Shown here piece after piece: positions 1 to 43,905 of a stretch of 43,905 nt of DNA. Source of the stretch: Ramlibacter sp. GTDB lineage: Bacteria > Pseudomonadota > Gammaproteobacteria > Burkholderiales > Burkholderiaceae_C. A program made the position numbers and the translations under genes. Below the pieces are notes generated by a model, which was not told the origin of the DNA, made no database searches, and worked only from the letters and a program-made list of their open reading frames with translations. Numbering within the stretch: position 1 is the stretch's first letter; each line of letters opens with the position of its first letter. The stretch spans positions 1 through 43,905 of the forward strand of contig NZ_JARXAB010000095.1 of the NCBI RefSeq assembly GCF_029866045.1, given 5' to 3'.

Positions 1-383
1 TGTCCGAGCGGGCGGCCCATCTGCGCGAGGGTGTCAACGAGATCCCTGGCGATGCGCCCGTGTGGCATCCACCCGTGCTCACCACGGTGGCACTGAGTGG
101 CAAGGGAATTGACACGCTGTGCACATGGCTGCAGGCGCACCGGCAATTTCTAGAGATGACCGGGCGCTTTGAACAGCTCAATCAGCAGCATGTCCTGCGC
201 CGGATGCAGGCCTATTTCAACGAGGTGGTTCAACGGCGCTTGCGTGAGCGGACCGACCATCTAGGGCTCGAGCAACGCCTTCGCAACCAACTGGCCGAGG
301 ACAACGCCGACCCGCTGGTCATCGCGCGGCAGCTCGCCGATGCGGTGTTGCCGCCCCTCTCGTCCACCGTCACCCGCCCCTGA
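1..383 (+). CDS. meaB: MeaB/ArgK-type GTPase, methylmalonyl-CoA mutase chaperone (5' truncated)
   Basis: Only the last 126 or so codons are present; the frame is open to the window edge and enters at base 3. The visible part has the VALSGKGID segment and the helical C-terminal dimerisation arm (VVQRRLRERT and following) of the MeaB/ArgK/MMAA G3E GTPases. The GTP-binding P-loop and switch regions lie outside the window. Proteins of this family load and protect adenosylcobalamin-dependent acyl-CoA mutases. A mutase catalytic subunit (2466) and cobalamin subunit (4160) follow in the same direction, so this is most likely the dedicated chaperone of that mutase. Two Bug receptor genes are inserted between chaperone and mutase, which is less common than direct adjacency. 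The family call is firm; the partner assignment is inferred from position. Confidence 0.88.
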   Translation, partial: SERAAHLREGVNEIPGDAPVWHPPVLTTVALSGKGIDTLCTWLQAHRQFLEMTGRFEQLNQQHVLRRMQAYFNEVVQRRLRERTDHLGLEQRLRNQLAEDNADPLVIARQLADAVLPPLSSTVTRP

Positions 384-446
384 TTTCCGTCGATGACTTC
401 CCCTGTGTTTCACCCCAGCCCAAGCGCCACTAAAGGAGACAAACCC

Positions 447-1442
447 ATGAAGAGCCCAACCGACAACACCCGCCGCCGCGGTCTGCAAATTGCGGCAGCC
501 AGCCTCGCCGCAACCTTGCTGCCACAGGCCGTGCGTGCGCAGCAGGCCACCTGGCCGGCCCGCCCGGTGAAATTCATCGTCCCGTTTTCTGCGGGATCTG
601 GCACCGACATCCTGGCGCGAATCCTCGCCGAGAGCATGTCAAAAAGCACCGGGCAAGCTTTTGTGGTGGACAACCGCCAAGGCGCCGACGGCATCCTGGG
701 AACTGACTTGATCGCCAAGTCTCCCGCAGACGGTTACACGATTGGCGTCGTGCCCTCCAGCCCCATCGTGATGAACCCGGCGCTCTATGCCAAATTGCCC
801 TTTGATCCGATCAAGGACCTGATTCCGGTCGCCAATATCGCCCGCGTGGGCTGCGTTCTGGGCGTGCAACCGACCCTGCCAATCAACAACGTGCAGGAAC
901 TGGTTGCCTACCTCAAGGCCAATCCAGGCAAGCTCAATTACGCGGCCGGATCCACCTTCACGCACCTCGCCGGTGAGATGTTCAAGCTGCTCACGGGGAC
1001 CAATATGCAGGCCATCCCCTACAAAGGCACCGCCCCGCAAGTGACCGCGATGCTGGGCAAAGAGGTCGACGTGATCTTCGACCCGTTCCTGGGCGTTCAG
1101 CACTTCAAGGGTGGGAGGATCCGCCCGCTTGCGGTCACCTCAGGCACCCGATCAGGTGTTTTCCCCGATCTGCCAACCCTTCAGGAGGCCGGCGTCAAGG
1201 ACTACCAGGTCGAGACCTGGATCGGTGTGTTCGCGCCCCCCGGAACACCCAAAGCCATCGTCGACCAACTGCACAGGGAAGTGAATCGGGTCTTTGCGAC
1301 GCCAGAGGCTCGCCAGCGGCTTGCCGATCTTTCCTACGATCCGCTGCCGGATACGCAGGACCAATTCGCCAGACGCATCGTTGCCGACACCGCCCGCTGG
1401 GGCAAGACGGTCAAGGATGCCAATTTCGCAGTGAACAAATAA
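447..1442 (+). CDS. Bug/TctC-family periplasmic solute receptor 1
   Basis: A 331-residue tripartite-tricarboxylate-type receptor. Start chosen at 447 because AAAGGAGA sits 6-14 bases upstream; an ATG 18 codons earlier has no such site and would bury the export signal. The N-terminus has a twin-arginine-like RRRG followed by a hydrophobic stretch and cleavage near AVRAQ. The mature protein starts WPARPVKFIVPFSAGSGTD, the usual Bug ligand-loop signature, and later has IPYKGTAPQ and the LPTLQEAG motif. Bug receptors bind organic acids in the periplasm, often carboxylates. No TctA/TctB membrane genes are nearby, so it is an orphan receptor that must borrow a permease or act as a sensor. Position at the head of a mutase/CoA operon suggests it binds the acid degraded by that operon. 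Confidence 0.92.
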   Translation: MKSPTDNTRRRGLQIAAASLAATLLPQAVRAQQATWPARPVKFIVPFSAGSGTDILARILAESMSKSTGQAFVVDNRQGADGILGTDLIAKSPADGYTIGVVPSSPIVMNPALYAKLPFDPIKDLIPVANIARVGCVLGVQPTLPINNVQELVAYLKANPGKLNYAAGSTFTHLAGEMFKLLTGTNMQAIPYKGTAPQVTAMLGKEVDVIFDPFLGVQHFKGGRIRPLAVTSGTRSGVFPDLPTLQEAGVKDYQVETWIGVFAPPGTPKAIVDQLHREVNRVFATPEARQRLADLSYDPLPDTQDQFARRIVADTARWGKTVKDANFAVNK

Positions 1443-1463
1443 ACGCCGAATCAGGAGACACAC

Positions 1464-2438
1464 ATGAAACGCTTCCAATTCATCCGGATTTTTTCAGCCC
1501 TCGCCGCGGCCTTTGCGATCACGCCGGCTTTGCACGCGCAGACGGCTGCGTGGCCGAACAAGCCAATCAAGATGATCGTCCCCCTGGCGCCAGGCGGCGG
1601 GACGGATGTGGCGGCGCGCGTCGTCGCACAGTACCTGGGCGAGGCACTGGGTCAGACGGTCATCGTGGAGAACAAGGTGGGCGCCAATGGCGTGGTGGGC
1701 GTGGGCGAAGCGGCCAAGGCCGCACCCGACGGCTACACGATCGTCGTGGGCTCTTCCACCACGATGGCCGCCAACAACTTCTTGTACAAGAGCGCTACCA
1801 CCGACCCCCTGCGGGACTTTGCTCCCCTGGCCATGCTGGGAACGATTGACTTCGCCATGGTGGTTCCGGCGTCCTCGAACATGAACAGCCTCAAGGACCT
1901 GATCGCTGCGGCAAAGGCCAACCCGGGCAAGCTCAGTTACGGCTTCGGCTCAAGCGCCGCATTGCTCTGTGGCGAAATGTTCAACACGGCCGCCGGCATC
2001 AACATTACCAAGGTCCCCTACAAGGGAACCCCGCAATCGCTGACCGACCTAGCTGCCGACCGCATTCAGCTGGTGTGCGAGCCGCTTGGCACCAGCATGG
2101 CCCTCATTCGCGGTGGCAAGCTGCGCCCTCTGGCCGTGACAAGCAAGAACCGTAACCCGCTCTCCCGCGATGTTCCCACCATGGCCGAGGCCGGACTGCC
2201 CATGGAGCACGAAACCTGGGCGGGCTTTTTTGCGCCAGCCAAGACACCGCGTGAAGTGGTGCTGCGTCTGAGCAATGAAATCGTCAAGGTCATGAGCCGC
2301 CCCGATGTCCAGGCGCGCATCACCGAGACCGGGTTTGTCCCGCGCCAATTTGGCACGGAAGAATTCGGTGCCATCCACCGCGCCGACTTCGCCCGCATGG
2401 CCAAGCTCATTCCTGCCGCCGGAATTAGCCCGGAATAA
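1464..2438 (+). CDS. Bug/TctC-family periplasmic solute receptor 2
   Basis: A 324-residue second Bug receptor, 21 bases after the first, with AGGAG upstream of its ATG. Residues 1-26 are a Sec-type signal peptide ending ALHAQ. The mature protein has WPNKPIKMIVPLAPGGGTD (the glycine-rich ligand loop), KVPYKGTPQS in the middle and VPTMAEAGLP in the C-terminal lobe, all standard for the family. It is clearly related to receptor 1 but diverged along its whole length, so this is an old duplication or two recruitments rather than a recent copy. Two receptors in one operon may mean two related ligands. Ligand not predictable from the sequence. Like its neighbour it has no linked TctA/TctB genes. Confidence 0.92.
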   Translation: MKRFQFIRIFSALAAAFAITPALHAQTAAWPNKPIKMIVPLAPGGGTDVAARVVAQYLGEALGQTVIVENKVGANGVVGVGEAAKAAPDGYTIVVGSSTTMAANNFLYKSATTDPLRDFAPLAMLGTIDFAMVVPASSNMNSLKDLIAAAKANPGKLSYGFGSSAALLCGEMFNTAAGINITKVPYKGTPQSLTDLAADRIQLVCEPLGTSMALIRGGKLRPLAVTSKNRNPLSRDVPTMAEAGLPMEHETWAGFFAPAKTPREVVLRLSNEIVKVMSRPDVQARITETGFVPRQFGTEEFGAIHRADFARMAKLIPAAGISPE

Positions 2439-2465
2439 CTTCACACCCCCGCGACAGGACAACGC

Positions 2466-4160
2466 ATGGCCCACCACCGACCCGCCCGCCCCGCCCGGCC
2501 TGCGGCGACCCACTACGACGCCTGGTTCGATATGAACCAGGACGAGTTACGGCAGACCCGCAAGCCTTCTTTCGTGACGCCCAACGGCGTCACTGTCCAA
2601 ACCCTCTACACCCCCGAGCATCTCGAGAAAGAGGGTTGGAACTACCAAAGCGATGTCGGCTTTCCGGGCCAGGCGCCCTGGACCCGGGGCTTCAACCCGG
2701 CCGGTTACCGGCGCGAGCTCTGGAAGACCGAGATGTACGCGGGGTTTGGCTCGGCAGAAGAGGCCAACGAGCGCTATCGCTATCTGATGTCGCAGGGGAG
2801 CACAGGCGGCATCTCGATTGCGCTCGATCTGCCAACCCAGATCGGTTACGACTCAGACCACCCCATGGCACGCGACGAGGTGGGCCAGATCGGCGTGGCG
2901 CTGACCTCACTCGACGATGTGGAACGGGTGTTCGACGGCATCCCTCTGGAGAAGGTCGGCCACATCTTTTCCACCGCCAATGCCATCGGCCCCATCGTCT
3001 GTGCCTGGCTTTTGGCCCTGTATGAAAAGCGGGGCACCAAGACCGGCGATTGCATCGTGCAGTTGCAAAACGACCCCATCAAGGAGTACGTGGCGCGGGG
3101 AACGCAGTTTCTTCCGATCGAGTCGGCGGTCAAACTTACTACCGACATGATCGAGTACTGCCAGACGGCGGCGCCCGAATGGCTTCCGATCTCGGTCTCT
3201 GGCTCCCACATGAAGCAGGCAGGAGCGACCTGCATCCAGGAAGCCGCCTTCACCATTTGCAATGCCATTACCTACGTCGAGAGCTGCCTGGCGCGCGGCT
3301 TGAAGATCGACGACTTCGGACATGTTCTCGAGTTGCACTTTTGCACCGAGATGGATTTCTTCGAGGAGGTAGCCAAGTACCGCGCCGTGCGCAAGGTCTG
3401 GACCCGGCTGGTCCGCGAGCGCTTTGGCGGAACCACCGAGCGCGCCCAGCACTTCCGCCTGCACGCAGCAACCTCCGGACGCCCATTGACTGCGCAGCAG
3501 CCACTGAACAACATCGCTCGCATCACCCTGCAAGCGCTGGCGCAGATCCTGGGCGGATGCGAGCAAACGCGCACGGCTTCGTTTGACGAGGCCCTGGGTA
3601 TTCCGACCCAGGAGGCCGCGCGCACCTCGATCCGCGCCAACCAGATCATTGGCTACGAAAGTGGCATCCCCGATACCGTGGATCCGCTCGGCGGCTCCTA
3701 TTTCGTCGAGCATCTCACGCTCACCTACGAGCGGGAGATCGAAGCAATCATCCGCAAGGTCGACGAGATGGGTGGCGCGCTCGCAGCCGTTCGCGAGGGC
3801 TACTACAAGCGCGCCATTTCCAAGGGGGCCTACCGGGAAGCCTGCGCGATCGAGAGCGGCGAACAGGTCGTGGTGGGTGTCAACCGGTTCCAGTCCGAGG
3901 AAAGCCAACCCGTACCCACCTTCAAGCTCGATCCGGGCGCGGCGGAGCGTCAGGTGGCCAAACTGGCTGCCGTTCGCGCGAAGCGCGATGGTGCCGAGGT
4001 GCGCAGGACGCTGGCCAATCTGCACAAGGCCTGCGCGGCCGGCGGCAATGTCATGCCAGCCATCGTTGAGTGCGTGAAGGTATACGCCACCATCGGCGAA
4101 ATTGCCGATGTGTGGCGCGATGTGTACGGCGTTTATGTTCCTGAATCGGAGAGGTTCTGA
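2466..4160 (+). CDS. B12-dependent acyl-CoA mutase, catalytic (large) subunit, divergent
   Basis: A 564-residue TIM-barrel subunit of the methylmalonyl-CoA mutase superfamily without a fused cobalamin domain; that domain is the next gene, overlapping by ATGA. Family landmarks: GYDSDHP near 128, QNDPIKEY near 201, a CoA-side SGSHMKQAGA near 245, ESGIPDTVDPLGGSY and VVGVNRFQ. Aligned by eye to propionibacterial MCM, Tyr91 matches Tyr89 and Arg211 matches Arg207, the pair that holds the free carboxylate of methylmalonyl-CoA. Isobutyryl-CoA and 2-hydroxyisobutyryl-CoA mutases have Phe/Gln and Ile/Gln there. His248 matches catalytic His244, but the preceding conserved Tyr243 is Ser247, and the NDIL motif reads NDPI. 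So the substrate is probably a carboxylated acyl-CoA, not necessarily methylmalonyl-CoA. AGGA precedes the ATG at good spacing; an alternative ATG is 22 codons later. Confidence 0.9.
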   Translation: MAHHRPARPARPAATHYDAWFDMNQDELRQTRKPSFVTPNGVTVQTLYTPEHLEKEGWNYQSDVGFPGQAPWTRGFNPAGYRRELWKTEMYAGFGSAEEANERYRYLMSQGSTGGISIALDLPTQIGYDSDHPMARDEVGQIGVALTSLDDVERVFDGIPLEKVGHIFSTANAIGPIVCAWLLALYEKRGTKTGDCIVQLQNDPIKEYVARGTQFLPIESAVKLTTDMIEYCQTAAPEWLPISVSGSHMKQAGATCIQEAAFTICNAITYVESCLARGLKIDDFGHVLELHFCTEMDFFEEVAKYRAVRKVWTRLVRERFGGTTERAQHFRLHAATSGRPLTAQQPLNNIARITLQALAQILGGCEQTRTASFDEALGIPTQEAARTSIRANQIIGYESGIPDTVDPLGGSYFVEHLTLTYEREIEAIIRKVDEMGGALAAVREGYYKRAISKGAYREACAIESGEQVVVGVNRFQSEESQPVPTFKLDPGAAERQVAKLAAVRAKRDGAEVRRTLANLHKACAAGGNVMPAIVECVKVYATIGEIADVWRDVYGVYVPESERF

Positions 4161-4624
4161 TGGAAAAGCAGGCTCAAACTCCCGGCCAAGCCACACTGGC
4201 GGCGGGCCAACGCCCCATCCGCGTGGTTCTCACCAAGGTCGGTCTGGACGGCCATGACCGCGGCGTCAAGGTCATTGCCCAAGCCTTGCGCGATGCCGGC
4301 ATGGAGGTGATCTACGCCGGCTTGCGTCGCACGCCAGAGGACATTGCACGCATCGTGCTCGAGGAAGACGCGGACGTCCTCGGTCTCTCTATCTTGTCGG
4401 GCGCGGTGGTTCCCTTGACACGCCGGGTGCTGGAAGCCTTGAAGGCACTGGACATTGATGACGTGGTGCTGGTGGTCGGCGGCATTGTCCCGGACCCAGC
4501 ACGCGCAGAACTGAACGGCATGGGCGTGCCGGGCGTTTTCACGCCGGGCACGTCGCTCACAGAAATTGTCAAATTCATCGAGTCGAGCGTGAAGCTCGAT
4601 CGGGACTACGGAGAAAAACAATGA
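4160..4624 (+). CDS. B12-dependent acyl-CoA mutase, cobalamin-binding (small) subunit
   Basis: A 154-residue stand-alone cobalamin domain. The base-off/His-on signature DxHxxG is present as DGHDRG (Asp30, His32, Gly35), followed by the later landmarks LSILSGA and VVGGIVP of the Rossmann-like B12 fold. His32 would be the lower axial cobalt ligand. The N-terminal 17 residues are polar and probably form the arm that contacts the catalytic subunit. The start codon overlaps the stop of the large subunit and its own stop overlaps the next start (both ATGA), so the subunits are translationally coupled and should be made at matched levels. Length is typical for the small subunits of split isobutyryl-CoA and 2-hydroxyisobutyryl-CoA type mutases. 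Confidence 0.94.
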   Translation: MEKQAQTPGQATLAAGQRPIRVVLTKVGLDGHDRGVKVIAQALRDAGMEVIYAGLRRTPEDIARIVLEEDADVLGLSILSGAVVPLTRRVLEALKALDIDDVVLVVGGIVPDPARAELNGMGVPGVFTPGTSLTEIVKFIESSVKLDRDYGEKQ

Positions 4625-5778
4625 AGGGCCGCCACGTTTACATCAACGGCGTGGGGTTTCATCCCTTCGGTCGCTTTCCAGACAAGTCGCTCAAGACGCT
4701 CGCGGCAACGGCGGCCTTGGCCGCGCTGGACGATGCCGGCATTGGCATTTCCGGCATTGACGCAGCCTTGTGTGCCAACGCGTACAGCGGCCTTCTCAAT
4801 GGGCAGGAATCCATCCGTGGAGAAACGTGGCTGCGGGGCATCGGCCTGGGCGCCATCCCCGTCATGAACGTCGAAAACGCGTGTGCCAGCGGAAGTACGG
4901 CGGTCCATCTCGCCTGCATGGGTATCGCCAGTGGCAACTACGACACCGTTCTGGTTGTCGGCGCCGAAAAGATGTTCGTCAATGACACCGGCCGCACTCT
5001 CGCTGCCCTGGCCAATTCAGCCGACACCGAGGTGATGGGCAATATCGGCATGCAGTTTTCTGCGGTCGATGCCATTCGCGTACGCGAAATGATGGCCGAG
5101 GAAGATGTCGGTGCAGAGGCCTTCGAGTGGATCACGATGAAGAACCACGATCATGCCGTGAGCAACCCCATCGCCCAGTACCGCAAGCCGATCAGCATGG
5201 AGCAAGTTCGGGCCTCGCGCATGATTGCCGACCCGATTCGCCTGCTGATGTGCAGCGCCATTTCGGACGGTGCGGCTGCTCTGGTGATCTCCAGCCAACC
5301 GGGGCGTGGTGGCGTGCGTGTTCGCGCCAGCGCCCTCACCTCTTCCCCCTGGCGCTTGGCGCCCGGTGCGCTGCCTGGCCCCACCTTAGCGGCGGACAAG
5401 GCGTACGCGCAGGCGGGGATAGGCCCTTCGGATCTCGATCTGGCCGAAGTGCATGACGCTGTATCGCCCGCCGAACTGATGCACTACCGAGAGCTTCGCT
5501 TCTGCGAGGACGGTGAAGTGGCCAAGTTTGTGGCCGAACGCGCCAGTGCCCTGGGTGGGCGCCTGCCTGTCAACCCCAGCGGAGGGCTCAACTCCCGGGG
5601 GCACCCGGTCGGAGCCACCGGGGTGGCGCAATTGCTCGAACTCACCCTGCAATTGCGCGGCGATGCCGGGGCGCGCCAGGTGCCTGGCGCACGCCTCGCA
5701 CTGGCCCACAACTCAGGGGGCTGGATTGGCGAAGACCCCGCAGTGAGTGCTGTCCATATTCTTGAACGCACGGCATGA
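4621..5778 (+). CDS. SCP2-type thiolase (acyl-CoA acyltransferase)
   Basis: A 385-residue thiolase of the SCP-x/nonspecific lipid-transfer branch. The nucleophile Cys88 lies in ENACASGS; EVHDAV carries the HD-type histidine (usually HDCF in this branch); NPSGGLNSRGHPVGATG carries the general-base His. The C-terminal CxG cysteine of classical thiolases is replaced by HNSGGW, as is usual in the SCP2 branch. It would cleave a 3-oxoacyl-CoA with CoA. The next gene encodes a DUF35 Zn-ribbon/OB-fold protein, the obligate partner of this branch in BbsAB (benzoylsuccinyl-CoA thiolase), Ltp/ChsH2 steroid aldolases and archaeal HMG-CoA synthase complexes. A retro-aldol rather than thiolytic reaction is therefore also possible. 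Overlaps the mutase small subunit by four bases. Confidence 0.9.
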   Translation: MKGRHVYINGVGFHPFGRFPDKSLKTLAATAALAALDDAGIGISGIDAALCANAYSGLLNGQESIRGETWLRGIGLGAIPVMNVENACASGSTAVHLACMGIASGNYDTVLVVGAEKMFVNDTGRTLAALANSADTEVMGNIGMQFSAVDAIRVREMMAEEDVGAEAFEWITMKNHDHAVSNPIAQYRKPISMEQVRASRMIADPIRLLMCSAISDGAAALVISSQPGRGGVRVRASALTSSPWRLAPGALPGPTLAADKAYAQAGIGPSDLDLAEVHDAVSPAELMHYRELRFCEDGEVAKFVAERASALGGRLPVNPSGGLNSRGHPVGATGVAQLLELTLQLRGDAGARQVPGARLALAHNSGGWIGEDPAVSAVHILERTA

Positions 5779-5791
5779 GGGAGATTTTCTG

Positions 5792-6184
5792 ATGCAAAAG
5801 GCCAACCCCCATCTTTTCGTCCTTGAAGGCGAACTACCCGACGCACCGGGCCTGCGCGGCACTCGCTGCCGTCAGTGTGCACAAGTGGTGCTACTTCAAG
5901 TTTCCGCCTGTCCGCGTTGCGCAGGCCGCGACCTCGAAGCCGTCTGTATCGGCCAACGTGCCACCTTGGGCGAATCGTCAGAGGTGTTCCACTCTCTCGA
6001 CGGTTTCGAGGCCCCCTACTTCATCGGGATGATCAAAACCGAACAGGGGCCCGCGACATTCGCGCCGATCGCCGCTGCGCCAGGTACCGCCTTGACGGCG
6101 GGCATGGCCCTGAAATTCACGCTTCTCCCCCGGCCTGACGGCCGCGTCGGCTTTGCCTACGCCATTGCAGAGGGCGCAGCATGA
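5792..6184 (+). CDS. DUF35 Zn-ribbon/OB-fold protein, thiolase partner
   Basis: A 130-residue protein with a rubredoxin-like zinc ribbon (Cys26, Cys29, Cys40, Cys43 in CRQC...CPRC) followed by an OB-fold of about 75 residues. This is the DUF35/ChsH2-C/BbsA architecture. In characterised pairs it docks on the SCP2-type thiolase or aldolase and shapes the acyl-CoA site. It lies 13 bases after the thiolase gene and its stop overlaps the ligase start (ATGA). The start at 5792 was chosen over an in-frame codon at 5747, which lies inside the thiolase gene and would add residues unlike the family. Confidence 0.9.
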   Translation: MQKANPHLFVLEGELPDAPGLRGTRCRQCAQVVLLQVSACPRCAGRDLEAVCIGQRATLGESSEVFHSLDGFEAPYFIGMIKTEQGPATFAPIAAAPGTALTAGMALKFTLLPRPDGRVGFAYAIAEGAA

Positions 6185-7758
6185 ACGTTGCCGACCAATT
6201 GCACCGGGCGGCATTGCTCTATGCCGATCGGGAGGCGGTGCGCTGCGGCGATGAAGTTCTCACCTTCGCCGAGCTGGAAGAACGCAGCAACCGATTGGCC
6301 AATGCGCTGCTGGCCCACGGACTCGCGCAAGGCGACCGGGTGGCCACGTGGCTGGAGAACTCGATTCGCTGCATTGAGTTGGACTATGCCCTGGCCAAGG
6401 CCGGCCTCGTTCGCGTGTCACTCAACCCGCGCCTGACCCCCCGCGAGGCGCAATACATCGTTGCGGACAGTGACGCACGCTGCATGGTGTGGGGCGCCTC
6501 CTTTGACGAGGCGATGGCGACGGTGCTGGCCGAGGCGCCACTCGTGGAGCTTCGGCTGCGAGACCCGGAAGGGGTTGCGCCAACCTCGCCCTGCGTCGAC
6601 TTTGAACAATTCCTGCTGTCTGGCGCCGCAAGTGCACCAGGTCGGCAAATCGACGGCGAAGACCTTTACTGTCTTTTCTATACCTCGGGCACGACCGGCC
6701 GCCCCAAAGGCGTGATGCTGTCGCACCGCGCCATGCTCCATGTGTCGTGGAACCTGCTCATGGAGATCGGCCCGCTGGAGATCGGCGAAAAGATCTTGCT
6801 GATGCAGCCCCTGAGCCATGGCGCAGGGTTTTTCGTCTTGCCCCAGGCGATCAAGGGCGGCTGCAGCGTCATCATGCGGCAGTTTGATCCCGCCGAAGTG
6901 ATTCGCCTGGCGACGGTCCATCAGATTGAGGTGATCAAGCTCATTCCCACGATGCTGCAGCGCATCTTGCGCGTCCCTGGCCTCGACCAGATGAAGCTCC
7001 CCCACTTGCGGGCACTGGTCTACGGCGCCAGCCCCATGCCGGCGGAGCCGCTTCGCCAGGCCATCGAGATTTTCGGCCCGGGACGCCTGGTCCAGATCTA
7101 CGGCCAGAGTGAGTGCCCGGTGACCCTGTCGGTCCTGCACGGGAACGAGCATCGGCTCGATCAAGCGTACCCACAGCGGCTGCTGTCCGCCGGCCGGCCC
7201 TGGGCCACGGTGCAAATGCGCGTGGTCGACGATGACATGAAGGACGTGAGTCCTGGCGGCATCGGCGAGGTGGCCTTGCGGGGCCCCCACCTCATGACCG
7301 GCTACTGGAAGCGCCCCGACCTCACCGAGCAGGCGATTCAAGACGGTTGGCTGCGCACCAAGGACATGGGCCGCATCGACGAACACGGCTATGTCTATTT
7401 GCTGGGCCGCAAAGATGAAATGATCATCAGCGGCGGCTTCAATATTGCGCCGCGCGAAGTGGAAGACGTCATCTACCGCTTCGATGGGGTTCTTGAAGCC
7501 GCTGTATGCGGCGAAGCCGACGAGGAGTGGGGCCAGGCCGTCGTGGCCTATGTCGCGCTTCGGCCAGGGCTCACCGGTTCGGCTGGCCCGATGGTGGACT
7601 TTCTGCGCGCGGAGCTGGGGTTCAAGCGGCCCAAGCGCATCTACCTCGTCACCGAGCTGCCCAAAAATGCAGCTGGAAAAATCCAGAAAAGTGCGCTCAA
7701 GCCTGCACTGGCCATTGAAACAATCGGCGCAGCCAAGGTCACGGAGACAAGCACATGA
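6181..7758 (+). CDS. AMP-forming acyl-CoA synthetase
   Basis: A 525-residue ANL-superfamily ligase. Motifs in order: P-loop-like YTSGTTGRPKGVMLSH near 163-178, YGQSECP near 310, the hinge GRKDEMIISGGFNI near 410-425, and PKNAAGKIQKSAL with the catalytic lysine near the C-terminus. It converts a free acid, ATP and CoA to acyl-CoA, AMP and pyrophosphate in the cytoplasm. Full length for the family, so no truncation. In this operon it is the probable entry step, activating the acid bound by the Bug receptors. Its closest branch by eye is the medium-chain/aryl/cyclic acid ligases (FadD13/FcsA-like) rather than acetyl-CoA synthetase. Substrate not predictable. Both ends overlap neighbours by ATGA. 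Confidence 0.93.
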   Translation: MNVADQLHRAALLYADREAVRCGDEVLTFAELEERSNRLANALLAHGLAQGDRVATWLENSIRCIELDYALAKAGLVRVSLNPRLTPREAQYIVADSDARCMVWGASFDEAMATVLAEAPLVELRLRDPEGVAPTSPCVDFEQFLLSGAASAPGRQIDGEDLYCLFYTSGTTGRPKGVMLSHRAMLHVSWNLLMEIGPLEIGEKILLMQPLSHGAGFFVLPQAIKGGCSVIMRQFDPAEVIRLATVHQIEVIKLIPTMLQRILRVPGLDQMKLPHLRALVYGASPMPAEPLRQAIEIFGPGRLVQIYGQSECPVTLSVLHGNEHRLDQAYPQRLLSAGRPWATVQMRVVDDDMKDVSPGGIGEVALRGPHLMTGYWKRPDLTEQAIQDGWLRTKDMGRIDEHGYVYLLGRKDEMIISGGFNIAPREVEDVIYRFDGVLEAAVCGEADEEWGQAVVAYVALRPGLTGSAGPMVDFLRAELGFKRPKRIYLVTELPKNAAGKIQKSALKPALAIETIGAAKVTETST

Positions 7759-9083
7759 TCGACCCGATAGGCAAGAGCGTCCATTCCATCCGCTGGGACG
7801 CCTTCAGTGACAAGGCCCAGAAAAAATTGCTGCTGTGCCTGCTCGCCAATTTAGCCGTTGGTATCGCAGGACGATCCGCCATGCGCATGCCCCAACCGGC
7901 GGCGGGCGCAGGGCATCTGCTGCTCGATGGCGGCCAGACGCCCAGCGCACGGGATGCCGCGTTCTACAACGCGGCCCTGATGCATGCCCGAACGCAAGAT
8001 GACTTCCACCCGATTGGCAATCTGCATCTGGCCACGGTGATCCTTCCGGCGCTTCTGGCACAGGCGGAAAGCAGCCCTGAAATCTCGGGCCGGGATTTCC
8101 TCGAAGCCATGGCCACTGGCTATGCCTGCGCCACGGGGCTGTCGGCCCAGTTCTCGCCCCTGGGGACGCCCAGAGGATTGCGCTCGACCAGCCTGTACTC
8201 CGCCATGGGAGCCGCTGCTGCCGTGGCACGCCTGCGCGGACAGGATGCCGCCGGCATCGCCAACACCATCGCACTTGCTTCCCAATCGGCGTTTGGAACC
8301 ACGCAGTGCTGGCGTGATGGGAGCGACGAGTACCAGTTGCATGTCGGCAATGGCGCGTCGCAAGCGATTCTGTGCGCCCAACTGACTGACGCGGGGGTAC
8401 ACGGAGGCACCCACGCGCTGGACGGCCCCAGCGGCTTCTACCCTGCCCTGCTCGGGCAGGTGCCGGCATTCGACACCATTGCGGCGGATTTTGACGCTGA
8501 AGCCTCCATCCTCAAGACGGTACTCAAACGCTATCCGGTCAGTGGCATCTGCCAACCCGTGGTGCTGTTGTCCGAGCGCCTCGCAGCGGCCTTGGGGACT
8601 CAGCGTGTCCAGTCTGTGCGGGTCGAGATGAACGCGTTTGAGATGAACTACCCGGGCACCCTGAACGCCGGGCCCGTCTACAAATCTTTCTCAGACCGGC
8701 TCATGAGCGCTCGGTTTTGCGTGTCCTCGGTGCTGGAGAACGGCCACTTCGACTTTGCAGCCTTCGTACGACCCTTGTCCGCAGAAGGCAGCCGCATCAT
8801 TGCAGCGACCGATGTGCAATCTGCCGACGACCTGGGCACACTCAGCTGCCGCATCCGCATCACGACGACCGAAGGCCAGACGATTCAGGGCGAGTTGCGC
8901 GATGGCGGCGACCAACTGACGATCGACTGGTCGTCCATCGACGAGTGGTGCGCCCAGTTGTGGAAGGAGGCAGGACGCCTACCGCGCTATGGCCAAGCCC
9001 TGCGAAGCGCCGTCGAAGACCTGCCAAAGACTGGCTTCGCGCCGCTTCGGCAGGCCCTGCTCGGCTCGGGGGCGCCGGCATGA
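7755..9083 (+). CDS. MmgE/PrpD family protein
   Basis: A 442-residue member of the MmgE/PrpD fold. The family pattern of an alanine-rich helical domain is present, with the DDFH...NLHLATVILPALLAQAE segment near 93-118, which carries the active-site Asp/His region of 2-methylcitrate dehydratase, cis-aconitate decarboxylase and iminodisuccinate epimerase. Later, the SVRVEMNAFEMNYPG segment matches the small lid domain. Members dehydrate, decarboxylate or epimerise small di- and tricarboxylates or their CoA esters. In a cluster with a mutase, a ligase and acyl-CoA dehydrogenases a hydratase/dehydratase role on a branched acid is reasonable, and there is no separate crotonase-type hydratase in the operon, so this protein may fill that step. 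That last point is inference. Confidence 0.85.
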   Translation: MIDPIGKSVHSIRWDAFSDKAQKKLLLCLLANLAVGIAGRSAMRMPQPAAGAGHLLLDGGQTPSARDAAFYNAALMHARTQDDFHPIGNLHLATVILPALLAQAESSPEISGRDFLEAMATGYACATGLSAQFSPLGTPRGLRSTSLYSAMGAAAAVARLRGQDAAGIANTIALASQSAFGTTQCWRDGSDEYQLHVGNGASQAILCAQLTDAGVHGGTHALDGPSGFYPALLGQVPAFDTIAADFDAEASILKTVLKRYPVSGICQPVVLLSERLAAALGTQRVQSVRVEMNAFEMNYPGTLNAGPVYKSFSDRLMSARFCVSSVLENGHFDFAAFVRPLSAEGSRIIAATDVQSADDLGTLSCRIRITTTEGQTIQGELRDGGDQLTIDWSSIDEWCAQLWKEAGRLPRYGQALRSAVEDLPKTGFAPLRQALLGSGAPA

Positions 9084-10261
9084 GCAACTTGCTCGGCGCC
9101 TTTGCCCATGCCAGCCTGCCCGCTTCGGCCCAGGCCTACCGGCGCGATGTGCAGGCTTTCCTGCGTGAGCATCAACCCAGCCAACCCGCTGATGTCAGAG
9201 CCAGATCGTGGATGGGATTTGACCCGCAATTTAGCCGTGAACTGGCGAAACGTGGTTGGGTGGGTGTCACGCTGCCGGCTGAATATGGCGGAGCGTCCTT
9301 GGACGCTTTTTCACGCTTCGTTCTCGTGGAAGAACTGCTCTGCGCCGGCGCACCGGTCGCGGCCCATTGGATCGCAGATCGCCAGAGCGGCCCCCTCATT
9401 CTGAAGTACGGCACGGACGCCCAGCGCCGTCACTATCTGCCTAAGATTTGTGCAGCAGAGGCGTTCTTCTGCATTGGCATGAGTGAGCCCAATGCCGGCT
9501 CAGACCTGGCCAGCGTGTTGACCCGGGTCACCCGCGAAGCAAATGGCTGGCGGCTCAATGGTCGAAAGATCTGGACCACCTACGCACACCACTGCCACTA
9601 CATGATCGCCCTGGTGAGGTCACAGGGAGCGCCAAGCGATCGGCAAAAGGGCTTGTCTCAGTTCATCATTGATTTGTCACTTCCCGGTGTCACGGTTCGG
9701 CCCATTCGCGATTTGTCGGGGGACGCGCACTTCAGTGAGGTGAGCTTCGATGATGTGTTTTTATCCGACGATGCGCTGATTGGACAGGAAGGCGCGGGCT
9801 GGGAACAGGTTACGGCGGAGCTTGCATTCGAGCGCAGCGGTCCGGAACGGATTTATTCCAGCATGGTCTTGCTCGAACACTGGATTGCCTGCCTGAAGGC
9901 AAATGGCGTGAGCGGCGGCAGAGGCGGTAGCAGCAGCGATACGCACGCGGCCTTGATCGGGCGCTTTGCGTCCCACCTCTCGGCGCTGCGCCATATGTCC
10001 ATTGCGGTGACGGCAAGCCTCGTTCAGGGCGGGAGCCCCGTGGTGGAAGCCGCACTGGTGAAGGATTTGGGGACTGAGTTCGAACAGTCAGTCCCTGCCC
10101 TGCTCGAGGGCGTGCTCGGTGCGGATCCCAACGCATTGCCCGATCCACAGTTGTTGCGAGCGATGACTTATCTGAGCCAGATCGCTCCCACATTCTCATT
10201 ACGCGGCGGAACGCGTGAAATTCTGCGCGGCATGATCGCCCGTGGACTTGGATTGCGCTGA
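9080..10261 (+). CDS. Acyl-CoA dehydrogenase, subunit/paralogue 1
   Basis: A 393-residue flavoprotein dehydrogenase. Start at 9080 overlaps the previous stop (ATGA); an upstream extension lies inside the MmgE/PrpD gene. Landmarks: LPAEYGGA near 63, the FAD-binding FCIGMSEPNAGSDLASV near 126-142, WRLNGRKIWTTYAHH, and the C-terminal SLRGGTREILRGMIARGLG. At the usual EGT position of the catalytic glutamate there is Gly, as in several branches that place the base elsewhere. It would introduce an alpha,beta double bond into an acyl-CoA, passing electrons to ETF. The next gene is a second, shorter dehydrogenase; such pairs form heterotetramers in steroid side-chain catabolism (FadE28/29-type), and the same may hold here. 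Confidence 0.92.
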   Translation: MSNLLGAFAHASLPASAQAYRRDVQAFLREHQPSQPADVRARSWMGFDPQFSRELAKRGWVGVTLPAEYGGASLDAFSRFVLVEELLCAGAPVAAHWIADRQSGPLILKYGTDAQRRHYLPKICAAEAFFCIGMSEPNAGSDLASVLTRVTREANGWRLNGRKIWTTYAHHCHYMIALVRSQGAPSDRQKGLSQFIIDLSLPGVTVRPIRDLSGDAHFSEVSFDDVFLSDDALIGQEGAGWEQVTAELAFERSGPERIYSSMVLLEHWIACLKANGVSGGRGGSSSDTHAALIGRFASHLSALRHMSIAVTASLVQGGSPVVEAALVKDLGTEFEQSVPALLEGVLGADPNALPDPQLLRAMTYLSQIAPTFSLRGGTREILRGMIARGLGLR

Positions 10262-10271
10262 AGGAATCACG

Positions 10272-11270
10272 ATGTTTGCTGAGGCTCTTGAGGCGATTTT
10301 GAAAGACCACTGCACACCGGCGGTGGTGAGGTCCATTGAGGAAGGCGCCTCAGGACTCGACTTATGGGAAAAAATTGAGGGCGCGGGCTTCTTAGACCTG
10401 CTTGCGCCTGAATCCGATGGCGGGGGCGGGCTGTCCCTGGCCGAGTTCTACCCTGTCTTGCTGGCGATTGGCCGCCACGCACTGCCACTGCCCTTGGCGC
10501 AGTCCATGGCCGCACGGGCGCTGGCAGGTGACGCTGGCGAACTTCCCAAAGGCTTGATCTCCATGGCACCCGGCGTCACCGAGGGTGCGGATGGCACGCT
10601 TGTCTGCCCGTTGGTTCCGCATGGCCTACAGGCTTCGCATGTGGTGCTGGTGCACCAGGGACGCCGCAGGCTTGTAGACGCCCGCAATGCCGAGCGCAGG
10701 GCCTACGGCGCGCCGGGTCGACATACCGCCACTCTCTGTTGGGCGAAGGGTCATGCAACAGGCGCAGACATCGGCCAGGACTTGGGCCCGGACAGCGGCG
10801 AGTTGGAGGCATGGGGGGCCTCGATCCACGCCGCCTTGATCGCCAGCGCGATGACCCGTGTTTTTGAAATGACGCTCGAGTATTGCAACGGCCGTGAGCA
10901 ATTTGGCCGGCCCCTGGGCAAGTACCAGGCCGTGCAGCACCAACTCAGCGTGATGGCCCAGCAGGTGGTTGCCTCGAGCAGTGCTGCCCAGGCCGCCTTT
11001 CAGGGGAAGGGCCAGAGCCCGAGCTTTTTGTCTGCCGCGGCGGCCAAATCACGAGCGAGCGAGGCCGCGGTGAGTGTCGCCAACACGGCCCATGCACTGC
11101 ATGGCGCGATTGGGGTCACTGCTGAATATCACCTCCATCTCTACACACGGCGCCTGCACGAATGGCGGCTGGCACATGGCTCGGAAGAATGGTGGAACTT
11201 GAAGCTGGGTCACGCCGTTCTGGCGTCGGGCCAGGGTCTCTCGGAGTTCATCCATACTCTTCACACCTGA
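10272..11270 (+). CDS. Acyl-CoA dehydrogenase, subunit/paralogue 2 (short)
   Basis: A 332-residue acyl-CoA dehydrogenase-fold protein, shorter than the usual 380 or more. The N-terminal helical domain and the C-terminal four-helix domain are clear (REQFGRPLGKYQAVQHQLS near 212-230; HALHGAIGVTAEYHLHLYTRR near 277-297), but the middle beta-domain is reduced and lacks the EPxAGSD FAD motif. This is the pattern of the partner subunit in heteromeric dehydrogenases. ATG at 10272 is preceded by AAGGA; an upstream GTG at 10242 overlaps the first dehydrogenase. It is the last gene of the operon; an 81-base gap follows in which I see no convincing terminator. Confidence 0.88.
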   Translation: MFAEALEAILKDHCTPAVVRSIEEGASGLDLWEKIEGAGFLDLLAPESDGGGGLSLAEFYPVLLAIGRHALPLPLAQSMAARALAGDAGELPKGLISMAPGVTEGADGTLVCPLVPHGLQASHVVLVHQGRRRLVDARNAERRAYGAPGRHTATLCWAKGHATGADIGQDLGPDSGELEAWGASIHAALIASAMTRVFEMTLEYCNGREQFGRPLGKYQAVQHQLSVMAQQVVASSSAAQAAFQGKGQSPSFLSAAAAKSRASEAAVSVANTAHALHGAIGVTAEYHLHLYTRRLHEWRLAHGSEEWWNLKLGHAVLASGQGLSEFIHTLHT

Positions 11271-11351
11271 ACCTCACCAAAAGAAGTACGACATGCGTGA
11301 TTCAGTGATTGGGCGGATCCCCGGCGTCGCTCTGGCCTACGCTACTCTGAT

Positions 11352-12050
11352 GTGAAGACGCAAAAGAGCCTGCCTCCTCCCCTATTTTGCTTGCTCCTCG
11401 CGTCGGCGTTTACGGTCATTGCCGGACCGTCCGCGGCCATGGAGGCAGTCGTTGCCCAAGACACCCTGATCCTGTCCGGGCCGGTGGTCGAAGGCGACAT
11501 TCAGCGCTTTGACAACGCTTTGGCCCAGAACCCTGGCGTCAAGACTGTCGTCTTGCGCAACTCTTGGGGCGGGCACATCGACTCCGGCTATCGGATCGGC
11601 GAGCGAATACGTGAATTGGGTCTCTCCACCGCCGTCTCGGGCCATTGCGTTTCATCGTGCTCGCGCATGTTTCTGGGCGGCAAGGAGCGGCGCTTTTCCA
11701 GCGACTTCTCTCTGGAGAGAACCTTCGTCGGCTTCCATGGCCACTATGACGCGACCGGCAGGGTCAATCAACGCTTGGTCGAACGGCTGAACCTGGCGCA
11801 GTGGACGATCAAGCACTCAGACGGCAAGGCCGACCCCGCCCTGGTACAACGCTGGGTGTCGATCGAGCTCAACACCGGCATGGTCGCGTTCATGCATCCC
11901 GACACGCGCACGCCGTTTCGCACCGACAAGACATTCTTTTGCCAGGGGCGGGAGTCCAATCGCCCCTTGGGTTGCAGCACCCTCTCGGTCACGGCGCTGG
12001 ACATGGGCGTGGTCACCGACATCACCCTGGTGCGCAGCCCGGATCGGTGA
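11352..12050 (+). CDS. Exported ClpP/crotonase-fold protein, function unknown
   Basis: A 232-residue protein with a probable signal peptide (hydrophobic stretch about 10-29, cleavage near PSAAMEA). The mature part has the ClpP/SppA-like layout: NSWGGHIDSGYRIGERIRE (the glycine-rich turn and first helix) and GHCVSSCSRMFLGGKER, where the Ser-Ser-Cys region corresponds to the nucleophile loop of ClpP-like proteins. Such periplasmic ClpP-like proteins are common in proteobacteria and mostly uncharacterised. Translation must begin at a GTG (11352), as no ATG precedes the signal sequence; no strong ribosome site is visible. It is not clearly part of the upstream operon. Confidence 0.72.
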   Translation: MKTQKSLPPPLFCLLLASAFTVIAGPSAAMEAVVAQDTLILSGPVVEGDIQRFDNALAQNPGVKTVVLRNSWGGHIDSGYRIGERIRELGLSTAVSGHCVSSCSRMFLGGKERRFSSDFSLERTFVGFHGHYDATGRVNQRLVERLNLAQWTIKHSDGKADPALVQRWVSIELNTGMVAFMHPDTRTPFRTDKTFFCQGRESNRPLGCSTLSVTALDMGVVTDITLVRSPDR

Positions 12051-12146
12051 GCCTGGCGGGTCAGGCGAAATCCGCGCAGAAGCCAAAGAGGCGTCCCTGC
12101 GCATGGGGACATGCACAGGCCCGGCTGCGCACCGCGCCCCGCTCGC

Positions 12147-12854
12147 TCAGCGCGCCACCACGTCCTGCAACTGGGCCAGCGAATCGAGCCAGGCCAGGGC
12201 CGGGGTATTGCGGATCGGCTCGCCGTGGTTGTAGCCGTAGGTCATGAGCACCACCGGGCAGCCGGCGGCGTTGGCCGCTTGTGCGTCGTTGCTCGAATCT
12301 CCCACCATCAGGGTGCGCTCTGGGGCGGTTTGGAGGGCTTCGCAGGTTTTGAGCAGGGGCAAGGGGTCTGGCTTTTTGCGCTCGAAACTATCCCCGCCGA
12401 AAACCTGCGCGAAGTAAGGTGACAACCCCTTGGCCGCCATCAGAGGCCGGGCGAAGGCAATCGGCTTGTTGGTCAGGCAGGCCAGCGGCAGGCCCATGGC
12501 CTGGAGCTGCGCCAGGCCGTCCATCACGCCAGGGAAAACCTGCGAAAACCCGCCGTTGATGTCCAGGTAATGATGCTCGTAACGCGCCCACACGGGCGAG
12601 AACAGAGCCTCCACCTCACGGACGGTGTCCGCATGGGCGCCCTGGGCCGCTTGATCTGCCAACTGGTGGGCCAGCACGGTACGGATCAAGTGCTCCGAAC
12701 CCTTACCGATGGATCGCTCGATCAGGCTCCGACTGGCGGGCGGCACCTGCAGGTCACCGAGGGCCCGGTTCAGGGCGACCTCAAAGTCGCCAAGAGTGTC
12801 GACCAAGGTGCCGTCCAAGTCGATGATGACGGCTTGCAATTCGAGTGCATTCAT
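12147..12854 (-). CDS. gph: HAD-family phosphoglycolate phosphatase
   Basis: A 235-residue HAD hydrolase. All four motifs are visible: DLDGTLVDT near 13-21 (nucleophile Asp), LTNKP near 130, KKPDP near 159, and VGDSSND near 183. The helical cap inserted after motif I is of the C1 type found in Gph. It dephosphorylates 2-phosphoglycolate formed by oxygenation of RuBP or DNA repair. No trp or rpe genes flank it here, so the assignment rests on sequence pattern; a related phosphatase such as pyrophosphatase PpaX is possible. Confidence 0.85.
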   Translation of the reverse strand: MNALELQAVIIDLDGTLVDTLGDFEVALNRALGDLQVPPASRSLIERSIGKGSEHLIRTVLAHQLADQAAQGAHADTVREVEALFSPVWARYEHHYLDINGGFSQVFPGVMDGLAQLQAMGLPLACLTNKPIAFARPLMAAKGLSPYFAQVFGGDSFERKKPDPLPLLKTCEALQTAPERTLMVGDSSNDAQAANAAGCPVVLMTYGYNHGEPIRNTPALAWLDSLAQLQDVVAR

Positions 12855-13077
12855 ACCCAGTTTCTACCCCGTTGATCATCGCCGCTAATGCAGGTCCTTG
12901 CCATCACCAGCACACGCCTGCTACCGGTCCAGGTTCGCTGGCTCCTCGCCTTCCTCGTGGCAAACATTGCACAGCGGCCAAAGCCTTCGCGGACCGCATG
13001 AGCAAAGCCGTGCGCACAAGGGCCCTCGGAAGTAGGTCCTGCGCTCATGGGCCGAAATCGCCCCCTGAAGCGACACA
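12855..13077. other. Intergenic stretch with no recognisable feature
   Basis: A gap of 223 bases between two leftward genes. I see no open frame with family character, no convincing hairpin with a T-run, and no obvious operator. It presumably holds the promoter of the phosphatase gene. Confidence 0.5.
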
Positions 13078-13821
13078 TCACTTCAGCCGCTCTGACAGAA
13101 ACCGCGTGACCGCTGCCTGTGCAGCCGGCTCGAAAGCTGTGGCATGACCCACGCCAGGGAACATCAGTTCGGTGGCATTTGTCCTCCGGTTCCACGCCGG
13201 GGTCTGGACGCATTGCTTGAAAGGAGAGCTGACGAAGTAGGGATCTTTTTCCCAATTCAAGGCGAGGACCGGGGTGTCGAACTTAGCCCGCACGCCACCG
13301 CGCGCGGCACATGGAAACCCCGACAGCACGATGGCCCGAAACCCGGACTCCGGGGTGAGGTAAGCGGCCATTGCGCCCTCGCTATGGCCCATCAAAAACA
13401 CCCTGCCCTTGTCGGCCCAGGGCTGCTCCCTCACTTGAGCCATCGCGTATTGGGCCTCGGCAGGTCGCAAATCATTCACCGGAACCAGACCCAAATTGGT
13501 TGTGTGTGACGAGGGGTCACAGTTTCTGGGCCGGTTGGGAATTGCGAACGAGTCGGGCATCACCACGATGAACCCCTGTCGACTCAGCGTCTCAGCCCAC
13601 TTCTTTTCATGGACACCAATACCCGCACAGCCGTGCATCAAAATGACGACGGGCATCGGCGCCTCTGTTTTGACCGTGGCAGGTGTCTTGGGGAAAAAAT
13701 TGGAGGGCACATAGACCACGGCCCCGTCCCAGGACTTTGAAATCTCGTAGTCCGCAAGCACTTGGGCACTTGCGGTAGCCGGTCCAAAACCGCCGCCCAA
13801 GCGAAGACCAGCAGCAGCCAC
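13078..13821 (-). CDS. Alpha/beta hydrolase (dienelactone-hydrolase-like), start disrupted by a probable frameshift
   Basis: A 247-residue open frame beginning at a GTG. The hydrolase core is intact: oxyanion-region LMHGCAG, nucleophile elbow GHSEGA, acid in NWEKDPYF and base in GVGHATAF. The first 19 residues in this frame do not resemble a leader, whereas an ATG at 13826 in another frame gives MKWLLLVFAWAAV, a textbook signal peptide start. The in-frame sequence then continues with ATASAQ, a textbook cleavage site. So the leader and the body appear separated by a one-base loss around 13775-13795 (TTTT or GG runs). It would be an exported hydrolase of unknown substrate if the frame were restored. 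Either a real mutation or a sequence error. Confidence 0.75.
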   Translation of the reverse strand: MAAAGLRLGGGFGPATASAQVLADYEISKSWDGAVVYVPSNFFPKTPATVKTEAPMPVVILMHGCAGIGVHEKKWAETLSRQGFIVVMPDSFAIPNRPRNCDPSSHTTNLGLVPVNDLRPAEAQYAMAQVREQPWADKGRVFLMGHSEGAMAAYLTPESGFRAIVLSGFPCAARGGVRAKFDTPVLALNWEKDPYFVSSPFKQCVQTPAWNRRTNATELMFPGVGHATAFEPAAQAAVTRFLSERLK

Positions 13822-13861
13822 TTCATCGCAGGACCCGCGCTTTCAGGTTGCCTCGCCAAGC

Positions 13862-14737
13862 TCAAGGCGAGGAGCGCTGTTCAACCGGCCGGTCGGCAAA
13901 GCGCATGGAGAAGTCCACCGCCTGGATGTCCTTGATCAGACCGCCGACCGAGATACGGTCAACGCCGGTGGCAGCCAAGTCGGGCAGTGCCTCGAAGGTC
14001 ACCCCGCCGGAGATTTCGAGGCTGCAGCGCCCCCCGGCCATCTCCACCGCCTCGCGCAGGGTGGGCAGCGTCATATTGTCCAAAAGGACCATCGTGACCC
14101 CCACGTCCAAGGCCTCCCGCAGCTGGGTCAAGGTCTCGACCTCCACCTGGATGAAGGCCACCGGCTGCCGGCTCGCCAGTGCCTGCGCAGCGCGGAAGGC
14201 GGCGGTCAGTCCGCCGGCTGCGGCAATGTGGTTTTCCTTGATCAGGATGGCGTCGTACAGACCCATGCGGTGGTTCTGTCCGCCGCCGCAGCGCACCGCG
14301 TATTTCTCGGCGACGCGCAGACCGGGGATGGTCTTGCGGGTGTCCAGGATGGCGGCGCGGCTGCCCTGCACCGCCTCAACGTAGCGGGCGGTCTTGGTGG
14401 CAACGGCACTCAGCGTCTGCAAAAAGTTCAGACAGGTGCGCTCGGCGGTGAGCAGCTCTCGGGCCGGGCCAGTGATCTCCACCACCTTGGCGCCTGGGGT
14501 GGTGAGGCCGCCGTCGTCAATGAGCCAATGGGGCTTCGCGGTGGGCGCAAGCTGCCGAAGCACCTCGTCCACCCAGGGACGGCCGCAGACCATGGCCGCC
14601 TGGCGGCAGACGATGGTGGCGGTGACCTGGCGGTCAGCGGGGACGAGTGACGCGGTCAGGTCGCCGCTGCCCACATCCTCTTCGAGGGCGCGGCGCACGT
14701 CGGCCCGGATCTGGTCGGGCGAAGGGGTAGCTTGCAT
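13862..14737 (-). CDS. nadC: Nicotinate-nucleotide pyrophosphorylase (carboxylating)
   Basis: A 291-residue quinolinate phosphoribosyltransferase. Diagnostic segments: EEDVGSGDLT near the N-terminus, TARYVEAV, DTRKTIPGLRVAEKYAV with the quinolinate-binding Arg/Lys, GGGQNHRMGLYDAILIKENH near 155-174, the EVETL barrel strand, LLDNM and EISGGV. It makes nicotinate mononucleotide, CO2 and pyrophosphate from quinolinate and PRPP. The nadA and nadB genes are not in the window. The gene starts five bases after the hemerythrin gene, so the two are probably co-transcribed. Confidence 0.96.
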   Translation of the reverse strand: MQATPSPDQIRADVRRALEEDVGSGDLTASLVPADRQVTATIVCRQAAMVCGRPWVDEVLRQLAPTAKPHWLIDDGGLTTPGAKVVEITGPARELLTAERTCLNFLQTLSAVATKTARYVEAVQGSRAAILDTRKTIPGLRVAEKYAVRCGGGQNHRMGLYDAILIKENHIAAAGGLTAAFRAAQALASRQPVAFIQVEVETLTQLREALDVGVTMVLLDNMTLPTLREAVEMAGGRCSLEISGGVTFEALPDLAATGVDRISVGGLIKDIQAVDFSMRFADRPVEQRSSP

Positions 14738-14742
14738 GGGCG

Positions 14743-15246
14743 TTATCGGTCAAGGCTCCGAGCATTATCGCTGGGGGTGCGACGCCGACCGATGTCACGG
14801 CGCACGACGACCGGCTTGCCACCGAGGCGCTGCTTGCACATCCAATGTGCCAGCGCAGAGTCGAGGTAGTCCGCATGGCCGGGGAACCAACGGGCCAGTT
14901 CCAGCGCTAGGCGGCGGCAGACCGCTGCGTCGCCCTGGGCGAGACGCTGCTTCACCCCACGCAAAGACGCGAGCACGGCCGCATGCTCGTTGACATGGCA
15001 TTCGCGTGCGGGGAACCCGGTTTCTTCCATCCAGCGGTCCTCCTCGCCGAAGTGCGCAAGGACATGGGCCTCCAAGGCGTCGAGCGCCGCCGGCAGGTCG
15101 GCGTCGGCGGCCTGCTGCAGCGCGCTCAAGCACTGAACAAACTCCTGGTGAACACCATCCATAGGCCCGTAGCCCAGGAGCAAGCCGTCATGCCAGGCGA
15201 GCGTTTCGTCCCCTGCCTCGGCCATTTGCGCACCGGGGCTCGCCAC
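14743..15246 (-). CDS. Bacteriohemerythrin-type diiron protein
   Basis: A 167-residue single-domain hemerythrin. Ligand pattern: His in DGVHQEF, HFGEEDRWMEE (HxxxE), HVNEHAAVL (HxxxH) and WFPGHADYLD (HxxxxD), as expected for the O2/NO-binding diiron site. About 35 basic residues trail the domain. The GTG start lies directly after the stop of the upstream Bug gene, with AAGG eight bases ahead; an ATG seven codons later is an alternative. Likely roles are O2 delivery, storage or redox sensing. Its lying between a Bug receptor gene and nadC has no clear functional meaning. Confidence 0.88.
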   Translation of the reverse strand: MASPGAQMAEAGDETLAWHDGLLLGYGPMDGVHQEFVQCLSALQQAADADLPAALDALEAHVLAHFGEEDRWMEETGFPARECHVNEHAAVLASLRGVKQRLAQGDAAVCRRLALELARWFPGHADYLDSALAHWMCKQRLGGKPVVVRRDIGRRRTPSDNARSLDR

Positions 15247-16212
15247 TCACTCGGCCTTCAGGTCGGCTTCCTTGCCGGCCTTGGCCATGGCCTGGTTCTC
15301 ACGGTCGATCTCACGGCGATAGGAATCCGGATTCCCCCCCACACCCATGATGCCGGCCGCGGTGAATTTTTCGATGACGTCGGGTTGCTGCACTGCCCAG
15401 GCAATGTCGTCGGCGAGGCGCTTGATGGCCTCGGGGCTGGTGCCCGCCCGGGCGAGCGCACCAATCGTGACCGAAAAGTCAAAGCCAGGAATCAACTCAG
15501 CGATCGCCGGAACTTCAGGCACCTGCGGGGAGCGCTTGCTGTCGTTGCTGCCGACCAGCACCACCTGCCCCGACTTCACGAAGCCGACCATCGAGGGAAG
15601 CGCAGCGAACAGGAAATCAACCTGACCACCCAAGAGCGCGGGCACCGACTGGCCAGACCCGCGGAAAGGCACGTGGCGTATGTCGAGCTTGAGGTCGGCC
15701 TTGAGCGCCTCCATGGTGAGGTGATGGGTGCTGCCGATGCCCGAGGAGCCGTAGGTGTAGTTGCCGGGCCCAGCCTTGGCCTTGTCCACGAAGTCCTTGA
15801 GGCTTTTGACGCCGGTCTTGGGGTGCGCCACTAGGAACAGCGGAGAACGGGCAATCAGCGACACAGGCAGCAGGTCACGGCCGACGATGTAGGAGGCCGA
15901 CTTGTTCAGAAGCGGGGTGATGGACAGCATGGAGCCGTCGGAGACGATGAAGGCGTGGCTGTCGTTCGGCCCGGACAGCAGGTTCTGGTAGGCCACCACA
16001 CCGTTGCCGCCAGCCCTGTTGTCCACCACCACAGACTGCCCCATGCGCTCGGTGAGCTTTTGGGCCACGATTCGCGCGACGGAATCTGGCAACCCGCCCG
16101 CTGCATAAGGGACGATCAACTTGACCGGCTTCGTAGGCCAGCTCTGGGCCAGGCCGGCCAGGGGCAATGCAGCCAGTGCAAGGCTGAGGGCTGCCAGGGT
16201 TCTGCGTTTCAT
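15247..16212 (-). CDS. Bug/TctC-family periplasmic solute receptor 3
   Basis: A 321-residue Bug receptor. Start at 16212, with CGGAG about nine bases upstream; the earlier in-frame ATG adds a tail before the signal peptide and would cross the operator. Signal peptide 1-21 ends AGLAQ; mature protein begins WPTKPVKLIVPYAAGG. Further family segments: RVAQKL-type helix, VPFRGSGQSVPALL and a C-terminal Bug arm. It is divergent from the reductase/dehydrogenase/marR genes and shares their control region, where a perfect palindrome lies in its promoter. So the receptor probably serves uptake of the aromatic acid attacked by the Rieske system. No TctA/TctB genes are present. Confidence 0.92.
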   Translation of the reverse strand: MKRRTLAALSLALAALPLAGLAQSWPTKPVKLIVPYAAGGLPDSVARIVAQKLTERMGQSVVVDNRAGGNGVVAYQNLLSGPNDSHAFIVSDGSMLSITPLLNKSASYIVGRDLLPVSLIARSPLFLVAHPKTGVKSLKDFVDKAKAGPGNYTYGSSGIGSTHHLTMEALKADLKLDIRHVPFRGSGQSVPALLGGQVDFLFAALPSMVGFVKSGQVVLVGSNDSKRSPQVPEVPAIAELIPGFDFSVTIGALARAGTSPEAIKRLADDIAWAVQQPDVIEKFTAAGIMGVGGNPDSYRREIDRENQAMAKAGKEADLKAE

Positions 16213-16237
16213 GACTGACTCCGGGTTTTTGAGGATG

Positions 16238-16266
16238 TATTTTCTTAGCGGGCTAAGATAATTCAA
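16238..16266 (-). promoter_or_regulatory. Promoter of Bug gene 3 with embedded MarR-type operator
   Basis: On the minus strand TTGAAT (16266-16261) and AAAATA (16243-16238) are separated by exactly 17 bases. The spacer is filled by a perfect palindrome, TCTTAGC-GG-GCTAAGA (16243-16258), of the TTAGC/GCTAA type common for MarR regulators. Binding there would block the Bug promoter; a GATAAT element on the + strand (16257-16262) could serve the divergent reductase gene. The marR gene at 18527 is the natural candidate regulator. The palindrome is seen directly; the assignment is inference. Confidence 0.65.
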
Positions 16267-16325
16267 TTTTTGAGAGCACCCCGGCTCTTGTCAAGCGTGC
16301 TAACCCCGTCACCCGAGTGCCGTCC

Positions 16326-17291
16326 ATGACCCTTTCTCACCCTCTGCGCCCCGTTCGGGTCATTCGCAAGCACCCGATCGCACGGGACATTCATCTGCTT
16401 GAACTGCGGGATCCCTCCGGGGAAAGCTTGCCCGCATTCTCGGCGGGTGCACACCTGCCGGTGCAAATCCCGACGGGCGCCATGCGTCACTACTCGCTGT
16501 GCGGCGATCCGAGAGACGCGGGGGCGTATCAGATCGCGGTCAAGCGGGAGGCCACAGGCCGGGGGGGATCGATCAGCCTCATCGACGGGGTGAATGAGGG
16601 CGACACCCTGATGGTGGGCGAGCCGGACAACCAGTTTGCCCTCAGCGAGAAGGCCCGTAGCTTCATCTTGATCGCAGGCGGCATCGGCGTCACCCCGATG
16701 CTGGCCATGATCCATCAGCTGCGTGCCGAAGGCCAGCGGCCCTTCAAGCTCTATTACCTGGCGCGTGACCCGGAGTCCACCGCTTTTGCCGAGACGCTGA
16801 CCGCACCCGAGCTGGCTGCCCAGGTGCTGATTCACCATGACCACGGCGACCCGGCCCGTTCGCTGGACCTCTGGCCGGTACTCGAAAAATCGGTGAGCGG
16901 AGCACATTTGTTCTGCTGCGGCCCCAAGGGGCTGATGGACAGCGTGCGCGACATGAGCGGCCACTGGCCGACCAGCGCGGTGCACTTTGAGAGCTTTGGC
17001 GCCGACACCCGGCCGCGCGAGGACGATCAGCCGTTTGAGGTGGTTCTGCAGCGCAGCGGCAAGCAACTGAGCGTCGGGGCGCGCCAAAGCCTGCTCGATG
17101 CCCTGCGTGGCCACGGGGTACAGGTACCCAGCTCCTGCGAAAGCGGCACCTGCGGGTCCTGCAAGGTGGGGCTTCTGGAAGGTCAGGCTGATCACCGTGA
17201 CTACGTCCTGCTGCCTGAGGAGTCGGACACCCACCTGATGGCGTGCGTGTCACGCGCCAAGGGCGGTGGGCCGCTGGTATTAGACCTATGA
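16326..17291 (+). CDS. PDR/VanB-type oxygenase reductase (FMN, NAD and C-terminal [2Fe-2S])
   Basis: A 321-residue three-domain reductase. FMN-binding barrel with RHYSLCGDP near 56-64; NAD domain with IAGGIGVTPMLAMI near 115-128; C-terminal plant-type ferredoxin with SCESGTCGSC near 271-280 and the fourth Cys in MACVSRA. This order is that of phthalate dioxygenase reductase and vanillate demethylase VanB. It passes NADH electrons to a Rieske oxygenase, here most likely the one at 19082. ATG 16326 is used; a GTG three codons upstream is possible. The gene's stop begins a run of 14-base repeats leading into the next gene. Confidence 0.94.
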   Translation: MTLSHPLRPVRVIRKHPIARDIHLLELRDPSGESLPAFSAGAHLPVQIPTGAMRHYSLCGDPRDAGAYQIAVKREATGRGGSISLIDGVNEGDTLMVGEPDNQFALSEKARSFILIAGGIGVTPMLAMIHQLRAEGQRPFKLYYLARDPESTAFAETLTAPELAAQVLIHHDHGDPARSLDLWPVLEKSVSGAHLFCCGPKGLMDSVRDMSGHWPTSAVHFESFGADTRPREDDQPFEVVLQRSGKQLSVGARQSLLDALRGHGVQVPSSCESGTCGSCKVGLLEGQADHRDYVLLPEESDTHLMACVSRAKGGGPLVLDL

Positions 17292-17324
17292 CATTCGACC
17301 AATGACATTGGACCTATGACACTG
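17283..17324 (+). repeat. Three tandem 14-base repeats forming a chain of overlapping mini-ORFs
   Basis: Three units, GACCTATGACATTC, GACCAATGACATTG and GACCTATGACACTG, lie end to end at the junction of the reductase and dehydrogenase genes. Each contains ATGACA. The reductase stop overlaps ATG 17288, which opens a five-codon frame ending at 17305; that stop overlaps ATG 17302, opening another five-codon frame ending at 17319; that stop overlaps the dehydrogenase ATG at 17316. All three junctions are ATGA. Confidence 0.85.
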
Positions 17325-18512
17325 AACCGCGCACCCCTGCGGATCGGCGTGCTCGGACTGGGCCGCGCCTTCACCCTGATGGTGCCCACCTTCAGCCGAG
17401 ACCCTCGCGTCCAGCTGGTGGCAGCCTATGACCCGCAAAAGGCGGCCTGTGCAGCCTTCACCCGCGAGTTCGGTGGTGTCGCGCACGCAAGTGCGCAGGC
17501 GGTGTGCGCTGACCCGGCGGTCGAGTGGGTGTACGTGGCCACCCCCCACGCCATGCACGCAGAACATGTGCAACTGGCCGCGAGCCATAGCAAGCATGTG
17601 CTGGTTGAAAAGCCCATGGCCCTCGGCCTGGAAGACTGCACCCGCATGATCGATGACTGCGCCCGCGCTGGCACGCAACTGCTAGTGGGCCACAGCCACA
17701 GCTTCAACGCGCCGGTGCGCCTGGCGCGCAACCTGATCGCCAGCGGCAGCTTGGGGGCGGTGCGTCTGGTGCACGCGATGAATTTCACCGATTTCCTCTA
17801 CCGCCCGCGCCGGCCCGAGGAACTCGATACCGCCCGCGGCGGTGGCGTCGTTTTCAGCCAGGCGGCACACCAAGTAGACATCGTCCGCATGCTGGCGGGC
17901 GGCCAGGCGCGGTCGGTCTATGCCCGTACCGGCGCCTGGGATCCGGCCCGCCCCACCGAGGGCGCCTACACCGCATTGATCGACTTCGCAGGCGGGGCGG
18001 TGGCCAACCTGACCTACAGCGGCTACGGCCGCTACGACACCGATGTCATCATGGACGGTATCGGCGAGATGGGACGGCCCAAGGCGCCAGGCACCCATCA
18101 AGCAACAAGGCAGCGGCTCGCGGCTGCGACCGATGAGGCCGCCGAGGCCGCGCAGAAGGCGCAGCGTAATTTTGGCGGCAGCGCCTACCAGGGCGACGAC
18201 GGCCGGGTGCCCGACGCGTATCAGCACTTCGGCCCGGTGGTCGTCTGCTGCGAGCACGCCGATCTGCGGCTGACGCCGACCGGAGTCGAGGTGCATGACC
18301 TGGCCGGCCTGCGCATAGAGGCGCTGCCGGCCCCGACGGTGCCCCGCAGCGAGGTGATCGACGAGTTATGGGCGGTGGCGCGCGAGGGCCAGGCCCCGGT
18401 GCACAGCGGCGCCTGGTCGAGGGCCACGCTGGAGGTGTGCCTGGCCATCCTGAGCTCGCAGCGCCAAGGCGGGCCCATCCCCCTCCACCAGCAAGTAGCG
18501 TTGGCTGCCTGA
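17316..18512 (+). CDS. Gfo/Idh/MocA-family dehydrogenase, phthalate dihydrodiol dehydrogenase-like
   Basis: A 398-residue NAD(P)-dependent dehydrogenase. N-terminal Rossmann fold with GVLGLGRA near 11-18 and the family signature EKPMAL near 99; the catalytic His-bearing AAHQVDIVRML segment is near 187-197. The stretch YRPRRPEELDTARGGG is, from memory, characteristic of Pht4/OphB, the dehydrogenases that rearomatise the cis-dihydrodiol made by phthalate 4,5-dioxygenase. With a PDR-type reductase upstream and a phthalate-dioxygenase-like oxygenase downstream, the same role is very plausible, though the substrate need not be phthalate. Its ATG is reached through a chain of ATGA-overlapping mini-frames from the reductase stop. 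It should be cytoplasmic. Confidence 0.88.
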   Translation: MTLNRAPLRIGVLGLGRAFTLMVPTFSRDPRVQLVAAYDPQKAACAAFTREFGGVAHASAQAVCADPAVEWVYVATPHAMHAEHVQLAASHSKHVLVEKPMALGLEDCTRMIDDCARAGTQLLVGHSHSFNAPVRLARNLIASGSLGAVRLVHAMNFTDFLYRPRRPEELDTARGGGVVFSQAAHQVDIVRMLAGGQARSVYARTGAWDPARPTEGAYTALIDFAGGAVANLTYSGYGRYDTDVIMDGIGEMGRPKAPGTHQATRQRLAAATDEAAEAAQKAQRNFGGSAYQGDDGRVPDAYQHFGPVVVCCEHADLRLTPTGVEVHDLAGLRIEALPAPTVPRSEVIDELWAVAREGQAPVHSGAWSRATLEVCLAILSSQRQGGPIPLHQQVALAA

Positions 18513-18526
18513 GCCCGCAATCTGCC

Positions 18527-19042
18527 ATGACAAGCCCCAGCCAGCCCGCGAACGACACCCACCAACTTCTGAAGCACTGGCGCGAGTCCGTGCCCGACGA
18601 CCGGCTCGCGCACTTGGTCCGTGATGTGGCACGCGCCCAGATGCGGGCGCTGCAGCAACGCCTGACTCCCCATGGCGTGTCCTTCGGACACTGGACCTTT
18701 CTTCGCATCCTCTGGATCCGTGACGGCCTGACCCAGAAGGAGCTGAGCGACCTGGCCGGCGTGATGGAGCCCACCACATTCAGTGCGGTCAAGGCCATGG
18801 AAACCATGGGCCTGATCGAGCGGCGACAGCGCGAGGGCAACCGGAAGAATATGCACGTCTTCCTCACACCCGCAGGCCGCGCCCTGGAGAAAAAGCTGGT
18901 GCCGCTGGCCGAGGAAGTCAACCACATCAGCATGCGTGGGCTGTCGGACAAGGCTGCGGCAACGCTGCGCAAGTCTTTGCTGTCGATGATCGAAAACCTC
19001 GCCGCCGAGGAAAGTGGCGGGCTCGGCGACGAAGGGGAATAG
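18527..19042 (+). CDS. MarR-family transcriptional regulator
   Basis: A 171-residue winged-helix protein. The MarR core is clear: GVSFGHWTFLRILW, GLTQKELSDLAGV (first helix-turn-helix helix), EPTTFSAVKAMETMGLIERR (recognition helix) and the wing RNRKNMHVFLTPAGRAL. Fourteen bases separate it from the dehydrogenase gene, so it belongs to the reductase operon and may be autoregulated. The palindrome TCTTAGC-GG-GCTAAGA ahead of that operon and a close copy ahead of the oxygenase gene (20441-20457) are the likely targets. MarR proteins of this sort usually release DNA on binding an aromatic acid or its CoA ester. Confidence 0.92.
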   Translation: MTSPSQPANDTHQLLKHWRESVPDDRLAHLVRDVARAQMRALQQRLTPHGVSFGHWTFLRILWIRDGLTQKELSDLAGVMEPTTFSAVKAMETMGLIERRQREGNRKNMHVFLTPAGRALEKKLVPLAEEVNHISMRGLSDKAAATLRKSLLSMIENLAAEESGGLGDEGE

Positions 19043-19081
19043 ACGCCGGAGAGCGGCTGGTGCGCTGGGGCAGTTAGACCT

Positions 19082-20404
19082 TCAGGCCTTCACCGCATAG
19101 TTTTGGTCGGTTCCTGCTTGGGCCTCTTCCACACCCAGCCAGATAGGGTGGGCGTCGTAATCGCGCCAGTCGATGGTCTTGGGGATGACATGCTGGAATG
19201 AGCAGACATCGGTAGGCGTTGCCTGGGCACCTGTGCCGATGGCAGGGCTGCCGTCTGCCACTGCGCGCACAGCCTCGATCATCTGCTTGCGAAACTCCAC
19301 CACCGCCAGGTCACTGGCACCGAGCCTGTCGCGGGTCCGGTCGGTCACGCGTCCCATGGACACCCACATGGCCATGTCCTGGTTGGGAATTCCTTGAATA
19401 CCGGTGAAGTTGCCGTCCCGCATCGCCTGCCGGTCTTGCCAGAACCGATTCTCGTGGTTGCGCAGCGGCCGATAGCGCTCGTCCACGTCGACACCCACGG
19501 TCAGATGCAGAAAGCGCCGCCATGCTTCGGTGTCTGGCGTCTGCTCGGCGTGGCCCCAGCCGATGAAGTAGAACACCATGTGGGTGTCGTCCATCGGCAC
19601 GTTGACGTTGGCCACGTTGTACAGGTTGTTCGGCGGAATCAACACGGTGAACGGCGCGACAAAGATGGTGGTGCGCACATAGTCGTGCGTCTGCGCATTG
19701 AAGATGGGCCGTCGAATGGCGGCGTAGCGAAACCCGTAGCCGGTGCGCTGAACCTGCATCCGCGGGGCCTTGTCGGTGGTGGGGCGCAGCCAGTTCTTGT
19801 CATTGGCCTCAGCGCCCTGCACGCGTGCCGGCACCATGTCTGAGCTGTGCAGGCTCGAGCTGTGGGCCGAGTCGATCGCGCCCTCGAGCACCTGCACCCA
19901 GTTCACCGGCAATATGGCCTTGCCAATGGACACGCGCGTGTCAGCCGTGGGCGCCCAGCGGGGCGGCACGAACTCCGGCGCATCGACCTGCGGGTCCATC
20001 CAACCCCACACCATGCCGCCCCACTCCTTGACTGGGTAGGCCTTGTGCTTGACCTTGTCCATAAAGCCGCTGGCCGCCGGTTCGGACACCATCTCGATCA
20101 CGTTCCCGTGAACGTCCATCTTCCAGCCGTGATAGAGGCAGCGCAGACCACCCTCTTCGTTACGGCCATAGACCAGCGAGGGTCCGCGGTGTGGACAGGC
20201 CTCGTCGAGCACGCCCACATTGCCGTCGCTGTCGCGGAACACCACCAGGTTCTCGCCCAGGATGCGTGCGGACACCGGGTCGCAGTCCGGCTCTGCCACC
20301 TCCTCGCTCAGGCAGATCGGCACCCAGTGCTGTCGCATCAGGCGGCCCATGGGCGCTTCGCCCTCGACGCGGCACAGCAAATCGTTTTCTTCGCGCGTGA
20401 TCAT
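19082..20404 (-). CDS. Rieske oxygenase catalytic subunit, phthalate 4,5-dioxygenase type
   Basis: A 440-residue oxygenase alpha subunit. Rieske centre: CPHRGPSL near 69 and CLYHGWKMD near 88 (CxH...CxxH). Mononuclear iron site: EGAIDSAHSSSLHSS near 174-188 with the D-x2-H-x4-H facial triad. The opening segment TREENDLLCRVEGEAPMGRLM and the NQDMAMWVSMGRVTDRTRD stretch are typical of the phthalate 4,5-dioxygenase (OphA2/Pht3) branch, which works as homo-oligomers without a beta subunit. It should dihydroxylate an aromatic acid using the PDR-type reductase at 16326. It converges on marR, and its promoter region (20405-20560) holds a MarR-like site and a candidate TetR site. Substrate unproven. 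Confidence 0.93.
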   Translation of the reverse strand: MITREENDLLCRVEGEAPMGRLMRQHWVPICLSEEVAEPDCDPVSARILGENLVVFRDSDGNVGVLDEACPHRGPSLVYGRNEEGGLRCLYHGWKMDVHGNVIEMVSEPAASGFMDKVKHKAYPVKEWGGMVWGWMDPQVDAPEFVPPRWAPTADTRVSIGKAILPVNWVQVLEGAIDSAHSSSLHSSDMVPARVQGAEANDKNWLRPTTDKAPRMQVQRTGYGFRYAAIRRPIFNAQTHDYVRTTIFVAPFTVLIPPNNLYNVANVNVPMDDTHMVFYFIGWGHAEQTPDTEAWRRFLHLTVGVDVDERYRPLRNHENRFWQDRQAMRDGNFTGIQGIPNQDMAMWVSMGRVTDRTRDRLGASDLAVVEFRKQMIEAVRAVADGSPAIGTGAQATPTDVCSFQHVIPKTIDWRDYDAHPIWLGVEEAQAGTDQNYAVKA

Positions 20405-20432
20405 GGTGTGAGTTTGCTCAGATAACCGGACA

Positions 20433-20476
20433 CCGGAATATCCTTCGAGGGCTAAGAAAGAGCATCCGGGATATCC
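20433..20476. repeat. Direct repeats CCGG(A/G)ATATCC upstream of the Rieske oxygenase
   Basis: CCGGAATATCC at 20433-20443 and CCGGGATATCC at 20466-20476 differ at one base and are 33 bases apart start to start, about three helical turns. They flank the MarR-like element. They may be paired half-sites for a regulator; no protein can be assigned. Confidence 0.5.
20441..20457. promoter_or_regulatory. Second MarR-like operator, upstream of the Rieske oxygenase
   Basis: TCCTTCGAGGGCTAAGA matches the perfect palindrome region at 16242-16258 at 14 of 17 positions, with the right half (GGGCTAAGA) identical. It lies 37-53 bases ahead of the oxygenase ATG. A shared regulator, most likely the MarR at 18527, would link receptor, reductase, dehydrogenase and oxygenase. 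Confidence 0.5.
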
Positions 20477-20498
20477 CTAGGGCGCGACCCCAGTGGGG
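20475..20498. promoter_or_regulatory. Candidate TetR-family operator, site B
   Basis: Contains CCCTAGGGCGCGACC. The same CCCTAG-N2-CGCGACC arrangement, with identical spacing, recurs at 21296 upstream of the TAXI-like gene and next to tetR. Here it lies about 70-95 bases ahead of the oxygenase gene. Confidence 0.5.
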
Positions 20499-20506
20499 CA
20501 AAAGTC

Positions 20507-20558
20507 CTCGTCGACAGTGCTCGCTGACAGTGCTCGCCGACAGTGCGCGCCGACAAGG
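20507..20558. repeat. 13-base tandem repeat, about 3.7 copies
   Basis: Units CTCGTCGACAGTG (20507), CTCGCTGACAGTG (20520), CTCGCCGACAGTG (20533) and a degenerate CGCGCCGACAAGG (20546). The array fills the space between the tetR stop and the oxygenase promoter. The first three units differ at one or two bases, so the expansion is fairly recent or copy number is maintained. Confidence 0.85.
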
Positions 20559-20560
20559 CC

Positions 20561-21208
20561 TCAGTCTGCGGCCTGGCCCGAGGAGAGACCGGTCCGATGG
20601 CGCAAGGCCTCAATGGCGTAGTTGATCGTGGCCTGCTTGTTGGACTTGCCCGCCTCGCCAGCGGAGGAGATCGCAAGCCCACGCGAAAGGGCCCAGATCG
20701 CACGGATGATCAGAATGCCCTCGCTGGGCGGGATGCCACGCTTCTTGAGATGGGCCAACCAAAGCGCCTCGGTTTCAGAGCGCTGGGAGGTCAGAAGCCG
20801 GATGGCCGTATCCCCCACCAGGGTGTGCCTGCGCACCGACAGAAAGATGTCGAGGTAGATCAGGAACTCGGGCGCCGTGTAGAACCGCTCGGCGCTTCGG
20901 GAGATCGTGACCAACAGGTCCTCGTCCACCGGCGCGCGCGAAGCCTCCTGGGCGGCCCGCCGCATCACGCGTTGCGACAGCCGCTCCAGGACAGCCACCA
21001 CAAGACCATCTTTGCTGGGAAAGTGGTGCAACTGCCCACCCAGCGACACGCCGGCTTCACGGGCGACAGCGGCCACACGAAGCGATGCGTAACCGTGCTC
21101 GGAGAGCAGTTGGGTGGCGGCCTCAAGAATCAGTTCGCGCGTCGCGTCCTTCTGGTCGCTTCGAAGGGTGCGCGATTTGGGGGTCTGCCGAATGCCGCTC
21201 TTGTCCAC
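20561..21208 (-). CDS. TetR/AcrR-family transcriptional regulator
   Basis: A 215-residue TetR protein (GTG at 21208, GGAGA eight bases upstream; a GTG at 21223 would add five residues but has no ribosome site). The DNA-binding domain is near the N-terminus: TRELILEAATQLLSEHGYASLRVAAVAREAGVS with recognition helix, then LHHFPSKDGLVVAVL. The C-terminal ligand domain is helical and unassigned. It is divergent from the TAXI-like gene at 21380, with a perfect CCCTAG-N10-CTAGGG repeat in between, and upstream of the oxygenase gene, which has a similar site. Autoregulation and control of both flanking transcription units are likely. Confidence 0.92.
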   Translation of the reverse strand: MDKSGIRQTPKSRTLRSDQKDATRELILEAATQLLSEHGYASLRVAAVAREAGVSLGGQLHHFPSKDGLVVAVLERLSQRVMRRAAQEASRAPVDEDLLVTISRSAERFYTAPEFLIYLDIFLSVRRHTLVGDTAIRLLTSQRSETEALWLAHLKKRGIPPSEGILIIRAIWALSRGLAISSAGEAGKSNKQATINYAIEALRHRTGLSSGQAAD

Positions 21209-21295
21209 TTTCGCCGTCTCCACTGTGCACAGCGCGCAGAGGCGCTTGGGTCGCCATTTTGGTGCGTGCTACCGCCCGACCGCTGCAAAGTATGC

Positions 21296-21318
21296 CCCTA
21301 GAACGCGACCGCTAGGGT
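21296..21318. promoter_or_regulatory. Candidate TetR-family operator, site A
   Basis: A perfect inverted repeat CCCTAG-N10-CTAGGG (21296-21317) in the tetR/TAXI-like divergent gap. Its left part, CCCTAGAACGCGACC, matches site B (20475) except for the two bases after CCCTAG. Size and symmetry suit a TetR dimer. Confidence 0.6.
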
Positions 21319-21325
21319 TAGTACG

Positions 21326-21365
21326 CATTCCGACAATTTTCACCGTAAGAACATACTGCGGAATG
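21326..21365. promoter_or_regulatory. Spaced inverted repeat CATTCCG...CGGAATG upstream of the TAXI-like gene
   Basis: CATTCCG (21326-21332) and CGGAATG (21359-21365) are perfect inverted copies 26 bases apart and bracket the probable promoter (a weak CATACT at 21352). The second copy ends at the ribosome-binding site AAAAGGAGA. Could be an operator pair or an mRNA stem enclosing the leader; not resolvable here. Confidence 0.4.
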
Positions 21366-21379
21366 AAAAGGAGACAGTC

Positions 21380-22369
21380 ATGGATATGAAGACGGTCATC
21401 AATAAGGACACCGTGGGTCCACGCGTCAATTTCAAGATCGTTGCAGACTGGGGCAACGCCAACTTTCATGCGATCGCGGGCTGGATCTGCGCCCACCTGC
21501 GCTGGCGCTCGGAGCCTGACTCAGAGTTCTGGATCAAGACCGGAACCGGCTACGGCGACAACATCAAGGCTTTGGCCGCGGGAGAAGTCGACCTGGCAAT
21601 CACGACCCCCTTTGACCTGGCCCCCGAGTGGGCGATGGCGGGCTCACACTACTTCGCCGGTCGCGGGCAGTTGCCTGGCATGCGTGCACTCGGCTGGTTG
21701 CCGCAAAACGACCGCCTGGTGTTCGCCATTCGGGCTGACACCGGAATCACCTCATGGCAGGATCTGCGTGACCGTAAATTTCCGCTGAAACTGGCCAGCG
21801 CGTTTCGCACCGAAGACAACATGATGATGTGGGCAGTCGATCGTGTTCTGGAAGAACATGGGATCGAGGTTGAAGGCTGGGGGGGGGAGTGGCTGGAGCA
21901 TGACTTCCCGCGGATCTGCGTCCCGTTCGTCACCAACGGACAAGCCAATGCAGTGATCAATGAAGCGATCGTGGTGCCGCAGTGGCGCGAGCTGGTCGAG
22001 AAAGTGCCGATGCGCTTTCTTTCCTACGAGCCGGACGCATTGCAACGCTTGCAGACGAAGTATGGTCTGCGCCCCGGTGTCATGCCCAAGGGCTATCTCA
22101 AGGCGCCAGAAGACGTGCAGTGCATCGACTGGTCAAACTGGGCGATCCTGGTGCGTGACGACATGGACGATGACCTGGCCTACCGCATTACCTCCTTGAT
22201 GGTCGAGGAACGTGCCGAGTTGGAAGGGCGTTACCGGCATCTCCCGTCCGAGCATGCGGCGATGACCTACCCGATCGACCCCTATGCCATGTGGAAAGGT
22301 GTGGGCGCGCCCCTTCACCCGGGCGCCGAGCGCTACTACCGCGAGCATGGGTACATGAAGGGCGCCTGA
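21380..22369 (+). CDS. TAXI/TRAP-receptor-like protein without signal peptide (module 1); possible enzyme
   Basis: A 329-residue protein with the periplasmic-binding-protein type II pattern of the TAXI receptors: GYGDNIKALAAGEVDLAITTP near 57-77, an HPGAERYYREHG ending and the intervening two-lobed layout. It starts MDMKTVINKDT behind a strong AAAAGGAGA site, with no hydrophobic leader and no lipobox, so it should be cytoplasmic. There is no TRAP membrane gene nearby. It shares with the protein at 29153 several signatures: WGG (167-169), NEA/HEA (194), CIDW (248-251), EHxxMxYPID (291-300) and GAxRYY. 4,5-Dihydroxyphthalate decarboxylase also has a binding-protein fold and is missing from this phthalate-like cluster, so a decarboxylase role is worth considering; this is inference. 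A nine-G run (21879-21887) encodes the WGG motif. Confidence 0.75.
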   Translation: MDMKTVINKDTVGPRVNFKIVADWGNANFHAIAGWICAHLRWRSEPDSEFWIKTGTGYGDNIKALAAGEVDLAITTPFDLAPEWAMAGSHYFAGRGQLPGMRALGWLPQNDRLVFAIRADTGITSWQDLRDRKFPLKLASAFRTEDNMMMWAVDRVLEEHGIEVEGWGGEWLEHDFPRICVPFVTNGQANAVINEAIVVPQWRELVEKVPMRFLSYEPDALQRLQTKYGLRPGVMPKGYLKAPEDVQCIDWSNWAILVRDDMDDDLAYRITSLMVEERAELEGRYRHLPSEHAAMTYPIDPYAMWKGVGAPLHPGAERYYREHGYMKGA

Positions 22370-22409
22370 GGCCCGATTTCGACCGACCCACCCCTTCCTA
22401 CGAGGCCCC

Positions 22410-23051
22410 ATGCTCTATCAGGATATTGCCCTGACCACGCCGCTGGAGGACACGCTTGACCAGTGGAACCTGCTGGCAGACGATGCAATCCGCCAGTTCT
22501 TCGGATTCAAGGGAACCGGCGACAACATCATCGGGATCCGCAACATCGAGCGCGCCACTGTCGCCCAGCTCGGTGAGAAGACGGTTCCGGTCGCTCTGCC
22601 TGCCATTCGCAAGAACTACGAGATCGGTCCGCAAGGCGTGGTCGAAGTGCCGCGCATCCCCTACTCCGCGCACGTGACGCGTGCAGGAACGCCGCACCGG
22701 ACGCAGCATGTCTTTGGTTACTGGCACATCAACGACAAGGATGAAATCATCATCCCTCTGCCTCCTGATGGCGACCGACCCGGGCGGGTTCTCATCATCA
22801 TGGGGATGCCAGCGGGAGATGAGACTGACCGGTTTGCCTGGTATTGCGACAAGTGCCTGACGCTGCTTTTCATGCGAGAGTCCACCAACTTCGACAAGTT
22901 CTGGGCCGCAGAACTGGCGGCTGTACGGGACTACAACGCGGATCCAGAGCACCAGATCTGCCCCACCTGCGGGCACCACAACCCGCTGGCCTACTCGGGC
23001 ATGCAGCAGGCCGACCGTCCCGAAGAGCGCGAGGCGAGGTTTCTGTGGTGA
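22410..23051 (+). CDS. Cupin-like/zinc-ribbon protein resembling 3-hydroxyanthranilate dioxygenase (module 1, copy a)
   Basis: A 213-residue protein. The C-terminal half has RFAWYCDKC (Cys146, Cys149) and ICPTCGHHNP (Cys184, Cys187), the rubredoxin-like metal site found at the end of bacterial 3-hydroxyanthranilate 3,4-dioxygenases. Ahead of it, PHRTQHVFGYWHINDKDE carries His96, His100, His106 and Glu112; the His106-x5-Glu112 spacing matches the HxxxxxE iron ligands of that family (YHIEEGEE). The third canonical His, in a PHSPQR-like segment after the Glu, is absent; a PHR segment lies before it instead. So it is either a rearranged extradiol-type cupin or a metal-site protein of another function. 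It follows the TAXI-like gene by 40 bases and overlaps the next gene. Confidence 0.65.
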   Translation: MLYQDIALTTPLEDTLDQWNLLADDAIRQFFGFKGTGDNIIGIRNIERATVAQLGEKTVPVALPAIRKNYEIGPQGVVEVPRIPYSAHVTRAGTPHRTQHVFGYWHINDKDEIIIPLPPDGDRPGRVLIIMGMPAGDETDRFAWYCDKCLTLLFMRESTNFDKFWAAELAAVRDYNADPEHQICPTCGHHNPLAYSGMQQADRPEEREARFLW

Positions 23052-23632
23052 ACCGCGGCTACCTCCCCTCCGCTGCGGCGGTTCCGGCGCCGGACATGTC
23101 ATTTGTGCGCCTGTTTGGCGACGCGAGCCTGGGCTGGCAGCACAGAGGCCAATACGCCATCTGGACCGGAACGTCCAGCCAAGAATCACGATACCGCTTG
23201 CTGGAGCGCATCGGCCAAAAGGTCGCTTGCCTCGAGTTGGCCGACGGCGGCCCCGTGTTTCACAGGATCGGCCGTGGGATCCCCTTCACCATCGAGAACA
23301 TGATGAGCTTTTGGCTCACACTGGACTCGGACGCCATGTGGCTTGACACGCCCAGCGAGGCAGGACGCTACGCGCTGCTTGCCGTAGGCGGAGCCGCTGG
23401 CAAACCCGCCACTGCGACCGTGGATTGGACCTGCCCGAGCTGCGGCACCGCCATCGGGTCACGCACAGTGCCGATCGCAACCGCGGGCTTTGTTGCCATG
23501 CTCAAGACCGCAGAGGCGGCCGCTGCTGCATTCGACGCCGATGCGCAGTCACGTCGCTGCGGCGCCTGCGAGATGGTTCACCCGCCAACCACGGCGATGC
23601 GGTCAGGCCGGCATTTGCAGGGCGGCGCATGA
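23048..23632 (+). CDS. Degenerate paralogue of the cupin-like/zinc-ribbon protein (module 1, copy b)
   Basis: A 194-residue protein starting at a GTG that overlaps the previous stop (GTGA). It aligns with its neighbour across the motif region and the zinc ribbon: MMSFWLTLDSDAMWL stands where the others have GYWHINDKDEI, and DWTCPSC (Cys129, Cys132) and RRCGACEMVHP (Cys171, Cys174) match the ribbon. The His and Glu of the putative iron site are Leu and Ala here, so it should lack that centre while keeping zinc. Such a pair suggests a catalytic subunit and a structural subunit of one heteromer. Its stop overlaps the Rieske ferredoxin start. No named family recognised with certainty. Confidence 0.6.
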   Translation: MNRGYLPSAAAVPAPDMSFVRLFGDASLGWQHRGQYAIWTGTSSQESRYRLLERIGQKVACLELADGGPVFHRIGRGIPFTIENMMSFWLTLDSDAMWLDTPSEAGRYALLAVGGAAGKPATATVDWTCPSCGTAIGSRTVPIATAGFVAMLKTAEAAAAAFDADAQSRRCGACEMVHPPTTAMRSGRHLQGGA

Positions 23633-23982
23633 CGATACAAACACCGCCTCCACCCTCAGAGCCGTCCCATCTGGCCTGCGCAAGGTCGGATGTCCCGACC
23701 GATGGCGCTGTTTTGACATGCCGTGTGGAAGGACGCGCCATCGCGGTCGCCCGGAGATCCGCAGGGAGTGACGACATCGTCGCCTTCGATACCCGCTGCC
23801 CGCATATGGATGGCCCTTTGCGCCTGGGCCGGGTGGTCGAAGGAGAAGTCATTTGCCCCTGGCACTTTTTCAGGTTCGATGTTTGCACGGGCCACGCGGT
23901 CGCCTGCGACAAGAGCCAGATGCAATTGAAAATCTATCCGGTCAAGGTGCTCGACGAAAAGGTCTATGTCGACATCCAATAA
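23629..23982 (+). CDS. Rieske-type [2Fe-2S] ferredoxin
   Basis: A 117-residue single-domain Rieske protein. CPHMDGPLRLG and CPWHFFRFD give the CxH...CxxH cluster ligands with the usual spacing of about 17 residues. The size is that of the ferredoxin components of three-component ring-hydroxylating oxygenases and of nitrite reductase NirD. The oxygenase in this window is of the two-component phthalate type with its own reductase, so it would not obviously need this ferredoxin. It overlaps the zinc-ribbon protein gene by ATGA and may serve the TAXI/cupin module instead. Confidence 0.92.
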   Translation: MTIQTPPPPSEPSHLACARSDVPTDGAVLTCRVEGRAIAVARRSAGSDDIVAFDTRCPHMDGPLRLGRVVEGEVICPWHFFRFDVCTGHAVACDKSQMQLKIYPVKVLDEKVYVDIQ

Positions 23983-24072
23983 TCGCGGCACGAGCCAAGC
24001 CACGGCCGGCGTCGTGGCGATCACCCCCAGTTCTTGATTGACTTCGCAACCCACCACACAGGACACGAACCC

Positions 24073-25254
24073 ATGACAGCCATGAAACCCCTCGCCGCCT
24101 TGCTCGTTTCTGCCCTTTGCGCCGCGGGCGCCGCGCAGGCCCAGACCGGCCCGATCAAGATCGGCATCATCCACCCGTCCACAGGCCCGCTGTCGACGCC
24201 CGGCATTGAGGCCACCAACGGCTTCCAGATGTATTTCAACGAGATCGGCAACCGGATTGCCGGCCGGCAGGTGCAGTTTTTCCAGGAAGACGAAGGGTCC
24301 AACCCAGCCCAAGGGCTGGAGCGGATCAAGCGCCTGGTGGAGCGCGAGGGCGTCCATGTCGTCACGGGCATCACCTCAAGCGCGGTCGGCTACGCGGTGC
24401 GCGACTACATCCATGAAAAGCAGATGCCCCTGGTGATCATGGGCGCAGCGGGCGCCAATGACCTCACTGCCGCCCGGGGCAGCCCGTACATCTTCAGAAC
24501 CAGCTTCACCAACCGGCAGTTCACCGCGCCTTACGGGCAGTACGCCTGCCAGAAGATGAACTACAAGCGAACGGTCATCCTGGCCTCGGACTTCGTGACG
24601 GGCCAGGAGCAGGCCAACGCGTTTGAAGAGTCGTACAAGAAGGCGGGTTGCGAGATCGTCAAAAAGATCATGGTGCCCCTGGGCACGAGCGACTTCGCCC
24701 CCTTCCTGGCACAGATCCCGAGCTCCAACGTCGACGCGGTCTGGGCCATGTTCCTCGGCCAAGATGCCATTGGCTTCGTCAAGCAATATGACCAGCTGGG
24801 CTTCAAGGCCCGTATTCCCCTCACCGGCTCGGCCGGTTTGACGTACGAGCCACTGCTGCCGGCCATGGGCCGCTCGGCGGTGGGCGCCCAAGTCTCCACC
24901 TGGTACATCCCAGACCTGCCCGGAGACGTCAACAAGCGCTTTGTCGACGCCTACACCGCGCAGTACAAGTCGGTGCCGGGGTCCGCCACCGCGGGAGCCT
25001 ATGTGGGCGCCATGGCCTTGGCCAAGGCCATCGAGGCGGTCAACGGGCGCGTCGAAAACAAGGCCGAGTTGCTGGCTGCGCTGCGCCGGGTGAATCTGCC
25101 GTCCACGCCGCAAGGGCCCTTCCGCTTTGACGACAAGCAAAACGTCGTCTTCAACCTTTACGCGGTCAAGATCGTCGATCGTGGCGGCAAGCCGGTCCCC
25201 GAACTGGTGGCGCCGATTGCCACCGGCGTCGACCAGGCCTGGCAAGCGCGCTGA
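24073..25254 (+). CDS. Branched-chain-amino-acid-type ABC transporter receptor (LivK/HbaE-like)
   Basis: A 393-residue periplasmic receptor of the Leu/Ile/Val-binding type I fold. Signal peptide about 1-24 ends AAQAQT; the mature protein begins PIKIGIIHPSTGPLS, the standard ligand-edge motif, and has VHVVTGITSSAVG near 95. The ATG at 24073 was chosen; further upstream in-frame codons precede the signal peptide. It heads a five-part importer with the fused permease and two ATPases that follow. Receptors of this class near aromatic degradation genes usually bind aromatic or alicyclic acids rather than amino acids. Ligand unproven. Confidence 0.93.
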   Translation: MTAMKPLAALLVSALCAAGAAQAQTGPIKIGIIHPSTGPLSTPGIEATNGFQMYFNEIGNRIAGRQVQFFQEDEGSNPAQGLERIKRLVEREGVHVVTGITSSAVGYAVRDYIHEKQMPLVIMGAAGANDLTAARGSPYIFRTSFTNRQFTAPYGQYACQKMNYKRTVILASDFVTGQEQANAFEESYKKAGCEIVKKIMVPLGTSDFAPFLAQIPSSNVDAVWAMFLGQDAIGFVKQYDQLGFKARIPLTGSAGLTYEPLLPAMGRSAVGAQVSTWYIPDLPGDVNKRFVDAYTAQYKSVPGSATAGAYVGAMALAKAIEAVNGRVENKAELLAALRRVNLPSTPQGPFRFDDKQNVVFNLYAVKIVDRGGKPVPELVAPIATGVDQAWQAR

Positions 25255-25293
25255 ACTTCCTGTAACCCTTGAACCTGGCCCGGGAAGGGCTGG

Positions 25294-27195
25294 GTGATCG
25301 GCCCTAGCACTGTGTGGACCCTCTCCATCATCAACGGAGTCGCGTACGGCAGCCTCCTGTTCCTCCTAGCGGCGGGCTTCTCGATGATCTTCGGCGTGCT
25401 GAAGGTCATCAACCTGGCCCATGGGTCCCTCTACCTGGCGGCGGCCTATCTGACGTACAGCCTGGTCGAGGCTGGAACCGGCATGGTCGTGGCCGTGGCT
25501 GGCGGAGCGATCGTCGCCGCGCTGGTTGCCGCGCTCTCTGAGCGTTTTCTTCTGTACAGGCTGCAGGGCCAATATCTGGCCCAGGTGCTGGTCACCCTGG
25601 GGCTGCTGCATATCTTCGCGGATGTCTTCCACGGGGTCTGGGGCGGCACGCCGCGTGTGGTGCAGGTGCCAGACATCTGGGACTGGTCGGTCCCCATGGG
25701 GGTCATGAGCTACCCCGCCTACCGCCTGTTCCTGATCGGATGCGGGCTCACCGTCGCATTGGCGCTGTGGTGGCTACTCGAACGCACGCGTTTGGGCAGC
25801 ATCGTGCGAGCGGCCGTCGACGACGAGGAAATGGCGCAGACCAGCGGCGTGGTGGTTCCGAGGTTGCGTTGGATTGTTTTCGGCCTTGGCGGTCTTCTCG
25901 CCGGGCTGGCGGGCGGGCTTGGCGCGCCCTTCCTGGGCGCCCGATCGGGCCTGGACCTCGAGGTATTTCTGCTGGCCCTGGTGGTGGTGGTGGTCGGAGG
26001 AATCGGCTCGCTCGGGGGCGCCTACCTGGCCGCGATGCTGGTCGGTGTGATCGATTCGGTCGGGAAGATCCTGTTCCCCGAAGCCTCGATGTTCATGCTG
26101 TTCCTGCCCTTGCTTCTGATCCTGCTGTTCAGGCCCAGTGGCCTGTCGGGCCGCGTGTTGACGCATGTGGTGCCGGTGTCCCGCGACACCCGCGGCAGCA
26201 AGGAGCCAGAGGGGTTTGCGCGCCGCTTGCAACCCTGGGTCGAGCGCGCACGGACGGTGCCCGCGTGGAAGGTAGGTCTGGCACTCCTGGCCATTCTGGC
26301 GCTGTTTCCCGCGATGTCATCGCCCTACGGCGTGGGCATTCTGACATTGATCTTGATCTGGGCCATCGTGGGCTTGGGGTTCAATGTGCTGTTGGGGTAC
26401 GCGGGCATGCCCTCCTTCGGCCATGCGGCCTTTTTTGGGGGCGGCGCCTATGCAGTCGCCCTGCTGGCCAAGCACTGGCAGGGACCGTCCTGGCTTTTGC
26501 TGGTCGCCGCTGTTGCCTGCATGACTGTCATGGCGGCAATTTTTGGCGTTTTGGCTCTGCGCACACGGCTGGTCTACTTTCTGTTGGCGACTGTCGCCCT
26601 GGGTCAACTGGCCTGGGGTGTGATGTTCAAGTGGCGGTCCTTATCCGGCGGAGACGATGGCATGCGCCTGGGGGAAAAACTCTCCATGCCCGGCGTCCCC
26701 GCCGAGAGCAGCTCCGCCTTCTACTATGCGGTCGCGGCGGTTTTTTTCCTGGTCTGTGTGGTGTTCTATCGCTTGCACAAGTCACATTTCAAGCGAGTGC
26801 TACAGGGCCTGCAGGGCAATGACCGGCGCCTTTCAGCCCTGGGCTATGACACCTGGGTGTATCAGTTCGCGGCCTTCGTTCTGTCGGGAACCATCACGGG
26901 TCTGGCAGGCGCGCTGTTCGCCTTTCACGCTGGCTTCGTGAGTCCACAGCTGCTGGGGATCGTGATTTCGGCAAAGATTATGCTGATCACCATTCTTGGC
27001 GGCGCAGGAACTTTTGTCGGGCCGCTGCTGGGCGCGCTTGTCTTGATAGGCGCGGAGGAATTCGTGACGCGCTGGACATCGCACTGGGAGGCCTTCCAGG
27101 GCATCCTGTTCATCTCCGTCGCCATCTTGGCGCCGCGCGGGCTGGCCGGTGCATTCAACCGGCTGTTCCCTGCGCGACCCGATCAGCAGGCGTGA
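25294..27195 (+). CDS. Fused LivH-LivM ABC permease
   Basis: A 633-residue protein that joins the two permeases usually encoded separately. Residues 1-285 are LivH-like (INGVAYGSLLFLLAAGFSM, VINLAHGS, VVVVVGGIGSLGGAYLAA); a short charged linker around 286-325 follows; residues 326-633 are LivM-like (GLGFNVLLGYAGMPSFGHAAFF, ILGGAGTFVGPLLGA). About 16-18 membrane segments. The GTG start has AAGGG ahead of it. Translation is coupled to the first ATPase gene. The fusion locks permease stoichiometry at 1:1. Confidence 0.93.
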   Translation: MIGPSTVWTLSIINGVAYGSLLFLLAAGFSMIFGVLKVINLAHGSLYLAAAYLTYSLVEAGTGMVVAVAGGAIVAALVAALSERFLLYRLQGQYLAQVLVTLGLLHIFADVFHGVWGGTPRVVQVPDIWDWSVPMGVMSYPAYRLFLIGCGLTVALALWWLLERTRLGSIVRAAVDDEEMAQTSGVVVPRLRWIVFGLGGLLAGLAGGLGAPFLGARSGLDLEVFLLALVVVVVGGIGSLGGAYLAAMLVGVIDSVGKILFPEASMFMLFLPLLLILLFRPSGLSGRVLTHVVPVSRDTRGSKEPEGFARRLQPWVERARTVPAWKVGLALLAILALFPAMSSPYGVGILTLILIWAIVGLGFNVLLGYAGMPSFGHAAFFGGGAYAVALLAKHWQGPSWLLLVAAVACMTVMAAIFGVLALRTRLVYFLLATVALGQLAWGVMFKWRSLSGGDDGMRLGEKLSMPGVPAESSSAFYYAVAAVFFLVCVVFYRLHKSHFKRVLQGLQGNDRRLSALGYDTWVYQFAAFVLSGTITGLAGALFAFHAGFVSPQLLGIVISAKIMLITILGGAGTFVGPLLGALVLIGAEEFVTRWTSHWEAFQGILFISVAILAPRGLAGAFNRLFPARPDQQA

Positions 27196-27929
27196 TGACG
27201 ATGGCAGCCCAAGCCCTTTTCTCGATGCGCAGCGTGCGCCTTTCGCTCGGCGGCGTGGACATTTTGCGTGGGGTTGACCTGGATGTCGCCCCAACCGGCT
27301 GCCATGTTCTGATCGGGCCGAACGGTGCCGGGAAGACCTCGCTTTTCAACGTCGCGTCCGGCCAATACAAGCCCACAACGGGGTCTGTCCACTTTGACGG
27401 GCAAGACATCACGCGATTGGCGCCGCACCAGCGTGCGCAAAGGCGAATCGCCAGAACCTTCCAAGTGGCCAGCCTGTTTCGCGAACTGAGCGTAGAAGAC
27501 AACCTGCGGCTGGCGGTGCTGGCACCTGCGCCCCATCTGGGCAAACGCACGGCAGCCGAGGTCCAGGACCAAATGGCCTCCCTGCTGGAGACCAGCGGCC
27601 TGCAGGCCAAGCGGCATATGACAGCGGGTCAGCTGGCCTACGGCGAGCAGCGGCAATTGGAGATCGCCCTTGGACTGGCGAACCAACCGGCCCTGCTGCT
27701 GATGGACGAGCCGATGGCGGGGCTGACCGCCCAGGAGCGCCAGGTCCTGGCCCGACGCCTGGACGACCTGTCCCAGAAAATCGCGGTCCTGATGGTCGAA
27801 CACCACCTCGAAGATGCGCTGGCGATTGCCGATCAGATCACCGTGCTGTATTTGGGCGAGGCGATCTTTTCGGGCACTGCGGACGAGGTCAGGGCCCACC
27901 CGCTGGTTCAAAAAATCTACCTGGGGTGA
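27192..27929 (+). CDS. ABC transporter ATPase, LivG type
   Basis: A 245-residue ATPase. Walker A GPNGAGKTSLF near 36-46, signature AYGEQRQLEIA near 150, Walker B LLLMDEPMAGL near 168-178, then the switch histidine in VEHHLEDAL. The FRELSVEDNLRLAV stretch is typical of LivG. Start is GTG 27192 or ATG 27195, both overlapping the permease stop. Works with the LivF-type ATPase that follows. Confidence 0.94.
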   Translation: MMTMAAQALFSMRSVRLSLGGVDILRGVDLDVAPTGCHVLIGPNGAGKTSLFNVASGQYKPTTGSVHFDGQDITRLAPHQRAQRRIARTFQVASLFRELSVEDNLRLAVLAPAPHLGKRTAAEVQDQMASLLETSGLQAKRHMTAGQLAYGEQRQLEIALGLANQPALLLMDEPMAGLTAQERQVLARRLDDLSQKIAVLMVEHHLEDALAIADQITVLYLGEAIFSGTADEVRAHPLVQKIYLG

Positions 27930-28678
27930 CAAGCCGCATGCAGCTGAACGTCTGTGACCTCAATGTCTTCATTGGCGACAGCCATGTGCTGCAGGGACTG
28001 ACGCTGGGCATCGGCGCTAGCCGCCAGGTGGTGGTGATCGGTCGCAACGGCGCTGGAAAAACAACCCTGGCCCGGGCGCTGCTCGGGTTGACCGGTCCGT
28101 CCGCCGAGGGCACGCTGACCATTGCGGCCGATGGTGCGGCCGCATCGCCAGGCGGGACACGCGACATTTCATCAAGCGCCACCTGGGACCGCCACCAACT
28201 GGGAATTGGCTATGTGCCTCAGGGAAGGCGGGTATTTGCCTCACTCAGCGTCGAGGAGAACCTGCAAGTCGCGGCGCATCCGCCACGTGATGGCAGAGCG
28301 CCCGCGTGGACGCTGGACTCCCTTTACGACCTGTTCCCGCGGCTCAAGGAGCGCCGTCGCCAGCTGGCGTCCGTGCTGTCGGGGGGCGAACAGCAAATGC
28401 TCGCGATTGGCCGTGCGCTGAGCGGGCACCCCAGAATCCTGATCCTGGACGAACCGACCGAGGGCCTGGCACCGATCATGGTGGATCTGGTGGTGGGCAC
28501 CCTGAAGAAGGTCAACGACAGCGGCATTGACGTTCTGCTGTTTGAACAGAATCTGCGTGTGGCCGCCAGCATGGCGGACGACCTCCATGTGCTTCAGTCT
28601 GGTCAGATCGTCCACAGCCAGCGCGATGTGAGCGAGGCTGATGTGCGCGATCTTGCCGAGCGCTATCTGAGCGTCTGA
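27926..28678 (+). CDS. ABC transporter ATPase, LivF type
   Basis: A 250-residue ATPase. Walker A GRNGAGKTTLARALLG near 38-53, signature LSGGEQQMLAIGRAL near 151-165, Walker B ILILDEPTEGLAP near 171-183, and the LivF-specific VPQGRRVFASLSVEENL. A stretch rich in Ala, Gly and Ser around 62-83 is a slightly long insertion between Walker A and the Q-loop. Start GTG 27926 overlaps the LivG-type stop; an ATG four codons later is the alternative. Last gene of the importer operon. Confidence 0.94.
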   Translation: MTSRMQLNVCDLNVFIGDSHVLQGLTLGIGASRQVVVIGRNGAGKTTLARALLGLTGPSAEGTLTIAADGAAASPGGTRDISSSATWDRHQLGIGYVPQGRRVFASLSVEENLQVAAHPPRDGRAPAWTLDSLYDLFPRLKERRRQLASVLSGGEQQMLAIGRALSGHPRILILDEPTEGLAPIMVDLVVGTLKKVNDSGIDVLLFEQNLRVAASMADDLHVLQSGQIVHSQRDVSEADVRDLAERYLSV

Positions 28679-28719
28679 GTTTGCTCGCGCAGATGACAGC
28701 ACACAGACCCGGCACGACA

Positions 28720-28745
28720 CGTTCCCCTCGGCGGAACGCTGTTCC
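28720..28745. promoter_or_regulatory. Triple half-site operator upstream of module 2
   Basis: CGTTCC-N7-GGAACG overlaps GGAAC-GCT-GTTCC, so three alternately oriented GTTCC half-sites lie within 26 bases. A perfect 10-base palindrome, AAAGTACTTT (28754-28763), and a TACGAT -10-like element (28763-28768) follow. The layout suggests a repressor site in the promoter of the ferredoxin/TAXI/cupin operon. Neither the MarR nor the TetR candidate sites resemble it. Confidence 0.55.
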
Positions 28746-28799
28746 TAATCCACAAAGTACTTTACGATCCCTGGAAGAAAAGAGCCTCCAGGAGACGTG

Positions 28800-29156
28800 A
28801 TGGCCTGTTTTAGAGTTTTGAACCGGCAGCTTGAGCTGCAAGCAACGCCCACCCAATCGCTCCTGCAAGCAGCGGAGGCGGCCGGAGAGCCGTGGCGCCG
28901 GTTTTGCGGTTCGTCGGCGCTGTGCGGCACCTGCGCGGTCGTCGTGGTGGACGGTCAGCCCGCGCCGGCTCGCCCGCGTGAGGCCATGTTCATTGAGGGC
29001 TGGGGCAAGCAAGAGGGGTTCCGCCTGGGCTGCCAGCTCAAACTGGCCGAGGGCGATGTGACCGTCATCAACTGCTCTGACTACGAGTTCGATCCCGACG
29101 CCATCGCCGCCGCGGCGAGCGCCGCCAAACAACAAATTTCAAAGGAGACAGCATGA
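28800..29156 (+). CDS. [2Fe-2S] ferredoxin (module 2)
   Basis: A 118-residue beta-grasp ferredoxin. Ligands: CGSSALCGTC (C-x5-C-x2-C) and the fourth Cys in LGCQLK 33 residues later. The five-residue gap between the first two cysteines is that of adrenodoxin-type rather than plant-type (four-residue) ferredoxins. The last 25 residues are alanine-rich and beyond the usual fold. GGAG precedes the ATG. The stop overlaps the TAXI-like gene start (ATGA), so the two are coupled. Likely an electron donor to a protein of this operon. Confidence 0.9.
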   Translation: MACFRVLNRQLELQATPTQSLLQAAEAAGEPWRRFCGSSALCGTCAVVVVDGQPAPARPREAMFIEGWGKQEGFRLGCQLKLAEGDVTVINCSDYEFDPDAIAAAASAAKQQISKETA

Positions 29157-30118
29157 CGCAACGCAAAATTGAACTTGATTTTTCCACCTGCTGGGGCACC
29201 ACCAACTTCACCCGCGTGGCGGGCTGGATCATGTGGGGCCTGCGTGACCACTTCGACCCCAAGTCACGCTTTGACATCAAGCTCGGTAACGGCGTGGTTG
29301 ACAACATCCACCGCGTGGCGCGCGGCGAAGCTGATCTGGGCATCATCACCCCCACCCAAAACCTGAACCTCGCACGCGAAGGTCGCGGCCCCTTCACCAC
29401 GGCCTACCCCGACCTGGTGTCCCTAGGCACACTCCAGCACGACGATCGGCTCACCTGCGGTGTGGCCAGCCACGTCAAGATCAATTCCCTGCACGACATC
29501 GCCGCACAGCGACTGCCGCTGCGCATCGCCGCCGACCTCGAGGACGACGGCGCATCGGTGGCCTTTGCCAGCCACGAGATCCTGAAGTTCTACGGCATCA
29601 CACAAGACCGCCTGCGCTCCTGGGGTGGCGATCTGCTTCACCTCGACCGCGGTCCCGGCCAGGGCGTTGAAAAAATCATCGACGGCCATGCCGACATCCT
29701 GATTCACGAGGCAGTGATGCTCAAGCCGTGGTTCGAATTGATCCACGACCGCGGCGGGCGCTTCATGTCCTTTGACAAAGCCCTGCTCGACCACCTGGCC
29801 AAGGAATACGGCTACGGTTCGGCCAAGCTTCCCACGACCTTTGGTTACACCGGTGGCGACGTCGACTGCATCGACTGGGCAGACTGGCTGATCATCTGCC
29901 GCCGCGACCTGGACCCCGAAATCGCCTACCGCGTTTCCCAAGTCATGGCCGAAAAGAGGCGTGTGATTGAAAACCAGTACCGCTGGATGCCGATCAAGCA
30001 CTCTCCCATGATCTACCCCATTGACGTGAAAGCCATGTTTGAGACCCCCGGCGTCGAGTACCACGAGGGTGCACTGCGCTACTACGCAGACAGCAAACAG
30101 ACCCAGAAAGCCGCCTGA
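29153..30118 (+). CDS. TAXI/TRAP-receptor-like protein without signal peptide (module 2); possible enzyme
   Basis: A 321-residue paralogue of the protein at 21380, alignable from end to end. It starts MTQRKIELDFSTCWGTTNF directly at the first strand of the fold, behind AAAGGAGA, so no export signal is possible. Shared positions: NFxxxAGWI near 18-26, DNI and GEADLGIITP near 50-67, SWGGD near 156-160, HEA near 185, CIDWADW (239-245), a conserved His in PIKHSPMIYPID (280-291) and HEGALRYY (304-311). Ligand-binding residues of exported TAXI receptors are not the ones conserved here, as far as I can judge. Between a ferredoxin and a cupin-like protein, it looks like a subunit of a cytoplasmic enzyme. 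Function unknown. Confidence 0.75.
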   Translation: MTQRKIELDFSTCWGTTNFTRVAGWIMWGLRDHFDPKSRFDIKLGNGVVDNIHRVARGEADLGIITPTQNLNLAREGRGPFTTAYPDLVSLGTLQHDDRLTCGVASHVKINSLHDIAAQRLPLRIAADLEDDGASVAFASHEILKFYGITQDRLRSWGGDLLHLDRGPGQGVEKIIDGHADILIHEAVMLKPWFELIHDRGGRFMSFDKALLDHLAKEYGYGSAKLPTTFGYTGGDVDCIDWADWLIICRRDLDPEIAYRVSQVMAEKRRVIENQYRWMPIKHSPMIYPIDVKAMFETPGVEYHEGALRYYADSKQTQKAA

Positions 30119-30131
30119 GGTCAGAGACCGT

Positions 30132-30794
30132 ATGGACCAAGTCACTTCCGCAGGCCCGAAGCCGGGCTTGTCTGATGACGCATTTGCCCTGTTGCAAGAC
30201 ATCGTAGGGCGCAAGGGGGCGCTGACCGTCGTCGACATGCTCGACGACGACGCGGCGCTTCGGTATCGCAGCTTTTTCCCGGTCGGAGAGATGCTGATCG
30301 GACTGCGCTTCTACGAGAACGATCCTTCTCGGCTGGGCATGCGAAACGGCAACACGCTCAAGATCGTTGACGGAAAAATTGCAGTGGAGCCACGCCGGCA
30401 CATGATGTTCACGCCGCCACTCGTGCCGCACCGCTCGGAACATATCTATGGCTTCTGGCATATCAACGACGAGCAAGAACTCGCGATGAACCTCACCCTG
30501 AGTGAGACCCGGCGCGTCACCGTGTTGATCGAGGGCTTCCCGAAGCGCGGCCGCCGTGACCGGTTCGCCTGGTTTTGCACCAGTTGCCTGAACCCCCTGT
30601 ACATGCGCGAAGTGGAAACCGGCCGCGTGGGCCTGCCCGGTTTTTATGCCGTCGAGGAAGACGCCTTTGAGGTGTTTAATTCCGAACTGAGCCTGCGCAC
30701 TTGCAAGCGATGCGGCACGGTTCATCCGCACGCTTATTCCATCTTCACCTGGAACGACTCAGAAGAACAAAAAGCCGCGCGCGCCGCTTCCTGA
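30132..30794 (+). CDS. Cupin-like/zinc-ribbon protein resembling 3-hydroxyanthranilate dioxygenase (module 2)
   Basis: A 220-residue paralogue of the protein at 22410. VPHRSEHIYGFWHINDEQE contains His100, His104, His110 and Glu116 at the same spacing, and the ribbon is RFAWFCTSC (Cys149, Cys152) plus RTCKRCGTVHP (Cys191, Cys194), the latter matching bacterial 3-hydroxyanthranilate dioxygenases closely. Like its paralogue it lacks a clear third His after the Glu. The N-terminal 50 residues are unlike the module 1 protein. It starts 14 bases after the TAXI-like stop. A mononuclear iron dioxygenase or a metal-containing subunit is likely; the reaction is open. Confidence 0.65.
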   Translation: MDQVTSAGPKPGLSDDAFALLQDIVGRKGALTVVDMLDDDAALRYRSFFPVGEMLIGLRFYENDPSRLGMRNGNTLKIVDGKIAVEPRRHMMFTPPLVPHRSEHIYGFWHINDEQELAMNLTLSETRRVTVLIEGFPKRGRRDRFAWFCTSCLNPLYMREVETGRVGLPGFYAVEEDAFEVFNSELSLRTCKRCGTVHPHAYSIFTWNDSEEQKAARAAS

Positions 30795-30829
30795 TCGCCA
30801 TTCAGCCACCATCCAAGAGGAGACACTCC

Positions 30830-31861
30830 ATGAAAGCCACAGACAAGACACAACGCCGGCAACTGATTCGGGCCGGCCTGGGGGCCGCCGTATTGCTGGC
30901 TGCGCCGGCCTATGTGCGTGCACAAGCCCTCTCGCGCCCCAACATCATCGTCGCGCGTCCGCTCACGGTGCTCAATCATGCCGCCGCTGTCGATGCCGCG
31001 CTGCGCATGGATGCGTTTAAGGCCGAGGGCCTGAACGTCACGGTGAGCAACTTCAGAAGCTGGAGCGAGGTGACGCAGCTGACCATGAGCGAGCGTGGTG
31101 TGTTCGGTCTGGGTGCCAACACATTGATCCGTGCGGTGATGGGGCAAAACGCTCCCGTGCGCCAAATTGCCATGGTCTCCACCCTGCTGCCCTACAACTT
31201 CTGGTCGCGCCCGGGCAGCGGCATTGACAAGTTCTCCGACCTCAAGGGCAAGCGCATCCAGACCGTGCGTCCTGGCGAGACACTCGATCTGGTCTGGAAC
31301 GAGTTGCTCACCGACGCCGGCGTAGCCTTGACCGATGTGGTTCGCGTCGAAGGCTTTGACGGCTTTGGCGCGCTGGCCTCCAACACGGTCGACGCTGCGA
31401 ACATGAACGACAGCCTGTTCGGCCGTGCACGCCAGCAGGGCTTCAAGAGGCTGATCGATTACAACGACTGGCGCAAGTCCAAGGGTATGAAGAACGGGGC
31501 GGCCAACCTCGGCTGGTCCACAGGTACCGCAACGCTGGAAAACCATCCGGACACCGTGCGCGCCTTCTTGCGCGCGATGGTCAAGGCCACCCTGCGCATG
31601 CGCCAGGACAAGGCATTCACCATGGAAGTCATGACCGCTGCGCCCTACCGCATGGACGCAAAGACTGCCGAAGAATCCTGGGAACTGCACCGCGGTCACT
31701 GGATGATGCGCATGGACGCTTCTCGCGGCGACTTTGAATTTGACATTGAGAAGGCCGCCAAGGGCATGAACGTTCCCCTCAACCAGGTTCCCCGAGAAAG
31801 GCTCGTGGCTGCCGACCCCATTCGCACCGTTCTCAATGAACTGGGCGTGAACTTTGGCTGA
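30830..31861 (+). CDS. NMT1/SsuA-type ABC transporter receptor
   Basis: A 343-residue periplasmic receptor. Tat-like leader (RRQLIRAGLGAAVLLAAP, cleavage near YVRAQ). The mature protein has the THI5/NMT1-type layout, with FKAEGLNVTVSNF, DLKGKRIQTVRPGE and a C-terminal helical lobe. ATG 30830 has AGAGGAGA ahead of it. Followed by ATPase and permease genes in the receptor-ATPase-permease order of the nitrate/sulfonate/taurine/pyrimidine-precursor family. Probably imports an organic acid or sulfonate-like substrate for the neighbouring pathway. Confidence 0.9.
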   Translation: MKATDKTQRRQLIRAGLGAAVLLAAPAYVRAQALSRPNIIVARPLTVLNHAAAVDAALRMDAFKAEGLNVTVSNFRSWSEVTQLTMSERGVFGLGANTLIRAVMGQNAPVRQIAMVSTLLPYNFWSRPGSGIDKFSDLKGKRIQTVRPGETLDLVWNELLTDAGVALTDVVRVEGFDGFGALASNTVDAANMNDSLFGRARQQGFKRLIDYNDWRKSKGMKNGAANLGWSTGTATLENHPDTVRAFLRAMVKATLRMRQDKAFTMEVMTAAPYRMDAKTAEESWELHRGHWMMRMDASRGDFEFDIEKAAKGMNVPLNQVPRERLVAADPIRTVLNELGVNFG

Positions 31862-31868
31862 CCTGCGC

Positions 31869-32627
31869 ATGTCCGACCTGCTTGAAGTTCACCAGATCCA
31901 CAAGACATTCGATACGGCAAAGGGCTCGCTATCGGTGATTGAGGGCGTCTCCTTCACCCAGCGAGAGGGAGAGCTGATCACCATCGTGGGTGCCAGTGGC
32001 TCGGGAAAAACGACGCTGCTGCGAATCATTGCCGGACTCGAAACGTCCAACCAGGGCCATGTGAAACTGCAAGGTCAAGAAATCAATGGTCCTGGACCGG
32101 AGCGCTCCATGGTGTTTCAGCAGTCGGGGCTGATGCCTTGGCTGACCGTGGAGCAAAATGTGCGCTTCTCACTGCACACGCTGGGCCTGACTGACCAAGA
32201 GCAGTCGGCCCGGGTGCAAGACGCCATCAACCGGGTCGGACTCAAGGGCTTTGAGCAATTCGCGCCCAAGCAGTTGTCGGGCGGAATGCAGCAGCGGGTG
32301 GGCATTGCCCGTGCCATCGCGGTGAAGCCCAAGCTGCTTCTATGCGACGAGCCGTTCGCCTCGGTCGACGCCATGACCCGCCAATCGCTGCAGCATGACT
32401 TGCAAAAGGTGGTCGCAGAGGGCAACACCTCGGCGCTGCTGGTCACCCACGACATTGAGGAAGCGATCTACCTGGGCGACCGGATCATTGTCCTGTCTTC
32501 GCGTCCGGCCAAGGTGATGGAAATCATCCCTGTGGATATTCCACGGCCCCGAGCCCCGCTCGTGCGAACCCAGTCCTATTTCCAGGACCTGCGCGAGCAC
32601 ATTTGGAAAAAGCTGCAAATCCAGTGA
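31869..32627 (+). CDS. ABC transporter ATPase, SsuB/TauB/NitT type
   Basis: A 252-residue ATPase. Walker A GASGSGKTTLLRIIAGL near 39-55, Q-loop VFQQSGLMPWLTV, signature LSGGMQQRVGIARAI near 135-149, Walker B LLLCDEPFASVD near 155-166, switch His in VTHDIEEAI. MPWLTV after the Q-loop is typical of this family. Starts seven bases after the receptor stop and overlaps the permease gene by GTGA. Confidence 0.95.
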   Translation: MSDLLEVHQIHKTFDTAKGSLSVIEGVSFTQREGELITIVGASGSGKTTLLRIIAGLETSNQGHVKLQGQEINGPGPERSMVFQQSGLMPWLTVEQNVRFSLHTLGLTDQEQSARVQDAINRVGLKGFEQFAPKQLSGGMQQRVGIARAIAVKPKLLLCDEPFASVDAMTRQSLQHDLQKVVAEGNTSALLVTHDIEEAIYLGDRIIVLSSRPAKVMEIIPVDIPRPRAPLVRTQSYFQDLREHIWKKLQIQ

Positions 32628-33382
32628 AAAAGAATACTTCTCTTCCTGCTTGGATCTACAGCCTGCTGATCCTGGTGGTGGTGCTGTCCCTTTGGGAGGG
32701 ACTGTCTCGCTACAAGATCATCAACCCGCTGTTCCTCAGTTCACCCACGGAAATCCTGGCAGCGGGTTACGACCTGATGAAGTCGGGAGAATTCTTCACG
32801 CACCTGCGACAGTCAGCCTATATCTACGTGGTGGGCGTGGTCGCGGGCTGCCTGGCGGGCGCGTTGCTCGGGCTGGCCATGGGCTGGTGGCGTCGCTTTG
32901 GCGATATCGTCGACCCGTATGTGGTGTTCTTTTCAGCCATGCCACGGGTTGCGCTGTACCCGGTTTTCATCATGCTTATGGGCGTGGGCAGCCTCTCCCG
33001 CATCCTGATCGTCCTGATCGGCGTGATGTTTCCGATGCTGTTCAACGCCTACGTGGGCGCCAAGCAGACATCCAAGCAACTGCTCGAGGTCGCCCAGGTG
33101 TTTGGCTACCGCCGCCATGAGATCTTCTACAAAGTGGTGCTTCCGTCTGCCATGCCCTACCTCATGGCGGGCTTTCGCAACGGGGTGACGCTGGGCATGA
33201 TTCTGGTGGTGGTGTCCGAGTTCTTCGGGGCTTCGGGTGGCCTGGGCCAGCAGATTGCGGTGACCGCACAGTTTTTCCAGACTTCGTTCATGTACGCCTG
33301 GGTGATCTACACCTCCTTGCTGGCGCTTGCCTTTGTCAAGTTGACCGATTGGCTGGAGCGGCGCCTCCTGTGGTGGTCTTGA
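32624..33382 (+). CDS. ABC transporter permease, SsuC/TauC type
   Basis: A 252-residue inner-membrane permease with about six membrane segments. The EAA-like coupling loop is visible as EVAQVFGYRRHEIFYKVVLPSAMPYLMAG near 152-180. GTG 32624 overlaps the ATPase stop; an earlier TTG is unlikely. Completes the three-gene importer. Confidence 0.93.
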   Translation: MKKNTSLPAWIYSLLILVVVLSLWEGLSRYKIINPLFLSSPTEILAAGYDLMKSGEFFTHLRQSAYIYVVGVVAGCLAGALLGLAMGWWRRFGDIVDPYVVFFSAMPRVALYPVFIMLMGVGSLSRILIVLIGVMFPMLFNAYVGAKQTSKQLLEVAQVFGYRRHEIFYKVVLPSAMPYLMAGFRNGVTLGMILVVVSEFFGASGGLGQQIAVTAQFFQTSFMYAWVIYTSLLALAFVKLTDWLERRLLWWS

Positions 33383-33407
33383 CAGCCCGGCGGGCCTCCC
33401 GCTGACC

Positions 33408-34649
33408 GTGACTGACCCGAGCAGTTCTCCGGCGACCGACCCTGATCGGCTCTGGTCCTACCGCGCCTTTGCCAACTACTGGTTCGGTCGCATTGCGGCT
33501 ACCGCCGGCCACCAGATGCTGGCGCTGTGGATCTCCTGGCGCTTGTATGAGTTGACGGGTTCCGCCTGGCTGCTGGGGATCGCAGGCCTGATTCAGTTCC
33601 TGCCCTCGCTGGTGTTCTTTCTTTGGGCAGGCGATCTGGCCGACCGGGTCGACCGCCGACTGATCCTTTTTGGGGTCATGGTCACCGAGGCCCTGAGCCT
33701 GATCCTGCTCGTCGTGGCCGAGGCCAGCGGTTGGATGTCCAGCGCGATGCTTTTGAGCATGTGCGTGCTACTGGGGAGTTTGCGGCCGTTCTTCATGTCT
33801 TCGCAGCAGTCGCTGGCACCGCGCCTGGTGCCGGGGAGATTGCTGGCACGTGCCATGGCCCTGAGCAGCGCCGGTTCGCAGGCGATGTTCATTGCTGGCC
33901 CGGCCATCGCCGGCTTGCTGCTGATTTGGGGAGCACTTCCGGTGCTGGTGCTGTGCGGCATTACCTTCTCGATCTCGGCCTTCTTCTTTCGCCGCGTGCA
34001 CTCGGACTTCACCCCGCCACCGAGCCGCAGCCGGTCCCTCAGCGAGCTGTTCAGCGGCTTTCGCTTTGTGCGCAGTCACCCGTCCATCCTGGGGTCGATC
34101 ACGCTCGATCTTTTTGTGGTGATGCTGGGTGGCGTCACGGCGCTGCTGCCCATTTATGCCAAGGATGTTCTGGCAGTGGACTCCTGGGGCTTGGGCCTGA
34201 TGCGGGGCGCGCCGGCGATCGGCGCCCTCATCGTGTCGGTGGTTCTGGCGCGATGGAGCATTCAGCGAAAGGCCGGTCGCTATATGTTTGGCAGCGTGGT
34301 GGTGTATGCCGGGGCACTGATCGTGTTTGGTGTTTCGCACTCCTTGGCGCTGTCGGTCGTGGCGTTGGCCATTAGCGGTGCGGCCGACATGGTCAGCGTG
34401 GTCATTCGCCAGTCCCTGGTCCAAATCGATACGCCAGACGAGATGCGCGGAAAAGTCAGCGCCATCAATTCAGTGTGTATCGTCGCCTCGAACCACCTAG
34501 GGGATTTTCGGGCCGGCATGACTGCCCACGGTCTGGGGGCGGCCGGAGCGGTCACCGTGGGCGCGGTGGGGAGCCTGCTGGTCGCCGGGCTTTGGATCCG
34601 GTGGTTCCCGCAGTTGTGGCGGCGCGAGACGCTCAGCGGCGATAGGTAG
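33408..34649 (+). CDS. Major facilitator superfamily transporter (MFS_3/EntS-like)
   Basis: A 413-residue carrier with about 12 membrane segments. The loop between segments 2 and 3 has the MFS signature as GDLADRVDRRLILFG. Homologues include EntS-type siderophore and drug exporters, with a cytoplasmic N-terminus of about 20 polar residues as seen here. Starts at a GTG 25 bases after the permease gene, so it is probably the last gene of the module 2 operon, exporting or importing a pathway compound. It converges with the GntR gene across 44 bases. Confidence 0.88.
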   Translation: MTDPSSSPATDPDRLWSYRAFANYWFGRIAATAGHQMLALWISWRLYELTGSAWLLGIAGLIQFLPSLVFFLWAGDLADRVDRRLILFGVMVTEALSLILLVVAEASGWMSSAMLLSMCVLLGSLRPFFMSSQQSLAPRLVPGRLLARAMALSSAGSQAMFIAGPAIAGLLLIWGALPVLVLCGITFSISAFFFRRVHSDFTPPPSRSRSLSELFSGFRFVRSHPSILGSITLDLFVVMLGGVTALLPIYAKDVLAVDSWGLGLMRGAPAIGALIVSVVLARWSIQRKAGRYMFGSVVVYAGALIVFGVSHSLALSVVALAISGAADMVSVVIRQSLVQIDTPDEMRGKVSAINSVCIVASNHLGDFRAGMTAHGLGAAGAVTVGAVGSLLVAGLWIRWFPQLWRRETLSGDR

Positions 34650-34693
34650 GCGGGGGGCGCCGGGCACATGCCGCAGGCCCCAACAGAGGCGAC

Positions 34694-35410
34694 CTATCGG
34701 CTGTCTGCTTGCCCGTTCAGGCGCGCCATGTGCATCTCGTGCAGCGTGATTTTTCGCACCTCGGACTGGCTGGTCATGATGTGTGCGCTGAGCAGCATGA
34801 CCGCCTGCTCGGCTCGCTTGGCCTTGACGGCGCGCAGGATCTTTCCGTGCTCCTCGTAGGTGAGGTCGATACGCGGCTGCTTTGTAAAGTCAAGCCGGCG
34901 GATCACGCGGATACGCTCAGTCACATCGCGATGGACACGCGCCATTTCGGCATTTCCGGCGGCACTGACCAGTGCGCAGTGGAAGGCCTCGTCCCATTGC
35001 GCGACCTGATGGGTGTCGCTGCTTCGCTGCGCCACCGGTACCAGCCAGATCTGTGACAGGGCATCGATCTGTGTCCGGTCGACTTGGCTGTAGCCCTCGC
35101 AAATGCGCCGAACCGCGGTGGTCTCCAGCAGCAGGCGAAGGTCATAGAGTGCGTCATAACGGGCGAAGTCGAACGGAAGTACCCGCCACCCGCTGCGAAA
35201 CAGCACCTCCACATGGCCCTCTTGTTGCAGGCGGAACAGGGCCTGGCGAACCGGCGTGCGCGACACACCCAGGCGCTCACAGATCTCGTTTTCTGTGAAG
35301 CGGTCTCCGGCGACGAGCTGAAAGTTCTCGATGTCGCGCTTGACCTGGTAATACACCGCCTCTGCGCGTGAGCCCTCGCGCTGGCCGCTGGGTTTGATGA
35401 TGGCTTCCAT
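34694..35410 (-). CDS. GntR-family regulator, FCD (FadR) subfamily
   Basis: A 238-residue regulator. The winged helix spans about 15-80 (AVYYQVKRDIEN, FTENEICERLGVSRTPVRQALFRLQQEGHV), and the all-helical FCD domain follows, with metal-ligand candidates in DEAFHCAL and later HRDV, EHGKIL and AHIM. FCD regulators sense small carboxylates or related metabolites. It is the last gene of the leftward nitrogen operon, nine bases after a cysteine hydrolase, and so probably regulates that operon from within. Confidence 0.93.
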   Translation of the reverse strand: MEAIIKPSGQREGSRAEAVYYQVKRDIENFQLVAGDRFTENEICERLGVSRTPVRQALFRLQQEGHVEVLFRSGWRVLPFDFARYDALYDLRLLLETTAVRRICEGYSQVDRTQIDALSQIWLVPVAQRSSDTHQVAQWDEAFHCALVSAAGNAEMARVHRDVTERIRVIRRLDFTKQPRIDLTYEEHGKILRAVKAKRAEQAVMLLSAHIMTSQSEVRKITLHEMHMARLNGQADSR

Positions 35411-35419
35411 GGCTGGCCC

Positions 35420-36085
35420 TTAAGTCGCCCGGACGGTCGCAAGCAAATCAGCGCTGGACGCAGTCCAACCCACGATAGCCCCCTGCGCGCGGATCATCTC
35501 GAGGGTGGCGGCCTTGAAATGCGCGAAATAGCTCTCGGTGCAATCTTCGAGCAGCAAGCAGTCATAGCCGCGGTCGTTGGCTTCACGCATGGAGGTCTGC
35601 ACACAGACTTCCGTCGTGACCCCCATGAAAATGAGGTGGCTGACTCCTGCCTCCTGCAGGCGCTCGTGCAGACCGGTGCCGTAAAACATGCCCTTGCCTG
35701 GTTTGTCGATCACCCATTCGCCGGTCGCAGGCGCCAGGGCGTCGATGATTTGGCTGCCAGGCTCGCCTGCCACGAGGATGCGCCCCATCGGACCGACATC
35801 ACCAATACGCAAGGTGGGCTGACCGCGCTGGCGTTTGGCCGGCGGGCAGTCGGACAAGTCGGCCCGGTGCGCCTCGCGTGTGTGCAAAACCTTGGCTCCG
35901 GTGGCGCGCCAAGCCGCAAGCAACTCCCTGCACGCCGGCACGATGGCAGACAAGCGGGACACGTCATTGCCCAGGGTTTCACCAAAGCCACCGGGTTCAA
36001 TGAAGTCGCGTTGCATGTCGATGATGACAAGGGCTGTGCGGGAAAGCTCGAACTCGAACGCGAAAGGGTTGGCCTGTAGGCGCAT
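35420..36085 (-). CDS. Isochorismatase-fold cysteine hydrolase 1
   Basis: A 221-residue hydrolase. The Asp-Lys-Cys triad is recognisable: IDMQRDF near 22-28, the IDKPGKGMF lysine near 126 and [17 protein letters not shown] with the nucleophile Cys near 160. Members cleave C-N bonds in ureides and amides (biuret, ureidoacrylate, N-carbamoylsarcosine, maleamate). It is a diverged paralogue of the hydrolase at 37726, from which it differs in the substrate loop around 75-100. It overlaps the ABC ATPase gene by ATGA. Substrate unassigned. Confidence 0.88.
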
Positions 36086-37716
36086 CAGGCAGCCTCAACT
36101 TCTTCTTGATCTTGCGTGTGATGCCCGCCACCCATGTAGGCGCCAAGCACATGGCGCTGCGCGTCCGCAGCCGCTGTTTCGTGGACGATCCGGCCTTCAC
36201 TCATGACCACAATGCGGTCGGCCAAGCCGAGGAGTTCGTCAATGTCTTCACTGATCAAAAGGATAGCACCCCCTTTGGCGCGCACGCCGAGGATGCGCGA
36301 ATGGATTTCGCGTACCGCAGCGAAATCCAGACCGAAAACCGGGTTCATCGCGATCAAGACCTGGATTTCTCCGGCCAGTTCGCGCGCGAGCACCGCACGT
36401 TGCACATTGCCGCCGGAGAGGCTGGCGATGGGCGCGCCCTCCCCCTGCGTCTTGATGCCGTACTCGGAAATCCAATCCCGGGCACGCTGCCGCCACAGCC
36501 CCGGCCGCAGCCAGCCGCCGCGACTCAGGGGAGCTACATCAAAATCGCGCAGGGCCATGTTGTCCGACACGCTCATCGCGCCCACGCAGCCATTGCGCAG
36601 CGGCTCCTCCGGCAGGCTGCGCAATTTGAGCTGCCGGTTCTGGGCGCGCGAACCTTGGTAGGGAACACCGAGAACCTGGACGGCCCCGGACAGGCGGGCG
36701 CGCTGACCGACGATCGCCTCCATGAGTTCGCGCTGGCCGTTGCCGGACACGCCCGCCACACCCAAAATTTCTCCGGAACGTACGGCAAAACTCACCCGCT
36801 CCACGGCCACCGTGCCACGGTCTCCCAGCACACAGAGGTCACGCACCGCAAGCCCGGCCTGCGAATCCCCAGAGTCGGCGCCAAGGGCGTCCGCACGAGA
36901 AACCGGCTCGACCGGCGGCCGAATGACATCTGGCCCGGCCTCGCTCGCCTGAGCGTGCTCGTACCCAATCATCGCCTGCGCCAGCAGCGCAGGCGTCACC
37001 TCGGACACCGCACTGTGGTGGACCGCTTTGCCGCGCCGAAGCACCGTCACATCGTCGGCATAGGCCATCACCTCGCGGAACTTGTGGGTAATGAGCAAGA
37101 CGGTGCACTGACCGCTGCGGGCGAACTCGCGCACATGGCCCAGGACTTCATCCGCCTCCTGCGGGGTCAGCACCGAGGTGGGTTCATCCAGAATCAGCAA
37201 ACGCGGCTTCAGGTACAGCTGCTTCAACAGTTCGAGCTTTTGCTTTTGACCGGCCGCCATCGCTCCGGGGTAAGCGTCCAGATCCATGCGAAACGGCGTT
37301 GTCTGCATGAACGCCGCCAGGCGCTCACGCTCGCGCCGCCAATCAATCCAGGCGGGCACTTGCCCCCCCGCCAGCAACAGGTTTTCCGCCACTGTCATGC
37401 CAGGCGCCAGTGTGAAATGCTGATAGACCATGCCGATGCCCAGCGAGCGGGCCATCACAGGGTTGGCAATTTGTTGCTCGCGGTCATCACAGAGGATGGC
37501 GCCCTCCTCGGCTGTGTGAAAGCCTGCGATGCACTTGACCAGCGTGCTCTTGCCCGCGCCGTTCTCGCCCAGAAGGGCGTGAACCGTGCCGGGTCGGACA
37601 TCGATCGACACCTGGTCGAGCGCGGTAAAGCTTCCAAACCGCTTCGTGAGCAGAAAGGTCTGGAGCGCCATCGCGCCCTCAGGAGCCACCGGCGGGTTGA
37701 TGCGAACAACGCTCAT
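36085..37716 (-). CDS. Tandem ABC ATPase of a Bmp/nucleoside-type importer
   Basis: A 543-residue double ATPase. First half: Walker [17 protein letters not shown] near 53-68, signature region [14 protein letters not shown], Walker [14 protein letters not shown]. Second half: degenerate Walker A ([12 protein letters not shown]) but intact [16 protein letters not shown]. Such asymmetric tandem ATPases drive the Bmp/NupABC-type nucleoside and purine importers and the sugar CUT2 importers. The permeases and receptor with which it belongs are at 39480-42665, separated from it by two enzyme genes, which is unusual. Confidence 0.93.
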
Positions 37717-37725
37717 AACAGGCCT

Positions 37726-38409
37726 CTAGCCCAGAGCGGACAGCAGGGACGCCGAATCCGCATGGGCGCCGAACACGCCGTGCTGCATCGTGATCATCTT
37801 CAACGCCGCTAGGTGGTTGCCATGGTCGGTGGCAGCGGTGCCGTCCGACAGCATGAGGCATTCAAAGCCGCGGTCATTGGCCTCGCGCATGGTGGTGTGC
37901 ACGCACACGTCGGTGGTAATGCCGCACAGTACCAGGTTGTCAATGCCACGGGTACGCAAGACGAGTTCAAGGTCGGTTGCGCAAAACGAACCTTTGCCGG
38001 GCTTGTCGATGATCACCTCACCGGTCTGGGGAGCGAGCTCGGGGATGATTTCCCAGCCGACTTCGCCGCGCACCAGAATCTTTCCGCAGGGCCCCGGGTC
38101 GCCAATTCCGGCACCGATCTGCCGCGATCGCCAACGCTTGTTGGCCGGCAGATCCGAGAGGTCGGGGCGGTGGCCTTCCCGGGTGTGAATGATGTGGAAC
38201 CCCAACTCACGCATACGCGCCATCGCGCGCTGAATCGGCTCGATGGGCGCCCGGGTGAGCGAGATGTCGTAGCCCATGGAATCCACATAGCCGCCCACAC
38301 CGCAAAAGTCGGTCTGCATGTCAATGACGACCAGTGCGGTGTTCTCGGGCCGCAAGTCGCCGTTCCAGGGCCAGGCATACGGGTTGGCCTGCACAAAGCG
38401 CTGGGTCAT
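37726..38409 (-). CDS. biuH: Isochorismatase-fold cysteine hydrolase 2, biuret-hydrolase-like
   Basis: A 227-residue cysteine hydrolase. [15 protein letters not shown] near 29-43 holds the catalytic Asp34; [12 protein letters not shown] near 134-145 the Lys; [17 protein letters not shown] the nucleophile Cys169. The run [20 protein letters not shown], and [14 protein letters not shown] after it, match from memory the rhizobial biuret hydrolase BiuH closely, much more so than RutB or PncA. It would turn biuret into allophanate and ammonia. Context agrees: an AtzE/HpxZ-like pair and a formamidase-like protein share the operon. No allophanate hydrolase (AtzF) or cyanurate hydrolase is in the window. 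Confidence 0.75.
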
Positions 38410-38411
38410 GG

Positions 38412-39467
38412 TCAGGCTGCCTTCTTGGGCAAAGTGGCCTCTGCAACCGCCATTGCGTCGGGCACCAGCGGATGCGGCTCAGGGCCGCGGTAGTGGCGTG
38501 TCGGCGCCGCAAACCCACAGCTTGTGCCGTCAGTCACCTGAACCTCCCAGGGCAGTTGGTAACGCCCGGCCGCCATGTCCTGCATGAAGGTGTAGGGGCA
38601 ATCCTGCGCGCCGCCCTTCACCGCCACATAACCGCGGTGATAGAGCTGATAGATGTTGTTCTCTACACCCCAGCCGCTGCGGGCCTCACGCACAAGGTCC
38701 GGGCGCAGTTCGGCGGTGACGATCTCGTCCGGACGCCCGCCCCCCTCGACCAGCACGGTACCGTCGAAATTGCAGAACATGCCCTCCCCCATCGAATCGA
38801 AGGTGCCGTCGCTGCCACACATGCACACACTGGCGGTGTAGGCGAGGTTCTGGAAGGCATTGGCCTGGTTGGTGATCTTCCAGGCATGGCGAATCGGCGC
38901 GGTGTAGCCGGCGGTGCGGATGATGACCTCGGCACCCTTGTAGGCCGCCTCGCGCGCCATTTCCGGGAACATGCCGTCGTGGCAGATGATGAGGGACAGC
39001 TTGCTCCCCTTGGGCCCTTCACAGACCGGAATACCCAGGTTGCCCGGCTCCCAAGGTTCCACCGGAACCCAGGGGTGGAGCTTGCGGTAGTAAAGCCGGA
39101 TTTCACCTTGGTCGTCGATGATCAGCCCGCTGTTGTACGGGTTGCCATGCGGGTTAGCTTCCATGATCGAGAAGCAGCCCCAGATCCTGTTTTGCTGACA
39201 GGCATTTTTGAAGGAAGCCACCTCCGGGCCGTCCAGGCTCACCATCAGCTCCGGCGCAGTGCTCATGCTCAGCCCGTGCAGCGAGTACTCGGGAAACACC
39301 ACCAGATCCATGGTGGACTGGTTGCGGCGCGCCTTGGCCACCATTTGCACAATGCGCTGAACCTGCGCCGCCAGTTGCACCGGGGTGTCCACCACGGGCA
39401 GCTGCAGTTGCACCAGCCCCATCACCACGCCATTGGCTGATTTGTTCAAGCCTCCAAGACCGCTCAT
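38412..39467 (-). CDS. Nitrilase-superfamily amidase, formamidase (AmiF)-like
   Basis: A 351-residue aliphatic-amidase-type carbon-nitrogen hydrolase. Catalytic residues: Glu60 in VFPEYSLHG, Lys129 in YRKLHPW, Glu137 and Cys162 in ICHDGMFPE. The opening about 20 residues, [17 protein letters not shown], and [17 protein letters not shown] correspond better to formamidase AmiF than to acetamidase AmiE. It would release ammonia from formamide or a similar short amide. Its location between the permeases and the biuret-hydrolase-like gene (two bases from the latter) suggests it acts on a product of the imported compound. Confidence 0.9.
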
Positions 39468-39479
39468 CGCTCTTCTCCT

Positions 39480-40403
39480 TTACTTTGCGTTGGCTGTGAG
39501 TTCGCCAGGGCTGCCGGCAGACGCCGTGCCGGGCCTGCAGGTACTCACCAAAATCAACAGGGTGAGCACATAAGGAACCGTGTTGAACAGGTGATAGCCC
39601 CACCCGATGCCGATCGACTGCAGCGCAGGGCCGATGGCACCGGCACCACCAAACAGGGCCGCTGCGGCAATGCAGCGCAGCGGGCTCCAGCGGGCGAAGA
39701 TGACCAGCGCCACCGCAATCAGGCCCTGCCCGCTGGAAATACCCTCATTCCAGCTGCCGGGGTAGAACAGGGTGAGCGAAGCGCCCCCCAAACCGGCAAT
39801 GGCCCCGCCGGCCATGGTTGCCCCCATCCGAATCCGTTTGACCGAGTAGCCCAGGGCACGGGCTGCGTTGGCCGAATCTCCGGCCATGCGTAACACCAGC
39901 CCGGCGCGGGTACGGCGCAGAACCCAGGCCATTGCCACCGCCAGCAAGAGGCCGATGGGGAGCAAGGCGTTGATCTGCAGCGCGGCGCGGACCGACGAGA
40001 TGTCGCTCCAATCACCCAATGGCAGGGCCGGAATCTGAGGCGCCTGGGGCTGGATGAGGGGCTTGCCGAGAAAAAATGCCAGGCCCATTCCGAGCAGCAT
40101 CAGCGCAATGCCCGTGGCCACATCATTCACGCGGGGCAGCGAGCACAGCGCCGCATGAAGACAAGCCAACGCGGCCCCGGCGGCTGCAGCCACCAGCACA
40201 CCGACCCAGGCGGAGCCGCTGAGATAAGCGCCCCCAAAGGCCGCCATCGCCGAGAGCACCAGAACACCCTCGAGACCGAGGTTGATGCGCCCAGACTTTT
40301 CAGTCAGGCACTCACCCAGACTCACAAACAGAAAAGGTACCCCCACGCGCAGGGCACCGCCTGCAAGTGCCGCGAAAAGGGCGATCCACTGGTCAGCTGT
40401 CAT
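39480..40403 (-). CDS. Bmp-type ABC importer permease 2
   Basis: A 307-residue membrane protein, about 8-10 segments. ATG 40403 overlaps the stop of the upstream permease (ATGA); a longer frame upstream lies inside that gene. The NupC/YufQ signature is visible early as SGRINLGLEGVLVLSAMAAF (residues near 32-51). It pairs with permease 1 and the tandem ATPase at 36085. Confidence 0.92.
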   Translation of the reverse strand: MTADQWIALFAALAGGALRVGVPFLFVSLGECLTEKSGRINLGLEGVLVLSAMAAFGGAYLSGSAWVGVLVAAAAGAALACLHAALCSLPRVNDVATGIALMLLGMGLAFFLGKPLIQPQAPQIPALPLGDWSDISSVRAALQINALLPIGLLLAVAMAWVLRRTRAGLVLRMAGDSANAARALGYSVKRIRMGATMAGGAIAGLGGASLTLFYPGSWNEGISSGQGLIAVALVIFARWSPLRCIAAAALFGGAGAIGPALQSIGIGWGYHLFNTVPYVLTLLILVSTCRPGTASAGSPGELTANAK

Positions 40404-41506
40404 GGTGAGCTCGAGGGGACTGATTGCCCACGCGCAATGGCGCTGGCACGGTCGGGGCCCGCAGGCTGCGAGAGCCTGCGCCAGACAGCTCGCCACTGGG
40501 CATCTCGCAATGCCTCACTGGCAAGAATGAGAACAAAGGCAATGCCTTGCAGCACCAGCACCGAGGCGTCGGGCAAGCCCAGCCGGCGCTGCAGCAAACT
40601 GCCCGCGGCGCCAAAGCCGCCGAACAGGATGGCCACCGGAATGACGGCGATCGGGTTGTGTCGTGCAATGAAAGACACCAGGATCCCCGCGTAGCCATAG
40701 CCCGCGATCAACGATGCATTGGCAGCGTTGTGAACCGCCACCACCTCCACCGCTCCGGCCAGGCCCGCACACCCCCCGCCCAGCAAACAGGCCAGAAGCA
40801 CCAGGCGGGAAGCCGGCATGCCCACGAGCTGCGCCGCGCGCGGATTACCGCCCACCACACGGATCGAAAAGCCCCAGACGGTGGAACGCAGACCAAGACC
40901 CAGAAAGACACACAAGACCACACCCAGGGCCAGGCCCCAATGCACCTCGGAGCCGAAAATTCCGCCCATGCGAAGGGATTCTTCCAGCGGGAGGGTCGAC
41001 GGCTTGTTCAGACTGGCCGGGTCCCGCAGCGGGCCCTCCACCAAGTGCTTGAAGAGGCCAATAGCCACATAGGCCAGCAGCAGGCTGCTGATGGTCTCGT
41101 TGATGCCCCGGTACTCGCGCAGAGCGCCAGTCAGGGCGATCCACAGCGCGCCCGCAAGGATGCCGGCCATGCAGACCATGGAGAGGCCGGCCAGCCCCGA
41201 GGGGACTGGCATGACCATGGGAAGTGCCGCGCCGGCCAAGCCCCCGAGCACCAACGCACCCTCACCGCCAATGACCACCAGGCCAGCGCGCGCAGGCAGC
41301 GCGACGCACAGCGCGGTGAGCATCAGCGGCGCGGCCCTCTGGAGGGTGTTTTGCCATGAGAACCAGTCCCCGAAGGCGCCCTTGAACAGAAGGGCCCAGA
41401 GCTCCAGGGGATTGACGCCGCCGATGGCGACAAAGCCGCCGAAGATCAGCAAGGCCGCCAGCAGTGCGAGCACCGGCAGTCCGACGTCGATCAGCGTTTG
41501 TCGCAT
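40400..41506 (-). CDS. Bmp-type ABC importer permease 1
   Basis: A 368-residue membrane protein of the BPD_transp_2 family (NupB/YufP type). ALPARAGLVVIGGEGALVLGGLAG near 68-91 is the family motif; RVVGGNPRAAQLVGMPASRLV is the cytoplasmic coupling loop. Ends with a polar tail of about 30 residues beyond the last membrane segment. Confidence 0.92.
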   Translation of the reverse strand: MRQTLIDVGLPVLALLAALLIFGGFVAIGGVNPLELWALLFKGAFGDWFSWQNTLQRAAPLMLTALCVALPARAGLVVIGGEGALVLGGLAGAALPMVMPVPSGLAGLSMVCMAGILAGALWIALTGALREYRGINETISSLLLAYVAIGLFKHLVEGPLRDPASLNKPSTLPLEESLRMGGIFGSEVHWGLALGVVLCVFLGLGLRSTVWGFSIRVVGGNPRAAQLVGMPASRLVLLACLLGGGCAGLAGAVEVVAVHNAANASLIAGYGYAGILVSFIARHNPIAVIPVAILFGGFGAAGSLLQRRLGLPDASVLVLQGIAFVLILASEALRDAQWRAVWRRLSQPAGPDRASAIARGQSVPSSSP

Positions 41507-41537
41507 GGCAAAAGGCTCCAGCGTGCGCGCTTGGCGA

Positions 41538-42665
41538 TCAGATGGAACCGATCACGCCTTCGACCAGGTAGTTCATCTTCTCGAGCTCGATGTCGGTCTG
41601 CTTGAGCGTCTTGCCACCGGCGATCACCACGTTGCCCTTGTTGTCCTTGAGGCCACCCGTGCCACCCTTGAAGATGTCGAAGCTGCCAGCAATCATCCTG
41701 CTCTTGATGTCGTCGGCATTCTTCTTGGCCGCGTCGGTCACCATCGAGCCGTAGGCCGAGGTCTTCACATAACCTTCCTTCAGACCGCCACGCAAGAAGT
41801 TGGGGTGCGGCTTTCCGTCCCGTGCTGCGTCGATGATCGTCTTGTACGCGGTCAGCCAGTTCCACTCCGCACCGGTGAGGTACGCGTTCGGGGCCAGCCT
41901 GGCCTGGCTGGCGTGGTAGCCGCACACCATCTTGCCGCGCTTTGCAGCGGTCTCCACCACCACTTTGGGGCCATCCACGTGCATGGTGAATACGTCCACG
42001 CCCTGATCGGCCAGGCTGTTGGTGGCCTCGGCTTCCTTGACCGGCATCGACCAGTCACCCGTGAAGATCACGCTGCAGGTGATGCCCGGCTTGACCGAAC
42101 GTGCGCCCAGCAAAAACGCGTTGATGTTGCGCAGCACCTGCGGAATCGGCTTGGCCGCCACAAAGCCGATCTTGTTGCTCTTGGTCATGTGACCGGCCAC
42201 CACGCCATTGAGGTACTGGCATTCGTCGATGTAGCCGAAGAAGCTGCTCACGTTCTTGGGGTGCTTGCCCTCGGTCCACAGGCCGCCGCAGTGCGAGAAG
42301 CGCACCGCATTGTTCTTGGGCGCCAGCGCCAGGATGTGCGGGTCAAAGTAACCGAAGGAGGTGGGGAACAGCAGCGTCGCACCGTCCTGGGAGATCATGC
42401 CGGTCATGCTCTTTTGCACGGCAGCCGTCTCGGGCACGTTCTCTTCTTCGACCACTTTCACGCCGGCGATCTTCTTGAGTTCAGCCGCGGCCTGGGCGTG
42501 GGCCTGGTTGTAGCCAAAGTCATCGCGCGGGCCGACATAAATCACGCCGACGGTCAGCGGCTTTTGCGCCAAGGCAAGCGAGCTCAGCCCGCCAAGGGTG
42601 CCTGCTGCGCCGAGGGCAGCCAGTGATTTCAGCGAGGCGCGGCGATTCATGGAATGGTCAGTCAT
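41538..42665 (-). CDS. Bmp-family ABC importer receptor
   Basis: A 375-residue periplasmic receptor of the basic membrane protein/PnrA family. Twin-arginine-like leader NRRASLKSLAALG, cleavage near LALAQK. Mature protein: VGVIYVGPRDDFGYNQAH near 38-55, MISQDGATLLFPTSFGY near 92-108, GEVxAG-like NGVVAGHMTKSNKIGFVA and the C-terminal YVKTSAYGSMV. No lipobox cysteine, unlike many Bmp lipoproteins. Family members bind purines, nucleosides and urea-like heterocycles. GGAGAG lies about eight bases ahead of its start. Confidence 0.93.
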   Translation of the reverse strand: MTDHSMNRRASLKSLAALGAAGTLGGLSSLALAQKPLTVGVIYVGPRDDFGYNQAHAQAAAELKKIAGVKVVEEENVPETAAVQKSMTGMISQDGATLLFPTSFGYFDPHILALAPKNNAVRFSHCGGLWTEGKHPKNVSSFFGYIDECQYLNGVVAGHMTKSNKIGFVAAKPIPQVLRNINAFLLGARSVKPGITCSVIFTGDWSMPVKEAEATNSLADQGVDVFTMHVDGPKVVVETAAKRGKMVCGYHASQARLAPNAYLTGAEWNWLTAYKTIIDAARDGKPHPNFLRGGLKEGYVKTSAYGSMVTDAAKKNADDIKSRMIAGSFDIFKGGTGGLKDNKGNVVIAGGKTLKQTDIELEKMNYLVEGVIGSI

Positions 42666-42744
42666 GAGGAACTCTCCAGGTAGGTTGAGGGACATTAAAA
42701 AAGGGAGCGAGATTCATGCCAGCGGTCTGCACGAGGAACTCAAG

Positions 42745-43137
42745 TCACGCATCCAGCAGGCTCACATGGGCGGAGACCACCCGCCAGCCGGCGGGTGTTC
42801 GCATCCACGTCTGGGACTGCCTTCCGGTGCGCTGGCTGCCGGTGCGGCGAAATTCGGTGTTGGCGGTCGCGAAGTCGCGGCCATAGGTGGTAATGACGGT
42901 GTTGAAAATCTCACGCGCCAAGCCTTGCGACGGGCGCGCAGACCGAAAGGCCTCGATGGCGGAGTACCCGTACAGGTTCTCCGTGACGCCATAGCGGATG
43001 GTGCTCGGGTCGTTCCAGAACAACTCGTCCAGAACAGCCACATCGTTGCTCACCAGAGCCTGCTCGTAGCGCATGAAGACCGTGGTCATTTCACGCACCA
43101 CTTCGGGAAGATTGATGTCCAATTTCGGGGAATTCAC
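42745..43137 (-). CDS. HpxZ/AtzH-like protein (SnoaL/NTF2 fold)
   Basis: A 130-residue protein beginning at GTG 43137, which overlaps the amidase stop. The NTF2-like pattern with [22 protein letters not shown] near 36-57 and [16 protein letters not shown] near 111-126 is that of the HpxZ (oxalurate catabolism) and AtzH family. These genes follow HpxY/AtzE amidases in ureide and s-triazine degradation operons, as here. Its role is probably in handling the unstable carboxylated amide made by the amidase. Confidence 0.85.
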
Positions 43138-43905
43138 AGGTCAGCCTCCTTCAGTCCAGCCACACCGGCCTGCTGCAAATGCCAGGCAGCACGCAATGCG
43201 ATGTCTTCACGCCAGGGGGCGGCGATCAGCTGCACACCCAGGGGGAGACCGTCCGTGCCGTCCAGCCACATCGGTGCGGCGACCACCGGGCAGCCGGCGG
43301 CGGATATCGGTTGGGTGAGCAGCCCCATCGAGGGGCGGCAGGGCAGCCGCGTGCCCTGGATGTCGATCCACTCGGTGCCAATGGGCGGTGCGGCAACCGG
43401 CGTTGCCGGGGCCACCAGCAGATCCCACTGCTGAAACAATGCGTTGACGCTGTCCCGGTAGCTGCGGCGAAAGCGCTGGGCGCGCACATACCAGTGCGCG
43501 GGCTGCAAGGCACCGGCAATGAAGCGGTCCACCGACAGGGGCTCAAAGTCCTGCGCGCGATGACGCAAGTCCTCAAGATGCAAACTGCCGCCCTCGGACG
43601 CGGTGATGACAAATGCGCAGGCCCGCCCGAGCGCGGCGTCGGGCCAGATCACTTCGCCCGCAGCGCCCAGGGCATTTGCGGCGGCACTTGCAGCGGCGCG
43701 CGCCGCTGCGCTGGCGTTGTCATGAAAGTACCCGCCGAGGATGCCAACACGCAAGCCCTTCACGCCATGCCCCAGGGTGGGGCTGACGGGCTGCACGCGT
43801 GTGGCGTGGCAGCCCGGGTCGAGCGAATCGGGGCCTTGCATCACGTCGTAGGACGCAGCCAAAGTCTCCACGCAGTGGGCGAAGGGCCCCAGGTGGTCGA
43901 TGCTG
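43134..43905 (-). CDS. AtzE/HpxY-type amidase (5' part beyond the window)
   Basis: The last 256 or so codons of an amidase-signature enzyme; the frame is open to the window edge. Visible: [22 protein letters not shown], the beta-rich [17 protein letters not shown] and [17 protein letters not shown], which are usual for the C-terminal half of AtzE-like amidases. The Ser-cisSer-Lys catalytic centre lies outside the window. It pairs with the HpxZ/AtzH-like gene and heads the leftward operon as far as can be seen. AtzE hydrolyses 1-carboxybiuret; HpxY is linked to oxalurate. Which applies cannot be told here. Confidence 0.9.

Follow-up and report, generated by a model that had tools for sequence, protein, structure and literature searches.

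The analysed window is a 43,905-nucleotide stretch of a Ramlibacter-like MAG, and its plus strand carries two gene modules built from TAXI, CUP and ferredoxin genes. The first module (21380-23982) has the order TAXI1-CUP1-CUP2-Rieske ferredoxin, and the second module (28797-30794) has the order Fer2 ferredoxin-TAXI2-CUP3. The seven genes named in a first-pass annotation are open at or near the positions given there. The two modules that it described are present, but the spacing between them is 4.8 kb and not 5.2 kb as claimed. The genes are packed as tightly as had been reported, with overlaps of 7 bp (CUP1/CUP2), 4 bp (CUP2/Rieske ferredoxin) and 4 bp (Fer2/TAXI2) and intergenic gaps of 40 bp (TAXI1-CUP1) and 13 bp (TAXI2-CUP3). 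The module genes and their neighbours are as follows.

13862..14737, minus strand: NadC/QPRT with QRPTase domains, a type that occurs in phthalate clusters; part of the genomic context
16317..17291, plus strand: PDR-type reductase, Pht2-like, with Fer2, NAD-binding and FAD-binding domains; possible electron source
17316..18512, plus strand: Gfo/Idh/MocA oxidoreductase (GFO_IDH_MocA), Pht4-like, sharing 43-54% identity with the Pht4-like proteins of pht clusters
19082..20404, minus strand: Rieske oxygenase, Pht3-like (LigXa_C type; PF19301, E 4.4e-157, and a Rieske domain)
20561..21223, minus strand: TetR regulator, divergent from TAXI1; 52-63% identical TetR genes are likewise placed in HU18, G1081, WSM3983 and Aurantiacibacter
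21380..22369, plus strand: TAXI1, putative cytosolic TAXI-clade protein (NMT1_3, E 1.9e-23) with the clade residues and no signal peptide
22410..23051, plus strand: CUP1, putative metal-binding 3-HAO-like subunit with H96, H100, H106, E112 and a Cys4 ribbon
23045..23632, plus strand: CUP2, degenerate CUP1-like partner with the Cys4 ribbon and without the His/Glu residues (hhalign to CUP1, 98.3% over 135 columns)
23629..23982, plus strand: Rieske ferredoxin of the CUP1-CUP2 operon (Rieske PF00355, E 2.7e-16, 59.7 bits)
28797..29156, plus strand: Fer2 [2Fe-2S] ferredoxin (Fer2 PF00111, E 1.1e-11) with a CX5CX2C motif read from the sequence
29153..30118, plus strand: TAXI2, second putative cytosolic TAXI-clade protein (NMT1_3, E 6.2e-13)
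30132..30794, plus strand: CUP3, CUP1-like, with an ATG start, the His/Glu motif and the Cys4 ribbon

A simple recent duplication of one module was ruled out, as had been argued before, because TAXI1 and TAXI2 are 35% identical, CUP1 and CUP3 are 34% identical, and the gene order and the type of carrier differ.

TAXI1 and TAXI2 exceed the PF16868 cut-off of 27 bits (84 and 49.5 bits), which places them in the TAXI family by domain homology, and fall under the TIGR02122 cut-off of 84.35 bits (82.4 and 36.9 bits). They share family sequence and the C-terminal HxGA motif region with the TAXI TRAP solute receptors (TIGR02122/PF16868; e.g. VcGluP and the EbN1 TAXI) but differ from these receptors in having no signal peptide, no adjoining TRAP permease and a set of clade residues. 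Judged by N-terminal hydropathy, a signal peptide is absent in 16/16 members of the TAXI clade. The N-terminal hydropathy maximum is at most 1.42 in 13/13 clade members and at least 1.57 in 13/13 other TAXIs, which leaves a narrow gap, and it is at most 1.18 in three further clade members. Residues E195, W202, R259, D261 and E282 are present in all 16 clade members and in none of 14 ordinary TAXI proteins, and N28 and D111 are further residues of the clade. The WGG motif at 167-169 was dropped as a clade-specific mark; the EbN1 TAXI has it too. In the window, no TRAP membrane gene lies beside TAXI1 or TAXI2, whose adjoining genes encode TetR, CUP and ferredoxin proteins. The clade looks cytosolic from its N-terminal sequences, in agreement with the cytoplasmic location first proposed for the TAXI-like proteins, and the exported, TRAP-associated homologues that had been named as contrary evidence did not appear within the clade. 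AlphaFold models of CUP1 and TAXI1 (mean pLDDT 47.5 and 43.2, respectively) were too poor for use. Clade TAXI genes were also found in lineages where no CUP gene was found (5/14; two Sphingobium, G686, G450 and Aminobacter), an observation that counts against joint working.

CUP1, CUP2 and CUP3 matched no Pfam family over its cut-off. They scored 25.1, 16.6 and 36.4 bits, respectively, against the NCBIfam models of 3-hydroxyanthranilate dioxygenase (3-HAO; cut-off 220), and these sub-threshold matches rest on the C-terminal ribbon. In CUP1, CUP2 and CUP3, as in their relatives, the Cys4 site of the ribbon is made up of two pairs of Cys residues; in the CUPB protein of lineage G1601, the second pair is CDC. 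On sequence grounds, the CUP proteins are distant relatives of 3-HAO that carry its Cys4 ribbon. The metal site of 3-HAO is a 2-His-1-Glu site, from which the residue roles are taken. The His-x5-Glu motif of CUP1, CUP3 and CUPA is like the first cupin motif of 3-HAO (PRK13264/TIGR03037). It is kept as H106-x5-E112 in CUP1 and CUP3, and in CUPA both FxHxNxVDE and a later His are conserved in 5/5 lineages. The CUP proteins differ from 3-HAO in their scores far under the cut-offs, in forming a two-gene pair with one degenerate member and in the electron carrier genes that adjoin them. Moreover, CUP1 and CUP3 show no clear third metal ligand: the second His motif of 3-HAO is missing downstream in the alignment. 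CUP2 spans the motif region of CUP1 in the alignment, with H96, H100, H106 and E112 replaced in 5/5 lineages. The earlier description of two cupin-like copies thus holds for CUP1, which has the His/Glu motif, but not for CUP2, which is degenerate and lacks the cupin metal motif. CUPB is partly degenerate, with H-x5-D in 3/5 lineages and the later His in 5/5 (by eye). A catalytic-looking CUP gene (CUP1 or CUPA) is paired with a second CUP gene in 10/10 lineages; CUP3 stands alone with no second CUP gene beside it.

All ten lineages have a ferredoxin, flavodoxin or reductase gene no more than about 3 kb from CUP, and seven of them have a reductase gene at that distance. The domain of the Rieske ferredoxin contains CxH and CxxH (here CPH and CPWH, as seen in the sequence), and a relative lies directly 3' of CUP2 in 5/5 CUP1 lineages (by eye in G1081). 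The CUP1-CUP2-Rieske ferredoxin genes are followed by a Fer2 gene and an FAD reductase gene in HU18 and G1081 and by an FNR-like gene (by reading) in WSM3983. The PDR-type reductase of the window shares 52-53% identity with reductases whose genes lie beside Pht4-like genes, in WSM3983 and in the pht cluster of HU18.

Genes of the CUP1 type are very rare. True matches were found in 1/369 genomes of the class, where the other match (G275) is a 3-HAO, and true matches in further genome sets amounted to 2/249, 1/195 and 1/144. A profile search in the family of G720 gave true matches in one of 249 genomes, and seven other matches were ordinary 3-HAOs. All of these counts include the genomes used as search centres. 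A clade TAXI gene is nevertheless found on the same record as CUP in 9/10 CUP-bearing lineages and within 4 kb in 8/10, and the linkage is therefore more than chance. The order CUP1-CUP2-Rieske ferredoxin is constant in 5/5 CUP1 lineages, and in five further lineages CUPA and CUPB are adjacent, each pair with a reductase or flavodoxin gene within about 3 kb. Five lineages (AntQ-1, G1081, G1601, G1604 and G1545) were found with CUP queries alone, and four of them have a TAXI gene within 3 kb of CUP. The exception is AntQ-1, in which the CUPA-CUPB pair is present and no clade TAXI gene occurs on plasmid pANTQ-1. The recurrence of TAXI, CUP and carrier genes across the CUP lineages supports the view of the first-pass annotation that these protein types occur together and work jointly, and the CUP homologues are not mostly alone. 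Literature searches turned up no paper describing a TAXI-CUP-ferredoxin module. The two copies near aromatic-acid degradation genes and the recurrence in unrelated bacteria suggest that the set probably works jointly as an uncharacterised enzyme system.

The TAXI clade could instead be a cytosolic aromatic-acid-binding protein (a buffer, TetR partner or uptake helper) derived from TAXI-TRAP phthalate receptors, with CUP and ferredoxin forming another enzyme that shares the island; we regard this as quite improbable. PMC13040137 and PMC6362003 describe or propose that TAXI-TRAP systems take up o-phthalate, and a Sagittula PAH cluster contains a TAXI-TRAP pair (PMC11705938). The EbN1 TAXI, whose gene neighbours encode UbiD and CoA-transferase, has the WGG motif of the clade, but it has a signal peptide, lacks E195, W202, R259, D261 and E282, and is placed next to the clade with a support of only 0.227. 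A TetR gene is divergent from TAXI1 in five lineages, but no such gene was seen at TAXI2 or the CUPA-type TAXIs. The Sphingobium TAXI adjoins an MFS gene and no CUP. A binding role would also leave the recurrent TAXI-CUP linkage over two CUP types unexplained.

At slightly under an even chance, we favour a multicomponent oxygenase that would work in the cytosol, be driven by NAD(P)H and belong to the catabolism of aromatic acids. Its metal site would lie in CUP1/CUP3, and TAXI would be a substrate-handling or lyase partner. The reductase and the carrier would relay electrons from NAD(P)H to the metal site of CUP, which would use O2 either to hydroxylate or to open an aromatic acid resembling phthalate or dihydroxybenzoate. 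TAXI may bind the same aromatic acid and act as a lyase/decarboxylase-like partner or substrate presenter; Pht5, DszB and MqnA are binding-protein-fold proteins turned enzyme. The two copies in the window may serve differing but related substrates. The redox enzyme first suggested was built on the binding-protein fold, but the metal and redox features sit on the CUP proteins and ferredoxins, not on TAXI. A more specific assignment, which is possible though doubtful, is an oxygenase class of ferredoxin- or flavodoxin-driven heterodimeric 3-HAO-superfamily enzymes, in which the Cys4 ribbon would be a rubredoxin-like electron entry to the cupin metal and the cytosolic TAXI a catalytic or substrate-presenting subunit. 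If so, a transport-receptor family would gain a second role inside the cell. More generally, the module offers a testable cytosolic role for genes that currently carry the label 'TAXI TRAP transporter subunit', and it would add a two-subunit, electron-fed branch to the 3-HAO superfamily. It also points to steps that may be missing from catabolic islands of the phthalate and anthraquinone types.

3-HAO is not known to need external electrons, and XylT re-reduces XylE iron that has been oxidised by accident. The CUP proteins (CUP1/CUP2 and CUP3) might likewise be ring-cleaving dioxygenases that turn over without electrons, the ferredoxin and reductase only re-reducing accidentally oxidised iron and TAXI performing a separate pathway step. 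This model is unlikely, even though the nearest characterised CUP relative is 3-HAO and ring-cleavage-pathway genes are nearby. The module is like a XylE/XylT-type extradiol dioxygenase with its reactivating ferredoxin in combining a ring-cleavage-type enzyme with a [2Fe-2S] ferredoxin, but it also has reductases, a flavodoxin or Rieske carrier, and TAXI, and XylE belongs to an oxygenase family with no known relation to CUP. The reductase genes close to CUP in seven lineages and the missing later His motif of CUP1 argue against electron-free turnover, as does the lack of significant similarity (E 0.83) between the Fer2 protein at 28797 and that encoded beside the catechol 2,3-dioxygenase gene of pANTQ-1.

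The favoured multicomponent oxygenase would operate in a setting of phthalate/aromatic catabolism, as had been read from the phthalate-type Rieske system next door. Homologues of pht2, pht3 and pht4 lie beside the module (16317-20404), and a Pht5-like gene (44%) is located on a separate contig (G000:C116). The Pht3-like Rieske oxygenase shares 71% identity with the Rieske protein encoded in the pht cluster of HU18, and NadC/QPRT homologues are found inside the pht clusters of HU18, S. wenxiniae and Aurantiacibacter. Across lineages, the module neighbours phthalate and meta-cleavage genes; 80 kb of sequence inspected around the module of G1081 showed no pht genes. In pANTQ-1, the CUPA-CUPB pair and a reductase gene come immediately after a Pht5-like gene, and the main text of the AntQ-1 strain paper (PMC9836352) contains none of the terms cupin, PDR and substrate-binding. 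TAXI1 was rejected as a stand-in for Pht5 (4,5-dihydroxyphthalate decarboxylase) because all seven genomes searched have a Pht5-like match, so that Pht5-like genes coexist with TAXI1. Both are binding-protein-like proteins of phthalate clusters and weakly match PF12974 (Pht5 28.1 and TAXI1 28.9 bits; cut-off 27), but TAXI1 has no pairwise similarity to Pht5 (BLASTP E 5.6).

It is very unlikely that the Rieske ferredoxin and Fer2 serve neighbouring Rieske oxygenases and that the clustering is a mere habit of catabolic islands. The Pht3-like Rieske oxygenase gene does lie 1 kb from TAXI1, and in HU18, WSM3983 and Aurantiacibacter the contig of the module also carries pht genes. However, the window already contains a PDR reductase for Pht3 (16317-17291), and the gene immediately after CUP2 is that of the Rieske ferredoxin in 5/5 lineages, wherever Pht3 sits. 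Moreover, G1601, G1604 and G1545 have a flavodoxin or an FAD reductase as their carrier or reductase, and the 20 kb inspected at each of these loci gave no Rieske oxygenase match to the reference set. The two importers reported near the module are present in the window (named from sequence reading) but are not constant partners; MFS genes occur at the HU18, Aurantiacibacter and Sphingobium loci, and a Liv-type importer lies within about 8 kb in WSM3983 and Phaeobacter.

The window holds two modules in which a TAXI-clade protein (TAXI1 or TAXI2) is encoded beside ferredoxins and proteins resembling 3-hydroxyanthranilate dioxygenase (3-HAO; CUP1-CUP3).

Genes of the two modules
21380-22369: TAXI1, module 1
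22410-23051: CUP1, module 1
23045-23632: CUP2, module 1
23629-23982: Rieske ferredoxin, module 1
28797-29156: Fer2 ferredoxin, module 2
29153-30118: TAXI2, module 2
30132-30794: CUP3, module 2

Intergenic spacing in both modules ranges from a 40 bp gap down to overlaps. A Ramlibacter MAG (L022) carries 94-99% identical counterparts of 6/7 genes in the same order, and the seventh, CUP3, is likewise present. The components are members of known families, and no published description of their combination was found in literature coverage without most subscription journals. TAXI1 and TAXI2 both match NMT1_3. No Pfam family reaches its cut-off for CUP1-CUP3, which weakly match 3-HAO models via their C-terminal Cys4 ribbon; a profile of seven CUP sequences finds solved 3-HAO structures over the ribbon part (E from 1.5e-6).

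CUP1-type genes occur in five lineages (the window species, Paraburkholderia phenoliruptrix HU18, Bradyrhizobium WSM3983, Aurantiacibacter 219JJ12-13 and genome G1081). CUP1 from these lineages and CUP3 share P95, H96, H100, G103, W105, H106, N108, E112 and both CxxC pairs. CUP1 lacks a counterpart of the second 3-HAO His motif, so its metal site is only predicted. CUP2 and CUP1 can be aligned across 135 columns (98.3% probability), but other residues occupy the H96, H100, H106 and E112 positions in all five lineages, and CUP2 looks like a degenerate partner of CUP1. A second branch, CUPA-CUPB, was found starting from the Phaeobacter gallaeciensis plasmid and also occurs on the Sphingobium AntQ-1 plasmid (pANTQ-1) and in G1601, G1604 and G1545. 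Single pairwise comparisons of the 3-HAO profile gave 95.0% probability with CUPA and 98.5% with CUPB. CUPA retains FxHxNxVDE and a later His in 5/5. Read by eye against the ligand roles of 3-HAO residues, CUPB has H-x5-D in 3/5, with Tyr replacing that His in the other two, and the later His in 5/5, so its motif loss is only partial.

Redox genes recur beside both branches. A Rieske ferredoxin gene lies 3' of CUP2 in all five CUP1-type lineages, followed in HU18 and G1081 by Fer2 and FAD reductase genes and in WSM3983 by a gene that we read as FNR-like. The CUPA-CUPB pair is accompanied by a PDR reductase (AntQ-1), an FAD reductase (Phaeobacter, G1604 and G1545) or a flavodoxin (G1601 and G1604). 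The first-pass annotation proposed a joint function. Gene order supports this well for the CUP pair together with an electron carrier; for TAXI, a joint function is supported but not exclusive. Electrons may feed catalysis, O2 may be used in the reaction, and any role of TAXI is putative.

A clade TAXI and a CUP share one record in 9/10 CUP lineages.

Distance between TAXI and CUP genes
Window: 40 and 13 bp
HU18: 3131 bp
G1081: 388 bp
Aurantiacibacter: 3479 bp
Phaeobacter: 3419 bp
G1601: 536 bp
G1604: 2995 bp
G1545: 1990 bp
WSM3983: 31.5 kb

Since TAXI1 was itself the bait for several lineages, the fair linkage test is the five lineages obtained from CUP queries alone. TAXI lies less than 3 kb away in four of these, in line with the co-occurrence proposed earlier; the miss is AntQ-1, whose plasmid lacks a clade TAXI (the plasmid is not among the 39 records from a TAXI1 query; scope, plasmid only). 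In the reverse direction, 9/14 TAXI-clade lineages hold a CUP. None was found in S. faniae and S. wenxiniae with CUP1 or CUPA queries, in the 20 kb surrounding the TAXI genes of G686 and G450, or on the Aminobacter plasmid with the CUP1 query.

Thirteen clade TAXIs (TAXI1, TAXI2, two from HU18, two from Phaeobacter, and one each from WSM3983, Sphingobium faniae, Aurantiacibacter, G686, G450, Aminobacter and G1081) were set against 13 TAXI proteins from outside the clade, and the tree separates the two sets with a support of 1.000. By N-terminal hydropathy, a signal peptide is found in 0/13 clade members (maximum ≤1.42) and in 13/13 others (maximum ≥1.57). The TAXIs of G1601, G1604 and G1545 behave alike, giving 16/16 clade members without a signal peptide. 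TAXI receptors are described as periplasmic or lipid-anchored in two papers (PMC12344293, PMC11574862), where glutamate binding by VcGluP depends most on Y45 and Q93. The alignment column taken for Y45 holds His in 14/16 clade TAXIs and Tyr in 11/14 others (the 13 plus EbN1 TAXI); the clade exceptions are Leu (Aminobacter) and Thr (TAXI2). When TAXI2 is aligned with receptor 9oz4, a Thr takes the place of the receptor's Gln. N28, P77, D111, E195, W202, R259, D261, E282, P289 and P298 are common to 16/16 clade members and 0/14 others. WGG (167-169) was rejected as a clade-specific motif because it also occurs in EbN1 TAXI, which has a signal peptide and adjoins UbiD and CoA-transferase genes. 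In HU18, two TAXI1 copies (77-79% to the window) flank a TetR gene, one on each side (L043:4450-7609).

The modules lie among genes for aromatic degradation. The window encodes Pht2- (PDR-type reductase), Pht3- (Rieske oxygenase) and Pht4-like (Gfo/Idh/MocA oxidoreductase) proteins (16317-20404), together with a NadC like those known from pht clusters (13862-14737); PMC6051330 describes such an enzyme as enhancing the growth on phthalate of strain DBO1. The contig is shared by pht genes and the module in HU18, WSM3983 and Aurantiacibacter, and by pht genes and TAXI in S. wenxiniae; no pht gene was seen in 80 kb around the G1081 module. In WSM3983 and Aurantiacibacter, a hydrolase gene directly 3' of TAXI1 (L041:7411-8574, matching no Pfam family, and L045:3875-4993) shares 61-62% identity with the gene that follows the pANTQ-1 LLM monooxygenase (sphantq_4474, by our reading); an MFS gene by TAXI1 is 59% identical to a neighbor of that pANTQ-1 hydrolase gene. 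Anthraquinone induces pht2345 and sphantq_4473/4474 in AntQ-1 (PMC9836352). On pANTQ-1 (L046:15219-20218), a gene resembling Pht5 (4,5-dihydroxyphthalate decarboxylase) directly precedes CUPA, CUPB and the PDR reductase gene, annotated in turn as PhnD/SsuA, hypothetical, hypothetical and PDR/VanB, and nadC lies 0.7 kb upstream on the opposite strand. The other CUPA-type loci stand alongside MhpA-like monooxygenases, VOC proteins or hydrolases. In WSM3983, the run of CUP1-CUP2-ferredoxin-reductase genes and a MarR gene is closely followed by a gene for an amidohydrolase_2 protein (L039:17417-18481), a family that includes hydroxybenzoate decarboxylases. Given the gene settings of both locus types, the probable substrate is an aromatic acid or ring-cleavage relative rather than phthalate alone.

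Elsewhere in the window, genes named from their sequences encode a large mutase-like protein of 564 aa and a small B12-binding-like one of 154 aa (2466-4624), followed by thiolase-, DUF35-, CoA-ligase- and acyl-CoA-dehydrogenase-like proteins (4621-11270), and isochorismatase-like hydrolases (35420-36085 and 37726-38409) on either side of an ABC ATPase.
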